Assembly (NCBI GenBank): GCA_036874045.1
Contig: CM072343.1
Location: forward strand, 12,854,001-12,918,000
Length of the DNA stretch: 64,000 bases
Origin: Cymodocea nodosa
Lineage: Eukaryota; Streptophyta; Magnoliopsida; Alismatales; Cymodoceaceae
Direction: 5' to 3'
The position numbers and the translations under genes are program-made. The notes below the pieces were generated by a model. The model was not told the DNA's origin and did not search any database. It saw nothing but the letters and a program-made list of their open reading frames with translations. Below are positions 1 through 64,000 of this stretch, one piece after another (the first letter of the stretch is position 1; every line of letters begins with the position of its first letter).

Positions 1-1605
1 TGTGCATCTGATAAACTCATAAGTTCCGAATACACTGAAATTGATGAAGATAATGGGACTTTATTTTACCTTGCTAGAAGGCTTGAGAAGAAATCCAAGT
101 TAAATATAAGCTCAAGTTTTTCTATTAATACAAGTCTTGATGATGTAGAAATTGACAAATCAGAGCATCAGACACCTGACATTGAACAAGTTATTGCAGA
201 TATAATTGACAATGTTGAGGTAGTAACTAGTTCAAAGGCTGAATTGTTTGGAGTAGCAGATATTGAAATTGTTAAGACTCCAGAAGAGCTAAAAGTTAAC
301 CAGCCTTCTACGGAATCTATATAAGCAGAGTCTGAGAATTCACAGCTTGAATCAATGGAAATATCTGTTGAACAAAATGAACAATTACAGATAGATACAC
401 CGGTTGTAGAATTTGTGGAAAAATTGTACTATGAACATTCTATAGAGACTGAACAGATGAATGTTGAGCATATTGACAATGTTCCTAACACTGTTGAAGT
501 TGAAGAATCAAGCTTACCTAAGCAGCTTCAAGATAATATTTTGGAAGAGGAACAACATGACATTCATTTTGAAGAAGAGGTTCCTGAAGATGAATTAATC
601 TCTGAATCACGGCTTCAGGTATCACCTTCTTTGTGTACAATGTTAAACATTCAAGGTAATACAATTCATTTTAGATCTGAAGAAGCATTGCAGAAATACC
701 ATAATCTAATTGCATGTCAGATTCTGCATGCTCGTTCAATAAAATTCAGAAATTTGATGGACATAAGAGATCTGTTTGAGTTTCAAGGCCTCATTAAATT
801 TTTTCTAGTAGGAACGAAATGGGAGCAATACACAGAGCTTTTATCAGCTTTTTAAAGCAATCTGGTCAAGAATGGAAATTTTCTGAAAACTCAAATAAAT
901 GAACAGGAGTTTATATTGTCTCCCGAGTTAATTTTTGAAGTTTTAGGATTAAAGAATGAAGGTGTTGTTGTTACCAACAGATTTGACATGATAAGACAAC
1001 TGGAATGGAACATTCAGTCTTTATCAAAAATTCCAGATGTATATTCTGAAATGAGATTAATGGAAAATCTGAATGTAAAGGCAAGGTTTCTTGCAAATAT
1101 ATTGCATGCAAATTTATTTTAGAGAGTTGGACACAATATGGAAGTCAGTAGAAGTTGTTTATATGCAACTTATAGCTTGCCGAATAGAATTCAAATCAAT
1201 TGGCTTGATGTTTTCACTTCTCAACTACAACATATGAGTTCAAAGTTATTTTATGGTGATGCTGTATGTAGACTCATTGCAAGACAATTGAATTTATCCG
1301 ATTGGCCCTCTGAAACTAAAGGCATGAGAGCATTTAGTGTCAAAGATTTGCAAAAATTCCAAGCCATGCATAAACCTCAACGACAACAACAACAACAACC
1401 TGATACAGACCATATACAACAACAACAACTTGATACAGACCATATACAACAACAACAACAACAAAGTTATTTAGTCCAAGCAGAACAGCAAACCTAGCTA
1501 CCTCCTGACTTAGATGTAGTGCTTAACGACATCAGAAATGATATTAGGCATCTAGGAGATAAAATATGTACTGCTATAAGTGATATACTTAGGAGGGGTC
1601 GCTAA
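1..1605 (+). pseudogene. env-like third ORF of a copia B (Sirevirus-type) element, broken
   Basis: One reading frame (frame 1) runs from the window edge to a TAA at 1603-1605 and is broken by stops at 322, 853, 1120 and 1495. The first ~200 codons are acidic and low in complexity. The middle has a helical region with LFEFQGL and LIFEVLGLKNEG, then INWLDVFTSQL and a polyglutamine tract, and it ends in a basic tail (DILRRGR). The same landmarks (LFEFQGL, LHNIFGLKNEG, INW) occur in the gypsy env-like ORF at 33011-33892. It lies between pol (off the window) and a polypurine tract plus LTR, the place of the env-like ORF in Sireviruses. The domain resembles the plant transposon protein family found in both copia and gypsy third ORFs. 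No signal peptide is visible and function is unknown. Confidence 0.7.
1378..1465 (+). repeat. CAA microsatellite with an imperfect ~30-bp tandem unit (polyQ)
   Basis: Runs of CAA/ACA encode glutamine stretches separated by a repeated TDHIQQQQ unit. The stretch TGATACAGACCATATA occurs twice about 30 bp apart, each followed by (CAA)n. It sits inside the env-like frame. Confidence 0.85.
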
Positions 1606-2091
1606 CTGTTTTTGTTTGTTTCTGAATACAAAATGTAATGTTTGTATTACTTGTTTGATTCATTGAACAATACATTTTTCTGTAAATGTCTTCAATTATT
1701 ATTCTTGTTTACAAAAAGAGTTGTTGTAATTATATCTCTTATATATGTATATATATTCTTTGTAATTATCTTTTTGATTAATGACAAAAAGGGGGATAAA
1801 TATTATAAAAAGATGATTATGATCTTAATTGCATATATATATTATAAAAGGAGATGCTATTTAAATGGTTATTGTAATCTGACAGATGATAATTAGAAAA
1901 TTGATACTTATATAATTATTGACATTTGAGAGTTTTAGTTCTGAGAGGTAAAATTTACGCAAACAATAGAAATAAGCTTAAGTGAACTTAAGTCAACTAA
2001 CAAGTTTGTTGAATTAAAAGTTAACCCAACGAAGGTGCTTTGTTGAGTTATACATATTTCATAATTGATTTAATATGGTTTTGTCATCATC
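1606..2091 (+). other. copia B 3' untranslated region
   Basis: Noncoding AT-rich DNA between the env-like stop and the terminal polypurine tract. It contains an extra purine tract (gacaaaaaggggga, about 1782-1795), in line with the multiple polypurine tracts known in Sireviruses. I see no gene here. Confidence 0.6.
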
Positions 2092-2105
2092 AAAAAGGGG
2101 GAGAT
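2092..2105 (+). other. polypurine tract of copia B
   Basis: aaaaagggggaga-type tract directly upstream of the LTR start TGTTGAG; primes plus-strand DNA synthesis in LTR retrotransposons. Confidence 0.85.
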
Positions 2106-3715
2106 TGTTGAGTATTTTTGTTTTGATGATGTGTGCTGAATGAAAATAATCATATTTGCTCAATTACTATTGCTTGTGAAAAGAAATTAAAATCATCAAT
2201 TAATACAGAAAAAACTTACTGATATAAATACTTGTCTGTATTGGATCTGAAGTTAATAACTAGTCGTTTCGTTGCATTAATTTCTCATTTAGCTAAACGT
2301 TAAGTTAACGTGTGTTTTTATTAAAAAGCATGATATGTTTTAATGTTATATCTTCTGTATCATGAACAGTGCACGTTTAGACAACTCGTTAAGTTAGAGT
2401 TTTGTTTGTATAGAGGTCACGTGAGAACTCGTTAAGTTAGAGGCTTAAAGGTTAAAATAGGTCACATGATAACTCGTTAAATTAGTGAGTAAAAGAAGAG
2501 AGGAACTCGTTAAGTTAGTGTTATACACGTGGTGAAATTATAAGTTACGAATGTTGTATTATATCACGTGAGGTGCACATGTTTAACTCGTTAAGTTAAC
2601 ATAACTAAACGCGTTGAGTTGCTATATTGAACACTAAGGCAACGCATTAGGTTAGCGTTAGAAACTTAAGTTGTTATTTTTGCACGTGGTAAAATTCTTA
2701 TTATAAAAACATTTGTTTATTACTAGTTCGTTTAGTTATCATAACACAACGGAGATGGTTCGTTGAGTTATCATAATACAACGGAGATGGTTCGTTGAGA
2801 CAGCATAACACCACAGACATAGTTCGTTGAGTTAGCTACAGTACTTGTCACGTGAAATGTCACATGAGGAACTCGTTAAGTTAGAAATGTTAAGTTATAT
2901 ATATACTTGTGTTACTCATTTAGTTAACATTAAAGTAACGACTTCTCATTACACTGATGAAAAACTTTTGGATGAGAAAATTTATTTTACAGGAAATTTT
3001 TCAGAGATCGAGGACTGATGATTAAAGAAAATTCGAAATATAAACGTGGGTTAGAACATGTGTTTTGATGAAGGAAAAAGAAAAGACGTGGAGAAGTGGA
3101 AAACTGGTGGTGGTTAAATGTGAAGGATATGCATGAAATGAAGATACAGTATAAAAAGCATAGAATTCTCGTTGATCAATTTATCCTTGCACACAAAAAG
3201 AAAAATCTTTTCAAGGATCAAACCATCCCTGCACACCAAAAGAAAAATCTTTTTCAAGGATCAAAAACACCTTCTCAGGGAAAATCTCTCAAGTGGAAAA
3301 AAGTTTAGTGAAGCATAAAAAGGTAAGATTTTCGTCACTGAAGATTTGAATATTAGAAGAAAGCAAATTCGGTGAAGCATGAAAAGACAAGATATTCGTC
3401 ACTGAAGAATTGCTGAAGAAGAAAAAGAAAAAGAAGAAAGATCTTAAATAGGGAGAAAAGTATTAAATTCCACAAATTAGTTTTCTCTATTTGTAGTTAT
3501 GAAATTGTTTAGATGATACATGGTATCGAAATATAATTGCATCTACAATTTCTGAGGAGAATTGAATTGTATATTGTAATTGAAACCTTGAATAAAAAAG
3601 ATTTTATGAAAACAATGTCTCGACTTGTTTTTGAGTTTTAAAGTTTCAAATATATTTCAGAAAATATTAAAGATACACAATTCACCCCCCTTTTGTGTAG
3701 CCATATGATCCTACA
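2106..3715 (+). mobile_element. copia B 3' LTR, complete (about 1.61 kb)
   Basis: Starts TGTTGAGTA right after the polypurine tract and ends CCTACA, the expected TG...CA. The U3 part (about 2370-2900) is packed with AACTCGTTAAGTTAG-type imperfect palindromes and G-boxes (CACGTG at 2418, 2526, 2565, 2683, 2849; CACATG variants at 2463, 2576, 2861). A TATA-like box (gtataaaaagcat) lies near 3147. Partial copies are at 5341-6426 (minus), 48957-50549 (minus) and 63840-64000 (plus). It is followed by gypsy D sequence, so the copia B element inserted near the 3' end of element D. Confidence 0.85.
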
Positions 3716-3799
3716 GTGTTTGTTTGTTTAAAAGGAGTTCCTTAATCTTTTCTTCTTTAAATTTTGCTAGAGGACTAGCAAATTTTAAGTGTGGGGGGG
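3716..3799 (+). other. 3' end and polypurine tract of gypsy element D
   Basis: GCTAGAGGACTAGCAAATTTTA followed by aagtgtggggggg (3787-3799), directly before an LTR start. The same kind of lead-in (gactagcaaaatttaggta...gggg) precedes the gypsy E LTRs at 39328 and 45497, so D and E are related gypsy families. Only this stub of D's internal region is visible. Confidence 0.65.
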
Positions 3800-5335
3800 T
3801 GTTCAAGCTTTAATTTTGCCTATTTTTAATGAATTTTATAAGTAATTTTGCATGATATTATATATCTATGGTGGATAAATGATATTAATTATGGGTAATA
3901 TAAGTCTTGAAATATAGTGCAATATAGAAATTTAATTAACAAGTGCATCCCCCATTGGATATAATTTTACATGAAACACATTGATTTATTTTGCATGTCC
4001 TATGTTGGCTAACGTCTCTTGGAGTTCAACTTCCATTAATTGTAGGTAACATATATATGGGAGGAGCTTAATGTAAAATACCAAAGAAGATGTAAAGAAT
4101 CAAAAGTTAGTGGACTAAACTTTAAAGAATAGGACATGCCAACACCTTATTGGCCCTCCTAGATCTATGGCATCTTATTGGCTTGGTGATAAAACCAAGG
4201 TGCCACATCAAAGAGAGAGAAGACAAAACAACATAAATACAAGGGGAGAGGAATTTCGGCCAACACCTTGGTGCTTCCAATGAGAGAAAGAAAGAAGAGA
4301 AGAAAGCTTGGAGGTGAGGCTTATGCTTGCAAGGAGACCATCCATTGATGCTATTCACCATTCCAAGGGCTAAGGAGAAGACGTTCAAGCTTGGAGGTGG
4401 ATTTGCTGCCAAGTTCCATTGAATTCAAAGCTCTAGAGAAGAAGATAAGAAGCTCCTAAGGTAGTGACAACTCTTAGAGTTTATTATTTTCTTGTATAGA
4501 AGGAAGAATTGATGAGAAATGGTGGTGAACATCTCAATTATATGTCTTCTTAGCTAGATAGAGTTCAATGAATGTATATGAATGTTTAATTCTTCTTTTC
4601 AACTTCTAATTTGCATCCTCTATTCACATGTATTGTTGGGGCTGTTGGTGAGGCTTTCACATGAGTGAATGACACTCATCAATGGTGGCTTGGCGCATTT
4701 GAGAAGAAGGTGTGAATTGAAAGAAGAAGAAAATAAGTGTTGATGTTCATTTGAATGAAGAACCTATCACTTATATCTAGTTGTTAATTTTAATTTCAGT
4801 AGTTAATTGAGTTTGTTATATCTTATATTGATCACATTTTGTCCTAATCAATCTCCAAAAAGAATTTCTAATGCAAGTAGTATAGTATAGTTTAGCTAGA
4901 TTGGCAAATAGCATAGTTGCATGCATTTAGTATAAATTAGAATAGAGTAGTATAGTCTATTGAACCTTCTTGTTTTATTTTTCTTTCCTTAATATTGATG
5001 CATTGATATCACTTCTGAAATCATGTGAAACTTGTGTGCATGTTATAATTGAGTGAGTTGATAGATTTACAAGTAAAGAAATTGATTCACATCACCATTT
5101 TCCACTACACATTGCCTTGAAATTGCATGATTTGTGAGCTTGTGTTAACTTTGATTATTCTACATTCACATGTTATTAATTTATTGAAGTATACCTAAGA
5201 GCTTGAAGAACAAGTTGAGTAATAGTTGATTAAGTCATAAACACAATCCTTGTGGAAGAATGACCTGTATTTGCCATGTACACCAAAAGAACTGTGCACT
5301 TGCAGTAAAGCTTGAGCTAAAAATATAGCTCAATA
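3800..5335 (+). mobile_element. gypsy D LTR
   Basis: Starts TGTTCAAGC just after a polypurine tract. It contains a TATA-like cataaataca near 4230, a purine-rich leader, and a distal part ending in the plant gypsy signature of cytosine/TG-rich text closing with gtgcacttgcag (about 5297-5308). The right end is not exact because it joins the truncated copia B LTR near 5340. A second copy at 55755-57078 is almost identical over the last ~700 bp but quite different in the promoter part. Reading frames here, including a 96-codon minus-strand one at 4122-4412, have no recognisable product. Confidence 0.75.
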
Positions 5336-5340
5336 GGGAT

Positions 5341-6426
5341 AACTAATCAACGAGAATTCTATACCTTTTATATTGTATCTTCATTTCATACATATCCTCC
5401 ACGTTTAATCACTACCAGTTTTCCACTTCTTCACGTCTTCTCTTTTTCCTTCATCGAAATACACACATTCTAACCTATGTTTACATTTCAAATTTTCTTT
5501 AATCATCAATCCTAGATCTCTAAAAAATTTCCTGCAAAATAAGCTTTCTCGTCCAAAGTTTTTCATCAAATGTAATAAGAAGTCATTACTTTAATGTTAA
5601 CTAAACGAGTAACACAAGTAGATATATAACATAACGTTTCTAACTTAACGAGTTCCTCATGTGCCAACTCACGTGACAAGTATTGTAGTTAACTCACCGA
5701 ACTAAGTTTGTGGTGTTATGCTAACTCAATGAACTAGCTTCGTGGTGTTACGATAACTCAATGAACCAACTCTGTTGTGTTACAGATAACTCAACGAATT
5801 AGTAAGAAAAAGTATTTTTATAATAAGAATTTTACCATGTGCAATAATAATAACTCAAGTTTATAACGCTAACCTAACATGTTGCCTTAGTGTTCAATAT
5901 AGCAACTCAACACGTATAGTTATGTTAACTTAACGAGTTAAACATGTGCAACTCATGTGATACAATATAACATTCGTAACCTTTAATTTCACCACGTGTA
6001 CAATACTAACTTAACGAGTTTGTCTCTTCTTTTACTCACTAACTTAACGAGTTCTCACATGACCTATTTTAACCTTTAAGCCTCTAACTTAACGAGTTCT
6101 CACGTGACCTCTTTATGAATAAAACTCTAGCTTAACGAGTTGTCTAAACGTGCATTGTTCATGATATAGAAAATATAACTTTAAAACATATCATGCTTTT
6201 CAATAAAAACACATGTTAACTTAATGTTTAGTTAAATGAGAAATTAATGCAACGAAACGACTAGTTATTTAACTTAGTATAATTTCAGATCTAATATAGA
6301 TAAGTATTTATATCAGTAAACTTTTTTTGTATTAATTGATGTTCTTATTCCTTTCACAAGCAATAGTAATTGAGCAAATATGATTACTTTCATTCAGCAC
6401 ACATCATCAAAATAAAATACTCAACA
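5341..6426 (-). mobile_element. copia B LTR, minus strand, 3'-truncated
   Basis: Reverse complement of the first ~1.08 kb of the LTR at 2106-3715: reading leftward from 6426 it starts TGTTGAGTATTTT and carries the same AACTCGTTAAG modules, then stops near 5341 where the D LTR ends. No polypurine tract lies next to the LTR start at 6427, so it is not cleanly joined to the copia B body on its right. With 2106-3180 it forms a long inverted repeat. Confidence 0.8.
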
Positions 6427-6976
6427 TGCTCAAGTATAAGAGGCTTATGATCAAACTGATCAATAAACTCTTAAAGATTTTTATTTTGTAAGCACTTTTT
6501 ATTTTAAGCATAGTATATATGTATTTCATTAATACAGATGCAATAAAGTATAAATCTCATACAATTTTTACTTTTATGATTTTACTAAAAATATGAATCA
6601 ATTTCAATAAGCTCATACTTTTGATCAGTAGCTTAATATGATTTACATATAAATTATTTTACAAGTTTAATCAATCAAGTCAAACTCATTCTTGATCATA
6701 TGCACTTTCATTGATCCAAAGAAAACACTTAATCAAAATTTCAGGATTCCAAAGGAATTTAATGTTTTTCATTAACATTTCCACTTAAAATTTTAAAAAA
6801 CCATTAAACTTGGAAAAATAAGTAAAATCAATAAGATACTACAATAATTTTATCGTAAATGCATAGTATCTTATGTAGCAATTTAGATATTACTTAAATA
6901 TTTATGATAAGTATACAATATCTATGAGGTAAACAACATCATCTACAATATTTATCTTTTGTGGAGTTTAAGCATT
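6427..6976 (-). other. noncoding DNA partly homologous to the gypsy E 3' region
   Basis: Reverse complement of part of the noncoding tail after the F-box genes: gtatttcattaata and caataagctcatacttt are shared with 38160-38650 and 44330-44830. Homology fades near 6890, and the last ~85 bp run into the copia B pol stop codon. No gene is seen. Confidence 0.65.
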
Positions 6977-7033
6977 TTACACATCATATAGCCTACAAAT
7001 GCCTAAATTTAATCTTATGTTGCAAAATGTATT
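6977..7033 (-). pseudogene. C-terminal end of copia B pol (RNase H tail), split from 46046-48956
   Basis: On the minus strand, ends with TAA at 6977-6979 after an LNLGICRLYDV tail, the counterpart of the IRRNLDIRSFHDL tail of C1. It abuts the GTATT duplication and the C1 LTR. The rest of this pol lies at 46046-48956, and deleting C1 plus one duplication puts both parts in one frame. Confidence 0.8.
7029..7033. repeat. target-site duplication GTATT, left of C1
   Basis: GTATT immediately before the C1 5' LTR (TGTTAGAAC). The same five bases follow the C1 3' LTR end at 46041-46045. Confidence 0.9.
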
Positions 7034-8495
7034 TGTTAGAACTCTAGTATTTTGATAATGCAAAAATGTATGTGAGGAAATATATTATTTTTCATAATGA
7101 AGACAATGCAACTAAAGTTCAGAAGGTAGATAAATAGAATCAGGTAGTTCAAAATTTACTACTATAAAGCTACAAGAAAATCGGATAGTTACCAAGCCAA
7201 GTATCTGGGAGAAAGTTAATTTTCGGTAGGTTACAGACTTAAGTATCCGAAGAGTAAAGCAGTAGAAATACCATCGGATAGTTAGAAGGATAACTATCTA
7301 AATTTACAAAGCCTTCGGAGAGTTAAATGATCGGAGAGTTAAATGATCGGACAGTTAAGGAAGATTGAATGATTAGAGAGTTAAGGAATTAACTATTCGA
7401 AAGCTAAAGGATTTTTCGATAAGTTAGAAAAGCTAACTATCCGAAACTTAAGTCGTTCAATTACTCACGTGCAGAAATCTAGAACAAAAGACTCAAGTGA
7501 TTTTTTGGTGAGTTAGAATGCTAACTATCTGAAAAACAGGAATTTTCGGTGAGTTACAGGTATAACCATTTGAAACTTAAGTCAGTCTATTATGCATGTG
7601 TTGAATTAGATAAAGCAGTTAGAATTTTAACAAAGGATTTCAGAGGGTTACTGTAGCTAACTATCCGATAGTTAGTAACAGTTTGGTAAGTTACAACTGC
7701 AAGTATCCGATTGAATGACAACTCATCGTACGACCTGAAATCCTACATGGTAGAAAGATTTAAGTAGTTTTTCAGTGAATTAAAGATGTTCTTCGGTAAG
7801 TTACACATATAACCATCCGAAATCAAAGGGAATCGGAAGGTTGCTCACTGAACATTAGAAAGAACGGTAACTTACTATTTTTGGGACTGCAACATATCTA
7901 GTACAGTAGAAAACATCTATTGGAAGTAAATATGTTCGTTATACTTTTTGGTATATATGTGAGAAGTATAGAGAAGAAACAGATATAGAGAAAAACAAAT
8001 ATATCATACTGTGAGCTACATAAAAAATTCTAGATACACTCTCAAGGTAGCAACATTCAAGAATACTCTTCAAGAGTCATTGCAGTAGAAAAGCTCCTTG
8101 TGCACAAACTATGATAGAAAGATCAAGCTGTTGGTTCGTGAGATTCAACCTGAAAACTCACTATTGGTTGAGGGCTTCAACCTGAAAGCTCGAAGAAAGG
8201 TTGGTTGTTGAGCTTATACCTGAAAGCTCTAAGTGTTGATTCTTGCTTCAACCTGAAAGCAAGTGTTGTAAGTACTTGACTACTTAGTGAAGCCCAAGTG
8301 TATCTTGGGGGTGGACTAGCCAAGTTGGTGAACCACCTAAAAATTGCTGTGTTCCTTTCTTCTTACTGTTGTGCATCATATTTAATTTAGTTCTACACTT
8401 TGTTTAATAGAATCAGTTGATTCTAAATTAAGAGAAGTAAAAATTACACACCTTCACCATTCAACCCCCCTCTAGTGAGCTTATCGATCTTAACA
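7034..8495 (+). mobile_element. C1 5' LTR (1462 bp)
   Basis: Starts TGTTAGAACTC and ends ATCTTAACA just before the primer site. U3 (7170-7830) holds repeated units such as tcggaGAGTTA...TAACTATccga, TTCGGTGAGTTACAG and ACTTAAGT with a G-box (CACGTG near 7465). A short tandem duplication of a 17-bp agttaaatgatcggag unit lies at about 7320-7355. TATA-like gtatatatg is at 7951. The downstream part has repeated CAACCTGAAAGCTC blocks (about 8145-8270). Confidence 0.85.
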
Positions 8496-8497
8496 AT

Positions 8498-8509
8498 TGG
8501 TATCAGAGC
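8498..8509 (+). other. primer binding site, initiator Met tRNA
   Basis: TGGTATCAGAGC two bases after the LTR end; complementary to the 3' end of plant initiator Met tRNA. Confidence 0.95.
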
Positions 8510-8546
8510 TTGGTTAATCCATTATAAGATTTAACCACCTAGATTT

Positions 8547-10086
8547 ATGGTTTAATTTTCTGAGGGATAAAACATCCATAGACCTCCTCTATTCGATGGT
8601 TCCAATTATAATTATTGGAAGAATAGAATGGAGTGTTTCCTTAGGAGTTCTGATGTAAAACTCTGGAAGATTGTTGTTCTTGGAACTATACTTCCAACCA
8701 GTAATGTTATGAACTAGTCTGAGGAGGATGAGAGAATCATCTAATTAGATGCTAGAGGGTTGAATGTTATATATTGTGCACTAACTGCTGAACAATATAA
8801 CAAAGTTTCTGCATGCAAGTTTGCACATGAGGCTTGGAAAATCCTTCAAGTTACTCACGAAGGTACAAGCCAGGTAAAGGACACCAAAATCAGCATTCTA
8901 TTGAGAAAGTTAGAACTGTTTAAAATGAATGAAAATGAAAACATAATTGAAATGTTTTCAAGATTTACTAAAATTATTAATAGTCTGAAAGGCCTGGGAA
9001 AGGAATTCTCTTCTTGTGAATAGGTACAAAAGATCCTAAGAAGTTTAACTGTGGAGTGGAAACAGAAATCCTCCTCCATTCAAGATTCCAAGGATCTCAA
9101 CAATTACACAGTTGAAGAACTGTTGGGCAATCTTCTGGCCCATGAAGTTCAAATGAAAGACTGGAAGGAACAATTGAAAAGAAAGTTGAAAAGGAAAAGG
9201 AAATTGCATTTCCTTCAATTGAAGAAGCTCTAAGTTCAGATGATGATGAGATCATGTTGCTGGCAAGAACTTCAAGAAGTTCATGAAGAAAAAGAATAAG
9301 ACCAGCTCCTCCAAAAGAAGTGTCCCTACATGTTTGAAATGCAAAAGGCAAGGGCACATATAGACTTTCTGTCTATTTCAGACAGAAGAGGATCAGGCAA
9401 ATAAGAAGAAGAGATGAAAGGACAAAAAGAAGATGGCTCTCAAAGCTACGTGGGATGACAGTAGCTCATCAAGCAATTCATCTGATTCTGAAGATGAAGC
9501 TGCAGCCAACATGTGTTTTGTAGCACAAGAGGTATGCTCTTCTTCCTCTAGTTCAGAAAATGAGCATGATGAATTAGATATTAACAGTCTTCTATCTACT
9601 GTAGATAATTTATATGTTAAATATAGAGAATTTAAGAAAGAAATTAAAAGGTTAAATAATTGCTTAGAAGATTCTTTTGTTGAAATAGAAACAACTATAG
9701 TTAAAAATAGAAATCTGAAATCTAACTTGGATAAATATAGTTGTGTTAACTGTGAATTAAAAGAAGAAAATAAAAACTTATTAACTACAATATCTGATTT
9801 GAAAAATACCATATGTAAATTTACTCTAGGTCAAAAAGGACTAAATAAAATGATAGGATCTCAACAACCTAATGGAAATAAATATGGCCTAGGGTATGCT
9901 ACACCACAGGAAGTACCTTATTATGGTGGAGTGATTCGATCTTATAGAGATGACACCACTATATTTGCCATCAAAAGAAGATCAAGTCATATGTGGCTGC
10001 CAAGAGGTAATAGATTTAATGTTTTAAGGACTAACTCTACTGGACCCAAGAAGATCTAGGTACCAAAAGTCTTAATTTCAGTATGA
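8547..10086 (+). pseudogene. C1 gag (capsid/nucleocapsid polyprotein), broken
   Basis: Begins at ATG 8547 shortly after the PBS. Frame 3 carries NIHRPPLFDGSNYNYWKNRM and the copia gag core (AHEAWKILQ, VKDTKISILLRKLELFKM, EMFSRFTKIINSLKGLGKEF). A TAG at 9021 falls at the same codon as in C2 and C3. Further indels near 9165-9300 shift the frame; C-K-C knuckle residues remain (CLKCKRQGHI, partly). From 9433 in frame 1 follow MALKATWDDSSSSS, a serine/acidic stretch, and a coiled-coil-like Leu/Lys region. It ends at TGA 10084-10086, just upstream of protease. Confidence 0.85.
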
Positions 10087-13000
10087 TTTGCAGGATGACA
10101 AGGAGCTCCAAGCACGTACAACAAAATGATTGTGGACAGTGGATGCTCAAAGCACATGACAGGTAAGAAAAGTTTTCTTGATTCTATTAAAAACTTAAAT
10201 TCAGTATCTGTTAAGTTTGGAAATAATGAAAAGTGTAAAATAATTGCAATAGGAAATATTACATCTGAAAATGGTATAATTGAGAATGTCTTGCATGTCA
10301 ATGGATTAAAACAAAATTTATTAAGTGTAGGACAATTATGTGATAAAGGTTATACAGTTTCTTTCACTACTGAAAATTGTCACATTATTAATCCAGCTAC
10401 GAATGAAATAAAATTTACTGGTATTAGAAATTGCTCAATTTATACATTAAACTTTCCATGTGAAAATTCTGCAAGCAATTCCTGTTTGGTAGCATCTAGT
10501 GAAGATGATTGGGTGTGACATAAAAGACTTGGTCATGTCAGTATGAAGACTTGTAGAAAGTTATCCAAGGGTGATCTTGTCAGGGGTCTGCCTAAACTTT
10601 CATTTAAAAAAGATAGGGTGTGCAGTGATTGTATGTTAGGGAAGCAAAAGAGAACTTCTCTTCATAGCAAAAATGAATTTACCACCAAAAGGCCATTGGA
10701 ATTGCTACATCTAGATTTGTTTGGGCTTTCTCAAGTATCAAGTATCAAGTCTTGGGGGTCGGAAATATACCTTTGTTATTGTTGATGATTTTTCTAGATT
10801 AACTTGGGTAATATTTTTGATTCATAAAAATGAAACTTGCAATGAGTTTAGAAACTTCTACATAAGAGTTCAAAATTAGAAGGAACTAATAGTAAAGAAA
10901 ATTAGAAGTGATCATGGAGGAGAATTTGAAAACTGAGTTTGAAAATCTTTGCAATTCATTCAGAATCTTGCATGAATTCTCTTGTCCTAGAACTCTAGCT
11001 CAAAATGGAGTTGTGGAAAGGAAAAATAGGACATTGCAAGAAATGGCTAGAACTATGTTGAATGCCATTGATCTACCAAAATTTCTCTAGGCAGAAGTTG
11101 TAGGAATCGCTTGTCACATTTCCAACAGAACTCACATTAGATCTATGATGAATAAGACACCATTTGAAATTTGGTTTGACAAGACTCCAAATGTTGGCTA
11201 TTTTAAGACATTTGGATGCAAATGCTTTGTCTTAAACACTGGAAATGCTAAAGACAAGTTTGATGCAAAGTCTGAACCTGCCATACATGTTGGATACTCA
11301 TCCAGAAGCAAAGTTTACAGGGTATATTTTGCTAAAGATAGAAGAGTAGAGGAAAGTATAAATGTCTAGTTCGATGAAGATCTGATATAGAATTTCAAGA
11401 ATTTAAAGATTGACAGTGATAGTGAAAATGAATACTTTGAAAAAGATAACTACAAGCAGAAACTCAAATCCCAAGCTTCAGATCAGAATCATAACAATAG
11501 GTATCAGAATCATAACAATTAGAAGTTCAGATCTGATCATCCCGTGGAACAAATAATTGGAAATATATCTAAAGGGGTACAAACTCGAAGCAAAGCACAA
11601 GATATTTGCAATTTTTGTGCATTTGTGTCAGAATTAGTGCCAAAATTAGTAGATGAAGCCTGTAAGGATACTTACTAGATAATGCCTATGCAGGAAGAAT
11701 TAAATTAGTTCTAGAAAAATAATGTTTAGGAACTAGTAGAAAAACCTATAGGAAAATCCATCATTGGAACTAAATGGATTTTCAAAAACAAATTAGATGA
11801 AAGAAACATACTCAGAAATAAAGCTCGACTAGTTGCACAAGGCTATAATCAGGATGAAGGTATTGACTATGAAGAAACTTTTACACCTGTAGCCAAAATA
11901 GAAGCTATCAGAATGTTACTTGCTTTTGCAAGTAGTATGAAGATAAAATTATTTCAGATGGATGTGAAAAGTGCCTTTTTAAATGGAGAAATTCAGGAAG
12001 AAGTTTTTGTTAAACAACCTCTTAGATTTGAAGATGAAGTCAAGCCAGATCATGTCTACAAACTAAGAAAGACTTTATATGGTCTGAAACAGGCACCCAA
12101 GGCTTGGTATGAGAAATTGAAAAAGTTCTTAATTGAAAACAATTTCTCTATAGGCAAAGTGGACATCACTTTGTTTATCAAAACTTTTGATTTGCACATT
12201 TTGGTTGTACAGATATATGTTGTTGATATAGTTTTTGGAGCCACTTCAGAAGAACTCTGTCATTGATTTCAAAATTTAATGAAAAATAAATTTGCAATGA
12301 GCATGATGGGAGGATTGAAGTTTTTCTTAGGCTTACAGATCCATCAAGTGCAAAATGGCATCTTTGTCAACCAAGAGAAATATTGTAAAGAGATGCTAAA
12401 GAAATTTGGTTATGAATACATCAAATTTGCAGATACTCCAATGAGCTCAAGCACTAAATTTGAAGTGGATGATTCAAGTGTTCCAGTAGATCAAAAGAAA
12501 TATAGAGACATGATTGGATCCCTATTGTATCTTTTAGCAAGCAGGCTAGATATTATGTTCAGTGTACGCTTGTGTGCTAGATTTCAAGCATCACCTAAGG
12601 AATCTCATTTGAAATTAGTTAAAAGAATTTTCAAATATCTACAAGGCACCAAAGATTTCAGATTATTCTACTCAGCTGACAGTAATCTAATATTAATAGG
12701 CTATAGTGATGCAGATTATGCAAGCAGCAGATCTGACAGAAAAAGTACTAGTGGCACATGCCAACTACTTGGAAATTCATTAATCTCCTAGTTCAGTAGG
12801 AAACGAAACTGTATTGCATTATCTACTACTGAAGCCGAATATATTGTAGCAAGACTATGCTATGCTCAAATTCTTTGGATGCAACAAATCTTAGCATACT
12901 ACAAACTGAAAATTCAGAATACAGTTATATTTTATGATAACAGTAGTGCAATAAGCTTATCAAAAAATATAGTACTTCATTCCAGAGTCAAACATTTCGA

Positions 13001-13166
13001 GATCAAACACCATTTTCTGAGAGATCATGTGGAAAAAGGGAACATCTCACCCAAGTTTGTTCCAACAGAAAATCAACTTGCAGATATTTTCACAAAACCC
13101 TTAAATGAATCAACCTTTAATCATATTAGAAGAAATCTAGACATACGTTCATTTCATGATCTATAA
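10087..13166 (+). pseudogene. C1 pol: protease, integrase, reverse transcriptase, RNase H (broken)
   Basis: Protease site VDSGCSKHMTG near 10132. Integrase has HKRLGH and CSDCMLGK zinc-binding residues (10525-10650), then a 7-bp tandem duplication (aagtatc, about 10738-10751) shifts the frame from 1 to 3. The rest of integrase (KIRSDHGGEF..., QNGVVERKNRTLQEM) follows. RT has FQMDVKSAFLNGE, YGLKQAPKAWYEKL, and IYVVD where YVDD is expected, so one catalytic Asp is lost. RNase H has SRSDRKSTSGTCQLLG, STTEAEY and [11 protein letters not shown], ending with TAA at 13164-13166. Many TAG stops remain. Confidence 0.9.
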
Positions 13167-13584
13167 ATGCTTTCATTTTATTATCTCTCAAGCTCACCAT
13201 ATGAGAGCTTGCTTTTTGCTAACATGCACTCGTGCAAGACATATTAGATATCAGTCTTACAGTTTTACAAATATTAGTCACCTTTTTATATAATGACAAA
13301 AAGAGGGAGAAGAATATGGAAATTGGAAAAGAATATGGAAAACTTACAGCATTTCTAGCATAGACAGAAGGAGAAGTATTAAAAGGGGAAGAAAATCCCA
13401 ACACATAGACAGGGGGAGAAGTCAGCACTCAGTCAGGGGGAGGAATTATTTTCTCTTCATTATATTCCTTGTAAGTCGTTGCCTTACTTAGTTTCTATGT
13501 GACTGAATGTATAGAAACAACTTAGGGAGTGAAATACATGTAAATAAATGTAAAGGATTTTGTCATTATCAAGAAGGGGGAGAT
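13167..13584 (+). other. C1 3' untranslated region with multiple polypurine tracts
   Basis: Several purine tracts: aaaaagagggagaag (about 13299), aaaaggggaagaaaa (about 13380), acagggggagaag (about 13407), tcagggggagga (about 13432), and the terminal aagaagggggagat (13571-13584) next to the LTR. Multiple polypurine tracts of this type are a known Sirevirus trait. Confidence 0.8.
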
Positions 13585-14254
13585 TGCTAGAACTCTAGTA
13601 TTTTGATAATGCAAAAACCTGTGTGAGGAAATATATTGTTTTTCACAATGAAGATAGTGCAGCTAAAGTTGAGAAGGTAGATAAACAGAATTAGGTAGTT
13701 CAGAATTTACTGCTATAAAGCTACAAGAAAATCGGATAGTTACCAAGCGAAGTATACGGAAGAAAGTTAATTTTTGGTAGGTTACAGGCTTAAGTATCCA
13801 AAGAGTAAAGTAGCAGAAATACCATCGAACAGTTAGAAGGATAACTATTCGAATTTACAAAGCCTTTAGAGAGTTAAATGATCAGACAGTTAAGGAAGAT
13901 TGAATGATTGGAGAGTTAAGGAATTAACTATTCGAAAGCTAAAGGATTTTTCGGTAAGTTAGAAAAGCTAACTATCTGAAACTTAAGTCATTCAATTACC
14001 CATGTACAGAAATTTAGAACAAAAGACTCAAGTGATTTTTCGGTGAGTTAGAATGCTAACTATTCGAAAAACAGGAATTTTCGGTGAGTTACAGGTATAA
14101 CCATTTGAAACTTAAGTCAGTCTATTATGCACGTGCTGAATTAGATAAAACAGTTGGAATTTTAACGAAGGATTTTGGAGGGTTACTGTAGCTAACTATC
14201 TGACAGTTAATAACAGTTCGGTAAGTTACAACTGCAAGTATCCAATTGAATGAC
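13585..14254 (+). mobile_element. C1 3' LTR, first part
   Basis: Matches 7034 onward (TGCTAGAACTCTAG for TGTTAGAACTCTAG) including the palindromic modules, and stops after attgaatgac where gypsy LTR sequence TGTTTAGAATG begins. The end of this LTR reappears at 45862-46040. Confidence 0.85.
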
Positions 14255-14496
14255 TGTTTAGAATGAAAAAATGCATATTATTAACGGTTAAATGATGGTT
14301 AATTGCATAATATTTAGCTTATCATATGTGAATTAAACCATTATGTTATAATTACACTATTATAAGTTTTAATTAAAGAATCTGCTTAATTTTGGAGAAT
14401 TAATGTTAATTTAGTACATTTTTGAACTGTCGGTAAGTTGTAGGCTGTGAAATTCTTAAGTATCCAAATTTTCTGATATTTCGGACAGTTATGTTT
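14255..14496 (+). mobile_element. gypsy E LTR, 5' fragment
   Basis: TGTTTAGAATGAAAAA start, the same as the LTRs at 39328 and 45497 and as the reverse complement of 51048-53073. Cut after 242 bp by the C2 LTR. Probably the remnant of the 5' LTR of the gypsy element whose body starts at 18433. Confidence 0.8.
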
Positions 14497-16153
14497 TGAA
14501 AGGACCTCTAGATTTTGATAATGCAAAAATCAATGTAAGGTTTTAAATTATATTTATCAGGATTAGTTTGTACAGCAAAAAGATCAGAAGATAGACAAAT
14601 CAAAGCAGCAAACATGTTGCAGTAAATCTCAGAATATGCTGCTGTAGAAAATCGGACAGTTAAGAATTGTATTTCTCAAGATAAGGAGGATTGAATGATC
14701 GGATAGTTAAGGATTTAACTATCTGAAAGCTTAAAGGACCTTTTAGAGAGTTACAGATATAACTATCCGAAAGTTAAGTCATTCAATAAATCACGTGTTG
14801 AAATACAGAACAGAAGCTTAAAAGACTTGTCGGAGAGTTAGATAACTATCCGAGTTTTCTTTTCGGAGAGTTAGATAACTATTCAAGTTTTTCGGTAAGT
14901 TATAGGTATAACTTTCCGGAACTTAAGTCATCCTATTATGCACGTGCAGAATAGAGAAGTCGGTAGTCAAAAGCTTAAAGGAAAAATCGAGAGTTAGATA
15001 ACTATCCGAAATCTCAAAGAGAGTTTCGGTAAGTTACAATTTAACTATTTGAAACTTAATTCAGTGAATTTCCCATGTGCATAATTCTAGAAAGAAGCTC
15101 AAATATGTTTACGGAGAGTTAGAAAGATAACTATCTGAAATCCTGAAGTGTTTCAGTGAGTTACAGGGATAACCATCCGAAACTTAAGTCATTGAATTTC
15201 CCATGTGCAGAATTCCAGAAAGAAGCTCAAATATGTTTTCGAAGAGTTAAAAAAATAACTATCCGAAATCTTGAAGTGTTTCGGTGAGTTGCAAGGATAA
15301 CCATCTGAAACTTAAGTCAGCCTTTTATGCACGTGCTGAATTGAAGCAATCGAAAAGTTAACAGAGGGTTACTGTAGCCAACTATCCGATAGTTATATAA
15401 CTGTTCGGTAAGTTACAGTTATAAGTATCCGATTGAATGACAGCTCGCATTGTATGATCTGGAATCCTACATGGTAGAAAGGTTTAAGTGATCTTTCAAT
15501 GAGTTACAGATATTCTTTGGAGAGTTACACAGCTAACTATCCAAAATGTTAGGAAAATTGGTAAGACATCTTGAAATAACTTTCTGAACGGTAACTTACT
15601 GTATTTAGGACTGGAGTCTAATCAAGTACAGTAGAATACATCCGTTAGAAGAAAATATGATTGTTACACATGTCAGGTATATATACAAGATACAGACAAC
15701 AGATTTAAGTAGCGCTTTGCTCATACATATACTTACACCAAGCTCAATAGAAGAACAGCTTTAGAGATCAAATCATCTTCAACACTTACAGACCAAATTT
15801 CAGAAGCTCATCACACATTCAACTCTATTGTTCACAAGATAGTGTTTACTAAAGTACACAGATTAAAACTTTAGAGAAAGAATTGATTGAAGCTTCGACA
15901 AGGAAGCTCAAGTGAATGGTTAGTTGGTTCTTGCTTAAACCTTAAAGCAAGTGATTGTAAGTTTGCAAGAGTTTAGTGAAGCCCAAGTATCCCTTGGGGG
16001 TGGACTAGCCGTTAGTGATGAACCACCTAAAAATCTTTGTGTGATTTCCTTTATTGTATGCTTACTATCACTTTACATTAAACTACTTCTAAAAGGTTAA
16101 GAAATGAATTTTTATCATTCACCCCTCCTTTGGTAAGCCTTAAGGTCCTAACA
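14497..16153 (+). mobile_element. C2 5' LTR (copia A, 1657 bp)
   Basis: Starts TGAAAGGACC and ends GGTCCTAACA, directly before a primer site. U3 holds five modules marked by G-boxes or one-base variants at 14792, 14941, 15073, 15202 and 15330 (spacing 149, 132, 129, 128). Each comes with ACTTAAGT and paired GAGTTA/TAACTATCCGA arms. TATA-like gtatatatac at 15677-15686. Confidence 0.85.
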
Positions 16154-16155
16154 AT

Positions 16156-16166
16156 TGGTATTAGAG
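16156..16166 (+). other. C2 primer binding site (one mismatch)
   Basis: TGGTATTAGAG; a C-to-T change from the initiator Met tRNA complement TGGTATCAGAG, two bases after the LTR. Confidence 0.9.
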
Positions 16167-16205
16167 TAAGGTTGATCTCGTTAATAGATTTAACCATCTG
16201 AGATC

Positions 16206-17699
16206 ATGGCTTTCCACACCGTAGAGGGTTAGAATATCCATCGACCTCCCCTCTTTGATGGTAGCAATTATAGCTACTAGAAAAATAGGATGGAGTGCTT
16301 TCTCAAGAGTACAGATGTGAAACTTTGGAGAATGATTGTACATGGTACACCAATTCCAATCAGTCATGAAAGTGAATGGACTGAGGAGGATGAAATAATC
16401 ATCTAGATGGATGCTCGTAGGCTTAATTTCATTTACTATGCACTAACTAGTGAACAATATAATAAAATATCTGCTTGTAAATTCTCCCATGAAGCTTGGA
16501 AGATCCTTCAAATTACATATGAAGGAACCAGCCAAGTTAAAGATACTAAAATCAACATTTTGTTAAGACAATATGAATTATTTAAAATGCTTGAAAAAGA
16601 AAGTATCACTGAAATGTTTTCTAGATTCACAGAAATTGTGAATGAACTAAGAGGCCTTGGGAGGAGTTTTTCTAATCGTGAATAGGTACAAAAGATCCTA
16701 AGGAGCCTGATAGTCGAGTGGAAGCAGAAGTCTACTTCCATACAGGATTCAAAGGATCTGAATAACTATTCAGTTGAAGATCTGTTGGGAAACCTTCTAG
16801 CCCATGAAGTCCAAATGAAGGGATGGAAAGAAGGATTTACTGAAAGAAAAGCAGAGAAAAAGAAAGAACTAGCTTTTCCCTCAACAGAAGATCAACTAAG
16901 CTCGGATGAGGATGAAGTGTTACTACTGGCTAGGAACTTCAGAAGGATGATGAGACAAGGAGGCAAAGCCAGCTCCTCAAAATCAAAAGTCCCTACATGC
17001 TACAAGTGCAAGAAACTAGGACACATTCAACTTTATTGTCCTTTTCAACAGGAGGAGGACAAACAGAAATGGAAAAGGAAGAATAAGAAGAAAATGGCAT
17101 TGAAAGCCACTTGGGATGACAACAGTTCATCCAGCAGCTCATCAGATTCAGATGAGGAGGCATCTGCAAACGTGTGCTTTGCTGCACAAGAGGTATGTAA
17201 ATATAGATAGTCTTCTTTGTATAGTAGATAACTTATATGTAAAATGTAAGAAGTACAAGAAAGAATTAAAGAATTTAAATTCCTATCTAGAAGATGTTTT
17301 TGCTGAACTAAAAAAAGCCCTAGTTGATAATAGGGAATTGAAAACTAAAATGGATAGCTATAGTTGTAAAAGTTTTGATCTGAAAGAGGAAAATAATCTG
17401 AAGTTACTGATTTAAAGAAAACTATATGTAAATTTACTAAGGGTGAAAATAGTTTAAACAAAATCATAAGATCTCAAAGAATAGGAAAAAGTAAATTTGG
17501 CCTTGGGTATGCTGTACCACAGGAAACCCCTTACTATGGTGGAAAAATTAGATCTTACAAAGATGGCACCACTGTGTTTGTCATTAAGAAAAGATCTACA
17601 TCTATATGGCTACCAAAAGGCAACAGGTTCAGTATACAGAGGACTAACAGTGATGGACCCAAGAAGATATAGGTACCAAAAGTCTTAATTTCAACATGA
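16206..17699 (+). pseudogene. C2 gag (copia A), broken
   Basis: ATG 16206, frame 3, with the same order as C1: HRPPLFDGSNYSY, HEAWKILQITYEGTSQ, EMFSRFTEIVNELRGLG, then TAG at 16683, the stop site shared with C1 and C3. The zinc knuckle CYKCKKLGHIQLYC (CX2CX4HX4C, about 16999-17040) is intact, followed by a Lys-rich stretch and the Ser/Asp tract. A deletion of roughly 40 bp after AAQEV (about 17195) shifts the frame. Ends at a TGA just before protease. Confidence 0.85.
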
Positions 17700-18432
17700 C
17701 TTGTAGGACTGCATGGACAAGAAAGCTCAAACGTCCAAGTGGATCATTGATAGTGGTTGCTCAAAGCATATGACAGGTAAGAAAAGACTTCTGGAATCTG
17801 TTAAATCAATAAATTTAAGATCTATTAAGTTTGGTAACAATGAAAAATGTAGAATTACTGCCATAGGAAATGTTGCATCTGAAAATGGAAAAATAGAAAA
17901 TGTCTTACATGTAAATGGTTTAAAATAGAATCTGCTAAGTGTAGGTCAATTATATGACAAAGGTTACAATATACTTTTTACTACAGAAAATTGTTTTATA
18001 TTACAACCTAATACACATGAAATCAAATTTACTAGATATAGAAATAATTCAATTTATACTTTGGAATTTCCATGTGATATTATATCTAGTGATGCATGTT
18101 TAGTTGCTTCTAATGAAGATAAATGGTTATGGCATAAAAGATTAAATCATGCAAACATGAGACTTATAAGAAAATTGACCAAACATGATCTTGTTAGAGG
18201 TGTGCCTAAGCTCAAATTCAAGAGAGATAAATTGTGTAGTGACTATACAATTGGAAAATAAAAGAAATCAGCACACAAGAGTATTGAAGACATTGCTACA
18301 CGTCAACCATTGGATCTATTGCATATGGACCTGTTTGGTCCTACACAGACAACCAGTTTAAGAGGAAGAAAATATACCTTAGTGGTAGTTGATGATTATA
18401 CAAGATTCACTTGGGTTATTTTCTTAACACAT
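17700..18432 (+). pseudogene. C2 pol fragment: protease and N-terminal integrase, truncated
   Basis: Protease WIIDSGCSKHMTG (about 17740), FGNNEKC and NVLHVNGLK follow. Integrase N-terminus has WHKRLNH and the C/Y-substituted second half of the zinc site (LCSDYTIGK). The catalytic-core start MDLFGPTQTTSLRGRKYT and VVVDDYTRFTW runs to about 18432, where sequence changes abruptly to gypsy U5/PBS. RT and RNase H are missing. Confidence 0.85.
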
Positions 18433-18472
18433 AAGTTTTCTAGTGTTGTGCTAGGTAACCAAACAAGTTTTA
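18433..18472 (+). other. end of a gypsy LTR (U5 remnant)
   Basis: Short stretch ending ccaaaca, followed by agtttta and the primer site. The same aaaca/agttttt arrangement is seen at the other gypsy LTR ends. The rest of this LTR was lost at the C2 junction. Confidence 0.55.
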
Positions 18473-18490
18473 TGGCACCATTGCCGGAGA
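18473..18490 (+). other. gypsy primer binding site, Asp tRNA type
   Basis: TGGCACCATTGCCGGAGA, two changes from the complement of the plant Asp tRNA 3' end (TGGCGCCGTTGCCGGGGA), as used by Athila/Tat gypsy elements. Confidence 0.85.
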
Positions 18491-18566
18491 ATTAATATAA
18501 GCAACTATTAGAGCTGTTTTGTTTTAATAGCTAGAGTGTTGTGTGTTTTCTTCTGTAATTGAGAAT

Positions 18567-19170
18567 ATGGCATATGCTTATGCTCAAAGATTTTTGAAAC
18601 CTGTAATTAGCATATGTGAATTCTGTAATTCTGAAGGATATGACATTTATGACTGTTTGAAACTGAGACGTTTGTAGATGGTTAGATCCCATGAACAACA
18701 AATGAATTATCCTCAGTATAATAGAGCCGAGTATGAGAATCCTATAGTTTACCCAACTGATGGTCAGTATAGAAGGTGTAATATGTTGAGAGACACTGAA
18801 GTATGGGATAGGTATGACAGACTAGAGCATAGTATAGAGCAAAACCTGAACAAACTAGAATACTTTATGTGTCAGCAATAAGAAGTCAACCAATTAAACT
18901 ATAAGGAAGCATATTCAGAACCTAAAAAGGATATAATTTTCGAAACTGAAAAACCATAATGAAAATTGATCAAAAATTGAATGCAATGAGATTAGATGAT
19001 CTGGAAAGAAAACTAAAAGTATTGGACGAATATACAATGAAAATACAAGTTATGCAACAAGACAATGAAAATTATAATGTTATAGATCTGCATAATTTGC
19101 AAAATATACAACCAAAAGAAAATACTAATGCAAGAGAATTTAAAGAATGTACTTTAAAACTAAAAACAAG
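18567..19170 (+). pseudogene. gypsy G1 nucleocapsid-like ORF, broken and truncated
   Basis: ATG 18567 opens MAYAYAQRFLKPVISICEF about 75 bp after the PBS. CEFCNSEGYDIYDC has the spacing of a retroviral CX2CX4HX4C knuckle with His replaced by Tyr. The G3 copy at 61907 keeps the His but has lost two Cys, so together they imply an ancestral CCHC knuckle. A Tyr/Asn-rich segment follows, then in another frame MKIDQKLNAMRLDDLERKL, a coiled-coil-like helix. The text jumps near 19170 straight into RNase H; protease and RT are deleted. No capsid domain precedes the knuckle, unusual for a gypsy gag. Confidence 0.7.
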
Positions 19171-20828
19171 TTATTCATTATGCAAGCAAAACCTTAAATG
19201 ATGCTGAAGTTAATTACACAACTATTGAAAAAGAATTATTAGCTGTTGTGTTTGCTTTAGAAAAGTTTAGATCATATCTGATTGGAGCTAAAGTAATAGT
19301 ATACATGGATCATTCAGCTCTAAAACATCTAATAAAGAAAAAAGAGACTAAGCCTAGATTGATCTGATGGATATTATTATTGCTAGAATTTGATCTAGAA
19401 ATTAAAGATAAAAAAGGTTGTGAGAATGTAGTAGCAGATCATTTATCAAAATTACACATAGAAAAATCAAATATTGAAATTAAGGATAATTTTCTTGATG
19501 AACAATTAATGACCATCAACACAATACCTTGGTATGCAGACATAGTTAATTACTTAATTACTGGTTTAACACCTAAGGATTGGAATAGACAGGATAAGAA
19601 ATTGTTTTCTTGAAAAGTAAAATATTACTATTGGGAAGACCCATACTTATTTAAGAAATGTCCTGATCTGGTTTTAAGGAGGTGTGTTCCAGAAACTGAA
19701 TATCCAAGCATATTGTCTTTCTGTCATGACCAAGCTTGTGGAGGGTATTTTGGTTCAGGGAAAACTACTGTAAAAATTATGCAATGTGGATTTTATTGGC
19801 CAACACTATTCAAAGATGCTCATAAATATTGCTTAAGTTGTTTAAGATGTCAACAAATAGGAAGAATTTCAAAGAGGAATATGATGCCTCTTAATCCTAT
19901 TGTTGAGGTTGAAATCTTTGATGTGTGGGGAATAGATTTTATGGGTCCATTTCCTATGTCTAATCAATTTAATTACATATTGTTGGGGGTGGATTATGTA
20001 TCTAAATGGATAGAAGCTATTTCTACAAAAACTAATGACAACAAAGTGGTAATACAATTTATAAGAACCAATATATTTGCCAGATTTGGAATACCTAAAG
20101 CTATTATCAGTGATAGATGAACTTATTTCTATAATAGAAGTTTTGAAGCCTTAATGAAGAAATATGGAGTAAACCACAAAATTGCAACATCATATCATCC
20201 GCAAACAAGTGGACAAGTAGAAAGTACAAACAAACAAGTTAAATTAATCTTAGAAAAAGTAGTAAATCCTACTAGAATAGATTGGGCTAATAGATTGATA
20301 GATGCACTTTAGGCTTATAGAACTGTTTATAAAACAAACTTGGGTATGTTACCTTTTAGGCTAGTATGTGGAAAAAGTTGTCATTTACGAGCTAAAATAG
20401 AACATAAAGCTTATAGGGCATTAAAAACTCTGAACACTAATTTAAATCAAGCTGCAGAAAATAGAAAAATGTAATTAATTGAATTAGAAGAATTTAGAAA
20501 TGAAGCTTATTCAAAATTGTAAGAGAAAAAGAGAATGAAATTCTGGCATGATAGAAAAATTATTCCAAAAAGCTTTGAAATAGGACAAGAAGTATATCTT
20601 TATATGGCTAGACTCCATAACCATCTAGGAAAATTAAGATCTAGATGTGTAGGACCTTACATAGTTTGAAAAATTTATCCTTATGGAGCTATTGAAATTG
20701 AAAATCCTAAAAATCAGAATATATTTAAAGTAAATGGACAAAAACTTAGACCTATTCTAAAAACACCAAAAAGCTCCTTTGGAATTATAGAAGAAGTCAG
20801 AGTAGAGGACTACTCGAGCTTTACTTAG
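19171..20828 (+). pseudogene. gypsy G1 pol fragment: RNase H and integrase, broken
   Basis: Frame 3. RNase [40 protein letters not shown] and NVVADHLSKL. Integrase zinc region: HDQACGG with CLSCLRCQQ. Catalytic core: VWGIDFMGPFP (first Asp), FGIPKAIISDR (second Asp), YHPQTSGQVESTNKQ (Glu). A GPY/F-type tail (RCVGPYIV...YPYGAIEI) and KVNGQKLRPIL follow, with no chromodomain, as in Athila/Tat. Stop at 20826-20828. In-frame stops come mainly from CGA-to-TGA and CAG-to-TAG type changes. Confidence 0.9.
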
Positions 20829-21376
20829 TAAGAAATCAGTTTTTATGTTGAAAAAAAAAAAAATTAAAAATTTAAAAAATTATAAAATATAAAAATCGTT
20901 GCAGTTCAACCGACCGGATCCATCGGTATGACCGGAACATAAAAATATCTATATTAATTTTCAGAAAAAATATTGGTTTTACCGAAACATAGTATCGGTT
21001 CAATAGGAAAAAAAAATTAGGTCTGACCGAAGCATAGTATCGGTTAAAGTGGTAAAAAAAAAATAGAAAAACTATTATGTTAAGTATTTTTATTATTATA
21101 TCTGTTTGTACAGGAAGTCCGTTGAGCATAACTCAACGAGCTTACTCTGTTGAATCTTGAGTTAGTCAACGAGCTTATTCCAGTTAACTCAACGGAGTAC
21201 TGTAGCTAAGACCACGGATGAGAGAGCAATAGTTGGTTCGGAAAATGACCCGAACCTGCCTAAACTTAGGGCTTATTTTAACTAAAACCTAGGGTTTTGG
21301 GGGCATTATCTGGCAAACCATTTAGAATTTAGAATAGTAGAAATCAGAGCGATTCATGCTATTGTGTAACTCCACG
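20829..21376 (+). promoter_or_regulatory. spacer between pol and env-like ORF with palindromic modules and a splice-acceptor-like site
   Basis: Noncoding, very A/T-rich. 20915-21055 holds three ACCGAARCATAGTATCGGT-type imperfect palindromes. tctgtttgtacag (AG at 21112-21113) resembles a 3' splice site and is followed by GTTGAGCATAACTCAACGAG modules (21120-21205). Similar T-rich CAG sites precede the capsid ORF and the F-box ORF. A spliced mRNA is an inference. Confidence 0.5.
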
Positions 21377-22721
21377 ATGAGGAAGATGATACCTGAGTTT
21401 TGGGAGATGCAGTTGACACAACACAGTTTCTGAAGGAATCAGAAGAATGGCACACGCAGCAAAAGATTCAGAATACGACAAGAGAAAAAGAGTTATAGAA
21501 GGTAGAATCTGAACTTTTTAGATTAAGAAGAATGTTAGTAGATTGTGATATACAAATACCCCAGATAATGGAGACACAAATTAAAGTAGCGACAGAAATT
21601 ACTTTAAGCAAAGAAAGAAAAATTAGGCCGAACAATGAAGTAGCCTTAGAACTAATCTAGCGCAAGGCTAGATTATGGTTCAAAAGGTGCATTGCTGGTC
21701 GTGGAAGTTGGGAAATATGGCGGTAGGAATAACAAGAGGAAGAACAGGAGGAACCGACTTCTAAAAGACCTGTTCTTGAGGAATAGCAGTCAGGACCTTC
21801 AGTTCCATCATTTAAGTCGTTGGCACGAGCAAAAATGATGGGGCCTTCGACTGAAGAAGAGTTAAAGGAATTTCAAGCATTAGTTCAAGTTGGAAGAAAC
21901 CAAGGAGAACTAGAAGATTTAGCAGTAGCCAAAGCACATATGGTATTCGATGCACTACACAAGAGGAGGGCTGTAGAGAAATTGCAAGCCCAATATAAAA
22001 TTAAAGTGGAACAACACCAAGAAGCTACTACCAGAATTGCTGTCAGATTTGTTGCAAGAAAAGAAGCTGAAGCTGGTCCTTCGAGACCAGCAATTATTGG
22101 AAAAATTAAATAGGAAGAGCTAGTACCTATGGTTCAAAGGCGTGCAGAGCCTTTATTTTTAGATTTAATCTTAGATGAAGAAGAGGAAGACCAGGCACAA
22201 TTAATCACACGAAGGAAAGGAAAAGAGATAGTGTCTGAGTGTCAAAAAGAGATTAAATCTGAAGTACCAATGTTAACAAGGCCTGTGGAGCCAATTTTTA
22301 TAAACCTGCTATCCGATTCTGAGGAGGAGTAGGAGCAAAGAGAAGAAGAAAAATAGGCTGAAATTAGTCTACAGCCTGTACAAGAAGAAGAAATAGAAAT
22401 TAGGGCAGAAACTGAATTGCCCATGACTCCATCCTAATCTGCTATCGAATCAGAAAGAATAGTGACAGAGTAGATTGGTTGTCAGGAGGAAGAAGAAAGA
22501 GCAGAAAATGAAGAAGAAGTTAAACGAAGCCATTTGAACAAAAATGACTTTGTAGATTCCACTAAAGAGCAAGAAACTCTTTAGAATTTCATGGAAAGAA
22601 TTCAAGACAAAGTGGAGAGTTCTATCGGCTCACCACCATAGACAAAAGTAAAAGCAAAAATTCAGGAATCTGCAAAACATGTTCATGTTCAGCCTATGGT
22701 AGAGGAAGATCAAGAACAAAC
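21377..22721 (+). pseudogene. gypsy G1 env-like ORF, N-terminal half (continues at 33011)
   Basis: Frame 1, start uncertain, many TAG/TAA stops. It includes ESELFRLRRMLVDCDIQIPQ, ARAKMMGPSTEEELKEFQAL, a Lys/Arg/Gln-rich helical stretch, and Glu-rich repeats of a PLFLDLILDEEEE / PIFINLLSDSEEE type (22150-22330). Cut by C3 at 22722 and resumes at 33011 in the same sense. Highly charged with no visible transmembrane segment, so env-like refers to position only. Confidence 0.65.
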
Positions 22722-24513
22722 TGTTAGGATCGATAGGCTCACCAGAGGGGGGGTGAATGATGAAAGTGTGTAGTTTTAAAAATCTTTTGATGTTGAATCG
22801 AATGATTCAATAGAAATGCAATGAGATGAAACTAAGAGAATGCAAATCAGTAGAGATAAGAAACACAGCAAATTTTTTAGGTGGTTCACCAATTTGGCTA
22901 GTTCACCCCCAAGATTCACTTGGGCTTCACTAAGTGTTTCAACACTTACACACTTGCTTTCAGGTCAAAGCAAGAACCAACTACACAGAAGTTTTCAGGT
23001 CGAAACTTCAGTAAACCAACCTCTAGAGTTTTCAGGTCGAAACTCAAACCGACACTGTATGTAGCTTTCAGGTTGAAGACACGAACCAACAACTTTAATC
23101 CTTCAATCAGAGTTTTGGCGCATAGAGTTTTTTTTTTCTACAGTAGATCTTCTGAATATTCTTCACTGTTTGCAGACTTGAATGTAAATGGAATTTTGAG
23201 TGTAGCTCTTTTTATCTCCGTTGTCTGTATTTTGTATATATACCTGATATGTACAACGATCATATTTTCCTCCAATAGATGTATTCTACTGTTCTTGATT
23301 AGCCTCAAGTCCCAATATGGCAATTGACCGTTCAGAAAATCGTTTCAAGAGATCTTATTGATTTTCTTGTTCTTTTAGATAGTTAGCTATGCAACTCTCC
23401 AAAGAATATCTGTAACTCACTGAAAGATCACTTAACCTTTACTACCCAGTAAGATTCCAGAATATTTAAATGTGAGCTGTCATCCAATCGGATACTTATA
23501 ACTGTAACTCACTGAACAATTATATACTTGTCGGATAGTTTGTCTCTATCAACTTTCAGATTGCTTTAATTTAGCACGTGCATAAAGGGCTGACTTAAGT
23601 TTCTGAAGGTTATTCTTGTAACTCACCAAAATGCTTTAGGATTTCAAATAGTTATTTTTCTAACTCTCCGAAAACTTATTTGAGCCACTCTTTGGAATTC
23701 TGCACGTGGTAAATTCAATGACTTAAGTTTCAGATAGTTAAATTGTAACTCACCAAAATTCTTTTGAAATTTCAGATAGTTATCTTTCTAACTCTCCGAA
23801 AACCCATTTGAGCATTTGTCTAGAATTCTACACGTGGAAAATTTACTAACTTAAGTTTCGGATAGTTAAACTGTAACTTACCAAAACTCTCTTTGAAATT
23901 TCGGATAGTTATCTAACTCTCCGATTTTCCCTTTTAAGCTTTCAACTGTCGGCTTCTCCATTTTGCACGTGCGTAATAAAATAACTTAAGTTCTAGAAAG
24001 TTATGCTTGTAACTTACCGAAAAACTCGAATAGTTATCTAACTCTCTGAAAAGAAAACTCGGATAGTTATCTAACTCTCCGACAAGTCCTTTAAACTTCC
24101 GTTCTGTATTTCTACACGTGATTTATTGAATGACTTAACTTTTGGATAGTTATACCTGTAACTCTCTGAAAATTCCTTTAAGCTTCTAGATAGTTAACTC
24201 CTTAACTATCCGATCATTCAATCTCCTTAACTGTCTGATTAAATAACTCTTCAAAGGCTTTGTAAAATTCGGATAGTTATCCTTTTAACTATCCGATAGT
24301 CTTGCTGCTTTTTACTCTTCGGATACTTAAACTTGTAACTGTCCAATTTTGCTGTATCTTGAAAGCATTATCATCTGGAACATTCTCGATTTGTTCATCT
24401 GGTTGGAAATTGTTCTAACAACCTTCTGAACTAATGCAGTACAAACTTAACTGTGAAATACAATATGTTTCCTCACATAGGTTTTGCATTATCAAAATAC
24501 TCGGGTTCTAACA
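22722..24513 (-). mobile_element. C3 3' LTR
   Basis: Reads TGTTAGAACCCGAG from 24513 leftward to ATCCTAACA at 22722. G-boxes at 23575, 23703, 23831, 23966 and 24115 mark five modules (spacing 128, 128, 135, 149), each with ACTTAAGT, TCGGATAGTTA and TAACTCTCCGA-type arms. TATA-like gtatatatac (minus) lies near 23235. Confidence 0.9.
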
Positions 24514-24909
24514 ATCTCCCCCTTTTTGATAATGACAAAAACCTTTACAATTATTTACATGTATTTCACTCCCTAGTGTATTACTATACATTCAATCACA
24601 CAAAGAAAAATAAAACAGGAATTTATCAATACTATACTGACGAGAAGGGATTCCTCCGCTTGACTTTGAGCTAAACTTCTCCCCCTATCTGTGTGCTGAG
24701 TTTTTCTTCTCTTTTAATGATTCTCTTTCAGTGCATGCTGGAAATACTGTAAGTGACCAAATTTCCAAATTCTTCTCCCCCTTTTTGTCATTATATAAAA
24801 AGGTGAGGACTGTAAAACTAAGTTTCTGTAAAACTGATATTAACTGTATCCTACACGAGTAGGTTAGTAGAAAAACAAGCTCCCATATGGTGAGCTTGAT
24901 GAAAAATAT
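24514..24909 (-). other. C3 3' untranslated region with polypurine tracts
   Basis: On the minus strand, the terminal tract (complement of atctccccctttttg, 24514-24528) touches the LTR. More tracts are complements of ttctccccctatct (about 24675) and ttctccccctttttg (about 24772). No gene. Confidence 0.8.
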
Positions 24910-27286
24910 TTAAAGATCTTGTAAAGAACATATTCCTAGATTTCATCTAATATTATTAAAAGTTGATTCATTTAAAGGTTTGGTGAAAATATCTGCAAGT
25001 TGATTTTATGTTGGCACAAACTTAAGTGAAATGTTCCCTTTCTCCACATGATCTCTCAGAAAATGATGTCTGATCTCGATATGCTTGGCTCTGGAATGAA
25101 GTACTGTATTCTTAGATAGACTAATTGCACTGCTGTTATCACAAAATATGATTGAATTCTGAATTTTCAGTCTATAATCTACTAGAGTTTGCTACATCCA
25201 AAGGATTTGTGCACAGCACAATCCAGCTGCAATATACTCAGCTTCAGTAGTAGATAAAGCTATACAATTTTGTTTCCTACTAAACCATGAGATTAAAGAA
25301 CATCCAAGTAATTGACAAGTACCACTGGTGCTTTTTCTATCAGATCTGTTGCCTGCATAATCTGCATTACTATAGCCTATTAAAATCAAACTACTATCAG
25401 CTGAGTAGAATAATCCGAAATCTTTTGTTCCTTGTAGATATCTGAAAATCCTTTTGATTGATTTCAAATGTGATTCCTTTGGTGATGCTTGAAATCTAGC
25501 ACACAAGCATACACTGAACATAATATTTGGCCTGCTAGCTGAAAGGTATAACAGGGATCCAATCATACCTCTATATTGCCTTTGATCTACTGCAACACTT
25601 GAATCATCCATTTCCATTTTAATGCTTGAACTCATTGGAGTATTTGCGGATTTGATGTTTTCATAACCAAATTTCTTTAACATCTCTTTCTAGTATTTTT
25701 CTTGGTTGACAAAGATACCATTATGCACTTGATAAATCTGTAATCCCAAGAAAAACTTCAATTCTCCCATCATGCTCATTTCGAATTTATTTTTCATCAA
25801 ATTCTGAAATTCATGACAGAGATCTGCTGAAGTGGCTCCAAAGACTATATCATCAACATATATCTGTACAATCAACATATGCACATCAAAAGTTTTGATA
25901 AACAACGTGCTGTCCACTTTGCCTATAGAAAAATTATTTCCAGTTAAAAACTTTTTCAATTTCTCATACCATGCTTTGGGTGCCTGTTTTAGACCATAAA
26001 GAGCCTTTCTTAGTATGAAGACATGATTCGGCTTGAATTCATCTTCAAATCCAGGAGGTTGTTTGACAAACACTTCTTCCTGAATTTCTCCATTTAAAAA
26101 GGCACTTTTCACATCCATTTGAAACAATCTTATCTTCATACTACTTGCAAAAGCAAGCAACATTCTGATAGCTTCAATTCTGGCTACGGGAGCAAAAGTT
26201 TCTTCATAGTCAATACCTTCCTGCTGATTGTAGCCTTGAGCAACTAATCAAGCTTTATTTTTGAGAATATTACCTTCTTCATCTAATTTGTTTTTGAAAA
26301 TCCATTTAGTTCCAATGATGGATTTTCCTGCAGGTTTTTCTACTAGTTCCCAAACATTGTTTTTCTAAAACTGATTTAATTCTTCTTGCATAGCCATAGT
26401 CCAGTAGGTATCCTTACATGCTTCATCTACTGATTTTGGCTCTATTTCTGACACAAATGCACAAAAATTGCAAATATCTTGTGCTTTGCTCCTAGTTTGT
26501 ACCCCTTTAGATATATTTCCAATAATTTGTTCCTTAGGATGATCAGATCTAAACTTCCAATTGTCAAGATTCTAAAATCTATTGTGTGGATTCTGGTCTG
26601 ACACTTGTGATTTGATTTTCTGCTTGCAGTTATCATCTTCAAAGTATTCATTTTCACTATCATATTTAATCTTCAACTTTTTGAAATTCTAGATCAGATC
26701 TTCATTAAACTGAACATTTATACTTTCCTCCACTCTTCTATCTTTAGCAAAATATACTCTGTAAGCTTTGCTTTTCGAGGAGTAACCAACAAGTATAGCA
26801 GGTTCAGACTTAGCATCAAACTTGTTTTTAGCATTTCCTGTATTTAAGACAAAACATTTGCATCCAAATGTCTTAAAATAGCCAACATTTGGAGTTTTAT
26901 TGAACCAAATTTCAAAGGGTGTCTTATTCAATGTGGGTCTAATGTGAGTTCTATTGGAAATGTGACAAGTTGTTCCTACAGCTTCTGCCTAGAGAAATTT
27001 AGGTAGATCCGTGGCATTTAACATAGTTCTAGCCATTTCTTGTAATGTCCTATTTTTCCTTTCCATAACTCCATTTTGAGCAGGAGTTCTAGGATAAGAG
27101 AATTCATGCAGAATTCCAAATGAATTGCAAAGGTTTTCAAATTCATAGTTTTCAAATTCCCCTCCATGATCACTTCTAATTTTCTTCACTGTTAGTTCCT
27201 TCTGATTCTGAATTCTTATGCAGAAATTCCTAAACTCATTGCAAGTTTCATTCTTATGTGTCAAAAATATTAGCTAAGTTAATCTG
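24910..27286 (-). pseudogene. C3 pol, distal part: integrase core, RT, RNase H
   Basis: Minus strand, from the insertion point at 27286 to TAA at 24910-24912. Integrase: KIRSDHGGEFEN, TPAQNGVMERKNRTLQEM. Linker: NKTPFEIWFNKTPNVGYFK. RT: FQMDVKSAFLNGEIQEE, YGLKQAPKAWYEKL and an intact IYVDDIVFGAT, then MSMMGELKFFLGLQI. RNase [51 protein letters not shown] stop after NQEKY (about 25685) and a few others interrupt an otherwise good frame. Unlike C1, the RT active site is intact. Confidence 0.9.
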
Positions 27287-28915
27287 GAGATATCATTGTT
27301 TGGATTAAAATGTTGCATATTTTTATAGGATCTTATTGGTTAAATATATTTACATGAGATTTATTAAAGTCATATTATGCATTTATTTCATTATTTAACC
27401 AATAAGAACCAATCCCCATTTTATACAGTTAAAAGTAGGAAATTATTTCAAACATGCATCATTTATGAATTTTATGGATGACTTGATATTTTGATGTACT
27501 TATTGTTGTGAAAAGTTTATAATTCAATTGAAGATCATAGAGATTGAAGATTGGAGAAAGAAAATCAAGTGGGATTTAATCCCAATTGTTGAATCAAAGA
27601 TGGATCTCCAAACTTGGAAACTCTCTCTATAAAAGAGAGTGATGCACATCTAGGTCTTCTCTCTTGGAGTTTTTGTTTTCCACCTCCAACACCACCAGCC
27701 GTCACCCTCTCTTGGAGCTCCACGTCTTGAAGCAAGGAAGGAGAACGCCAGTCATTCCACCACATCTCTTCAACTCGGATCTCATCATCTTCATCCCACA
27801 AGTCATCTCCAACGTGAAAGCCTTGATCCCACATCTTGGAGGAGGGACGTCCACCACTACAAGGGTTCTCTTCTTCATTTGTGGGGTTCCACAAATCATT
27901 TCTCCCCTTTCCCCTCTTCTTTGGCTTCAGATGTATCACTTTTTATCATGTTTCACATAGGTAGTTATTTATGTTCTTAGTTTTCATTGTAATAGGGTAA
28001 AAGTAGAAAACAGATTCGTTATTGTTTGTTTGTTCCTTTTTGAATCCGTGAATCTTTGTTCTTTTCATTTGAAAATCATAAAAACAGGTGATGTTATTGA
28101 TATATATTCATATATTGTTGTTTGTTGATGTTGAAATCCGGATATTACATTCTGTTATGCATGAAACAACATAGAATTCGTTGAAGGTTGTGCATGTTGT
28201 TTGCAGATTTGCAGTTTTGTTGATTTGTTTTTATTCCGAGAGTTCATATGCGTTCTGGAGCGATTCTGTTTAACTGAAAATTCTGAAAAAAATCTTAATC
28301 GTGCTATTATAAGTCTTATATGATTATGTAAAATCTCATATCAATCCAAGAAGATTTGTTGCCATTTTGAAGCTATAACTCTATCGAGCACAGAATTCGG
28401 TCTGAGACTCTTTTGTCGTGATTGTAACGTGTTTTTCTAAGAACTCAGATCGTTTAAAAATTCTAATAAATATTTCATTAATATCTACATTCTGTATAGT
28501 TTGCAACGCATCTGATTTTGTAATTTTTGGTTGAATAATTCGGGATTTATAAGGTTTTTAAGATACTGTTGTTAACGCGCAGAAGTTTCCAATTTTATGC
28601 ATCATTTTCAATCCCCGAATTTTCAGTCATACCATTCGTGCGTTTTTAAGTGTGAAAATTTTTATCTGAAGTCCACATTAACAGATCTGATTGAGATTAA
28701 ATTTTTAGTCTAATCTATTGATTGGTCGATAAATTAAAATTCCGTGGACTTACCTTTTTTGTAGTCTAATCTATATTTGGAAAGTATTTGCTTACCATAT
28801 TCTTGTAATTAGAATCATAGATTATCCCCATTTCTCTGTGGTTCAACCCGTACTTGTTGACGTACTTCATTGGATACCGTGTACTTGCAGTTTATAAATT
28901 TAAAACTTCTAAAAT
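27287..28915. mobile_element. 1.6-kb insertion in C3 integrase, unclassified (gypsy-LTR-like)
   Basis: Copia integrase text stops at ATCTG (27282-27286) and resumes after ATCTG (28916-28920), compatible with a 5-bp target duplication. Inside are ctctataaaagagag near 27630 (TATA-like) and, near the right end, cccgtacttgttgacg...gtgtacttgcag, the phrase found at ends of gypsy LTRs. No TG...CA ends are obvious with this duplication. Open frames at 27565-27960 on both strands show no domain. Best guess: an LTR of another gypsy family. Confidence 0.55.
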
Positions 28916-29621
28916 ATCTGAACAATCATCAACAATAACAAAGGTATATTTTCGACCCCCAAGACTTGATACTTGAGAAGGACCAAACAAATCTAGATGT
29001 AGCAGTTCTAATGGCCTTTTGGTGGACACAACATTTTTGCTGTGAAGAGCAGTTCTCTTCTGCTTCCCTAGCATACACTCACTACACACTCTATCCTTCT
29101 TAAAAGTGAGTTTAGGCAGACCCCTAACAAGATCACCTGTGGATAGCTTTCTGATATTCTTCATACTGATGTGACCAAGTCTTCTATACCACACCCAATC
29201 GTCTTCACCAGTTGCTACCAAATAGGAATTGCTTGCAGAATTTTCACATGGAAAGTTTAATGTATATATTGAGCAATTTCTAATACCAGTAAATTTTGTT
29301 TCATTTGTGGCAGGATCAATAATGTAGCAGTTTTTAGCATTAAAAGAAACAGTATAGCCTTTATCACATAATTGTCCTACACTTAACAAATTTTGTTTTA
29401 AACCATTTACATGCAAGACATTCTCAATTATACCATTTTCAGATGTAATATTTCCTATTGCAGTTATTTTACACTTTTCATTATTTTCAAACTTAATAGA
29501 TCTTGAACTTAAGTTTTTAATTAAGTCAAGAAAGCTTTTCTTACCTGTCATGTGCTTTGAGCATCCACTGTCCACAATCCATTTAGTTGAACGTGCTTGA
29601 AACTCCTTGTCACCCTACAAA
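28916..29621 (-). pseudogene. C3 pol, proximal part: protease and N-terminal integrase
   Basis: Minus strand. Protease DSGCSKHMTGKKSFLD, FENNEKCKITAIGN, NVLHVNGLKQNLLSVGQLC. Integrase WYRRLGH (first His changed to Tyr), LVRGLPKLTFKKDRVCSECMLGKQKRT, LLHLDLFGPSQVSSLGGRKY, VIVDD, then the insertion. Follows a TGA at 29622-29624 that ends gag. Confidence 0.9.
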
Positions 29622-31164
29622 TCATACTGAAATTAAAGTTTTTGGTACCCAAATCTTCTTGGGTCCAGTAGAGTTAGTGCTTAAAACATTAAATCTATTG
29701 CCTCTTGGCAGCCACATATGACCTGATCTTCGTTTGATGGCAAACATAGTGGTGCTATCTCTATAAGATCGAATCACTCCACCACAATAAGGTATTTCCT
29801 GTGGTGTAGCATACCCTAGGCCATATTTATTCCCATTTGATCGTTGAGATCCTATTATTTTATTTAATCCTTTTTGTCCTTGAGTAAATTTACATATAGT
29901 ATCTTTCAGATCTGATATAGTAGTTAATAGATTTTTATTTTCATCTTTTAATTCACAATTATCACAACTATACTTATCTAAATTTGATTTTAGATTTCTA
30001 TTTTCAACTATAGTTGATTCTAATTCAGCAAATGAATTTTCTAAGCAATGATTTAATCTTTTAATTTCTTTCTTAAAATCTCTACACTTAACATATAAAT
30101 TATCTACTGTAGATAGAAGACTGTTTATGTCTAAATCATCATGCTCATTTTCTGAACTAGAGGAAGTGGAGCATACCTCTTGTGCTGCAAAACAAACATT
30201 GGCTGCAACTTCTTCTTCAGAATCTAATGAACAGCTTGAAGAGCTACTGTCATCCCACGTAGATTTGAGAGCCATCTTCTTTTTGTCCTTCAATCTCTTC
30301 TTCTTATCTCCTTGATCATCTTCTGTCTGAAATGGACAGAAGGTTTGTATGTGCCCTTGCCTTTTACATTTGAAACATGTAGGGACCGTTGTTTTAGAAG
30401 AGCTGGACTTATTCTTTTTCTTCATAAACTTTCTGAAGTTCCTTGCCAACAACATGATCTCATCATCGTCTGAGCTTAGAGCTTCCTCTATAGATGGAAA
30501 TGCCATTTCCTTTTTCTTTTCAGCTTTCTTTTCAACAACTCCTTCTTGCTCTTTCCAGTCCTTCATCTGAGTTTCGTGGGCCAGAAGATTGCCCAACAGT
30601 TCTTCAACTGTGTAATTGTTGAGATCCTTGAATAGATGTGGACTTCTGTTTCCATTCAACAGTTAAGCTCCTCAGGATCTTCTGTACCTATTCACGTGAA
30701 GAGAACTCCTTTCCCAAGCCTTTCAGACTGTTAATGATTTCAGTAAATCTAGAAAACATTTCAGTTATGTTTTCATTATCATTCATTTTAAATAGTTCTA
30801 GTTTTCTCAAAAGAATACTGATTTTTGTATCCTTGACTTGGCTTTTACCTTCATGAGTAACTTGAAGGATTTTCCAAGCCTCATGAGCAGACTTACATGT
30901 AGATACCTTATTATATTGATCAACATTTAGTGCACAATAAATGGTATTCAGACCTCTAGCATCCAACTGGATGATTTTCTCATCCTCCTCAGACCAGTTC
31001 GTCACATCACTGGTTGGAAGTGCAGTTCCAAGAACAACAGTCTTCCAGAGTTTAACATCTAAACTCCTAAGGAATCACTCCATTCTATTCTTCCAATAGT
31101 TATAATTGGAACCATTGAATAGAGGAGGTCTGTGGATGTTTTGTCCCTCAGCAAATTGAGCCAT
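29622..31164 (-). pseudogene. C3 gag (copia A), nearly open
   Basis: ATG on the minus strand at 31164. First part: NIHRPPLFNGSNYNYWKNRM, TNWSEEDEKIIQLDARGLN, AHEAWKILQVTHEG, EMFSRFTEIINSLKGLGKEFSSRE, then the TAG shared with C1 and C2. The second part is open for ~345 codons: NNYTVEELLGNLLAHETQM, a Glu/Lys stretch, zinc knuckle CFKCKRQGHIQTFC (CX2CX4HX4C), Lys-rich region, Ser/Asp tract, predicted coiled coil (NSLLSTVDNLYVKCRDFKKE...), a GLGYATPQE block and MWLPRGNRFNVL. It ends at TGA 29622-29624. Binds and packages RNA by analogy with other Gag proteins. Confidence 0.9.
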
Positions 31165-31201
31165 AAATCTAGATGGTTAAATCTTATGAAGGATTAACCT
31201 C

Positions 31202-31213
31202 GCTCTGATACCA
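31202..31213 (-). other. C3 primer binding site, initiator Met tRNA
   Basis: GCTCTGATACCA on the plus strand, i.e. TGGTATCAGAGC on the minus strand, two bases from the LTR end. Confidence 0.95.
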
Positions 31214-31215
31214 AT

Positions 31216-33010
31216 TGTTAGGATCGATAGGCTCACTAAAGGGGGGGTGAATGGTGAAAGTGTGTAGTTTTAAAAATCTTTTGATGTTGAATCGAATGAT
31301 TCAACAGAAATGTAATGAGATGAAACTAAGAGAATGCAAATCAGCAGAGATAAGAAACACACAGCAAATTTTTTAGGTGGTTCACCAATTTGGCTAGTCC
31401 ACTCCCAAGATTCACTCGGGCTTCACTAAGTGTTTCAACACTTACACACTTGCTTTCAGGTCAAAGCAAGAACCAACTACACAAAAGTTTTCTGGTTAAA
31501 ACTTCAGTAAACCAACCTCTAGAGTTTTCAGGTTGAAACTCAAACCAACACTGTATGTAGCTTTCAGGTTGAAGCCACGAACCAACAACTTTAATCCTTC
31601 AAATAGAGTTTTGGCGCACAGAGTTTTTTTTTTTCTATAGTAGATCTTCTGAATATTCTTCGTTGTTTGCAGACTTGAGTGTAAATGAAATTTTGAGTGT
31701 AGCTCTTTTTGTCTCCGTTGTCTGTATTTTGTATATATACATGATATGTACAACAATCATATTTTCCTCCAACGGATGTATTCTACTGTACTTGATTAGC
31801 CTCAAGTCCTAATACGGCAAGTGACCGTTTAGAAAATCGTTTCAAGATATCTTACCGATTTTCCTGTTCTTTCGGATAGTTAGCTATGCAACTCTCCAAA
31901 GAGTATTTGTAACTCACCGAAAGATCACTTAACCTTTACTGCCAGGTAAGATTCTAGAATATTTAAATGTGAGCTGTCATCCAATCGGATACTTATAACT
32001 ATAACTCACCAAACAGTTATATACTTGTTGGATAGTTTGTCTTTGTCAACTTTCTGATTGCTTTAATTTAGCACGTGCATAAAGGGCTGACTTATGTTTC
32101 GGAAGGTTATCCCTGTAACTCATCGAAATGCTTCAGGATTTCGGATAGTTATTTTTCTAACTCTCCGAAAACTTATTTGAGCCACTCTCTAGAATTCTGC
32201 ACGTGGTAAATTCAATGACTTAAGTTTCGGATAGTTAAACTGTAACTCACTGAAATTCTTTTGAAATTTCACATAGTTATCTTTCTAACTCTTCGAAAAC
32301 CCATTTGAGCATCTGTCTGGAATTCTGCACATGTGAAATTCACTAACTTAAGTTTTGGATAGTTAAACTGTAACTTACCGAAACTCTCTTTGAAATTTCA
32401 GATAGTTATCTAACTCTTCGATTTTCCCTTTTAAGCTTTCAACTGCCGGCTTCTCTATTTTGCACGTGCGTAATAAAATGACTTAAGTTCCGGAAAGTTA
32501 TGCCTGTAACTTACCGAAAAACTCGAATAGTTATCTAACTCTCTGAAAAGAAAACTCGGATAGTTATCTAACCCTCCGACAAGTCCTTTAAGCTTCCGTT
32601 CTGTATTTCTACACGTGGTTTATTGAATGACTTAACTTTTGGATAGTTATACCTGTAACTCTCCAAAAAGTCCTTTAAGCTTCTGGATAGTTAACTCCTT
32701 AATTATTCGATCATTCAATATCCTTAACTGTTTGATTAAATAACTCTCCGAAGGCTTTGTAAAATTTGGATAGTTATCCTTCTAACTATCTGATAGTCTT
32801 GCTGCTTTTTACTCTTCGGATACTTGAATCTGTAACTGTCCGATTTTGCTGTATCTTGAAAGCATTATCATTTGGAACCTTCTCGATCTGTTCATCTACT
32901 TGGAAATTGTTCTAATAGCCTTTTGAACTAATGCAGTACAGACTTAACTATGAAATACAATATGTTTCCTCACATAGGTTTTGCATTATCAAAATACTCG
33001 GGTTCTAACA
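31216..33010 (-). mobile_element. C3 5' LTR
   Basis: Partner of 22722-24513, with the same ends and the same module spacing: G-boxes at 32072, 32200, 32328 (CACATG variant), 32463 and 32612. Most differences between the two LTRs are C/T or G/A changes. Confidence 0.9.
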
Positions 33011-33892
33011 TAAACCCCTCTAGAACAACAAAGTCACATTCCTAACCCGATTGAAACAACAGTTTTGAATGAAGTACATTTTTAGAGTCAAGAAGCTTAT
33101 ACTAAATATCAAGAGATTAAGGGTTATGATATTATTTACAGTAGACCAGTAAATTGGGATGGAATGCAAGAAATCAAAGAATTATTTGAATTCCAAGGTC
33201 TACTGAATTTTATTTCTCAAGAAAGATGGCATGCAGTATATGAAAATCTAGTGCCCTGTTTTTATGCAAATTTGAGAGAGGAAGAAGAAAAATTAATTTC
33301 CAATGTGGAGGAAGCTGATGTATAGATAACACCAGAGCTTCTCCACAACATTTTTGGATTAAAGAATGAAGGGCAGGAAATTTTGGAAAGTACAACTACC
33401 GTGGAATGGACAGAATAGGAAATCAAGGATAGTTTAGCTATCAATCCTGGTGTGCCTTTATTAAACAAACTGAAGCATTTAAATGGTAAAGCACACATAG
33501 TAGCCAACATTTTGATTAAGAATGTTTATCAACGACAAGGCCATGACATAGAATTAAGTCAATTTGTCAAATGGGCCATGTTTGCAGTTGTAAATAGAAT
33601 TCCAATAAATTGGACTGTAGTTTTTATCTCTAAGTTGAGAACAGTAAAGAAGAAATTGTTTTATCGAGATTTGATTCCACTACTGATGGTGGATTGTATT
33701 GATTTCACGAAATGGGCATCAAAAAGGATCAGATCAAAAACCATTTCAGTGAAAGAATAGAGAAATTTTGTAGTTGCAGAGATAACTGTACCTTCTAGAG
33801 GAATAACAAGAGCTGTAGAGAGAATTAATCAATTAGAGCTACAATTAGAAAAACTCCAAAAGGAAGTAGATGAACTTAGGAATAGAGACTAA
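33011..33892 (+). pseudogene. gypsy G1 env-like ORF, C-terminal half
   Basis: Frame 2 to TAA at 33890-33892, stops at about 33084, 33322 and 33416. Landmarks are LFEFQGLLNF, YENLVPCFYANL, LLHNIFGLKNEG, LKHLNGKAHIVANI, FAVVNRIPINW, KKKLFYRDLIPLLM and a C-terminal Leu-heptad segment (INQLELQLEKLQKEVDELRN), likely a coiled coil. Homologous to the copia B ORF at 1-1605 and to the G4 copy at 50726-53766. Resembles the plant transposon protein domain; molecular role unknown. Confidence 0.75.
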
Positions 33893-34843
33893 ATTGTATT
33901 GTTCGTCTACTTGTATAGAATTCTATGAAAATTCTATGATGTACTTGTAATATAAATCGATTCATATCAATAAATATAAATTTTTCAGATGTACTTTTCA
34001 TACGTGTTCTAAATGTGAAATGAATGGAATTTATTGAATGTTATATAATTTGTGGAACATTATGCATGAATGTTTAAAAAGATTTACAATTTACTGAATG
34101 ACAGGATAGATGTTTGAAAATTTCTACATGTTGCAAGGTAAAATGTAAATTCTGCATAACATAAAATGACCTGCAAGTTAAATATTTATATAATGTTTAG
34201 ATTTAAATGAATTTTGAGTAGAATGATGCATTAATGACATATATTTAACTATATTTCAGTTAGCAGAATGAAAAAAAGAAAGAAAGTAGAGAGGTACTTA
34301 CGAGGAGTAAACTTAGAAGTTGCTAAGTGTTAACTCAACGAAGTAAGTTTGTTGAGTTAAGCTTAACTCCACGAGGTCAGTAATTTAATATAAGGTCACT
34401 CTGTTGAGTTATCTGTAACTCAACAAAGTTAGTTCGTGGAGTTAGCAACAGTAACTAACAGTGTTCCGTTGAGTTATCTGTAACTCAACGAGGTTAGTTC
34501 GTGGATTAAGCAGAACGGTTATTCTTTTAGCCACAAATGAAACTTCGTCAGCTTAGTGGTTACCAAAATTTGAAATTAATAGTGGTACACGTACCAATAA
34601 AAACAGGAACCACAATGTACGTTGTAAGACACATTCTTGCAACGAGATTTATTCACTTTATGGATGTGCATTATATATATAAAATAGAATGTTATTTACG
34701 AGTTACCAGCACTTTTAAAAGTAAGAAGGAAAGCGTTGAGGGAACTGTAAGGAGAAGCAGCTGATTCGACTTCGTCTGTTAACAAATATTTACTGAATGA
34801 AAAGCTTCAAACTAGTATGTAATTAATCTTCTGTTATTTATTT
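33893..34843 (+). promoter_or_regulatory. spacer between env-like and capsid ORFs with palindromic modules
   Basis: No ORF. A T-rich stretch ending tatttcag (AG 34258-34259) resembles a splice acceptor. 34325-34515 has four to five GTTGAGTTATCTGTAACTCAACG-like imperfect palindromes alternating with gttagttcgtgga. No LTR or PBS is visible, so if the capsid ORF downstream began a separate element, its 5' LTR has vanished. Confidence 0.5.
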
Positions 34844-36185
34844 ATGAGCACATGGACTCGTTCTCTAAGCACTAAACGATTAGTAAGAACACCTACCCAG
34901 GAATATTCAACATAGAGGAGTACTGAAACATTTTCTGAACTAGACTTTAATGAAATTCTTTGGGGTGTAGCTAACCTTTCTTTAAAAGAGAACGTAGAGA
35001 TGACTACTCTAGTAGAAAAACCATTAGGAGAAATTCTGTATCCTGAATTAGTTGATGAACCTTCATGTATTCGATTGCCAAACTTTGAGGGGATAGGTTT
35101 GAACTGAAATCTAATTATATTAGTCAATTGCCACATTTTCATGGATTAGAAAGAGAGGATGCCTACTATTTCCTTAGAGAATTTAATGAAGTTTGTCAAA
35201 TGATGAAAATGCCGAACATGAGTATAGATGCTATTAAACTTAGATATATCCTTTTTGCTTTAAAAGACACAGCTAAGAGATGGTTATATACTCTGTCGCT
35301 TGATTCAATTTCTACATGGACTGAATTTTGCTCTATTTTTTTGGAAAAATATTATCCAACAATCAAATGATTAAAAAGAAAAAAGAAATATTAATGTGTA
35401 GCCAAAAACATGGTGAATTATTCTAGAAATATTTTGAAAGATTTAAAGATTTATTGACTTAATGTCTGCATCATGCAATGAGTAAAGCACAATTAATAAG
35501 TATAATTTATGAAGGCATAAATGTTTCAACGAAATCTTTATTAGAATCTACTTGTCAAAATGAATTTCTAAAACTTTGTAGTGAAGAAGCATAGACATAT
35601 TTAGAAAACTTTGCAAAAAGAACTACATAGTGGGAAAACTCGATTGAAGCTATTGTAGATAAAAGAATATTGCCAAGAGGAATGTATGAAATAGATTCAA
35701 GTACTATGCTTGAAGTGAAATTAATTGAATTGACAAAGAAAATAGAAGAGTTATCATTAAATCAAAAACTAGTAGAAAAGAATGCAAACATAAATGATTT
35801 AGATATTATTTATGCTAGAAACCAGAAAGATAACTTTTGAAATTCTTATAATCCTAATTGGAGAAATCACCTGAATTTATCTTGGAGAAACAACAATTTC
35901 CAGGGAGGAGAAAATGTAAATGAGAAGAATATAAGTTATGAAGCATTACTGGAAGAAGGATCTAGAATAGAGAAATTAGAAAAGATAATCCAACAATTAA
36001 ACAATCGTCTAGATTTTGTATTTGGAAATGTTGCAATTCAAAATCAAAATAGAAATATACCACTTAGATAGAAGGAATCAATGGAAGTTAGACCTATTGG
36101 AGGATTGCCAATACAAGCAATACCTAACTCTGTCAATAAAATTGTTAATGAAATTGATACCTCTTCTGGGAGGGTAGCTAAATGA
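34844..36185 (+). pseudogene. gypsy capsid-type gag (copy 1), broken
   Basis: ATG 34844 (MSTWTRSLSTKRLVRTPTQE). Retrotransposon gag domain: IRLPNFEG, LPHFHGLEREDAYYFLREF, MSIDAIKLRYI, FALKDTAKRWLYTLSLDSIS, TWTEFCSIFLEKYYP, then YFERFKDLL and the C-terminal WRNNNF segment typical of Athila gag. A 1-bp deletion near 35090 and another near 35363 shift the frame, and several TAG/TGA stops are present. No zinc knuckle: the usual knuckle position holds NINDLDIIYARNQKDN. It ends with TGA 36183-36185 and is followed by the F-box ORF instead of protease/RT. Copy 2 is at 41359. Confidence 0.85.
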
Positions 36186-36372
36186 AGCAGCATATCTGAA
36201 GCAATTATCTGTATATATATATATTTATTTATAGTTAATAGTATCGTAGAGTTAGTCCTTAACTCAATGATCTTAGTCTGTTGAGTTATGCCCTAATTCC
36301 ATGAGGGTTTGCAGTAGTTATGTTAATTTTTGTCTCTACTAAATTTTTGTTTGTGTTATACAGAATCGACAA
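36186..36372 (+). promoter_or_regulatory. spacer between gag and F-box with a splice-acceptor-like site
   Basis: Contains GTTGAGTTATGCCCTAATTCCATGAGG-like module text (36275-36305) and a T-rich tract ending gtttgtgttatacag (AG 36362-36363) ten bases before the F-box ATG. The same site is at 42736-42737 in copy 2. Confidence 0.5.
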
Positions 36373-37506
36373 ATGGAATTGATGCAATTACCATTGGATG
36401 CACTAAGGGAAATATTAAGTAACTTGTCAGCTAAAGATCTGTGTAGGCTATATTGTGTATCAAAGGAAATTAAAGACTGTATTAAAGAAAAATATTTTCA
36501 AGGACTATAAGCTACAAAAATGACTAAGATTAGAGATGGATTCATATGGAAGTCATTTAATCGTAGTTCAATTACCCATGAATATCTGAATATGGAAGAA
36601 ACTACTAGAATTCCACCTAATACATTAGAAAGAATAGATCATATTATGGGGATAGATGGACTAATCATATACAAGACCAGACCAAGGTATGCAAGTCTAT
36701 TACCTAATATTTTTATAAGAAATCCTATAACAAGATAATAATGGAATATAGGAAGACCTAATAGATATGAAGTACCAACTGTAAATTGTGAGTCGGCTTT
36801 AATATTTTTTGATAAAAATTCTACAATTCCTGAAAAATTATATTATTGGAGACCTATAGGAAATTGTAGTGAAGATTTACGCTTAAGTGTGTATAATTTT
36901 CTGAATAGATATTGGACTGAAAATATTATGATATATCTAGGACATAAATCATTAATTAACAACATGCATGTCATACTTGATGGATATGTATATCTAGTCA
37001 CAGATATATCAATAGCATTTGGATCTGATTTATACATAGTGAGCATAGACTGTTATGATGAATATATAGAAATTTTACCTATATCGAGAGAAATAGCTAA
37101 ACCACCATCTGTAGAATTTGATAAAATTCAAATAGGATTGTGGTATAATGAATATGATGATCCTACTTTATGTCTGATAAGATGGTGGGATGAATTGATG
37201 AAATTTCAAATATGGATTATGAAAGACATAAATGAATGGAAGTGGGAAGTGGAGTATAATGAAATAGATGTAGAAATAGAAACTTCTACATTATCCTGGA
37301 ATCGAAAAGGATCCCTTTCTGCATTTCATATCATTAATAGTAATACACTTGTATTTGGAATTTATAATATATTACACGTTTACAAATTAAGAAAGAACAA
37401 GAACTACATTAAAACAGAATTAATAGCAAGAAGAACTATGCTTAAAAAGTTTGCTTGGACTGACACGTTTATTCCATTTGTTTCTACTTTTCAATCATGT
37501 TCTTAA
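36373..37506 (+). pseudogene. F-box / F-box-associated-domain gene carried by the gypsy element (copy 1)
   Basis: One frame of 377 codons. N-terminal F-box (residues ~3-45): LPLDALREILSNLSAKDLCRL then CVSKEIKDCI. The F-box-associated half includes NPITR (~118), WRP, SVYNFLNRYW, LDGYVYLVTDISIAFGSDLY, LCLIRWWDELMKFQIWIMKD and LVFGIYNILHVYKL. Known F-box proteins link substrates to SCF ubiquitin ligases through SKP1; that role is inferred. It has no introns and stops at codon 46 (CAA in copy 2) and codons 122-123 (GAA GAA in copy 2). Otherwise full length. It sits between gag and the polypurine tract of a gypsy element, so it is a transduced host-type gene, not a host locus. Confidence 0.85.
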
Positions 37507-39327
37507 GCTGTGATTTTGTGTGTTTAATGTTGTGAGTATTCTGCATTTATTTTTTTGAAAAAAAAATAAATTTAGTTTTCATTTTTATTTTATTTTATGA
37601 AAAAAACAAAAACAAAATATCAATCCAGTTTGTTGGTATCTATTCTAGGAAACCAACTGGCTTGCTTGTGAGCCACCAGAGGCATATGAACCTGGGTTCC
37701 ACACAAGACACTAATTTATCAATATCTGTTAAATGTTATTTTGTTTTATATTCTGCTTTTATCTGTGAATGAAAAGTTTTTCAGAATAAAAAATCGGAAT
37801 ATGCAAAAGGAGATACAAACGAAACAAGATATGTAACTAATTACTTATCCTGAATTTAGATTTAAACTCATTTGTTGAGTTAGGTGCTAAATCAACGAAA
37901 TTGTATTCATGCCTACTATAATTACTGTATTTATTGTCAAATCTTCTACATTGAGGACAATGCAAAATGTAGGTATGGGGGGGAGGTAATTAAAGTAACA
38001 TCCATGTAAGTTTGTTAATTAAAGGAATTAAAATGGTATTGCAAAGTTTTGTGGAAATTGAAAATTTTTATGAACTTGCTGTAACTATCCGATAATTGAG
38101 ACTGTAAAATTTTATAAACTGTAATTTCTTGAATGTTGTATTTAGAAGTCTATATAAGATACTATAGAATTTACTATTTATGTAAATCTAGATATAGTAT
38201 CTTATGTTTTTTCTGAATTTCATGAGTTTAACAGTTTCACGATTTTAAAATGAAATTAGAATGCTTAATAAAAGAAAAAACATTATCTGAAGTCCTGAAG
38301 GAGCTAAAATATGAATTCTAGATTAAATGAAACACATATGATTAAAGATACATTTAATTTAACTGATTAAACATGTAGAATGATTTATGTGTAGATCTTA
38401 TTAAACTACATAAAAAGTATGAGCTTATTGTTATGGATTCATATTTTCAGTAAATAATAGAAGCAGGACTATATGAGATTGGTGTTTTATTGCATCTATA
38501 TTAATGAAATACGTACATATACAGTATGTGATTAATGTTTTGTCTTGTTTTTGTATTTTGAAAGAAAAAAAAGAAGAAAGAAAAAAAAGAAAAAAAAAAC
38601 TTTGAGAGTTTATTAACTTGTTTGATCACGAGCCTTTTGTACTTGAGCAGATAGGTATGTAAGGATTGTTGACCTGAAAAAGGACTCTTGAAATCTGGCA
38701 ACCTAAGATCCTGATTAGATTTGGGATTGTTGACTGAAAGCTCGTTACATGGGTACATTAGAAAGCTCCTTTATGATTTAAGCTTGTCAAATTAACTTTA
38801 AAAAAAAAAAAAAAAACACATATACTATTCTGAAAAGATACAAGTGTTTTGCAAAATACATATATCTTATGAATCGAGTATATTTTCTTTTATCTAGAAT
38901 TGCTAAAATATGAATCTAGAATTGACTTTTGGAGTTGTTTAATGGAGATACAATTCTTTATTCTACTTGTCTTAATCATATTGAATTGGATTGTACTTTG
39001 ATTCGTATGTTGTTGAAATTTCTTCTAGAAATCTTATTGGAAAATTCAGGATGACAGATGATGAAAAGAAGAACAAACGATAATATAATTAACACCTATG
39101 TGATGATGATATACTTTGTATGTAATTTGCATATATTCTAAGTATATTTGCAGGTTGAAGAGGAGAAAACAATATTACTGAAACATACAGAATATCTAAA
39201 TAATAATACTAGTTCTTATGCTGAACAAAAAAAAAAGGGGGAAGAATTAGTTCTAGCACTTTTAGAAAGACCCATTAATGAGATCTTAGTTTGCTAAGGG
39301 ACTAGCAAAATTTAGGTATAGGGGAAG
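37507..39327 (+). other. gypsy E 3' noncoding region with internal G-tract and terminal polypurine tract
   Basis: 1.8 kb without a gene. An internal polypurine-like block (attgaggacaatgc ... tatggggggga, about 37950-37985) resembles plant gypsy 3' ends. A-rich stretches occur at 38560-38600 and 38800-38815. The terminal tract tttaggtataggggaag (39311-39327) directly precedes the LTR. The segment 38160-38650 is also found at 6427-6890 (minus). Copy 2 is at 43680-45496. Confidence 0.7.
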
Positions 39328-41310
39328 TGTTTAGAATGAAAAAGTTCATATTATTAACGGTTAAATGATGGTTAATTGCATAATATTTAGCTTATCATAT
39401 GAGAATTAAGCCATTATGTTATAATTGCATTATTATAAGCTTTAATTAAAGAATCTACTTAATTTTGGGGAATTAATGTTAATTTAGTACATTTCTGAAC
39501 TATCGGTAAGTTGCAGGTTGTGAAATTCTTAAGTATCCGAATTTTCTGATATTTTGGATAGTTATGTTTAAACTACCGAACAGTTATGTTTTAAAAGAAT
39601 AGTTTATTATTTCCTGAAGTACACGTGTCGAAAGCATAACGCATGACTTAAATGAACTTTCGGTGAGTTATCTATAACTGTCTGAAATTGCAGCTGAGCA
39701 TCAGATAGTTAGACCTGTAACTCTCCAAAATGTTTCTTTTATTATTAAACTACTGCTGACACGTGTCAAGATTTGGTAGATTTACTTAAGTTATATATCG
39801 GTGAGTTATCTGTAAGTATCCGAAATGCATTTGAGAATCGGATAGTTAAGTTGTAAGTATCCGAAATGCACTTGAGCATCGGATAGTTAAAGTTATGCAC
39901 ATGTTTTATAGTTAAATCAACGAAGAAAGTTTGTTGAGTTATCTGTAACTCCACAGACTATTTATTTTCTAATATGCCACTGTAGCGGTTATAGAAACAG
40001 GACAGTTGGACAGAAAAACCACGATTGCACGTATTGTGTAGGGAGAAGAAATCATCGTTGTTGATATGAATGAAGGAAATCCAACTAACCATTCAAGCAA
40101 AAGAAGTTACCACTAAAGAAATATAAAAGAAAAGAAGAAAAAGAAGTAAAGGGTGTGTGATCGATGGGTATGGCCAGTGTGTACAAAGGAGGAGCACCAA
40201 GCTTTCTACAGATAGTATTGGCAATTCTCTGAAGTACAACACCAACCATCATTACCACCACCATAACCACTATAATCACCAACCATCGGAGGTCTGTGAG
40301 AATACTTTCCTGATGTTGGGTCGATTTCAAGCCAAACACAGTGCCTGACAACCACTGTGAGGAGTGATCGTGTCGTGGGAAGGGAAGCCATTTTCACCAA
40401 GCACCAACTCATATTTCAAGAGATCATAAAGCTTCTAGCCTTGGTTTCGGGTTGATGCCTGTATGCTGAAGAGAAGATCATCTTGCAATTCTGGACTCGC
40501 GATTCTATAGGGAGAGGAGATAGAATTGTAAGTGGTTTAATTTTTAGTGGTGTAATCACGTTGCATGTAGTGATGGAAGTATTTACTATCGATTGAGATT
40601 ACTTTACATTTCACCTTTCGCCCATTTCCATGTTCATATTAAAACAAAAATACCAAATACAATTTATCTGTGTTTGTATTTTGTATTTGAGTGTTGTATT
40701 GTTTGTGTTGTATCGTGATTAATGTTATCTTTCTTAGTGTTGTGATTGTTTTATGTTTGTTTTAGTTTTACAGTTTACTGAAATTGGTTCGTTCAAAAGA
40801 CTTAAAGATTTTAATGGTTACTGTTTGAATTATCTGAATGTTAGTATTGCTTAATGATAAATCCAGTGTTTACTAACATTAAAGAGCTTAATTGATGTTA
40901 TTTACAATCTGTGGAACCACCCAATGGTTGGCCGAATTCCTCTATAAATAGTAGTATTAAAAAGAAAAGACGGGCTCGTGGAGTTAACGTAAGTCCACGA
41001 GGTTAGTCCGTTGAGTTAGCCATAACTCAACAAACTTTGTCTGTTGAGTTAACTGTAATTCAATTGAGGGCTTATTGAAGATATTAATTTGATTTTTAAC
41101 AAACGGAACAGTTCTCAATTCTTAAGCAATTCTTTGTGGGATCGACCTGTACTTGCATACTAATACAATAAACACCGTGCACATGCAGTTAAAATACAAA
41201 TTGGAATTAATATCTAACTTGTATTAAAGGTTGTTTGTTTACTTCTATATAAAAAAAAGAATAGGCATAAAGATAAATTAACTAAGTAAAAACAGAAGTT
41301 AACAAATCCA
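39328..41310 (+). mobile_element. gypsy E LTR, complete, shared between two tandem bodies (about 1.98 kb)
   Basis: TGTTTAGAATG start after a polypurine tract; ends about aaatcca before agttttttc and the PBS. U3 has G-boxes at 39622 and 39760 and CACATG at 39896 (spacing ~137) with TCGGATAGTTA...TAAGTATCCGA arms like copia A, then GTTGAGTTATCTGTAACTCCAC like the gypsy spacers (39925-39955). TATA-like atataaaag near 40122 and ctataaatag near 40943. Further GTTGAGTTA modules at 40975-41065. The region gatcgacctgtacttgc...gtgcacatgcag lies near the end. Confidence 0.85.
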
Positions 41311-41319
41311 AGTTTTTTC

Positions 41320-41336
41320 TGGTGCGTTGCTGGAGA
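41320..41336 (+). other. gypsy E2 primer binding site, Asp tRNA type
   Basis: TGGTGCGTTGCTGGAGA: the Asp tRNA complement with one missing base and a few substitutions. Confidence 0.7.
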
Positions 41337-41358
41337 TCCAAACAAGTTTTCTGCTATC

Positions 41359-42561
41359 GTGCTAGGTAAACAAATAGCTGCTCTAGTAGAAAAACCATTA
41401 GGAGAAATTCTGTATCCTGAATTAGTTGATGAACCTTCATGTATTCGATTACCAAACTTTGAGGGAGAGAGGTTTGAACTAAAATCTAATTATATTAGTC
41501 AATTGCCACATTTTCATGGATTAGAAAGAGAGGATGCCTACTATTTCCTTAGAGAATTTAATGAAGTTTGTCAAATGATGAAAATGTCGAACATGAGTAT
41601 AGATGCTATTAAACTTAGATATATCCCTTTTGCTTTAAAAGACACAACTAAGAGATAGTTATATATTCTATCGCCTGATTCAATTTCTGCATGGACTAAA
41701 TTTTGCTCTATTTTTCTAGAAAAATATTATCCAACACATCAAACGATTAAAAAGAAAAAAGAAATATTAATGTATAGCCAAAAACAGGGTGAATCATTCT
41801 AGAAATATTTTGAAAGATTTAAAGATTTACTGACTCAATGTCCACATCATGCAATGAGTAAAACACAATTAATAGGTATAATTTATGAAGGCATAGATGT
41901 TTCAACAAAATCTTTATTAGAATCTACTTGTCAAAATGGATTTCTGAAACTATGTAGTGAAGAAGCATGAGCATATTTAGAAAACTTTGCAAAAAGAACT
42001 GCATAGTGGGAAAACTCGGCTGAAGCTATTTCAGATAAAAGAATATTGCCAAGAGGATTGCATGAAATGGATTCAAGCACTATGCTTGAAGTGAAATTAA
42101 CTGAATTAACAAAGAAAATAGAAGAGTTATCATTAAATCAAAAGCTAGCAGAAAAGAATGCAAACATTAATGATTTAGATATTATTTATACTAGAAACCA
42201 AAAAGATAACTTTGGAAATTCTTATAATCCTAATTGGAGAAATCACCAGAATTTATCTTGGAGAAACAATAATTTCTAGGGAGGAGAAAATATAAATGAG
42301 AAGAATATAAGTTATGAAGTATTACTGGAAGAAGGATCTAGAATAGAGAAATTAGAAAAGATAATCCAACAATTAAACAATCGTCTAGATTTTGTATTTG
42401 GAAATGTTGCAATTCAAAATCAAAATAGAAATATACCACTTAGATAGAAGGAATCAATGGAAGTTAGACCTATTGGAGGATTGCCAATACAAGCAATACC
42501 TAACCCTGTCAATAGAACTGTTAATGAAATTGATACCTCTTCTGGGAGGATAGCTGAATGA
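41359..42561 (+). pseudogene. gypsy capsid-type gag (copy 2), N-terminally truncated and broken
   Basis: Leader text after the PBS is fused directly to the LVEKPLGEILYPEL part of gag; the first ~58 residues of copy 1 are missing and no ATG is present. The capsid domain matches copy 1 (LPNFEG, LPHFHGLEREDAYYFLREF, FALKDTTKR). A TAG follows at about 41656, with more stops after it. The C-terminal NSYNPNWRNHQNLSWRNNN block is open from about 42046 to 42279. TGA at 42559-42561. No zinc knuckle, no protease/RT/integrase. Confidence 0.85.
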
Positions 42562-42746
42562 AGCAGTATAACTGAAGCAACTATCTGTATATATATGTTT
42601 ATTTATAGTTAATAGTATCATAGAGTTAGTCTTTAACTCAATGAACTTACTCTGTTGAGTTATGCCCTAATTCCATGAGGGTGTGCAGTAGTTATGTTAA
42701 TGTTTGTCTCTGCTAAATTTTTGTTTGTGTTATACAGAATTAACAA
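42562..42746 (+). promoter_or_regulatory. gag to F-box spacer, copy 2
   Basis: Same as 36186-36372: GTTGAGTTATGCCCTAATTCC module and a T-rich stretch ending gtgttatacag (AG 42736-42737) ten bases before the F-box ATG. Confidence 0.5.
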
Positions 42747-43679
42747 ATGGAATTGATGCAATTACCATTGGATGCACTAAGGGAAATACTGAGTAACTTG
42801 TCAACTAAAGATCTGTGCAGGCTGTGTTGTGTATCAAAGGATATTAAAGACTGTGTTGGAGAAAAATATTTTCAAGGACTACAAGCTGCAAAAATGACTA
42901 AGATTAGAGATGAATTCATATGGAAGTCATTTAATGGTAGTTCAATTACCCATGAATATCTGAATATGAAAGAAACTACTAGAATTCTACCTAATACATT
43001 AGAAGGAATAGATCATATTATGGGGATGGATGAAAGATTAATCATATATAGGACTAGACCAAGGTATGCAAGTCTATTACCCGATATTTTGATAAGAAAT
43101 CCTATAACAAGAGAAGAATGGAATATAGGAGGACCTAATAGATATGAAGTACCAATTGTAAATTGTGGGTCGGCTTTAATATTTTCTAATAAAAATTCTA
43201 CAATTCTTGAAAAATTATATTATTGGAGACCTACAAGAAATTGGGATGAAGATTTATGCTTAAGTGTGTATAATTTTCTGAATAGATCTTGGACTGAAAA
43301 ATTCAAATAGGAATGTGGTATAATGAATATGATGATCTTACTTTATGTCTGATAAGATGGTGGGATGAATTGATGAAATTTCAAATATGGATTATGAAAG
43401 ACAAATGAATGGAAGTGGGAAGAGGAATATATTGAAATAGATGTAGAAATAGAAACTGCTACATTATCTTGGAACCGAAAAGGATCCCTTTCTGCATTTC
43501 ATTTCATTAATGGTAATAAACTTGTATTTGGAATTTATAATATATTACACGTTTACAAATTAAGAAGGAACAAGAACTGCATTAAAATAGAATTAATAGC
43601 AAGAAGAATTATGCCTAAAAAGTTTGCTTAGACTGACACGTTTATTCTATTTGTTTCTACTTTTCAGTCATGTTCTTAA
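42747..43679 (+). pseudogene. F-box gene carried by the gypsy element (copy 2), internal deletion
   Basis: ATG 42747. Open for 187 codons, covering an intact F-box (LPLDALREILSNLSTKDLCRL, CVSKDIKDCV) and the first third of the F-box-associated domain, including the EE pair that is stops in copy 1. About 202 bp (equivalent of 36924-37125) is deleted at an AAAAT/ATTCA microhomology, which shifts the frame. The remaining C-terminal text (WWDELMKFQIWIMKD, GIYNILHVYKL) continues out of frame to TAA at 43677-43679. Identity to copy 1 is high by eye, about nine in ten positions. Confidence 0.85.
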
Positions 43680-45496
43680 GCTGTGATTTTGTGTGTTTAA
43701 TGTTGTATGTATTCTGCATTTATTTTTAGAAAAAACAGAAAAAAACAAAAAAAAAATGTAGTTTTCATTTTATTTTATAAAAGAAAAAAAAAAAATATCA
43801 ATCCAATTTGTTGGTATCTATTTTGGGAAACCAACTAACTTGCTTGTGAGCCACGAAAGGCATAGGAGCCTGGGTTCCATATAAGACACTAATTTATCAA
43901 TATCTGTTAAATGTTATTTTGTTATATATTCTACTTTTATCTGTGAATGAAAAATTTTTCAGAATGAAAAATCGGAATATGCAGAAGGAGATACAAACGA
44001 AACAAGGTATGTAACTTATTACTTATCTTGAATTTAGATTTAAACTCATTTATTGAGTTAGGTGCTAAATCAATGAAACTGTATTCATGCCTGCTACAAT
44101 TACTATATTTTTTCAAATCTTTTACATTGAGGACAATGCAAAATGTAGGTATGGGGGGGAGGTAATTAAAGTAACAGCCATGTAAGTTTGTTAACTAAAG
44201 GAATTAAAATGGTACTACAAAGTTTTGTGGTAAGTGAAAATTTTTATGAACTTGCTTTAACTATCTGATAATTGAGACTATAAATTTTTATAAACTGTAA
44301 CTGCTTGAATGTTGTATTTAGAAGGCTATATAAGATGTTATAGAATTTATTATTTATGCAAATCTAGATATAGTATCTTATGTTTTTTCTGAATTTCATG
44401 AGTTTAACAGTTTCATGATTTCAAAATGAAATTAGAAGGCTTAATGAAAAAAAAAAAATTTATCTGTAGTCCTAAAGGAGCTGAGATGTGAATTCTGTAT
44501 TAAATGAAACACATATGATTGAAGATACATTTAATTTAACTGATTAAACTTGTAGAATGATTTATGTGCAGATCTTATTAAACTACAGAAAAGTATGAGC
44601 TTATTGTTATGAATTCATATTTTAAGTAAATGATAGAAGCAAAACTATATGAGATTGGTGATTACTACATCTGTATTAACGAAATATGTACATATATAGT
44701 ATGTGATTAATGTTTTGTTTTGTTTTTGTGTTTGTAAAAAAAAAAGAAAAAAAAAAGAGAAAAAAAACTTGAGAGTTTATTGACTTGTTTGATCATGAGC
44801 CTTTTGTACTTGAGTAGATAGGTATGTAAGGATTGTTGACTTGAAAAAGGACTCTTGAAATTTGGCAACCAAAGATCTTGATCAGATATGGGATTGTTGA
44901 TTGAAAGCTCATTACATGGGTACATTAGAAAGCTCTTGTATGATTCAAGCTTGTCAAATTAACTTTTAAAGTACAAAAAAAATACATATACTGTTTTGAA
45001 AAGATACAAGTGTTTTGTGAAATACAGATATCTTATGAATCAAGTATATTTTCTGTTATCTAGAATTGCTGAATTATGAATCTAGAATTGACTTTTGAAG
45101 TTGTTTAATGGAGATACAATTCTTTATTGTACTTGTCTTAATCATATTGAATTGGATTGTACTTTGATTTGTATGTTGTTGAAATTTCTTCTAGAAATCT
45201 TATTGGAAAATTTAGGATGACACATGATGAAAAGAAGAACAAACGATAATATAATTAACACCTATGTGATGATGATATACTTTGTATGTAATTTGCATAT
45301 ATTCTAAGTATATTTGTAGGTTGAAGAGGAGAAAACAATATTACTGAAACATACAGAATATCTATATAATAATACTAGTTCTTATGCTAAATAGAGAAAA
45401 AAAAAGGGGGAAGAATTAGTTCTAGCACTTTTAGAAAGACCCATTAATGAGATCTTAGTTTGCTAAGGGATTCGCAAAATTTAGGTATGGGGGAAG
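43680..45496 (+). other. gypsy E2 3' noncoding region and polypurine tract
   Basis: Copy of 37507-39327, including the internal G-tract (about 44151-44160), A-rich runs and the terminal tract tttaggtatgggggaag (45480-45496). No gene. Confidence 0.75.
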
Positions 45497-45861
45497 TGTT
45501 TAGAATGAAAAAGTGCATATTATTAACGGTTAAATGATGGTTAATTGCATAATATTTAGCTTATCATATGAGAATTAAACCATTATGTTATAATTGCACT
45601 ATTATAAGTTTTAATTAAAGAATTTGCTTAATTTTGGAGAATTAATGTTAATTTAGTACATTTTTGAACTATCGGTAAGTTGCAGGCTGTGAAATTCTTA
45701 AGTATCTGAATTTTCTGATATTTCGGACAGTTATGTTTAACATACCGAACATGTATCGGATAGTTATGTTTAAATTGTCGAACAGTTATGCTTTAAAAGA
45801 ATATTTTATTATTTCCTGAAGTACACGTGTCGAAACCATAATGCATGACTTAAGTGAACTA
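45497..45861 (+). mobile_element. gypsy E LTR, 5' fragment (third LTR of the tandem)
   Basis: TGTTTAGAATG start; follows 39328-39670 with TCGGACAGTTATG repeats (45720-45790) and a G-box near 45823, then breaks inside gacttaagtgaact into the end of the C1 LTR through a short actagc/ctagc overlap. Confidence 0.8.
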
Positions 45862-46040
45862 GCTAAGTTGGTGAACCACCTAAAAATTATTGTGTGTTCC
45901 TTTCTTCTTACTGTTGTGCATCGTATTTAATTTAGTTCTACACTCTGTTTAATAGAATTAGTTGATTCTAAATTAAGAGAAGTAAAAATTACATACCTTC
46001 ACCATTCACCCCCCCTTTGGTGAGCCTATCGATCCTAACA
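45862..46040 (+). mobile_element. C1 3' LTR, last 179 bp
   Basis: Matches the end of the C1 5' LTR (aagttggtgaaccacctaaa ... gatcctaaca) and ends in CA next to the GTATT duplication. Confidence 0.85.
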
Positions 46041-46045
46041 GTATT
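46041..46045. repeat. target-site duplication GTATT, right of C1
   Basis: Same five bases as 7029-7033; confirms C1 as one insertion of everything between. Confidence 0.9.
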
Positions 46046-48956
46046 TTCATCTAAAGGTTTTGAAAATATATCAGCTAATTAATTTTTACTAGACACAAAT
46101 CCTAATTTAATTTTACCTTTAACTACGTTATCTCTTAGAAAATGATGTCTAACCTCTATATGCTTTACTCTAGAATGTAATATAGGATTTTTGGAAAGAT
46201 TTATTGCAGAACTACTATCACATGAATCTTAGTTGTATCATAAGATAATCCAAAATCTTCTAAAGTTTTCCTTATCTATAGAATTTAAGTCCAAGACAAT
46301 GTAGAAGCAACATATTCAGCTTTAGTGGTTGAAAGTGCTACATAGTTTTGCTTTTTACTAAACCATGATACCAAATTATTTCCCAATAATTGACATGTGC
46401 CATTGGTACTCTTTCTATTAGATTTAGATCTTGCATAATCAACATCAATATATCCTATAAGATCTATTGAACTATTGTTAGAATAATACAGTTTGAAATT
46501 TTTAGTTCCTTATATATATCTAAATATTCTTTTAACAGTAATTGAGTATGATTCTTTAGGATTAGATTGAAATCTAGCACAAGCACACACAACAAACATA
46601 ATATCAAGTCTATTAGATGTCAAATAAAGTAAAGAACCAATCATACTTCTATATTTTCTTTGATCTATTGATTTTCCTATGTCATCAATATCTAACTTTA
46701 AAGAAGTACTCATAGGAGTTCTTCAAATCCTTGTATCATTAAAATTAAATTTCTTAAGCATTTCAACTACATATTTTTCTTGATTTAAAAATATACCTTT
46801 ATCTATTTGCTTAATTTGGAGTCCTAGAAAATATGAAAGTTCTCCTATCATACTCATTTCAAACAAACTAGTCATCTCTTCAGAAAATATTTTTATTAGT
46901 TTATTAGAAGTTGCTCCAAAGATTATATTATCCACATATATTTGAACAACAATCTTATCTTTATCATCTTTCTTGATAAATAGAGTATGGTCTACTTTTC
47001 CCATGATATATCCTTGTTCTATTAGAAAAGTAGATAATCTTTTATACCACGATCTATGTGCTTGCTTCAAACCAAATAAGGCTTTCTTCAATTTATACAC
47101 ATAGTCAAGATTATTAATGTCTTCAAATCTAGGTGGTTGTTTTACATAAACTTCTTCATTAATTAAACCATTTAGAAATGAACTCTTTACATCCATATGA
47201 TATAGTTTAAAATCCATATAACAAGCATAGGCTAATAATATTCTAATACTTTCTAACTTAGCCACAAGAGCAAATGTTTCATCATAATCAAGTCATTCTT
47301 CCTGTGTATACCCTTGTGCAACTAATCTAGCTTTGTTTCTTATAACTTGACTAGTCTCATTAGTTTTGTTTCTAAAGATCCATTTTGTACCTATTATGGA
47401 CTGATTTTCTAGTGGAGAGACTATTCCCGAACATCATTTTTAATGAATTGATTTAGTTCATCTTGCATTGCCACTATCTAATTTTCATCAGATAATGCTT
47501 CTTCTATATTCTTTGGTTCCACCATAGAAACAAACATACACATACTATTTAAATTTACTGAAGCTCTAGTTTTAACTCCCTCATTAATATTACCAATGAC
47601 TTGAGTGATGGGATGTGATGAAGAATAACACCCATTTCTATGATTTTCCTTAATATTCTCACCAACATCTAAAGGTACATCACTTTGATCATTAGTTTGA
47701 TCATTTAAGTTCATATTTTTTATTTTCTCAGATAAATCTTCAATCTCTCTATTGATCTCTAATTCTTTTGGGAAATTGATCATATCATCATTATCAACTT
47801 TAGATTGAAATTCTCTAAAAGAATTTTCATTGAAGCTTACATGAAGGGTTTCTTCAATGGTTCTAGAAGTCTTATTATAAACTCTATAGGCTTTACTTCT
47901 AGTAGAGTAACCTACAAAAATTCCTTCATTTGCTTTGGCTTGAAATTTATCCCTTTTATCCTTATTGTTAAAAATAAAACAATTACAACCAAATGATTTC
48001 ATATAGGAGATTTTTGGAACCCTATCAAACATAATTTCAAAAGGAGTTTTATTAACAAGAGGTCTTAGGTGACTTCTAGTAATAATATAACAAGCTGTAT
48101 TCACTACTTCAGCTTAGAGATTTTGAGGTAAATTATGTTCATTTAACATAGTTCTGGCCATTTCCTAAAGTGATCAATTCTTTCTCTCAACAACACCATT
48201 TTGAGAAGGTGCTCTCCAAAAAAATATCTATGATCAATGCCATGATCTTTACAATAATTATCCATTTGATCATTTTCAAATTCAATAACATGATCACTCC
48301 TAAGTTTTTGAATAGAGACACTTTGTTCATTTTGAACAAGATTACAATACATTTTAAATGTTTCAAAAACTTCTGTCTTAGTTGTTAGAAAATATACCCA
48401 AGTGTATCTAAAGAAGTCATCTACTAAAACAAATACATACTGTTTACCACCAAGACTCATTATTCTTGTTGGTCCAAATAGATCCATATGTATAAGTTTT
48501 AAGACTCTCTTGCTTGATATATCAGTTTTGGATTTAAAAAAGTTTTTATGAAGTTTACCTAACTCACATGCATCACACATGAAATCCTTTGAGTATTTAA
48601 TCTTTGGTAAACCTCTCACTAATTTTTTTCTAGATAATTTATGCAATAATTTCATATTTATATGCCTGATCCTTCTATGCCAAAGATATGCATCACTAGT
48701 TTTAGTTAGCAAACATGAATTTAAATCAACTAGACTAGAAGGTAAAGATAAAATACATACAGAACCTTTTCTTTTAGCAATAAACTTAAGTTCATCTATA
48801 GTTTTATCAATAATTTTTTATACATTATCTTCAAATAGTAGTACATAGTATCCATTATTAGTTAATTTTATAATGCTCAACAAATTAAATCCTAGGTTTT
48901 CTACATACAATGCATTCAAAATAACACAAGTAGGAGTTATTTGAACATTGCCCATC
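46046..48956 (-). pseudogene. copia B pol: integrase, RT, RNase H (minus strand), broken
   Basis: From right to left: protease/integrase boundary (NALYVENLGFNLLS), integrase WHRRIRHINMKLLHKL, LVRGLPKI, CDACELGKLHK, HMDLFGPTRIMSLGGKQYV, LVDDFFRYTW, KLRSDH, then NKTPFEIMFDRVPKISYMK and the TRSKAYRVYN linker. RT: YHMDVKSSFLNGLINEE, FGLKQAHRSWYKRL, IYVDNIIFGAT (YVDD changed to YVDN), MSMIGELSYFLGLQI. RNase H: STNGTCQLLG-type block near 46400. Sirevirus-like. gag and the protease core are missing: at 48957 the sequence jumps into the LTR. The C-terminal tail lies at 6977-7033. Confidence 0.9.
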
Positions 48957-50549
48957 AGAAATTGTAGTTGAAATTATATAATGATACCATGTTTCATCTA
49001 ATCAATTTCATAACTACAAACAGAGAAAACTAATTTACAGAATTTAAAACATTTCTCATTGTTTGAGATTTTTCTTCTTCTTCTTTTACAATTCTTTAGT
49101 GACAAATATCTGACTTTCTCTACTTCATCGAATTTGCTTTCTTCTAATTCTTCAAATCTTCAGTAACATGTAGTTGACCTTCTCTACTTCACTGAATTTT
49201 CTTCTATCTAAGAGTTTTTCCCTAGAGAGGTGTTTTGATAATTGATCAACGAGAATTCTATGCCTTTTATACTGTATCTTCATTTCATGCATATCCTCCA
49301 TGTTTAATCACTATCAGTTTTCCACTTTTCACGTCTTCTCTTTTTCCTTCATAGAAATACACATGTTCTGACCCATGTTTTCCTTTCGAATTTTCTTTAG
49401 TTATTAATCCTGGATCTTTGAAAAATTTCCTACAAAATAAACTTTCTCACCCAAAATTTTTCATCTAGTGTAATAACAAGTCGTTGTGTTAATGTTAACT
49501 AAATGTGTAAAACAAGTAGATTTATAACTTAGCATAGCTAACTTAATGAGTTCATCATGTGCCAAAACACATAATAAGTACTGTAGCTAACTCAAGGAAT
49601 TAAGTCTGTGGTGTTACGCTAACTCAATGAACTAGCTTCGTGGTGTTATAATTAACTCAACGAACCATCTTAACCTTTCTTTCGGAAGGTTAAATGCTAA
49701 CTCACTAAAAATAGTTTAAGTATCAAATAGTTAAGTTTTTAATTATTTGAAAATATCTTTTTATCATAAAACTAGTGAGACACGTATTGTGACCTGAAAC
49801 CATGACTTAAGTTATCTTTTGGAAGGTTAGATGCTAACTCACCGAAAATAGTTTGAGTTTTAGATAGTTATGGTTGTAAGTCTTCGAAAAACCTAATAAC
49901 TCACCGATCCAGTAATAAACAAATGTTTTTACAATAAGGTATTTACCACGTACAATAATAATAATTTTAAGTTTATAACACTAACCTAACATATTGCCTT
50001 AGTGTTCAATATAGCAACTTAATGCGTTTAGTTATATTAGCTTAACGAGTTGAACATGTGCAACTCACGAGATACAATATAACATTCGTAAACTTTAATT
50101 TCACCACGTGCACAATAGTAACTTAACGAGTTCGTCTCTTCATTTTAACCTTTTGTTCACTAACTTAACGAGTTCTCACGTGACCTATTTTAACCTTTAA
50201 GCCTATAACTCAATGAGTTCTCACGTGACCTTTATACAAATAATACACTAACTCAACGAGTTGTCTTAACATGCACTATACATGATACAAAAAATATAAC
50301 TTTAAAACATATCATGCTTTGCAATAAAAACACACGTTAACTTAACATTTAGTTAAATGAAAAGTTAGTATAACTTAACAACTAGTTGTTTAACATAGCA
50401 TAATTTCAGATTCATTACAGACAAGTATTTATCTCAATAAACTTTTTCTGTATTAATTGATGTTAAAAATTTACTTTCACAAACAATAGTAATTGAGTAA
50501 ATATGATTACATTCGTTTAGCACACATCATCAAAACAAAATATTCAACA
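48957..50549 (-). mobile_element. copia B LTR, minus strand, lacking its last ~170 bp
   Basis: Reads TGTTGAATATTTTG from 50549 leftward; matches 2106-3540 of the plus copy, including the TTCGTCACTGAAG repeats (about 49100-49200) and AACTCGTTAAG modules. It also contains TTCGGAAGGTTA...CTAACTCACTGAAA units (49676-49900), typical of copia A/gypsy E, inside what is otherwise copia B module text. Confidence 0.8.
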
Positions 50550-50725
50550 TTTCAGGAAATGTCCAGAACCATGTTAAATGAAACTAAGTTATCTATATCT
50601 CTCTAGGCAGAAGTAGTTCATACATGATATATTATAAATAAAGTACATTTAAGGCCAATTTTAGATAAAACTCCTTATGATATGGTATAATAGGGTTCCC
50701 AAAATAAGTTATTTAAAACAAGATG
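50550..50725 (+). pseudogene. copia B integrase fragment, plus strand
   Basis: Short remnant: QEMSRTMLNETKLSISLWAEVV, then HLRPILDKTPYDM and a VHLRP/SQNK block, similar to 59450-59600 (minus). Ends at a junction with env-like gypsy sequence. Confidence 0.65.
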
Positions 50726-51047
50726 AGAGTGTGGAAAGTTTTGTAGGCTCTCCACTATAATTAGGAATTAAAGAGTAGGAATCTCTAGATGGATTTTCTT
50801 CTCAACAACAACAAGTTTAGCAATTCGAAGAAGAGAATCAAGAACAAACCCCATAGGAGCAACAAATTCAACTTCCTAATTCGACTAAAGCAACAATTTT
50901 GAATGCAATTCATTTTTGGAGTTAGGAAGCATACAACAAATATCAAGAAATAAAAGGGTACGATATTATTTATAGTAGGTTAGTAAATTGGACTAGAATG
51001 GAGGATATTAGAGAGTTATTTGAATTCCAAGGTCTATTGAATATGAT
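50726..51047 (+). pseudogene. gypsy G4 env-like ORF, first part
   Basis: VESFVGSP, QEQTP, TILNAIHFWS, EAYNKYQEIKGYDIIYSRL and LFEFQGLLNMI match the G1 ORF. Interrupted at 51048 by a solo LTR and resumes at 53079. The last five bases are the ATGAT duplication (51043-51047). Confidence 0.75.
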
Positions 51048-53073
51048 TGTTTAGTGTTTGTTTAAAGTTAAATCAGAACTTGTCTATTCAAAAAACTTGT
51101 TTGATTTTTTTTTTTTTTTGGTATATATCAATAAATTCTTTTAAGGTAAACAAACAACTTTTCACACAAATTAGATATTAAGTTTAATTTGTATTTTTAA
51201 CTACAAGTGCACAATGTCTATTATATTTTTGTGCAAGTACAGGTTGATTCCATAGAGATTGAGTAAGAATTATGGACTATTTTGATTTTTATACTAGAGT
51301 TTATAGGTGTTCAATTAAGCTCTTCGTTGATTTATAATTAACTTAACAAACTTAGTTCATGGAGTTACAACTAACTCAACAGACAATTCTCATGGACTTA
51401 AGTTAACTCCATGAGCCTACCTAGTAACTTCTAGTTAAATGTTGTTATTCACTTAGGAATTTGGCCATCCATTGGGTGGTTATGTAGAATGTAAGTAACA
51501 TCAATTAAGCTTTTTAATGTTAGTTAATCTGAGATTTAGCATTAATCAACATTAACATTTAGATATTTTGAATAGTAACCATTAAAATTTTTTAGTATTC
51601 TATATGAATCAATTTCAGTAATCTATAAAACTGTTTTCTATTTTTTGAATCAAATAAATATGAAACATTCACAATATTGACAATGATATCAGTAATCATG
51701 ATACAAACAAACAATACAACACATAAATACTAAATATAAACACAGATAATTAGTTTTTTAGTATTTTTGTTTTGATATGTTCCTGAAGATGAATGAAAGG
51801 TGAAATGTGAAAATTCTTTATCGATAGTAAAAACTTCCATTACTACATGCAATGCAATTACACCACTAAAAACATAATCACTTACAGTCTCGTCTCCTCT
51901 CCCTATAGAATCACGAGCCAAGACTTGTAAGTTGATCTCCTCTTCAGTATATTAGAATCAACCCAAAACCAAGGCTAGAAGCTTTATGATTTCTTGAGAT
52001 ATAAGTTGGTGCTTGGTGAAAATGACTTCCCTTCCTACGACGTGATCACTCTTCATAGTAGTTAGTCACCGTATTTGGCTTGGAAACGACCTGACATCTG
52101 GAAAGTATCCTCATAGACCTCTGATGGTTGGTGATTGTGGTGGTGTTGTGGAGCTTCAGGGAACTTCTAACATTTCCTGTAGTAAGTGCGGTCCTCCACA
52201 TTCACACACACTTTTCTTCGTCTTTCTCTTCTTCTTTTATATTTCTTTCAGTAATAACTACTTCTACTTAAATGAGTGGTTAGATTTCCTTCATTCATAT
52301 CAACGATGGTGATTTCCTCTTTATTCTAGGAGTTAATTCTTACGTGATAAGTGCAATCGTGGTTTTCCTTCGAATTTCTTATTTTTGTAACTACTAATAG
52401 TGGTATGTTAGAAAATAACTAGTCTATGGAGTTAGTGTAACTCGACGACTTACTTCGTTGACTTAACTATAAAACACGTGCAATAAAGAAATAACTTATA
52501 AGCTTATAACACTAACACAATGTATTACCTTAGTGTATATTCAAGTAACTCAACACGTATAATTATGCTAACTTAACAAGTTAAACATGTGTAGCTCATG
52601 TGACATAATAAAACTTTTAAATTCAACACGTGCGTAATTCTAACTTACGAATAAAAAGATATTTCGAATAATTACAAACTATAAGTATCTAATGCTTATA
52701 TATATTTCAGATAGTTAGCATCTAACTTACCGATAGATAACTTAAGTTAAGTTTTTCAGATCACGACACGTGTCCTTCATGAAATAATAAAGTAATTTTT
52801 TAAGTGTTCAAAACATAACTGTCTGGTACATGAAATGTAACTCTCCGAAATAATAGATATTTTAGATACTTAGAAATTAAAAAGCCTATAACTCATGTCA
52901 GTTCAAAAATATACTTAATTAACACTAATTTTCTGAAATTATGTAGATTCTTTTATTAAGGCATATAATTGTGCAATTGTAACATAATGACTTAATTCTC
53001 ATATGATAAGCTAAATATTATGCAATTAACCATTATTTAACCGTTAATATTATGCACTTTTTCATTCTAAACA
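51048..53073 (-). mobile_element. solo gypsy E LTR, minus strand, with 5-bp target duplications (2026 bp)
   Basis: TGTTTAGTG at the left and TCTAAACA at the right (TG...CA), flanked by ATGAT at 51043-51047 and 53074-53078. Reading leftward from 53073 it starts TGTTTAGAATGAAAAAG like 39328. G-boxes near 52475, 52545, 52625 and 52767; both AACTCGTTAAG-type and TCGG...GTTA-type modules occur in the same LTR. No internal region, so a product of LTR-LTR recombination. Confidence 0.9.
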
Positions 53074-53078
53074 ATGAT

Positions 53079-53766
53079 TCCAAAGATAAAAGGGCACGCA
53101 ATTTATGAAAACCTAGTGCCCTCTTTTTATGCAAATCTAAGGGAAGTAGAAGGAGCATTAACTTCAAATGTGGAGCAAGTTGATATTTAGATAACACTTG
53201 AGCTTCTCCACAACTTATTTGGATTAATGAATGAAGGAATTGAAATTATAGAAGAAACAATTGCAGTAGAGTGGACTAAACAAGAAATAAAATAGTGCAT
53301 AGCTAGTGAACCTCGTGTGCCATTACTTAACAGAATGAAGTACTTAAATGGAAAGGCACACATGGTGGCATCTATACAGGTGAAGACTATTTATCAAAGA
53401 CAAGACCACAATATAGAACTGATTTAGTTTGTAAAATGGGTCACATATGCAACTGTCAATAGAATTCAAGTGAATTGGTCAAAAGTAATAATCTCTAAGC
53501 TTAAAGTAGTAAAGAAGAAATTATTTTATGGAGATCTGATTCCACTACTAATGGTGGAAGCTATTGATTTTATGAAATGGACATCAAAATGGATGAGATC
53601 TAGGACCATTTCAATGAAAGAATATAGAAATTATGTTTCTACTACTACTGCTGAGATTACAAGACCTTTTGGAGAATCTGTAGTAGCTTTAGAACATATA
53701 AATCAATTAGAGAAACAATTAGAAAAACTTCAGAAGGAAGTAGATGAATTAAGAAATAGGGATTAA
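53079..53766 (+). pseudogene. gypsy G4 env-like ORF, second part
   Basis: IYENLVPSFYANLRE, LLHNLFGLMNEG, MKYLNGKAHMVA, NRIQVNWSKVIISKL, KKKLFYGDLIPLLMVEAIDF, and the C-terminal Leu-heptad (INQLEKQLEKLQKEVDELRN). The last ~98 codons are open to TAA at 53764-53766. Same domain as 33011-33892 with a few stops upstream. Confidence 0.8.
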
Positions 53767-54934
53767 ATGTATTATTCATCTACCTGTAATGTAAAATGCC
53801 AGATCGTATGTAATTTAGACAATATATATATATGCTATTTGAGAAACAATATGTTTTTGGAGAGTGTGGAGAATTGTGCTAACTATAGGAAGCATTGGAA
53901 GTTCCCTAAAGCTCCACAACATCACCACCAATCACTAACCATCAAAGGTCTGTGAGGATACTTTCCAGATGTCGGGTTGATTTCAAGCCAAACATGGTGA
54001 CTAACAACCACTCTGAGGAGTGATCGCATTGTAGGAAGGGAAATCATTTTCACCAAGCACCGACTTATCTCTCAAGAGATCGTAAAGCTTCTAACCTTGG
54101 TTTTAGGTTGATGCCAATATATTGAAGAGGAGATCAACTTACAAGTATCGATTCGCGATTCTATAGGGAGAGGAGGCGTGATTGTAAGTGATTAAGTTTT
54201 TAGTGGTGTAATTGTGTCGCATATAGTGACAGAAATTTTTACTATCAATAGAGAATTTCTATATTTCACCTTTTGTTCATCTTTAGGAACATATCAAAAT
54301 AAAAATTCCAAAAACAAAACTAATTATCTGTGTTTATAGTTAGCATTTATGTGTTGTAGTGTTTGTTTTGTATTGTGATTAATGTTATCATTATTAGTAT
54401 TGTGAATGTTTCGTATTTATTTGATTCAGAACATAGGAAATAATTTTAGTGATTACTAAAATTGATTCATACAAAACACCCAAAATCTTAATGGCTACTA
54501 TTTGAAATATTTGAATGTTAGTGTTGATTAATGATAAATCTCAAATTAATTAACATTAAAAGCTTAATTGATGTTATTTACATTCTGTGGAACCGTCCAA
54601 TGGATGGTTAAATTCCTCGATGAGTAGCAAAAATTTAATTAAAAATTACTAGTTAGGCTTGTGGAGTTAACTTAAGCCCACAAGGATAATCCGTTGAGTT
54701 AACAGTAAGTCAACAGAGTGTGTAATTTAACGCACATAAAACTTTGGTTATAAAAATCAAAATAGTATGTAATTTTTACTCAATCTTTGTGGGATTAACT
54801 TGTACTTGCACACAAATACAATATACACTATGCACTTGCAGTTAAAAATAAATTGTATTTAATATTTAATTTGTGAAAATTATTTGTTTACTTCTAAAAG
54901 AAATTATCAATATATAATTAAAGTAAACGAAAAT
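53767..54934 (+). mobile_element. gypsy 3' stub joined to the distal part of an E-type LTR
   Basis: About 90 bp of 3' noncoding sequence, then (about 53858) LTR text shared with 40200-41310 and 60660-61799: ggtctgtgaggatactttcc, cgattctatagggagagg, GTTGAGTTAAC modules, and cttgtacttgcacac...tgcacttgcag. The U3 part of the LTR is missing. Confidence 0.7.
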
Positions 54935-55754
54935 CACCCAAACAAAGTTTTTAAATAAATATACATATATAAGTAAACAAAACAAAGAGAACAATACTTC
55001 TAAAAATAATGCTTTTGTTTCTAGTATTAAGAATAGAAAAAGAAAGATTATTTTGTGTGTTATTAGAAAGGAGAAAAATGTGCAAGTAGATAAAATGCAG
55101 CCCATAGATAAAAACACACGATGCAAAAGCTCTAAAAGAAATTATTAGAAAAATCATGCTAAGTCATTTGAAAATAAAGATTTTATTATTTTTAATGAGT
55201 TTTCTTCATATTTAAGAAAAATTAGATATTAGAATCAACAATTAAATAATGTTAGAAATGAAAATTTCAACTTTGTTGAACATAGAAATAAATGTTCTAA
55301 TAATTATAAGACTAAAAGTAATAAACACAAGAATAATTATTAGAAAATAAATAAGTTGAAATTTAAAGATATTGATTATCATGATGTAACTCCCTCTAAA
55401 ATTCTTGAACCTACTTAGGAATGGGTTCCAAGAAATAAAATTTCTTCTTAACTGTTTTGTAGGTATACATATCAAAATGGATAATGGACAATGGAGCATC
55501 TAGTCACATGACTATAGATATACGATTACTTATAAAAGTAACAAAGACCAAGAATAAACAAGTTACCTTTGGAAATAAAAGTAAAACAAAAATCCTTGGG
55601 TCTAGCAAGGTTTTGGTAACTAAAAAATGTTTTATTAATGATGTCTTATTAGTAGAAAACTTAGGTTTTAATTTATTAAGTGTTCTTGTCTTAATGAAAT
55701 TTTACAGAGTGATTTTTGAAAAAGATTCCTATAAAATTATAGACATAATTATAG
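54935..55754 (+). pseudogene. copia B gag C-terminus and protease fragment
   Basis: Asn/Lys-rich broken frame, then EWVPRNKISS with a stop, a T-rich tttgtagg, and protease WIMDNGASSHMTIDI (S-to-N change next to the catalytic Asp), QVTFGNKSK, VLLVENLGFNLLS and FEKDSYKIID. Protease is in a different frame from gag. It breaks near 55750 into LTR D. Confidence 0.7.
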
Positions 55755-57078
55755 GTAACACACATGTGGAAGGAGCTTATTGCAAAAGACAAAAAGAAGA
55801 TGTAAATAATCAAAGTTGGTGGACTAAATTTTAAAGAAGTGGACATGCCAACACCTCATTGGCTCCCTTAGATCTATGGATTCTCATTGGAGGGTGATAC
55901 ACTCGATGTTGGAAGTTGGTGGAATCGAGCGAGAAAAGCATGCGCGGAAGACGTACGTGCAGAAGACGTGCGTCCAGGAGACAACGCATGCGAGAATTCG
56001 TTCGCCCAGTGGAGAGAATTATTTAAAGTTGAAAGAAATATCTACGACCGAGAGTTCTGCATCCGGGAGACAACGCGCGCAAGAGGTGGAGACGCGGCTG
56101 AGCATCCGAGCATCCTTGTGGAAGTGAAAGCTCTTCCCAAGCTCTCTAGTAAAGCTTCATTGTGCAAGTTCCTCTACTACAGATTTTCAAAGCTCACCAA
56201 GGTAGTGACAGCCCTTGGAAAGTTTGTTTTCTGGTAGTAGAGGAAAGCTAGAGGAGTTTGGTAGAGATACACTTCTTGTTTATGATGTCTTAGTAGGATT
56301 AAATGTGTGTTCAAGTTTAATTACTGCATTGTTCTCTTAATTTAAGTTTACATTCATTTGATTTGTTGGGACCATACATAGGGCTTTCACAAGAGTGGTC
56401 GACACCTATGTATGGTATACTTGGCACATATGAATGTGAAGTGTTGATTCATGGAGAAGAAGAGGAGTATAAGAATTTGGAAGTATATTGTGTTGAATTT
56501 CTTCTTAATGAAGAACCTCTCATTTACCTTAGTTGTTAATTTTAATTTCAGTAGTTAGCTGAATTTGTTATACCTTATATTGATCACATTTTGTCCAAAT
56601 CAATCTCCAAAAAGAATTTCTAATGCAAGTAGTATATTATAGTTTTGCTAGATTAGCAAATAGCATAATTGCATGCATTTAGTATAAATTAGAATAGAGT
56701 AGTATAGTCTATTGAACCTTCTTGTTTTATTTTTCTTTCCTTAATATTGATGCATTGATATCACTTCTGAAATCACGTGGAACTTGTGTGCATGTTATAA
56801 TTGAATGAGTTGATAGATTTACAAGTAAAGAAATTGATTCACATCACCATTTTCCACTACACATTGCCTTGAAATTGCATGATTTGTGAGCTTGTGTTAA
56901 CTTTGATTATTCTACATTCACATGTCATTAATTTACTGAAGTATACCTAAGAGCTTGAAGAACAAGTTGAGTAATAGTTGATTAAGTCATAAACACAATC
57001 CTTGTGGAAGAATGACCTGTATTTGCCATGTACACCAAAAGAACTGTGCACTTGCAGTAAAGCTTGAGCTAAAAATAT
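55755..57078 (+). mobile_element. gypsy D LTR copy 2, with an unusual GC-rich promoter segment
   Basis: Starts inside the LTR (match to 4041 onward) and ends at ctaaaaatatagc. The last ~700 bp are nearly identical to 4590-5330. 55895-56140 is GC- and CpG-rich (cgcgcg, gaagacgtacgtgc, gaagacgtgcgtcc, gagacaacgc repeats), unlike its counterpart and the rest of the window. A TATA-like ttatttaaag lies at about 56018. Open frames of 83 and 116 codons cross it but show no known domain. Confidence 0.7.
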
Positions 57079-57568
57079 AGCAGAACATGCAGCTCATGTG
57101 ACATAATAAAATATTTAATTTCAACACGTGCATAATTCTAACTTAACGAGTTCAGATATTTCGAATACTTACAAACCTAGCTATTCGATGCTCATATGCA
57201 TTTCGAATAGTTAATAGATAACTTACCAAACATTCACTTAAGTCATGCATTAAGGTTTCAACACATGTACTCCAAGAAATAATAAAATATTCTTTAAGCT
57301 TTTAGAACATAACTGTCCAATACATGAAATATAACTCTTCGAAATAATAGAAAATTCAAATACTTAAGAATTAAAAAGCCTGTAACTCACCGACAATTAA
57401 GAAATATACTTAATTAACACTAATTCCCTGAAATTATGCAAATTCTTTCATTAAAGCATATAATAGTGCAATTATAACATAATGGCTTAATTCTCATATG
57501 ATAAGCTAAATATTATGCAATTAACCATCATTTAACCGTTAATATTATGCACTTTTTCATTCTAAACA
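57079..57568 (-). mobile_element. gypsy E LTR 5' fragment, minus strand
   Basis: Matches 52590-53073, ending TCTAAACA at 57568. Joined on the left to LTR D at an atatagc junction. Confidence 0.75.
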
Positions 57569-58587
57569 TGTAATGTTGATGTACTTTACTATTTTGTAGT
57601 TAGTAAACATTGTTATATTCTATAGTTAATGTTTAGTGGATTAATATCATTGTTACTTCAATGGTTTTCATTTGTATAGTGTGAATGTTGTGATTGTACA
57701 CATTTGAATGCAATTTTCCATTTTCTAGGTTTACAATTTATATGCAACTTTTGTTTTAATTGTATGTATAGATTTTGACATATTTTGATTCATTTTGGAA
57801 GCATTTTGAGTGTAGAATGAGATTACAGAAGTTTCAAAATTTTTTGGAATGTATTTCCTATGTTTTGGATTTTTCCTTACCAAGATCACAATAGTTTTGA
57901 ATTTCTGGTCAAGTGCTAGATTTTGTACTTGCATGGTGCCTGCATTGCATACTTTTTAGAAAGCCATTCTGTTAATTTTCATTGTTAGTACTCTAAGTCT
58001 TCATTCAAAGAATTATGATTTTGCAATATTTGATGGGGTATTGTCTGAGTTATGATTTTTGCACTGAAGGTGCATTTCTGGAAAGTTTACAACACTATTA
58101 TGTGCCCTTTTCATAAATCCGACAGTGTCAACTTTTTAAAATGAGTTAGACCAAAATAATTGTCATTTCAAAGATAATCAATGACCTTTCCAACTCATAT
58201 TTTCTTTGGATTTTTAAATGTTTAGGTTGGAAGTTATGAGAGTTAGAAGTTGGGCTTAATTTTTGTGATTTTAGGGTCGAGACTCATTGAATTTTCTTGA
58301 GTTCCTAAGGTGTAGCCTTAGAAACTTAATGGATTTTTGGGCTTTATTTGAATTCTTTAGTGTGTTTTTGTACTTTTTAACTTAATAATATATAATCAAA
58401 CTTTTTATTATTGAATTTAATGATGTGGATATTTTACTGAATAATTACTTTAATAAATTCATTTAAAACAAACTCCTCGTGGATTTGACCTGTATTTGCA
58501 TGATTACTATAATAGGCACCATGCACTTGCAATATAAATGTAAAATTTGTGTTTTTGTTATTTAATTTAACACATAAAAGTGTTACA
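57569..58587 (+). mobile_element. LTR-like sequence F (unclassified gypsy)
   Basis: About 1 kb without ORFs, beginning tgtaatgttgatg and ending in ggatttgacctgtatttgcatg...caccatgcacttgcaatat, the sort of text seen at the distal end of gypsy LTRs here. Appears once. Its boundaries are set only by its neighbours. Confidence 0.45.
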
Positions 58588-60060
58588 GTTTAAAAACTTC
58601 TTCTTTTATATATCCATTTAAAAAAGCAGTCTTAACATCCATTTGATATAATTTGAAATCTATGTAACAAGCAAATACTAACAAAATTCGTATTGATTCT
58701 AGTCTAGAAATAGGAGCAAATGTTTCATCATAGTCAATTCCTTCCTCTTGCTTGTAACTTTGAGTAACTAACCTAGCTTTATTTTTAACTATATGTCCAT
58801 CCTGATCTACTTTGTTTCTAAATACCCACCTGGTTTCTATTATGGATTGATTTTCAAGGGGTGGAACTAGATCTCATACCTCATTTCTTATAAATTGATT
58901 TAGCTCATCTTGCATAGCTAAATACCAAAATTTATCTTCTAAGGCATCTTCAATTTTCTTAGGCTCTAATAAAGAAACAAAAGAATAAGCACCACAAATG
59001 TTGACTATTGATGACCTAGTCCTAATAGCTTGATTAAGATTGCCTATTATTTGATCAATAGGATGAGATGAAGCATAACACCAATTTCTAGGATGTTCCA
59101 CATTTTCTATAGGCATGACATTATTTTCTTCAAGATCTTCATCATTTAAGTTTATATTTCTTAGTCCATCAGATAATCTCTCAATTTCTCAGTCAATATC
59201 ATTTGATTCTGTTAGGAGAATTTTTGAATCATTATTTTTAGCATGTCTAAAATCCAAATAAGAATTTTCATGAAATTTAACATGTAGGGTTTCCTTAATT
59301 GTTTTTGTTGATTTATTATACACTTTGTATGCTTTACTTCTAATGGAATAACCAACAAATATACTCTTATCAGATTTGGCTCTAAATTTGTCTCTATGCT
59401 CCTTAGTGTTTAATATAAAACACTTGTAGCCAAAGGGTTTTAAATAACTAATTTTGGGAATCTTGTTATACCATATCTCATAAGAAGTTCTATCCAAAAT
59501 GGGTCTTAAATGTACCATATTTATAACATAACATGCTGTATGAACTGCTTTTACCTAGAGAAATAAGGGTGACTTATTTTCATTCAGCATGGTTCTAGAA
59601 ATTTCTTGAAGTGATCTATTTCTTCATTCTACTATCCCATTTTGTGAAGGAGCTCTTAGAAATGAATACCTATGATCTATGCCTAATTTTTCACAAAAGG
59701 TGTCCTTTTGTTCATTATCAAATTCTGTACCATGATCACTCCTAAGTTTTTGAATTACAACATTTTGCTCATTCTAAACTTTATTATAGAATACTTTAAA
59801 TATTTCAAAAACTTCAGTTTTATTAGCTAGAAAATAAACTCAAATAAACCTAGAATAATCATCAACTAGTACAAAAGTATAATATTTTACCTCCTAGACT
59901 AGTTGTCCTAGTAGGTCCAAATAAATTTATATGTACTAGTTCTAATACTCTTTTACTTGTTATTTCATTTAAAGTTCTAAAGGATGTTTTATGTAGTTTA
60001 CCTAATTAACATGCATCATACATAAACTCTTTCGAGTAATTAATACTAGGTAAACCTCTA
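58588..60060 (-). pseudogene. copia B pol fragment: integrase to start of RT, minus strand
   Basis: From right to left: LGKLHKTSF, HINLFGPTRTTSLGG, integrase core, HLRPILDRTSYEIWYN, KIPKISYLKPFGYKCFIL, FVGYSIRSKAYKVYNKS, the WCYASSHPIDQIIGNLNQA linker, then FKLYQMDVKTAFLNG cut just after EEVFK. Stops and frameshifts throughout. Confidence 0.85.
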
Positions 60061-60100
60061 ATAAAATTCATTAAAAATGGGCAAAATTAAAGCTTGAACA
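60061..60100 (-). mobile_element. 40-bp scrap of LTR D start, minus strand
   Basis: Reverse complement of TGTTCAAGCTTTAATTTTGC and what follows at 3800-3839 with one change. Lies between copia B pol and an E-type LTR. Confidence 0.7.
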
Positions 60101-61799
60101 CTGCACATGTTTAACTCGTTAAGTTAGCATAACTATATACGTTGAGATACTTGAATATATACTAAGGTAATGTGTTGTGTTAGTGTTATGCAAAAATAGG
60201 TAATGTAAACTTTCAGATAGTTAACATTTCATTTTAGTCGAAGAGTTATGTTAAAAACTCATATAGTTAAGTTATTTACATGTGTGTTTTAATGTTTTAA
60301 GTTTTCATGTATTTTCTATGTGCGTTTAGTAATAAAAAATTGGAGAGTTAGATAACTATTTGAGTTTTATACGCATGGATGGATAATTGTTCGAGTTTTA
60401 TACACATGAATGGATAACTGTTTGAGTTTTATAAAATGACTAACGAACAGATAAGTTTCTTGTTTAGTCATGTCTTTTACAAGTTTAAGAACTAGAAGAG
60501 TTACAAGAAGATACAATACAAAGGAAAACCATGATTGCACATATCACGTAGGAATTCACTCGTGAAATGAAGAAGAAATCACCATCGTTGATATGAATGA
60601 AGGAAATCCAACGGATCATTTAAGTAGAAGCAGTTACTACCGAAAGAAATATAAAAGACAAAGAAAAAGTGTGGGGAGAGAGGTGGAGAACCGTGCTAAT
60701 TGTAGGAAGTATCGGAAGTTCCCTGAAGCTCCACACCACACCACCAAAATCACCAACCATTGGAGGTCTGTGAGGATACTTTCCGGACGTTGGGTCAATT
60801 CCGAGCCAAACAGGTGACTAACAACTATTATAAGGAGTGATCGTGTTGTAGGAAGGGAAACCATTTTCACCAAGAATCGACTTATATCTTAGGAGATTGT
60901 AAAGCTTCTAGCCTTAGTTTCAGGTTGATGCCAATATGCTAAAGAGGAGATCATCTTACAATTCTTGCTTCGTGATTCTATAGGGAGAGGAGGCAAGATT
61001 GTAAGTGATTAAGTTTTCAGTGGGGTAATCACATTGCATGTAGTGACGGAAGTTTTTACTATCGATAAAGATTTTTACATTTCACCATTCGCTCATCTTT
61101 AGGAACATATTAAAACAAAAATACCAAAAATAATTCATTATTTGTGTTTACATTTAGTATTAAAGTGTTGTATTGTTTGTTTTGTATCATGACTAATGTT
61201 ATCATTGTTAGTATTGTAAATGTTTTATGTTTGTTTGATTCAGAAAATAGAAAATAGTTTATTGTTTACTGAAATTGATTCATCTCAGATACTTAAAGAT
61301 TTTAATGGTTACTGTTTGAAACATTTGAATGTTAGTGTTGCTTAATGACAAATCTAATATTAACTAACATTAAAGAGCTTAATTGATATTATTTACATTC
61401 TATGGAACCGCCCAATGGTTGGTTGAATTCCTCTATAAATAGTAGTATTTAACTGGAAAGGTAGGCTCGTGGAGTTAACTTAAGTCCACGAGGTTAGTCC
61501 ATTGAGTTAACCATAACTCCACGAACTAAGTCCATTGAGTTAACTGTAACTCAACGGAGTGTTTAATTGAACACATATAAACTCCAATATAAAAATCAGA
61601 ATAGTACACAATTCTTACTCAATCTCTATGGGATCGACCTATACTTGTACACAAATACAATATACATTGTGCACTTATAGTTAAAATACAAATTGGACTT
61701 AATATTTGATTTATGTGTAAGGTTGTTTGCTTCTTCTAAAAGAATTTATTAATATAAGCATAAAAACAAATCAAAAAGAAGTTTTCATAAACCATAACA
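60101..61799 (+). mobile_element. gypsy E-type 5' LTR of element G3, 5'-truncated
   Basis: Begins at gcacatgtttaactcgttaa, similar in order to the solo LTR (52500-52600). Contains CGAGTTTTAT tandem-like units (60360-60440), ggtctgtgaggatactttcc, ctataaatagtagtattt near 61432, GTTGAGTTAAC modules (61480-61560) and gatcgacctatacttg...gtgcacttatag. Ends about ccataaca before agtttttc and the PBS. Confidence 0.8.
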
Positions 61800-61807
61800 A
61801 GTTTTTC

Positions 61808-61825
61808 AAGCACCGTTGCTAGGGA
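61808..61825 (+). other. G3 primer binding site, Asp tRNA type (degenerate)
   Basis: aAGCACCGTTGCTAGGGA, a mutated copy of the Asp tRNA complement. Confidence 0.75.
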
Positions 61826-61906
61826 TTGAGAAGCTAAGCAACTGTGAGTGCTGTTTTCTTTTAATATCAGAAGGAGTGTTGTGTGTTTTATTTTATAATT
61901 GAGAAT

Positions 61907-62990
61907 ATGGCATATGCTTATGCTCAAAGATTTCTGAAACCTGTAGTTAGCATATGTGAATTCTACAATTTGGAAGGTCATGACATCTTTGATTATTTGA
62001 AACTAAGACAATTGCAGATGGTTAGATCACATGAACAATAAATGAATTATATTCAATATAATAGAGCTAAGTATGAGAATCCTATAGTTTACCCAACTAA
62101 TGGTTAGTTTAGAATGTGTAATATGTTGAGAGACAAAGAAGTTTGGGATAAGTATGATAGACTAGAGCGTAGTTTAGAGCAAAACATAGACAAACTAGAA
62201 CAATACATGTGTTAGCAACAAGAAGTCAACCAAATAAACTATAGGGAAGAATATTTAGAACAAAAAATTGATATCATATACGAAACTAAAAAAATCATAA
62301 TGAAAATTGATCAAAAATTGAATGCAATGAGATTAGATGATCTTGAAAGAAAGCTAAAAACATTGGATGAATTTACAAAGAAATTACAAGTTATGCAACA
62401 GGAAAACACAAATGAAAACTTCAATGTTACAGATGTGCATAATTTGCAAGACAAACAGACAAAAGAAAATACCAATGCAATAAAATTTAAAGAATGTAAG
62501 TTAAAACTAAAAACAATTGAAGATCAAAATCATGAAAATGAAATACAAGAACATCATGAAAGTAATGAAAATCTGGAAGATGTATGTATAACATTAAGAT
62601 CTAGAACTGATATACCACTAAGAACTCAGAAAGAAAGTAATGTGAAGGTGGATAACAACAAAATTCAAAATGATAATGAAAATGTAATATCTAAAAACCT
62701 AGAAACCATTGAAGAAAAATCTGAATCTGAAAATGAGACTAAAAATTATCAAATGAATGAAATGAAAGAAAAAGAATATTGTAAATCACAATTATTAGGA
62801 CCCTATCCTGAAAGATTACAACAAACATTTCCTAAAAAATAAGAAAAAATTAGAGAAATTTTTGAAAAAGTACAAGTTAACATTCCTTTATTGGACTTAT
62901 TACAGAAAATGCCACCTTATGCTAAATTTCTTAAGTATTGGTGTACTAAGAAAATAGAGCAAAAAGTTTAAGGAAAGTCTTTTTAGTTGA
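61907..62990 (+). pseudogene. gypsy G3 nucleocapsid-like/gag C-terminal ORF
   Basis: ATG 61907 (MAYAYAQRFLKPVVSICEF) at the same distance from the PBS as in G1, again without a capsid domain. The knuckle is degenerate (CEFYNLEGHDIFDY). The frame continues (stops at about 62039, 62105 and 62213) into MKIDQKLNAMRLDDLERKL and an acidic, Asn/Glu-rich region open for 180 codons (62300-62842). It reaches PYPERLQQTFPKK and VNIPLLDLLQKMPPYAKFLK, the conserved block before protease in Athila-type gypsy elements. Confidence 0.8.
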
Positions 62991-63839
62991 GCAAAGTAGT
63001 TCCCTATTTCTACCAAAAATTCCTAAAAAGTTATCTGATCTTGGAATCCCTGTTATATCATGCATCATAGGAAATACTATTTTAGAAAGAACCTTAATAG
63101 ACCTAGGTGTAGGTATAAATTTTATGCCTAGTGATATATTTGCATCCTTAGGATTAGAAGGCTTAATTCCTACTAGGACTGTCATTTAATTAGTTGATAG
63201 AAGTGTAAGATACCCTAAAGGAAAAATAGAGGATGTCCTAATTAAAATAAAAAACTTCATATTTCCTATTGATATTGTGATTTTGGATTCCCAACAAATT
63301 AAGCATCAGAATCATGATACATCTTTAATTTTGGGAAGACCATTCTTAGCAACATCAGGGGCTATTATAAATTGTAAAACTAGAGTGAAGAAGTTTGCAT
63401 ATGGTAATGAGGATACTCAATTAAACATTTTTAAACTAGAAAAGTTTGAGGGGTTAGAAATGTCCTTACATACTATAGACTTTCTAGAGGATTAAGGAGA
63501 TATACTAGATGATGTGATTCAAAAAGAATTAAATAGACAACTAGATTTTGAAACTTTAGAAGTAAGTGAAAGCATAGATGTAGAAGGAGATCAAGAAGAG
63601 TTTAATATAGAAGATGAAAATGTTCAATTAGGAGCTCTAGCTTCTTATGGTCAACATTTAGATTTAAAACCTTTACCTCTTGAATTAACTTATATATTTC
63701 TGGAAGAAAAATGAACATGTCCAATCATTATTGCTTCAGATTTAAAAGAGGATCAAATTTCTAAATTAAAAGATGTAGTAAAAACTTATAAACAAGCAAT
63801 AGGATGGACTATGGCTAATATAAAAGGGTTAAGTGCAAC
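62991..63839 (+). pseudogene. gypsy G3 protease and start of RT, truncated
   Basis: Frame 1 after a frameshift. KIPKKLSDLGIPVISCIIG, protease active site LIDLGVGINFMP (Asp kept), VRYPKGKIEDVLIKI, HDTSLILGRPFLATSGAIIN. An acidic linker follows, then LKDVVKTYKQAIGWTMANIKG, the N-terminal part of gypsy RT. At 63840 the copia B LTR begins. Confidence 0.85.
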
Positions 63840-64000
63840 TGTTGAGTATTTTGTTTTGATGATGTGTGCTAAATGAAAATAATCATATTTGCTCAATTAC
63901 TATTGCTTGTGAAAAGAAATTAAAATCATTAATTAATATAGAAAAAGCTTACTGATATAAATACTTGTCTGTATTGGATCTGAAATTATACTAAGTTAAT
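63840..64000 (+). mobile_element. copia B LTR start (element runs off the window)
   Basis: TGTTGAGTATTTTGTTTTGA; same as 2106-2265 with few changes. Inserted in the RT of G3. Confidence 0.85.

Follow-up and report, generated by a model that had tools for sequence, protein, structure and literature searches.

Why would a gene for an F-box protein, a type of protein that plant genomes encode in very large numbers, lie twice within 64 kb of Cymodocea nodosa DNA, each time between a capsid gag gene and a long terminal repeat (LTR)? The window, i.e., the whole stretch of 64,000 nucleotides analysed here, holds one F-box open reading frame (ORF) at 36373-37506 (copy 1) and another at 42747-43679 (copy 2), both on the forward strand. 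Copy 1, read as a single frame, is interrupted by stops at codons 46, 122 and 123, and the corresponding positions of copy 2 are stop-free. Copy 2 carries a deletion of about 202 bp, visible as a drop of the offset between the copies from 6377 to 6175, and its frame is broken after approximately codon 187. Pfam recognises the F-box domain in copy 2 (PF00646, E=5e-11, 42.4 bits, cut-off 20.5). The stops and the deletion had been described in the original prediction, and the intact parent ORF postulated there fits the open frames of 378-379 codons in other copies of the family. The two ORFs do not share one element as had been proposed; rather, they sit in two neighbouring elements. A gag gene does precede and a polypurine tract plus LTR does follow each copy, but the tract had been misplaced: the G-run near 37975 precedes the LTR by about 1.3 kb, and the tracts that directly abut an LTR start are found at 39310-39327 (element 1) and 45479-45496 (element 2).

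Element 1 begins far upstream of its F-box ORF, with pol remnants from 18.4 kb, and runs on the forward strand. A PBS-like stretch (TGGCACC..., 18473-18495), presumably of the tRNA-Asp type, was located with a pattern allowing up to 4 substitutions, which also detects it at equal spacing in 12/12 5' loci (L046-L057). It is followed by a 5' ORF remnant (18567-19201) comprising nucleocapsid and linker without capsid, whose CCHC knuckle is altered in the window and intact in family copy L044, and by an RNase H/integrase remnant (19164-20830, end approximate; Integrase_H2C2 E=8e-12, rve E=4e-7, the latter slightly under the cut-off), which is colinear with L044; the reverse transcriptase (RT) has been deleted from this copy. 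The remnant of the post-integrase region, env-like by position, falls into two parts. Part 1 (21010-22721), colinear with L044, has no Pfam match at cut-off, and part 2 (33012-34800), colinear in L039, L042 and L043, holds an ORF fragment without Pfam match. Element 1 is split between them by a Copia element on the reverse strand (22722-33010), which is marked by a 93% repeat pair (22716-24513 and 31210-33010) and flanked by CAAAC and TAAAC; the L044/L042 sequence is continuous across the insertion site. Further downstream lie a decayed capsid gag without CCHC motif, termed gag2 (34844-36185), and, ahead of the F-box ATG, a pyrimidine tract ending in ACAG (36344-36363) that resembles a splice acceptor and retains its AG in 27 of the 36 copies holding the stretch.

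The 3' LTR of element 1 (TGTTTAG..., 39328-41376) is joined at its end to the 5'-truncated gag2 of element 2 (41377-42561), an element whose 3' LTR start is partially present at 45497-45860. A common LTR start occurs at 14255, 39328 and 45497, and on the reverse strand at 53073 and 57568; no matching target duplication was found ahead of the LTR at 14255. A candidate PBS, TGGTGCGTTGCTGG near 41320, was rejected, as it is part of the LTR itself; the PBS-like stretch comes after the LTR end. Element 2 was also considered as a tandem unit sharing its LTR with element 1; this was rejected because junctions between LTR and gag2 occur at three different points of gag2, a pattern compatible with nested insertion or with recombination.

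LTR ends and target duplication were defined from a complete copy elsewhere in the genome (L044+L042), which spans 15,067 bp, is flanked on each side by the identical 5 bp target duplication CTAAT, and carries a PBS after the 5' LTR and a polypurine tract before the 3' LTR. Its LTRs of 2219 and 2243 bp are 92.8% identical over 2241 columns, a value from this one copy. The order assembled from several copies is LTR, PBS, nucleocapsid, protease, RT, RNase H, integrase, env-like region, capsid gag, F-box, polypurine tract and LTR; in no copy read were all parts seen together. RT and RNase H precede integrase, as in Ty3/gypsy elements: L045 matches RVT_1 (E=3e-21) and RNase H (E=5e-29) with an integrase-like frame downstream, and L044 matches RNase H and the integrase profile rve. 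The protease match is weak (E=1.4e-4, slightly below the Pfam cut-off), and the coding-like region after integrase yielded no Pfam match above cut-off in the pieces scanned. Judged by the resemblance of gag and PBS, the family is probably an Athila-like Ty3 retrotransposon, 'Athila' being the lineage label that we assume for it. Plant Ty3 retrotransposons of the Athila/Calypso lineage possess an env-like third ORF, and they share with the present family long LTRs, a PBS of the TGGCGCC type, the order RT-RNase H-integrase and an additional region that separates pol from the 3' LTR. Yet, unlike these elements, the present family has a 5' ORF without capsid and a capsid gene near the 3' LTR, followed by the F-box gene.

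The distance from the PBS start to the ATG of the 5' ORF is 94 nt in 12/12 loci, and neither the L044 nor the L058 5' ORF matches Retrotrans_gag, which would be expected at the 5' end of an Athila element. At the 3' end, gag2 of L028 matches Retrotrans_gag (PF03732, E=1e-17), and gag2 aligns at 30-33% to the gag proteins P0001 and P0002. Since gag2 comprises a capsid but no zinc knuckle, gag looks split. The capsid gag beside the F-box ORF had been correctly noted in the original prediction, which overlooked the lack of a capsid in the 5' ORF and the likely status of gag2: the copies that were read contain no other recognised capsid gene, and gag2 looks like the displaced capsid gene of the family. 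The displacement constitutes a second, independent deviation from the textbook gag-pol order.

The F-box gene is abundant and travels with the element. A 20-mer from the ORF has 2437 exact matches in the genome and its reversed control none, which excludes chance; a first look gave 5414 F-box candidates, the best 150 of which were scored. Thousands of copies thus bear out the predicted amplification with the element, and the copies read share the gag-F-box-LTR context, so that the outcome held to speak against it (only single-copy host genes outside LTR elements, or no LTR association) did not occur. Ten loci picked by their 5' end alone have an F-box about 10 kb further on in six cases, five of them clean, the F-box of the sixth (L059) possibly stemming from a neighbouring element; in a seventh locus the F-box lies further on. 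PF00646 matched at E<=1 in 10 of 11 family members (42.7 bits in L035, cut-off 20.5), the eleventh being a C-terminal piece. A genome search with this profile gave 4219 first-look candidates, the best 150 of which were scored; of four that were read, three are element copies and one is an unrelated host F-box gene.

Comparisons between copies, which had been proposed earlier as a check, show purifying selection on the F-box gene across subfamilies, where dN/dS amounts to 0.30-0.49 (other frames 0.52-1.55). The divergent copy L071 (78% DNA and 65% protein identity) gives 0.30-0.41 against nine partners (other frames 0.52-1.25), with codon-position differences of, e.g., 80/56/107. Against the divergent copy L059 the values are 0.49 (0.35-0.69) for the F-box, 0.48 (0.33-0.72) for gag2 and 1.0 for a shifted frame, and this one comparison also shows purifying selection on the capsid gene. 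Two of 15 F-box pairs are indistinct from other frames (L064-L065, 0.75; L070-L035, 0.57). Within the main subfamily the signal is modest. Omega in 39 copies is 0.62, with 0.82 and 1.13 in the other frames, and in-frame stops occur at 0.31 of expectation. Conservation in A2 is 90% or more at the core F-box residues P7, L8, L15, L18, L23, C28, V29 and S30; in L071 the F-box (30/42 identical) differs only slightly from the next stretch (49/74). We conclude, with a probability of roughly three in four, that a high-copy Athila-like Ty3 family keeps the F-box gene as a permanent accessory gene, in a 3' module that also bears the sole capsid gene recognised among the copies read.

Numerous F-box matches in the genome might also reflect an array of host genes invaded by LTR elements by chance. 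This explanation deserves virtually no credence, as the F-box lies inside LTR-bounded units of fixed order with the same flanks on many contigs, and the LTR-bounded copy with its target duplication already refutes it. A host F-box gene could instead have been acquired a single time by a master element and propagated with it to no benefit. Selection is indeed weak among close copies, and 31 of the 39 sampled F-box copies contain in-frame stops (8/39 are free of them, as are 2/39 gag2 copies); but the low dN/dS between subfamilies, the deficit of stops and the persistence of the gag-F-box pairing in divergent copies, down to 65% protein identity, disfavour a passive passenger, which we regard as improbable. 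Similar reservations apply to gag2 as a captured, functionless extra gag, with the capsid borrowed from other Athila elements. Across the 39 copies gag2 is no more constrained than its own +1 frame (0.81 vs 0.74), shared variants show no third-position excess (38/112), and the zinc knuckle is absent. Against this, the 5' ORF start is constant, a capsid domain is missing from the 5' ORF of both L044 and L058, gag2 is constrained relative to L059, and 5' knuckle and 3' capsid complement each other, so that an extra gag is unlikely, if less so than a passenger F-box.

The origin of the F-box gene is a separate matter. The original prediction held that it was captured and then amplified with the element; amplification stands, and host capture, for which no donor gene was found, is plausible. 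The search for host genes was swamped by element copies, and the one host F-box gene compared (L069) has no similarity to the element F-box outside the domain. The second half of the protein had been described as F-box-associated, but matches FBA_1 only at E=0.07, below cut-off, and no other family above cut-off. The PF07734 profile had no match in the genome and none in 14 controls, and the null therefore carries no evidence. The first half of the F-box protein found no relatives among 23 candidates, a set whose length limit excludes full-length relatives, and a seven-member alignment found none at E<=10 among 4693 candidates of a 5.8-billion-protein database, from which seven gag relatives, three with a Retrotrans_gag domain, were recovered. 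A PDB sequence search gave no useful match (the A2 query retrieved only the F-box of FBXO4, E=1.4), and AlphaFold models were of too low confidence to be used (pLDDT 38.6 and 36.7). The lack of homologues in a database that did yield gag relatives, along with the unmatched C-terminal half, would suit an F-box gene that is long established in an element lineage, or that derives from another element or a virus, rather than from a recent host gene. The F-box domain, in turn, is a normal host domain, and host genes were not searchable separately from element copies; we consider such an origin possible, though not the better bet.

Given an accessory F-box gene kept by the element, a mode of action can be proposed from sequence features. 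The splice-acceptor-like motif ahead of the F-box ATG suggests that capsid and F-box protein may be translated from 3' messages that are spliced or separate. The F-box protein would enter the host SCF (SKP1-CUL1) ubiquitin ligase via its F-box, a role in host ubiquitination having been put forward in the original prediction, and its C-terminal half would recruit a target, the loss of which may aid element amplification. By analogy with polerovirus P0 and AGO proteins, the likeliest class of targets would be the host silencing machinery; an element or host factor linked to capsid turnover ranks second. The mark of selection on the element's own F-box gene suggests that the element may steer host protein destruction. 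The complete scheme, a split-gag retrotransposon pairing a 3' capsid with an F-box protein that uses SCF to eliminate a silencing factor or to regulate capsid, is tentative and, taken as a whole, less likely than not. If true, the capsid-to-polymerase ratio would be governed by the separate messages, and the family would be the retrotransposon equivalent of the F-box suppressors encoded by viruses. An E3-ligase adaptor gene retained in a family with thousands of members, and showing signs of purifying selection, provides a testable handle on retrotransposon manipulation of host protein turnover and silencing.

Parasite-encoded F-box proteins have precedents in plant viruses, where polerovirus P0 and nanovirus Clink can redirect SCF ligases (PMC3588083, consulted in part). 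These are virus-encoded and no sequence relation to the element F-box was found; P0 is an analogue and not a homologue. In the parts consulted, most of the additional ORFs in plant LTR elements either resemble env or have no known role (in the abstract, env-like, or antisense with unknown role), and captured or transduced genes occur in one or a few copies each (PMC7264820); like the present family, such elements keep, in many copies, an extra ORF located after pol and ahead of the 3' LTR, and the term 'F-box' is absent from the text. Gene capture is documented for maize Bs1 and other LTR elements (PMC13317346, likewise without 'F-box'), and one F-box-family 'LTR-gene', TaChr6G576, is named in Thlaspi arvense (PMC8764390, in the passages seen). 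A further candidate precedent, PMC13359793, was rejected, as its F-box passages concern self-incompatibility genes. Among titles, abstract starts and passages of the open-access literature, no LTR or Athila element family bearing an F-box gene was found. Bs1-type elements and the Thlaspi LTR-gene resemble the present family in placing a cellular-type coding sequence inside an LTR element; in contrast to these cases, as far as described in the passages seen, the F-box gene here is whole, is present in thousands of copies and, as a component of the element, shows purifying selection.

The two F-box ORFs of the window belong to a high-copy, Athila-like Ty3 LTR retrotransposon family that has retained the F-box under selection. 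Both ORFs lie where the original prediction placed them: copy 1 (36373-37506) carries stop codons at 46, 122 and 123, and copy 2 (42747-43679) has sense codons at these sites and a frame broken by a 202 bp deletion, just as claimed. The predicted F-box domain was recovered (Pfam PF00646 on copy 2, E=5e-11, with matches in other family copies too), and for the predicted F-box-associated half the C-terminal half shows a weak resemblance to FBA_1, under the cut-off (E=0.07). Capture of a host gene had also been proposed; the host F-box gene L069 (260-1615, minus strand; 452 codons, with a kelch match) encodes a protein without similarity to the element F-box protein outside the F-box domain.

Within the 374.6 Mb genome, a DNA query from the C-terminal half of the F-box ORF yielded 2812 first-look candidates; all 40 scored copies cover 407/407 bases and, leaving aside the copy of the window itself, the remaining 39 are 96-97% identical. 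A protein query from the F-box half yielded 5414 first-look candidates, 150 of which were scored; all 150 match, most of them over residues 1-185. A 20-mer of the F-box ORF has 2437 exact genomic matches (1235 + 1202), its reversed control has 0, and the 20-mer is present in 33/39 sampled copies, which together lead to an estimate of ~2,900 F-box copies, from a sample biased towards window-like copies.

One complete element of 15,067 bp (loci L044 and L042 together) is flanked by CTAAT on either side and has LTRs of 2219 and 2243 bp (92.8% identical). A PBS-like stretch begins 7 nt past its 5' LTR, and its 3' LTR is preceded by a polypurine tract. RT is deleted in this copy and, with different joints, in element 1 of the window; it is present in L045 (RVT_1, E=3e-21), upstream of the L039 F-box copy. 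Because of the deletion in the complete copy, the full element order is a composite map of several copies, and none among the copies read holds every part. Among 11 further loci fetched by their 5' end (L047-L057), 10 continue into the pol ORF that bears RT in L045, and L054 does not. In the window, element 1 shows pol remnants from 18.4 kb and is interrupted by a Copia element (22722-33010), after which an env-like region (named by its position behind integrase), the capsid gag termed gag2, the F-box and an LTR follow in order, directly adjoined by element 2.

The nucleocapsid-bearing 5' ORF and gag2 are complementary, since, in the loci scanned, the knuckle is found only in the former and the capsid only in the latter. 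A CCHC knuckle is encoded in the 5' ORF and reads CEFCNSEGHDISDC in L044. Measured from the beginning of the PBS-like stretch, the distance to the ATG of this ORF is 94 nt in 12/12 loci (L046-L057, with L046 being the L044 copy) and likewise in the window. A leader-nucleocapsid query gave 4349 first-look candidates, and of 40 scored copies 38 align from a point within the first 7 bases to the end and 2 from base 31. No capsid domain was found in the L044 5' ORF pieces or the 311-residue L058 5' ORF. The capsid is located in gag2, just upstream of the F-box (Retrotrans_gag, E=1.3e-17, L028 frame); this frame aligns over its full length with two gag proteins (30-33% identity), gapped at the knuckle position of both, and the knuckle pattern is missing from gag2 in all four loci examined for it (L028, L042, L043, L065). 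We infer that gag2 supplies the working capsid.

An LTR terminus is joined to the gag2 interior at three different positions (window 41370-41380, L041 ~2790, L059 ~2770), through either nested insertions into gag2 or recombination; a target duplication was looked for at the window joint, and none was found. A minus-strand LTR at ~51.1-53.07 kb sits within a stretch (50846-53788) resembling 33012-33915 and is probably a solo LTR inserted in another family copy. In L040 (~5575-5601 of the reversed locus), the 1.3 kb that separate two G-rich tract motifs, 37981-39299 in the window, are missing, as would result from recombination between these motifs. A diverged subfamily at 60571-62842 (LTR 79%, leader/nucleocapsid ~86% like the main family) also has a 5' start without capsid. 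Read by eye, a short motif of the type GTTGAGTTA / TAACTCAAC recurs in the LTR (window 40970-41070), ahead of gag2 (34300-34500) and in the interval from gag2 to the F-box (36230-36310), and could form hairpins.

Linkage was assessed in ten loci, half of an intended set of 20, chosen by 5' end alone, with 3.5 kb of each read ~10 kb downstream. The F-box appears there in six (L059, L063, L064, L065, L067, L068); that of L059 is positioned behind an LTR end and may belong to a separate element. The L066 reading holds the env-like region, with an F-box further on according to the F-box-half protein matches, those of L060 and L062 hold integrase and LTR pieces, respectively, and that of L061 none of the element parts. 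In the divergent copies L070, L072 and L071 (91, 87 and 78% DNA identity), the gag2 end lies directly upstream of the F-box.

Relative to a neutral expectation taken from the downstream non-coding stretch, omega across 39 copies is 0.62 for the F-box (stops at 0.31 of expectation; other frames 0.82 and 1.13; non-coding 0.85-1.04) and 0.81 for gag2 (stops 0.58; other frames 0.74 and 1.06), with 30/39 copies drawn from a protein-ranked list that favours conserved first halves; the F-box second half, outside the ranking query, gives 0.67. F-box variants common to >=4 copies show a third-position excess (53/129, p=0.04), also among transversions (18/28, p=0.0008), and singletons show none (100/300). 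Shared gag2 variants lack such an excess (38/112, p=0.48), and 6/9 of their transversions fall at third positions (p=0.04). Twelve copies selected on their 5' end or on DNA give 0.71 for the F-box (other frames 0.91 and 1.12) and 0.63 for gag2 (0.79 and 1.18). Against L059 (85-87% DNA identity), the values are 0.49 (0.35-0.69) for the F-box and 0.48 (0.33-0.72) for gag2, with shifted frames at 1.03 and 1.00 (+1) and 1.55 and 1.14 (+2). F-box dN/dS against L071, whose copy has seven stops of its own, is 0.30-0.41 across nine partners, compared with 0.52-0.65 and 0.88-1.25 in the other frames, by plain Nei-Gojobori without transition-bias correction. Two of 15 pairs, L064-L065 (0.75) and L070-L035 (0.57), show nothing beyond the other frames, which counts against selection; the pairwise values are not independent, because pairs share ancestry. 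In-frame stops are absent from 8/39 F-box and 2/39 gag2 copies.

Passages of one survey describe transduced ORFs in one or a few copies and other additional ORFs in most copies (PMC7264820), and for Thlaspi arvense one LTR-gene of the F-box family is named (PMC8764390). The term 'F-box' is absent from passages of PMC11963269, PMC13317346 and PMC5408684, and no F-box-bearing LTR element family was found in the literature searched, as judged by titles, abstract starts and passages. The F-box ATG is preceded by TTTTTGTTTGTGTTATACAG, whose AG is kept in 27/36 copies holding that stretch, and the F-box may accordingly be expressed via splicing. The element F-box protein would join an SCF ligase, which would act on a putative target. 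Plant viruses use F-box proteins, P0 and Clink, with reported action on AGO proteins and RB (in passages of PMC3588083), and the element F-box protein would resemble these in function only.
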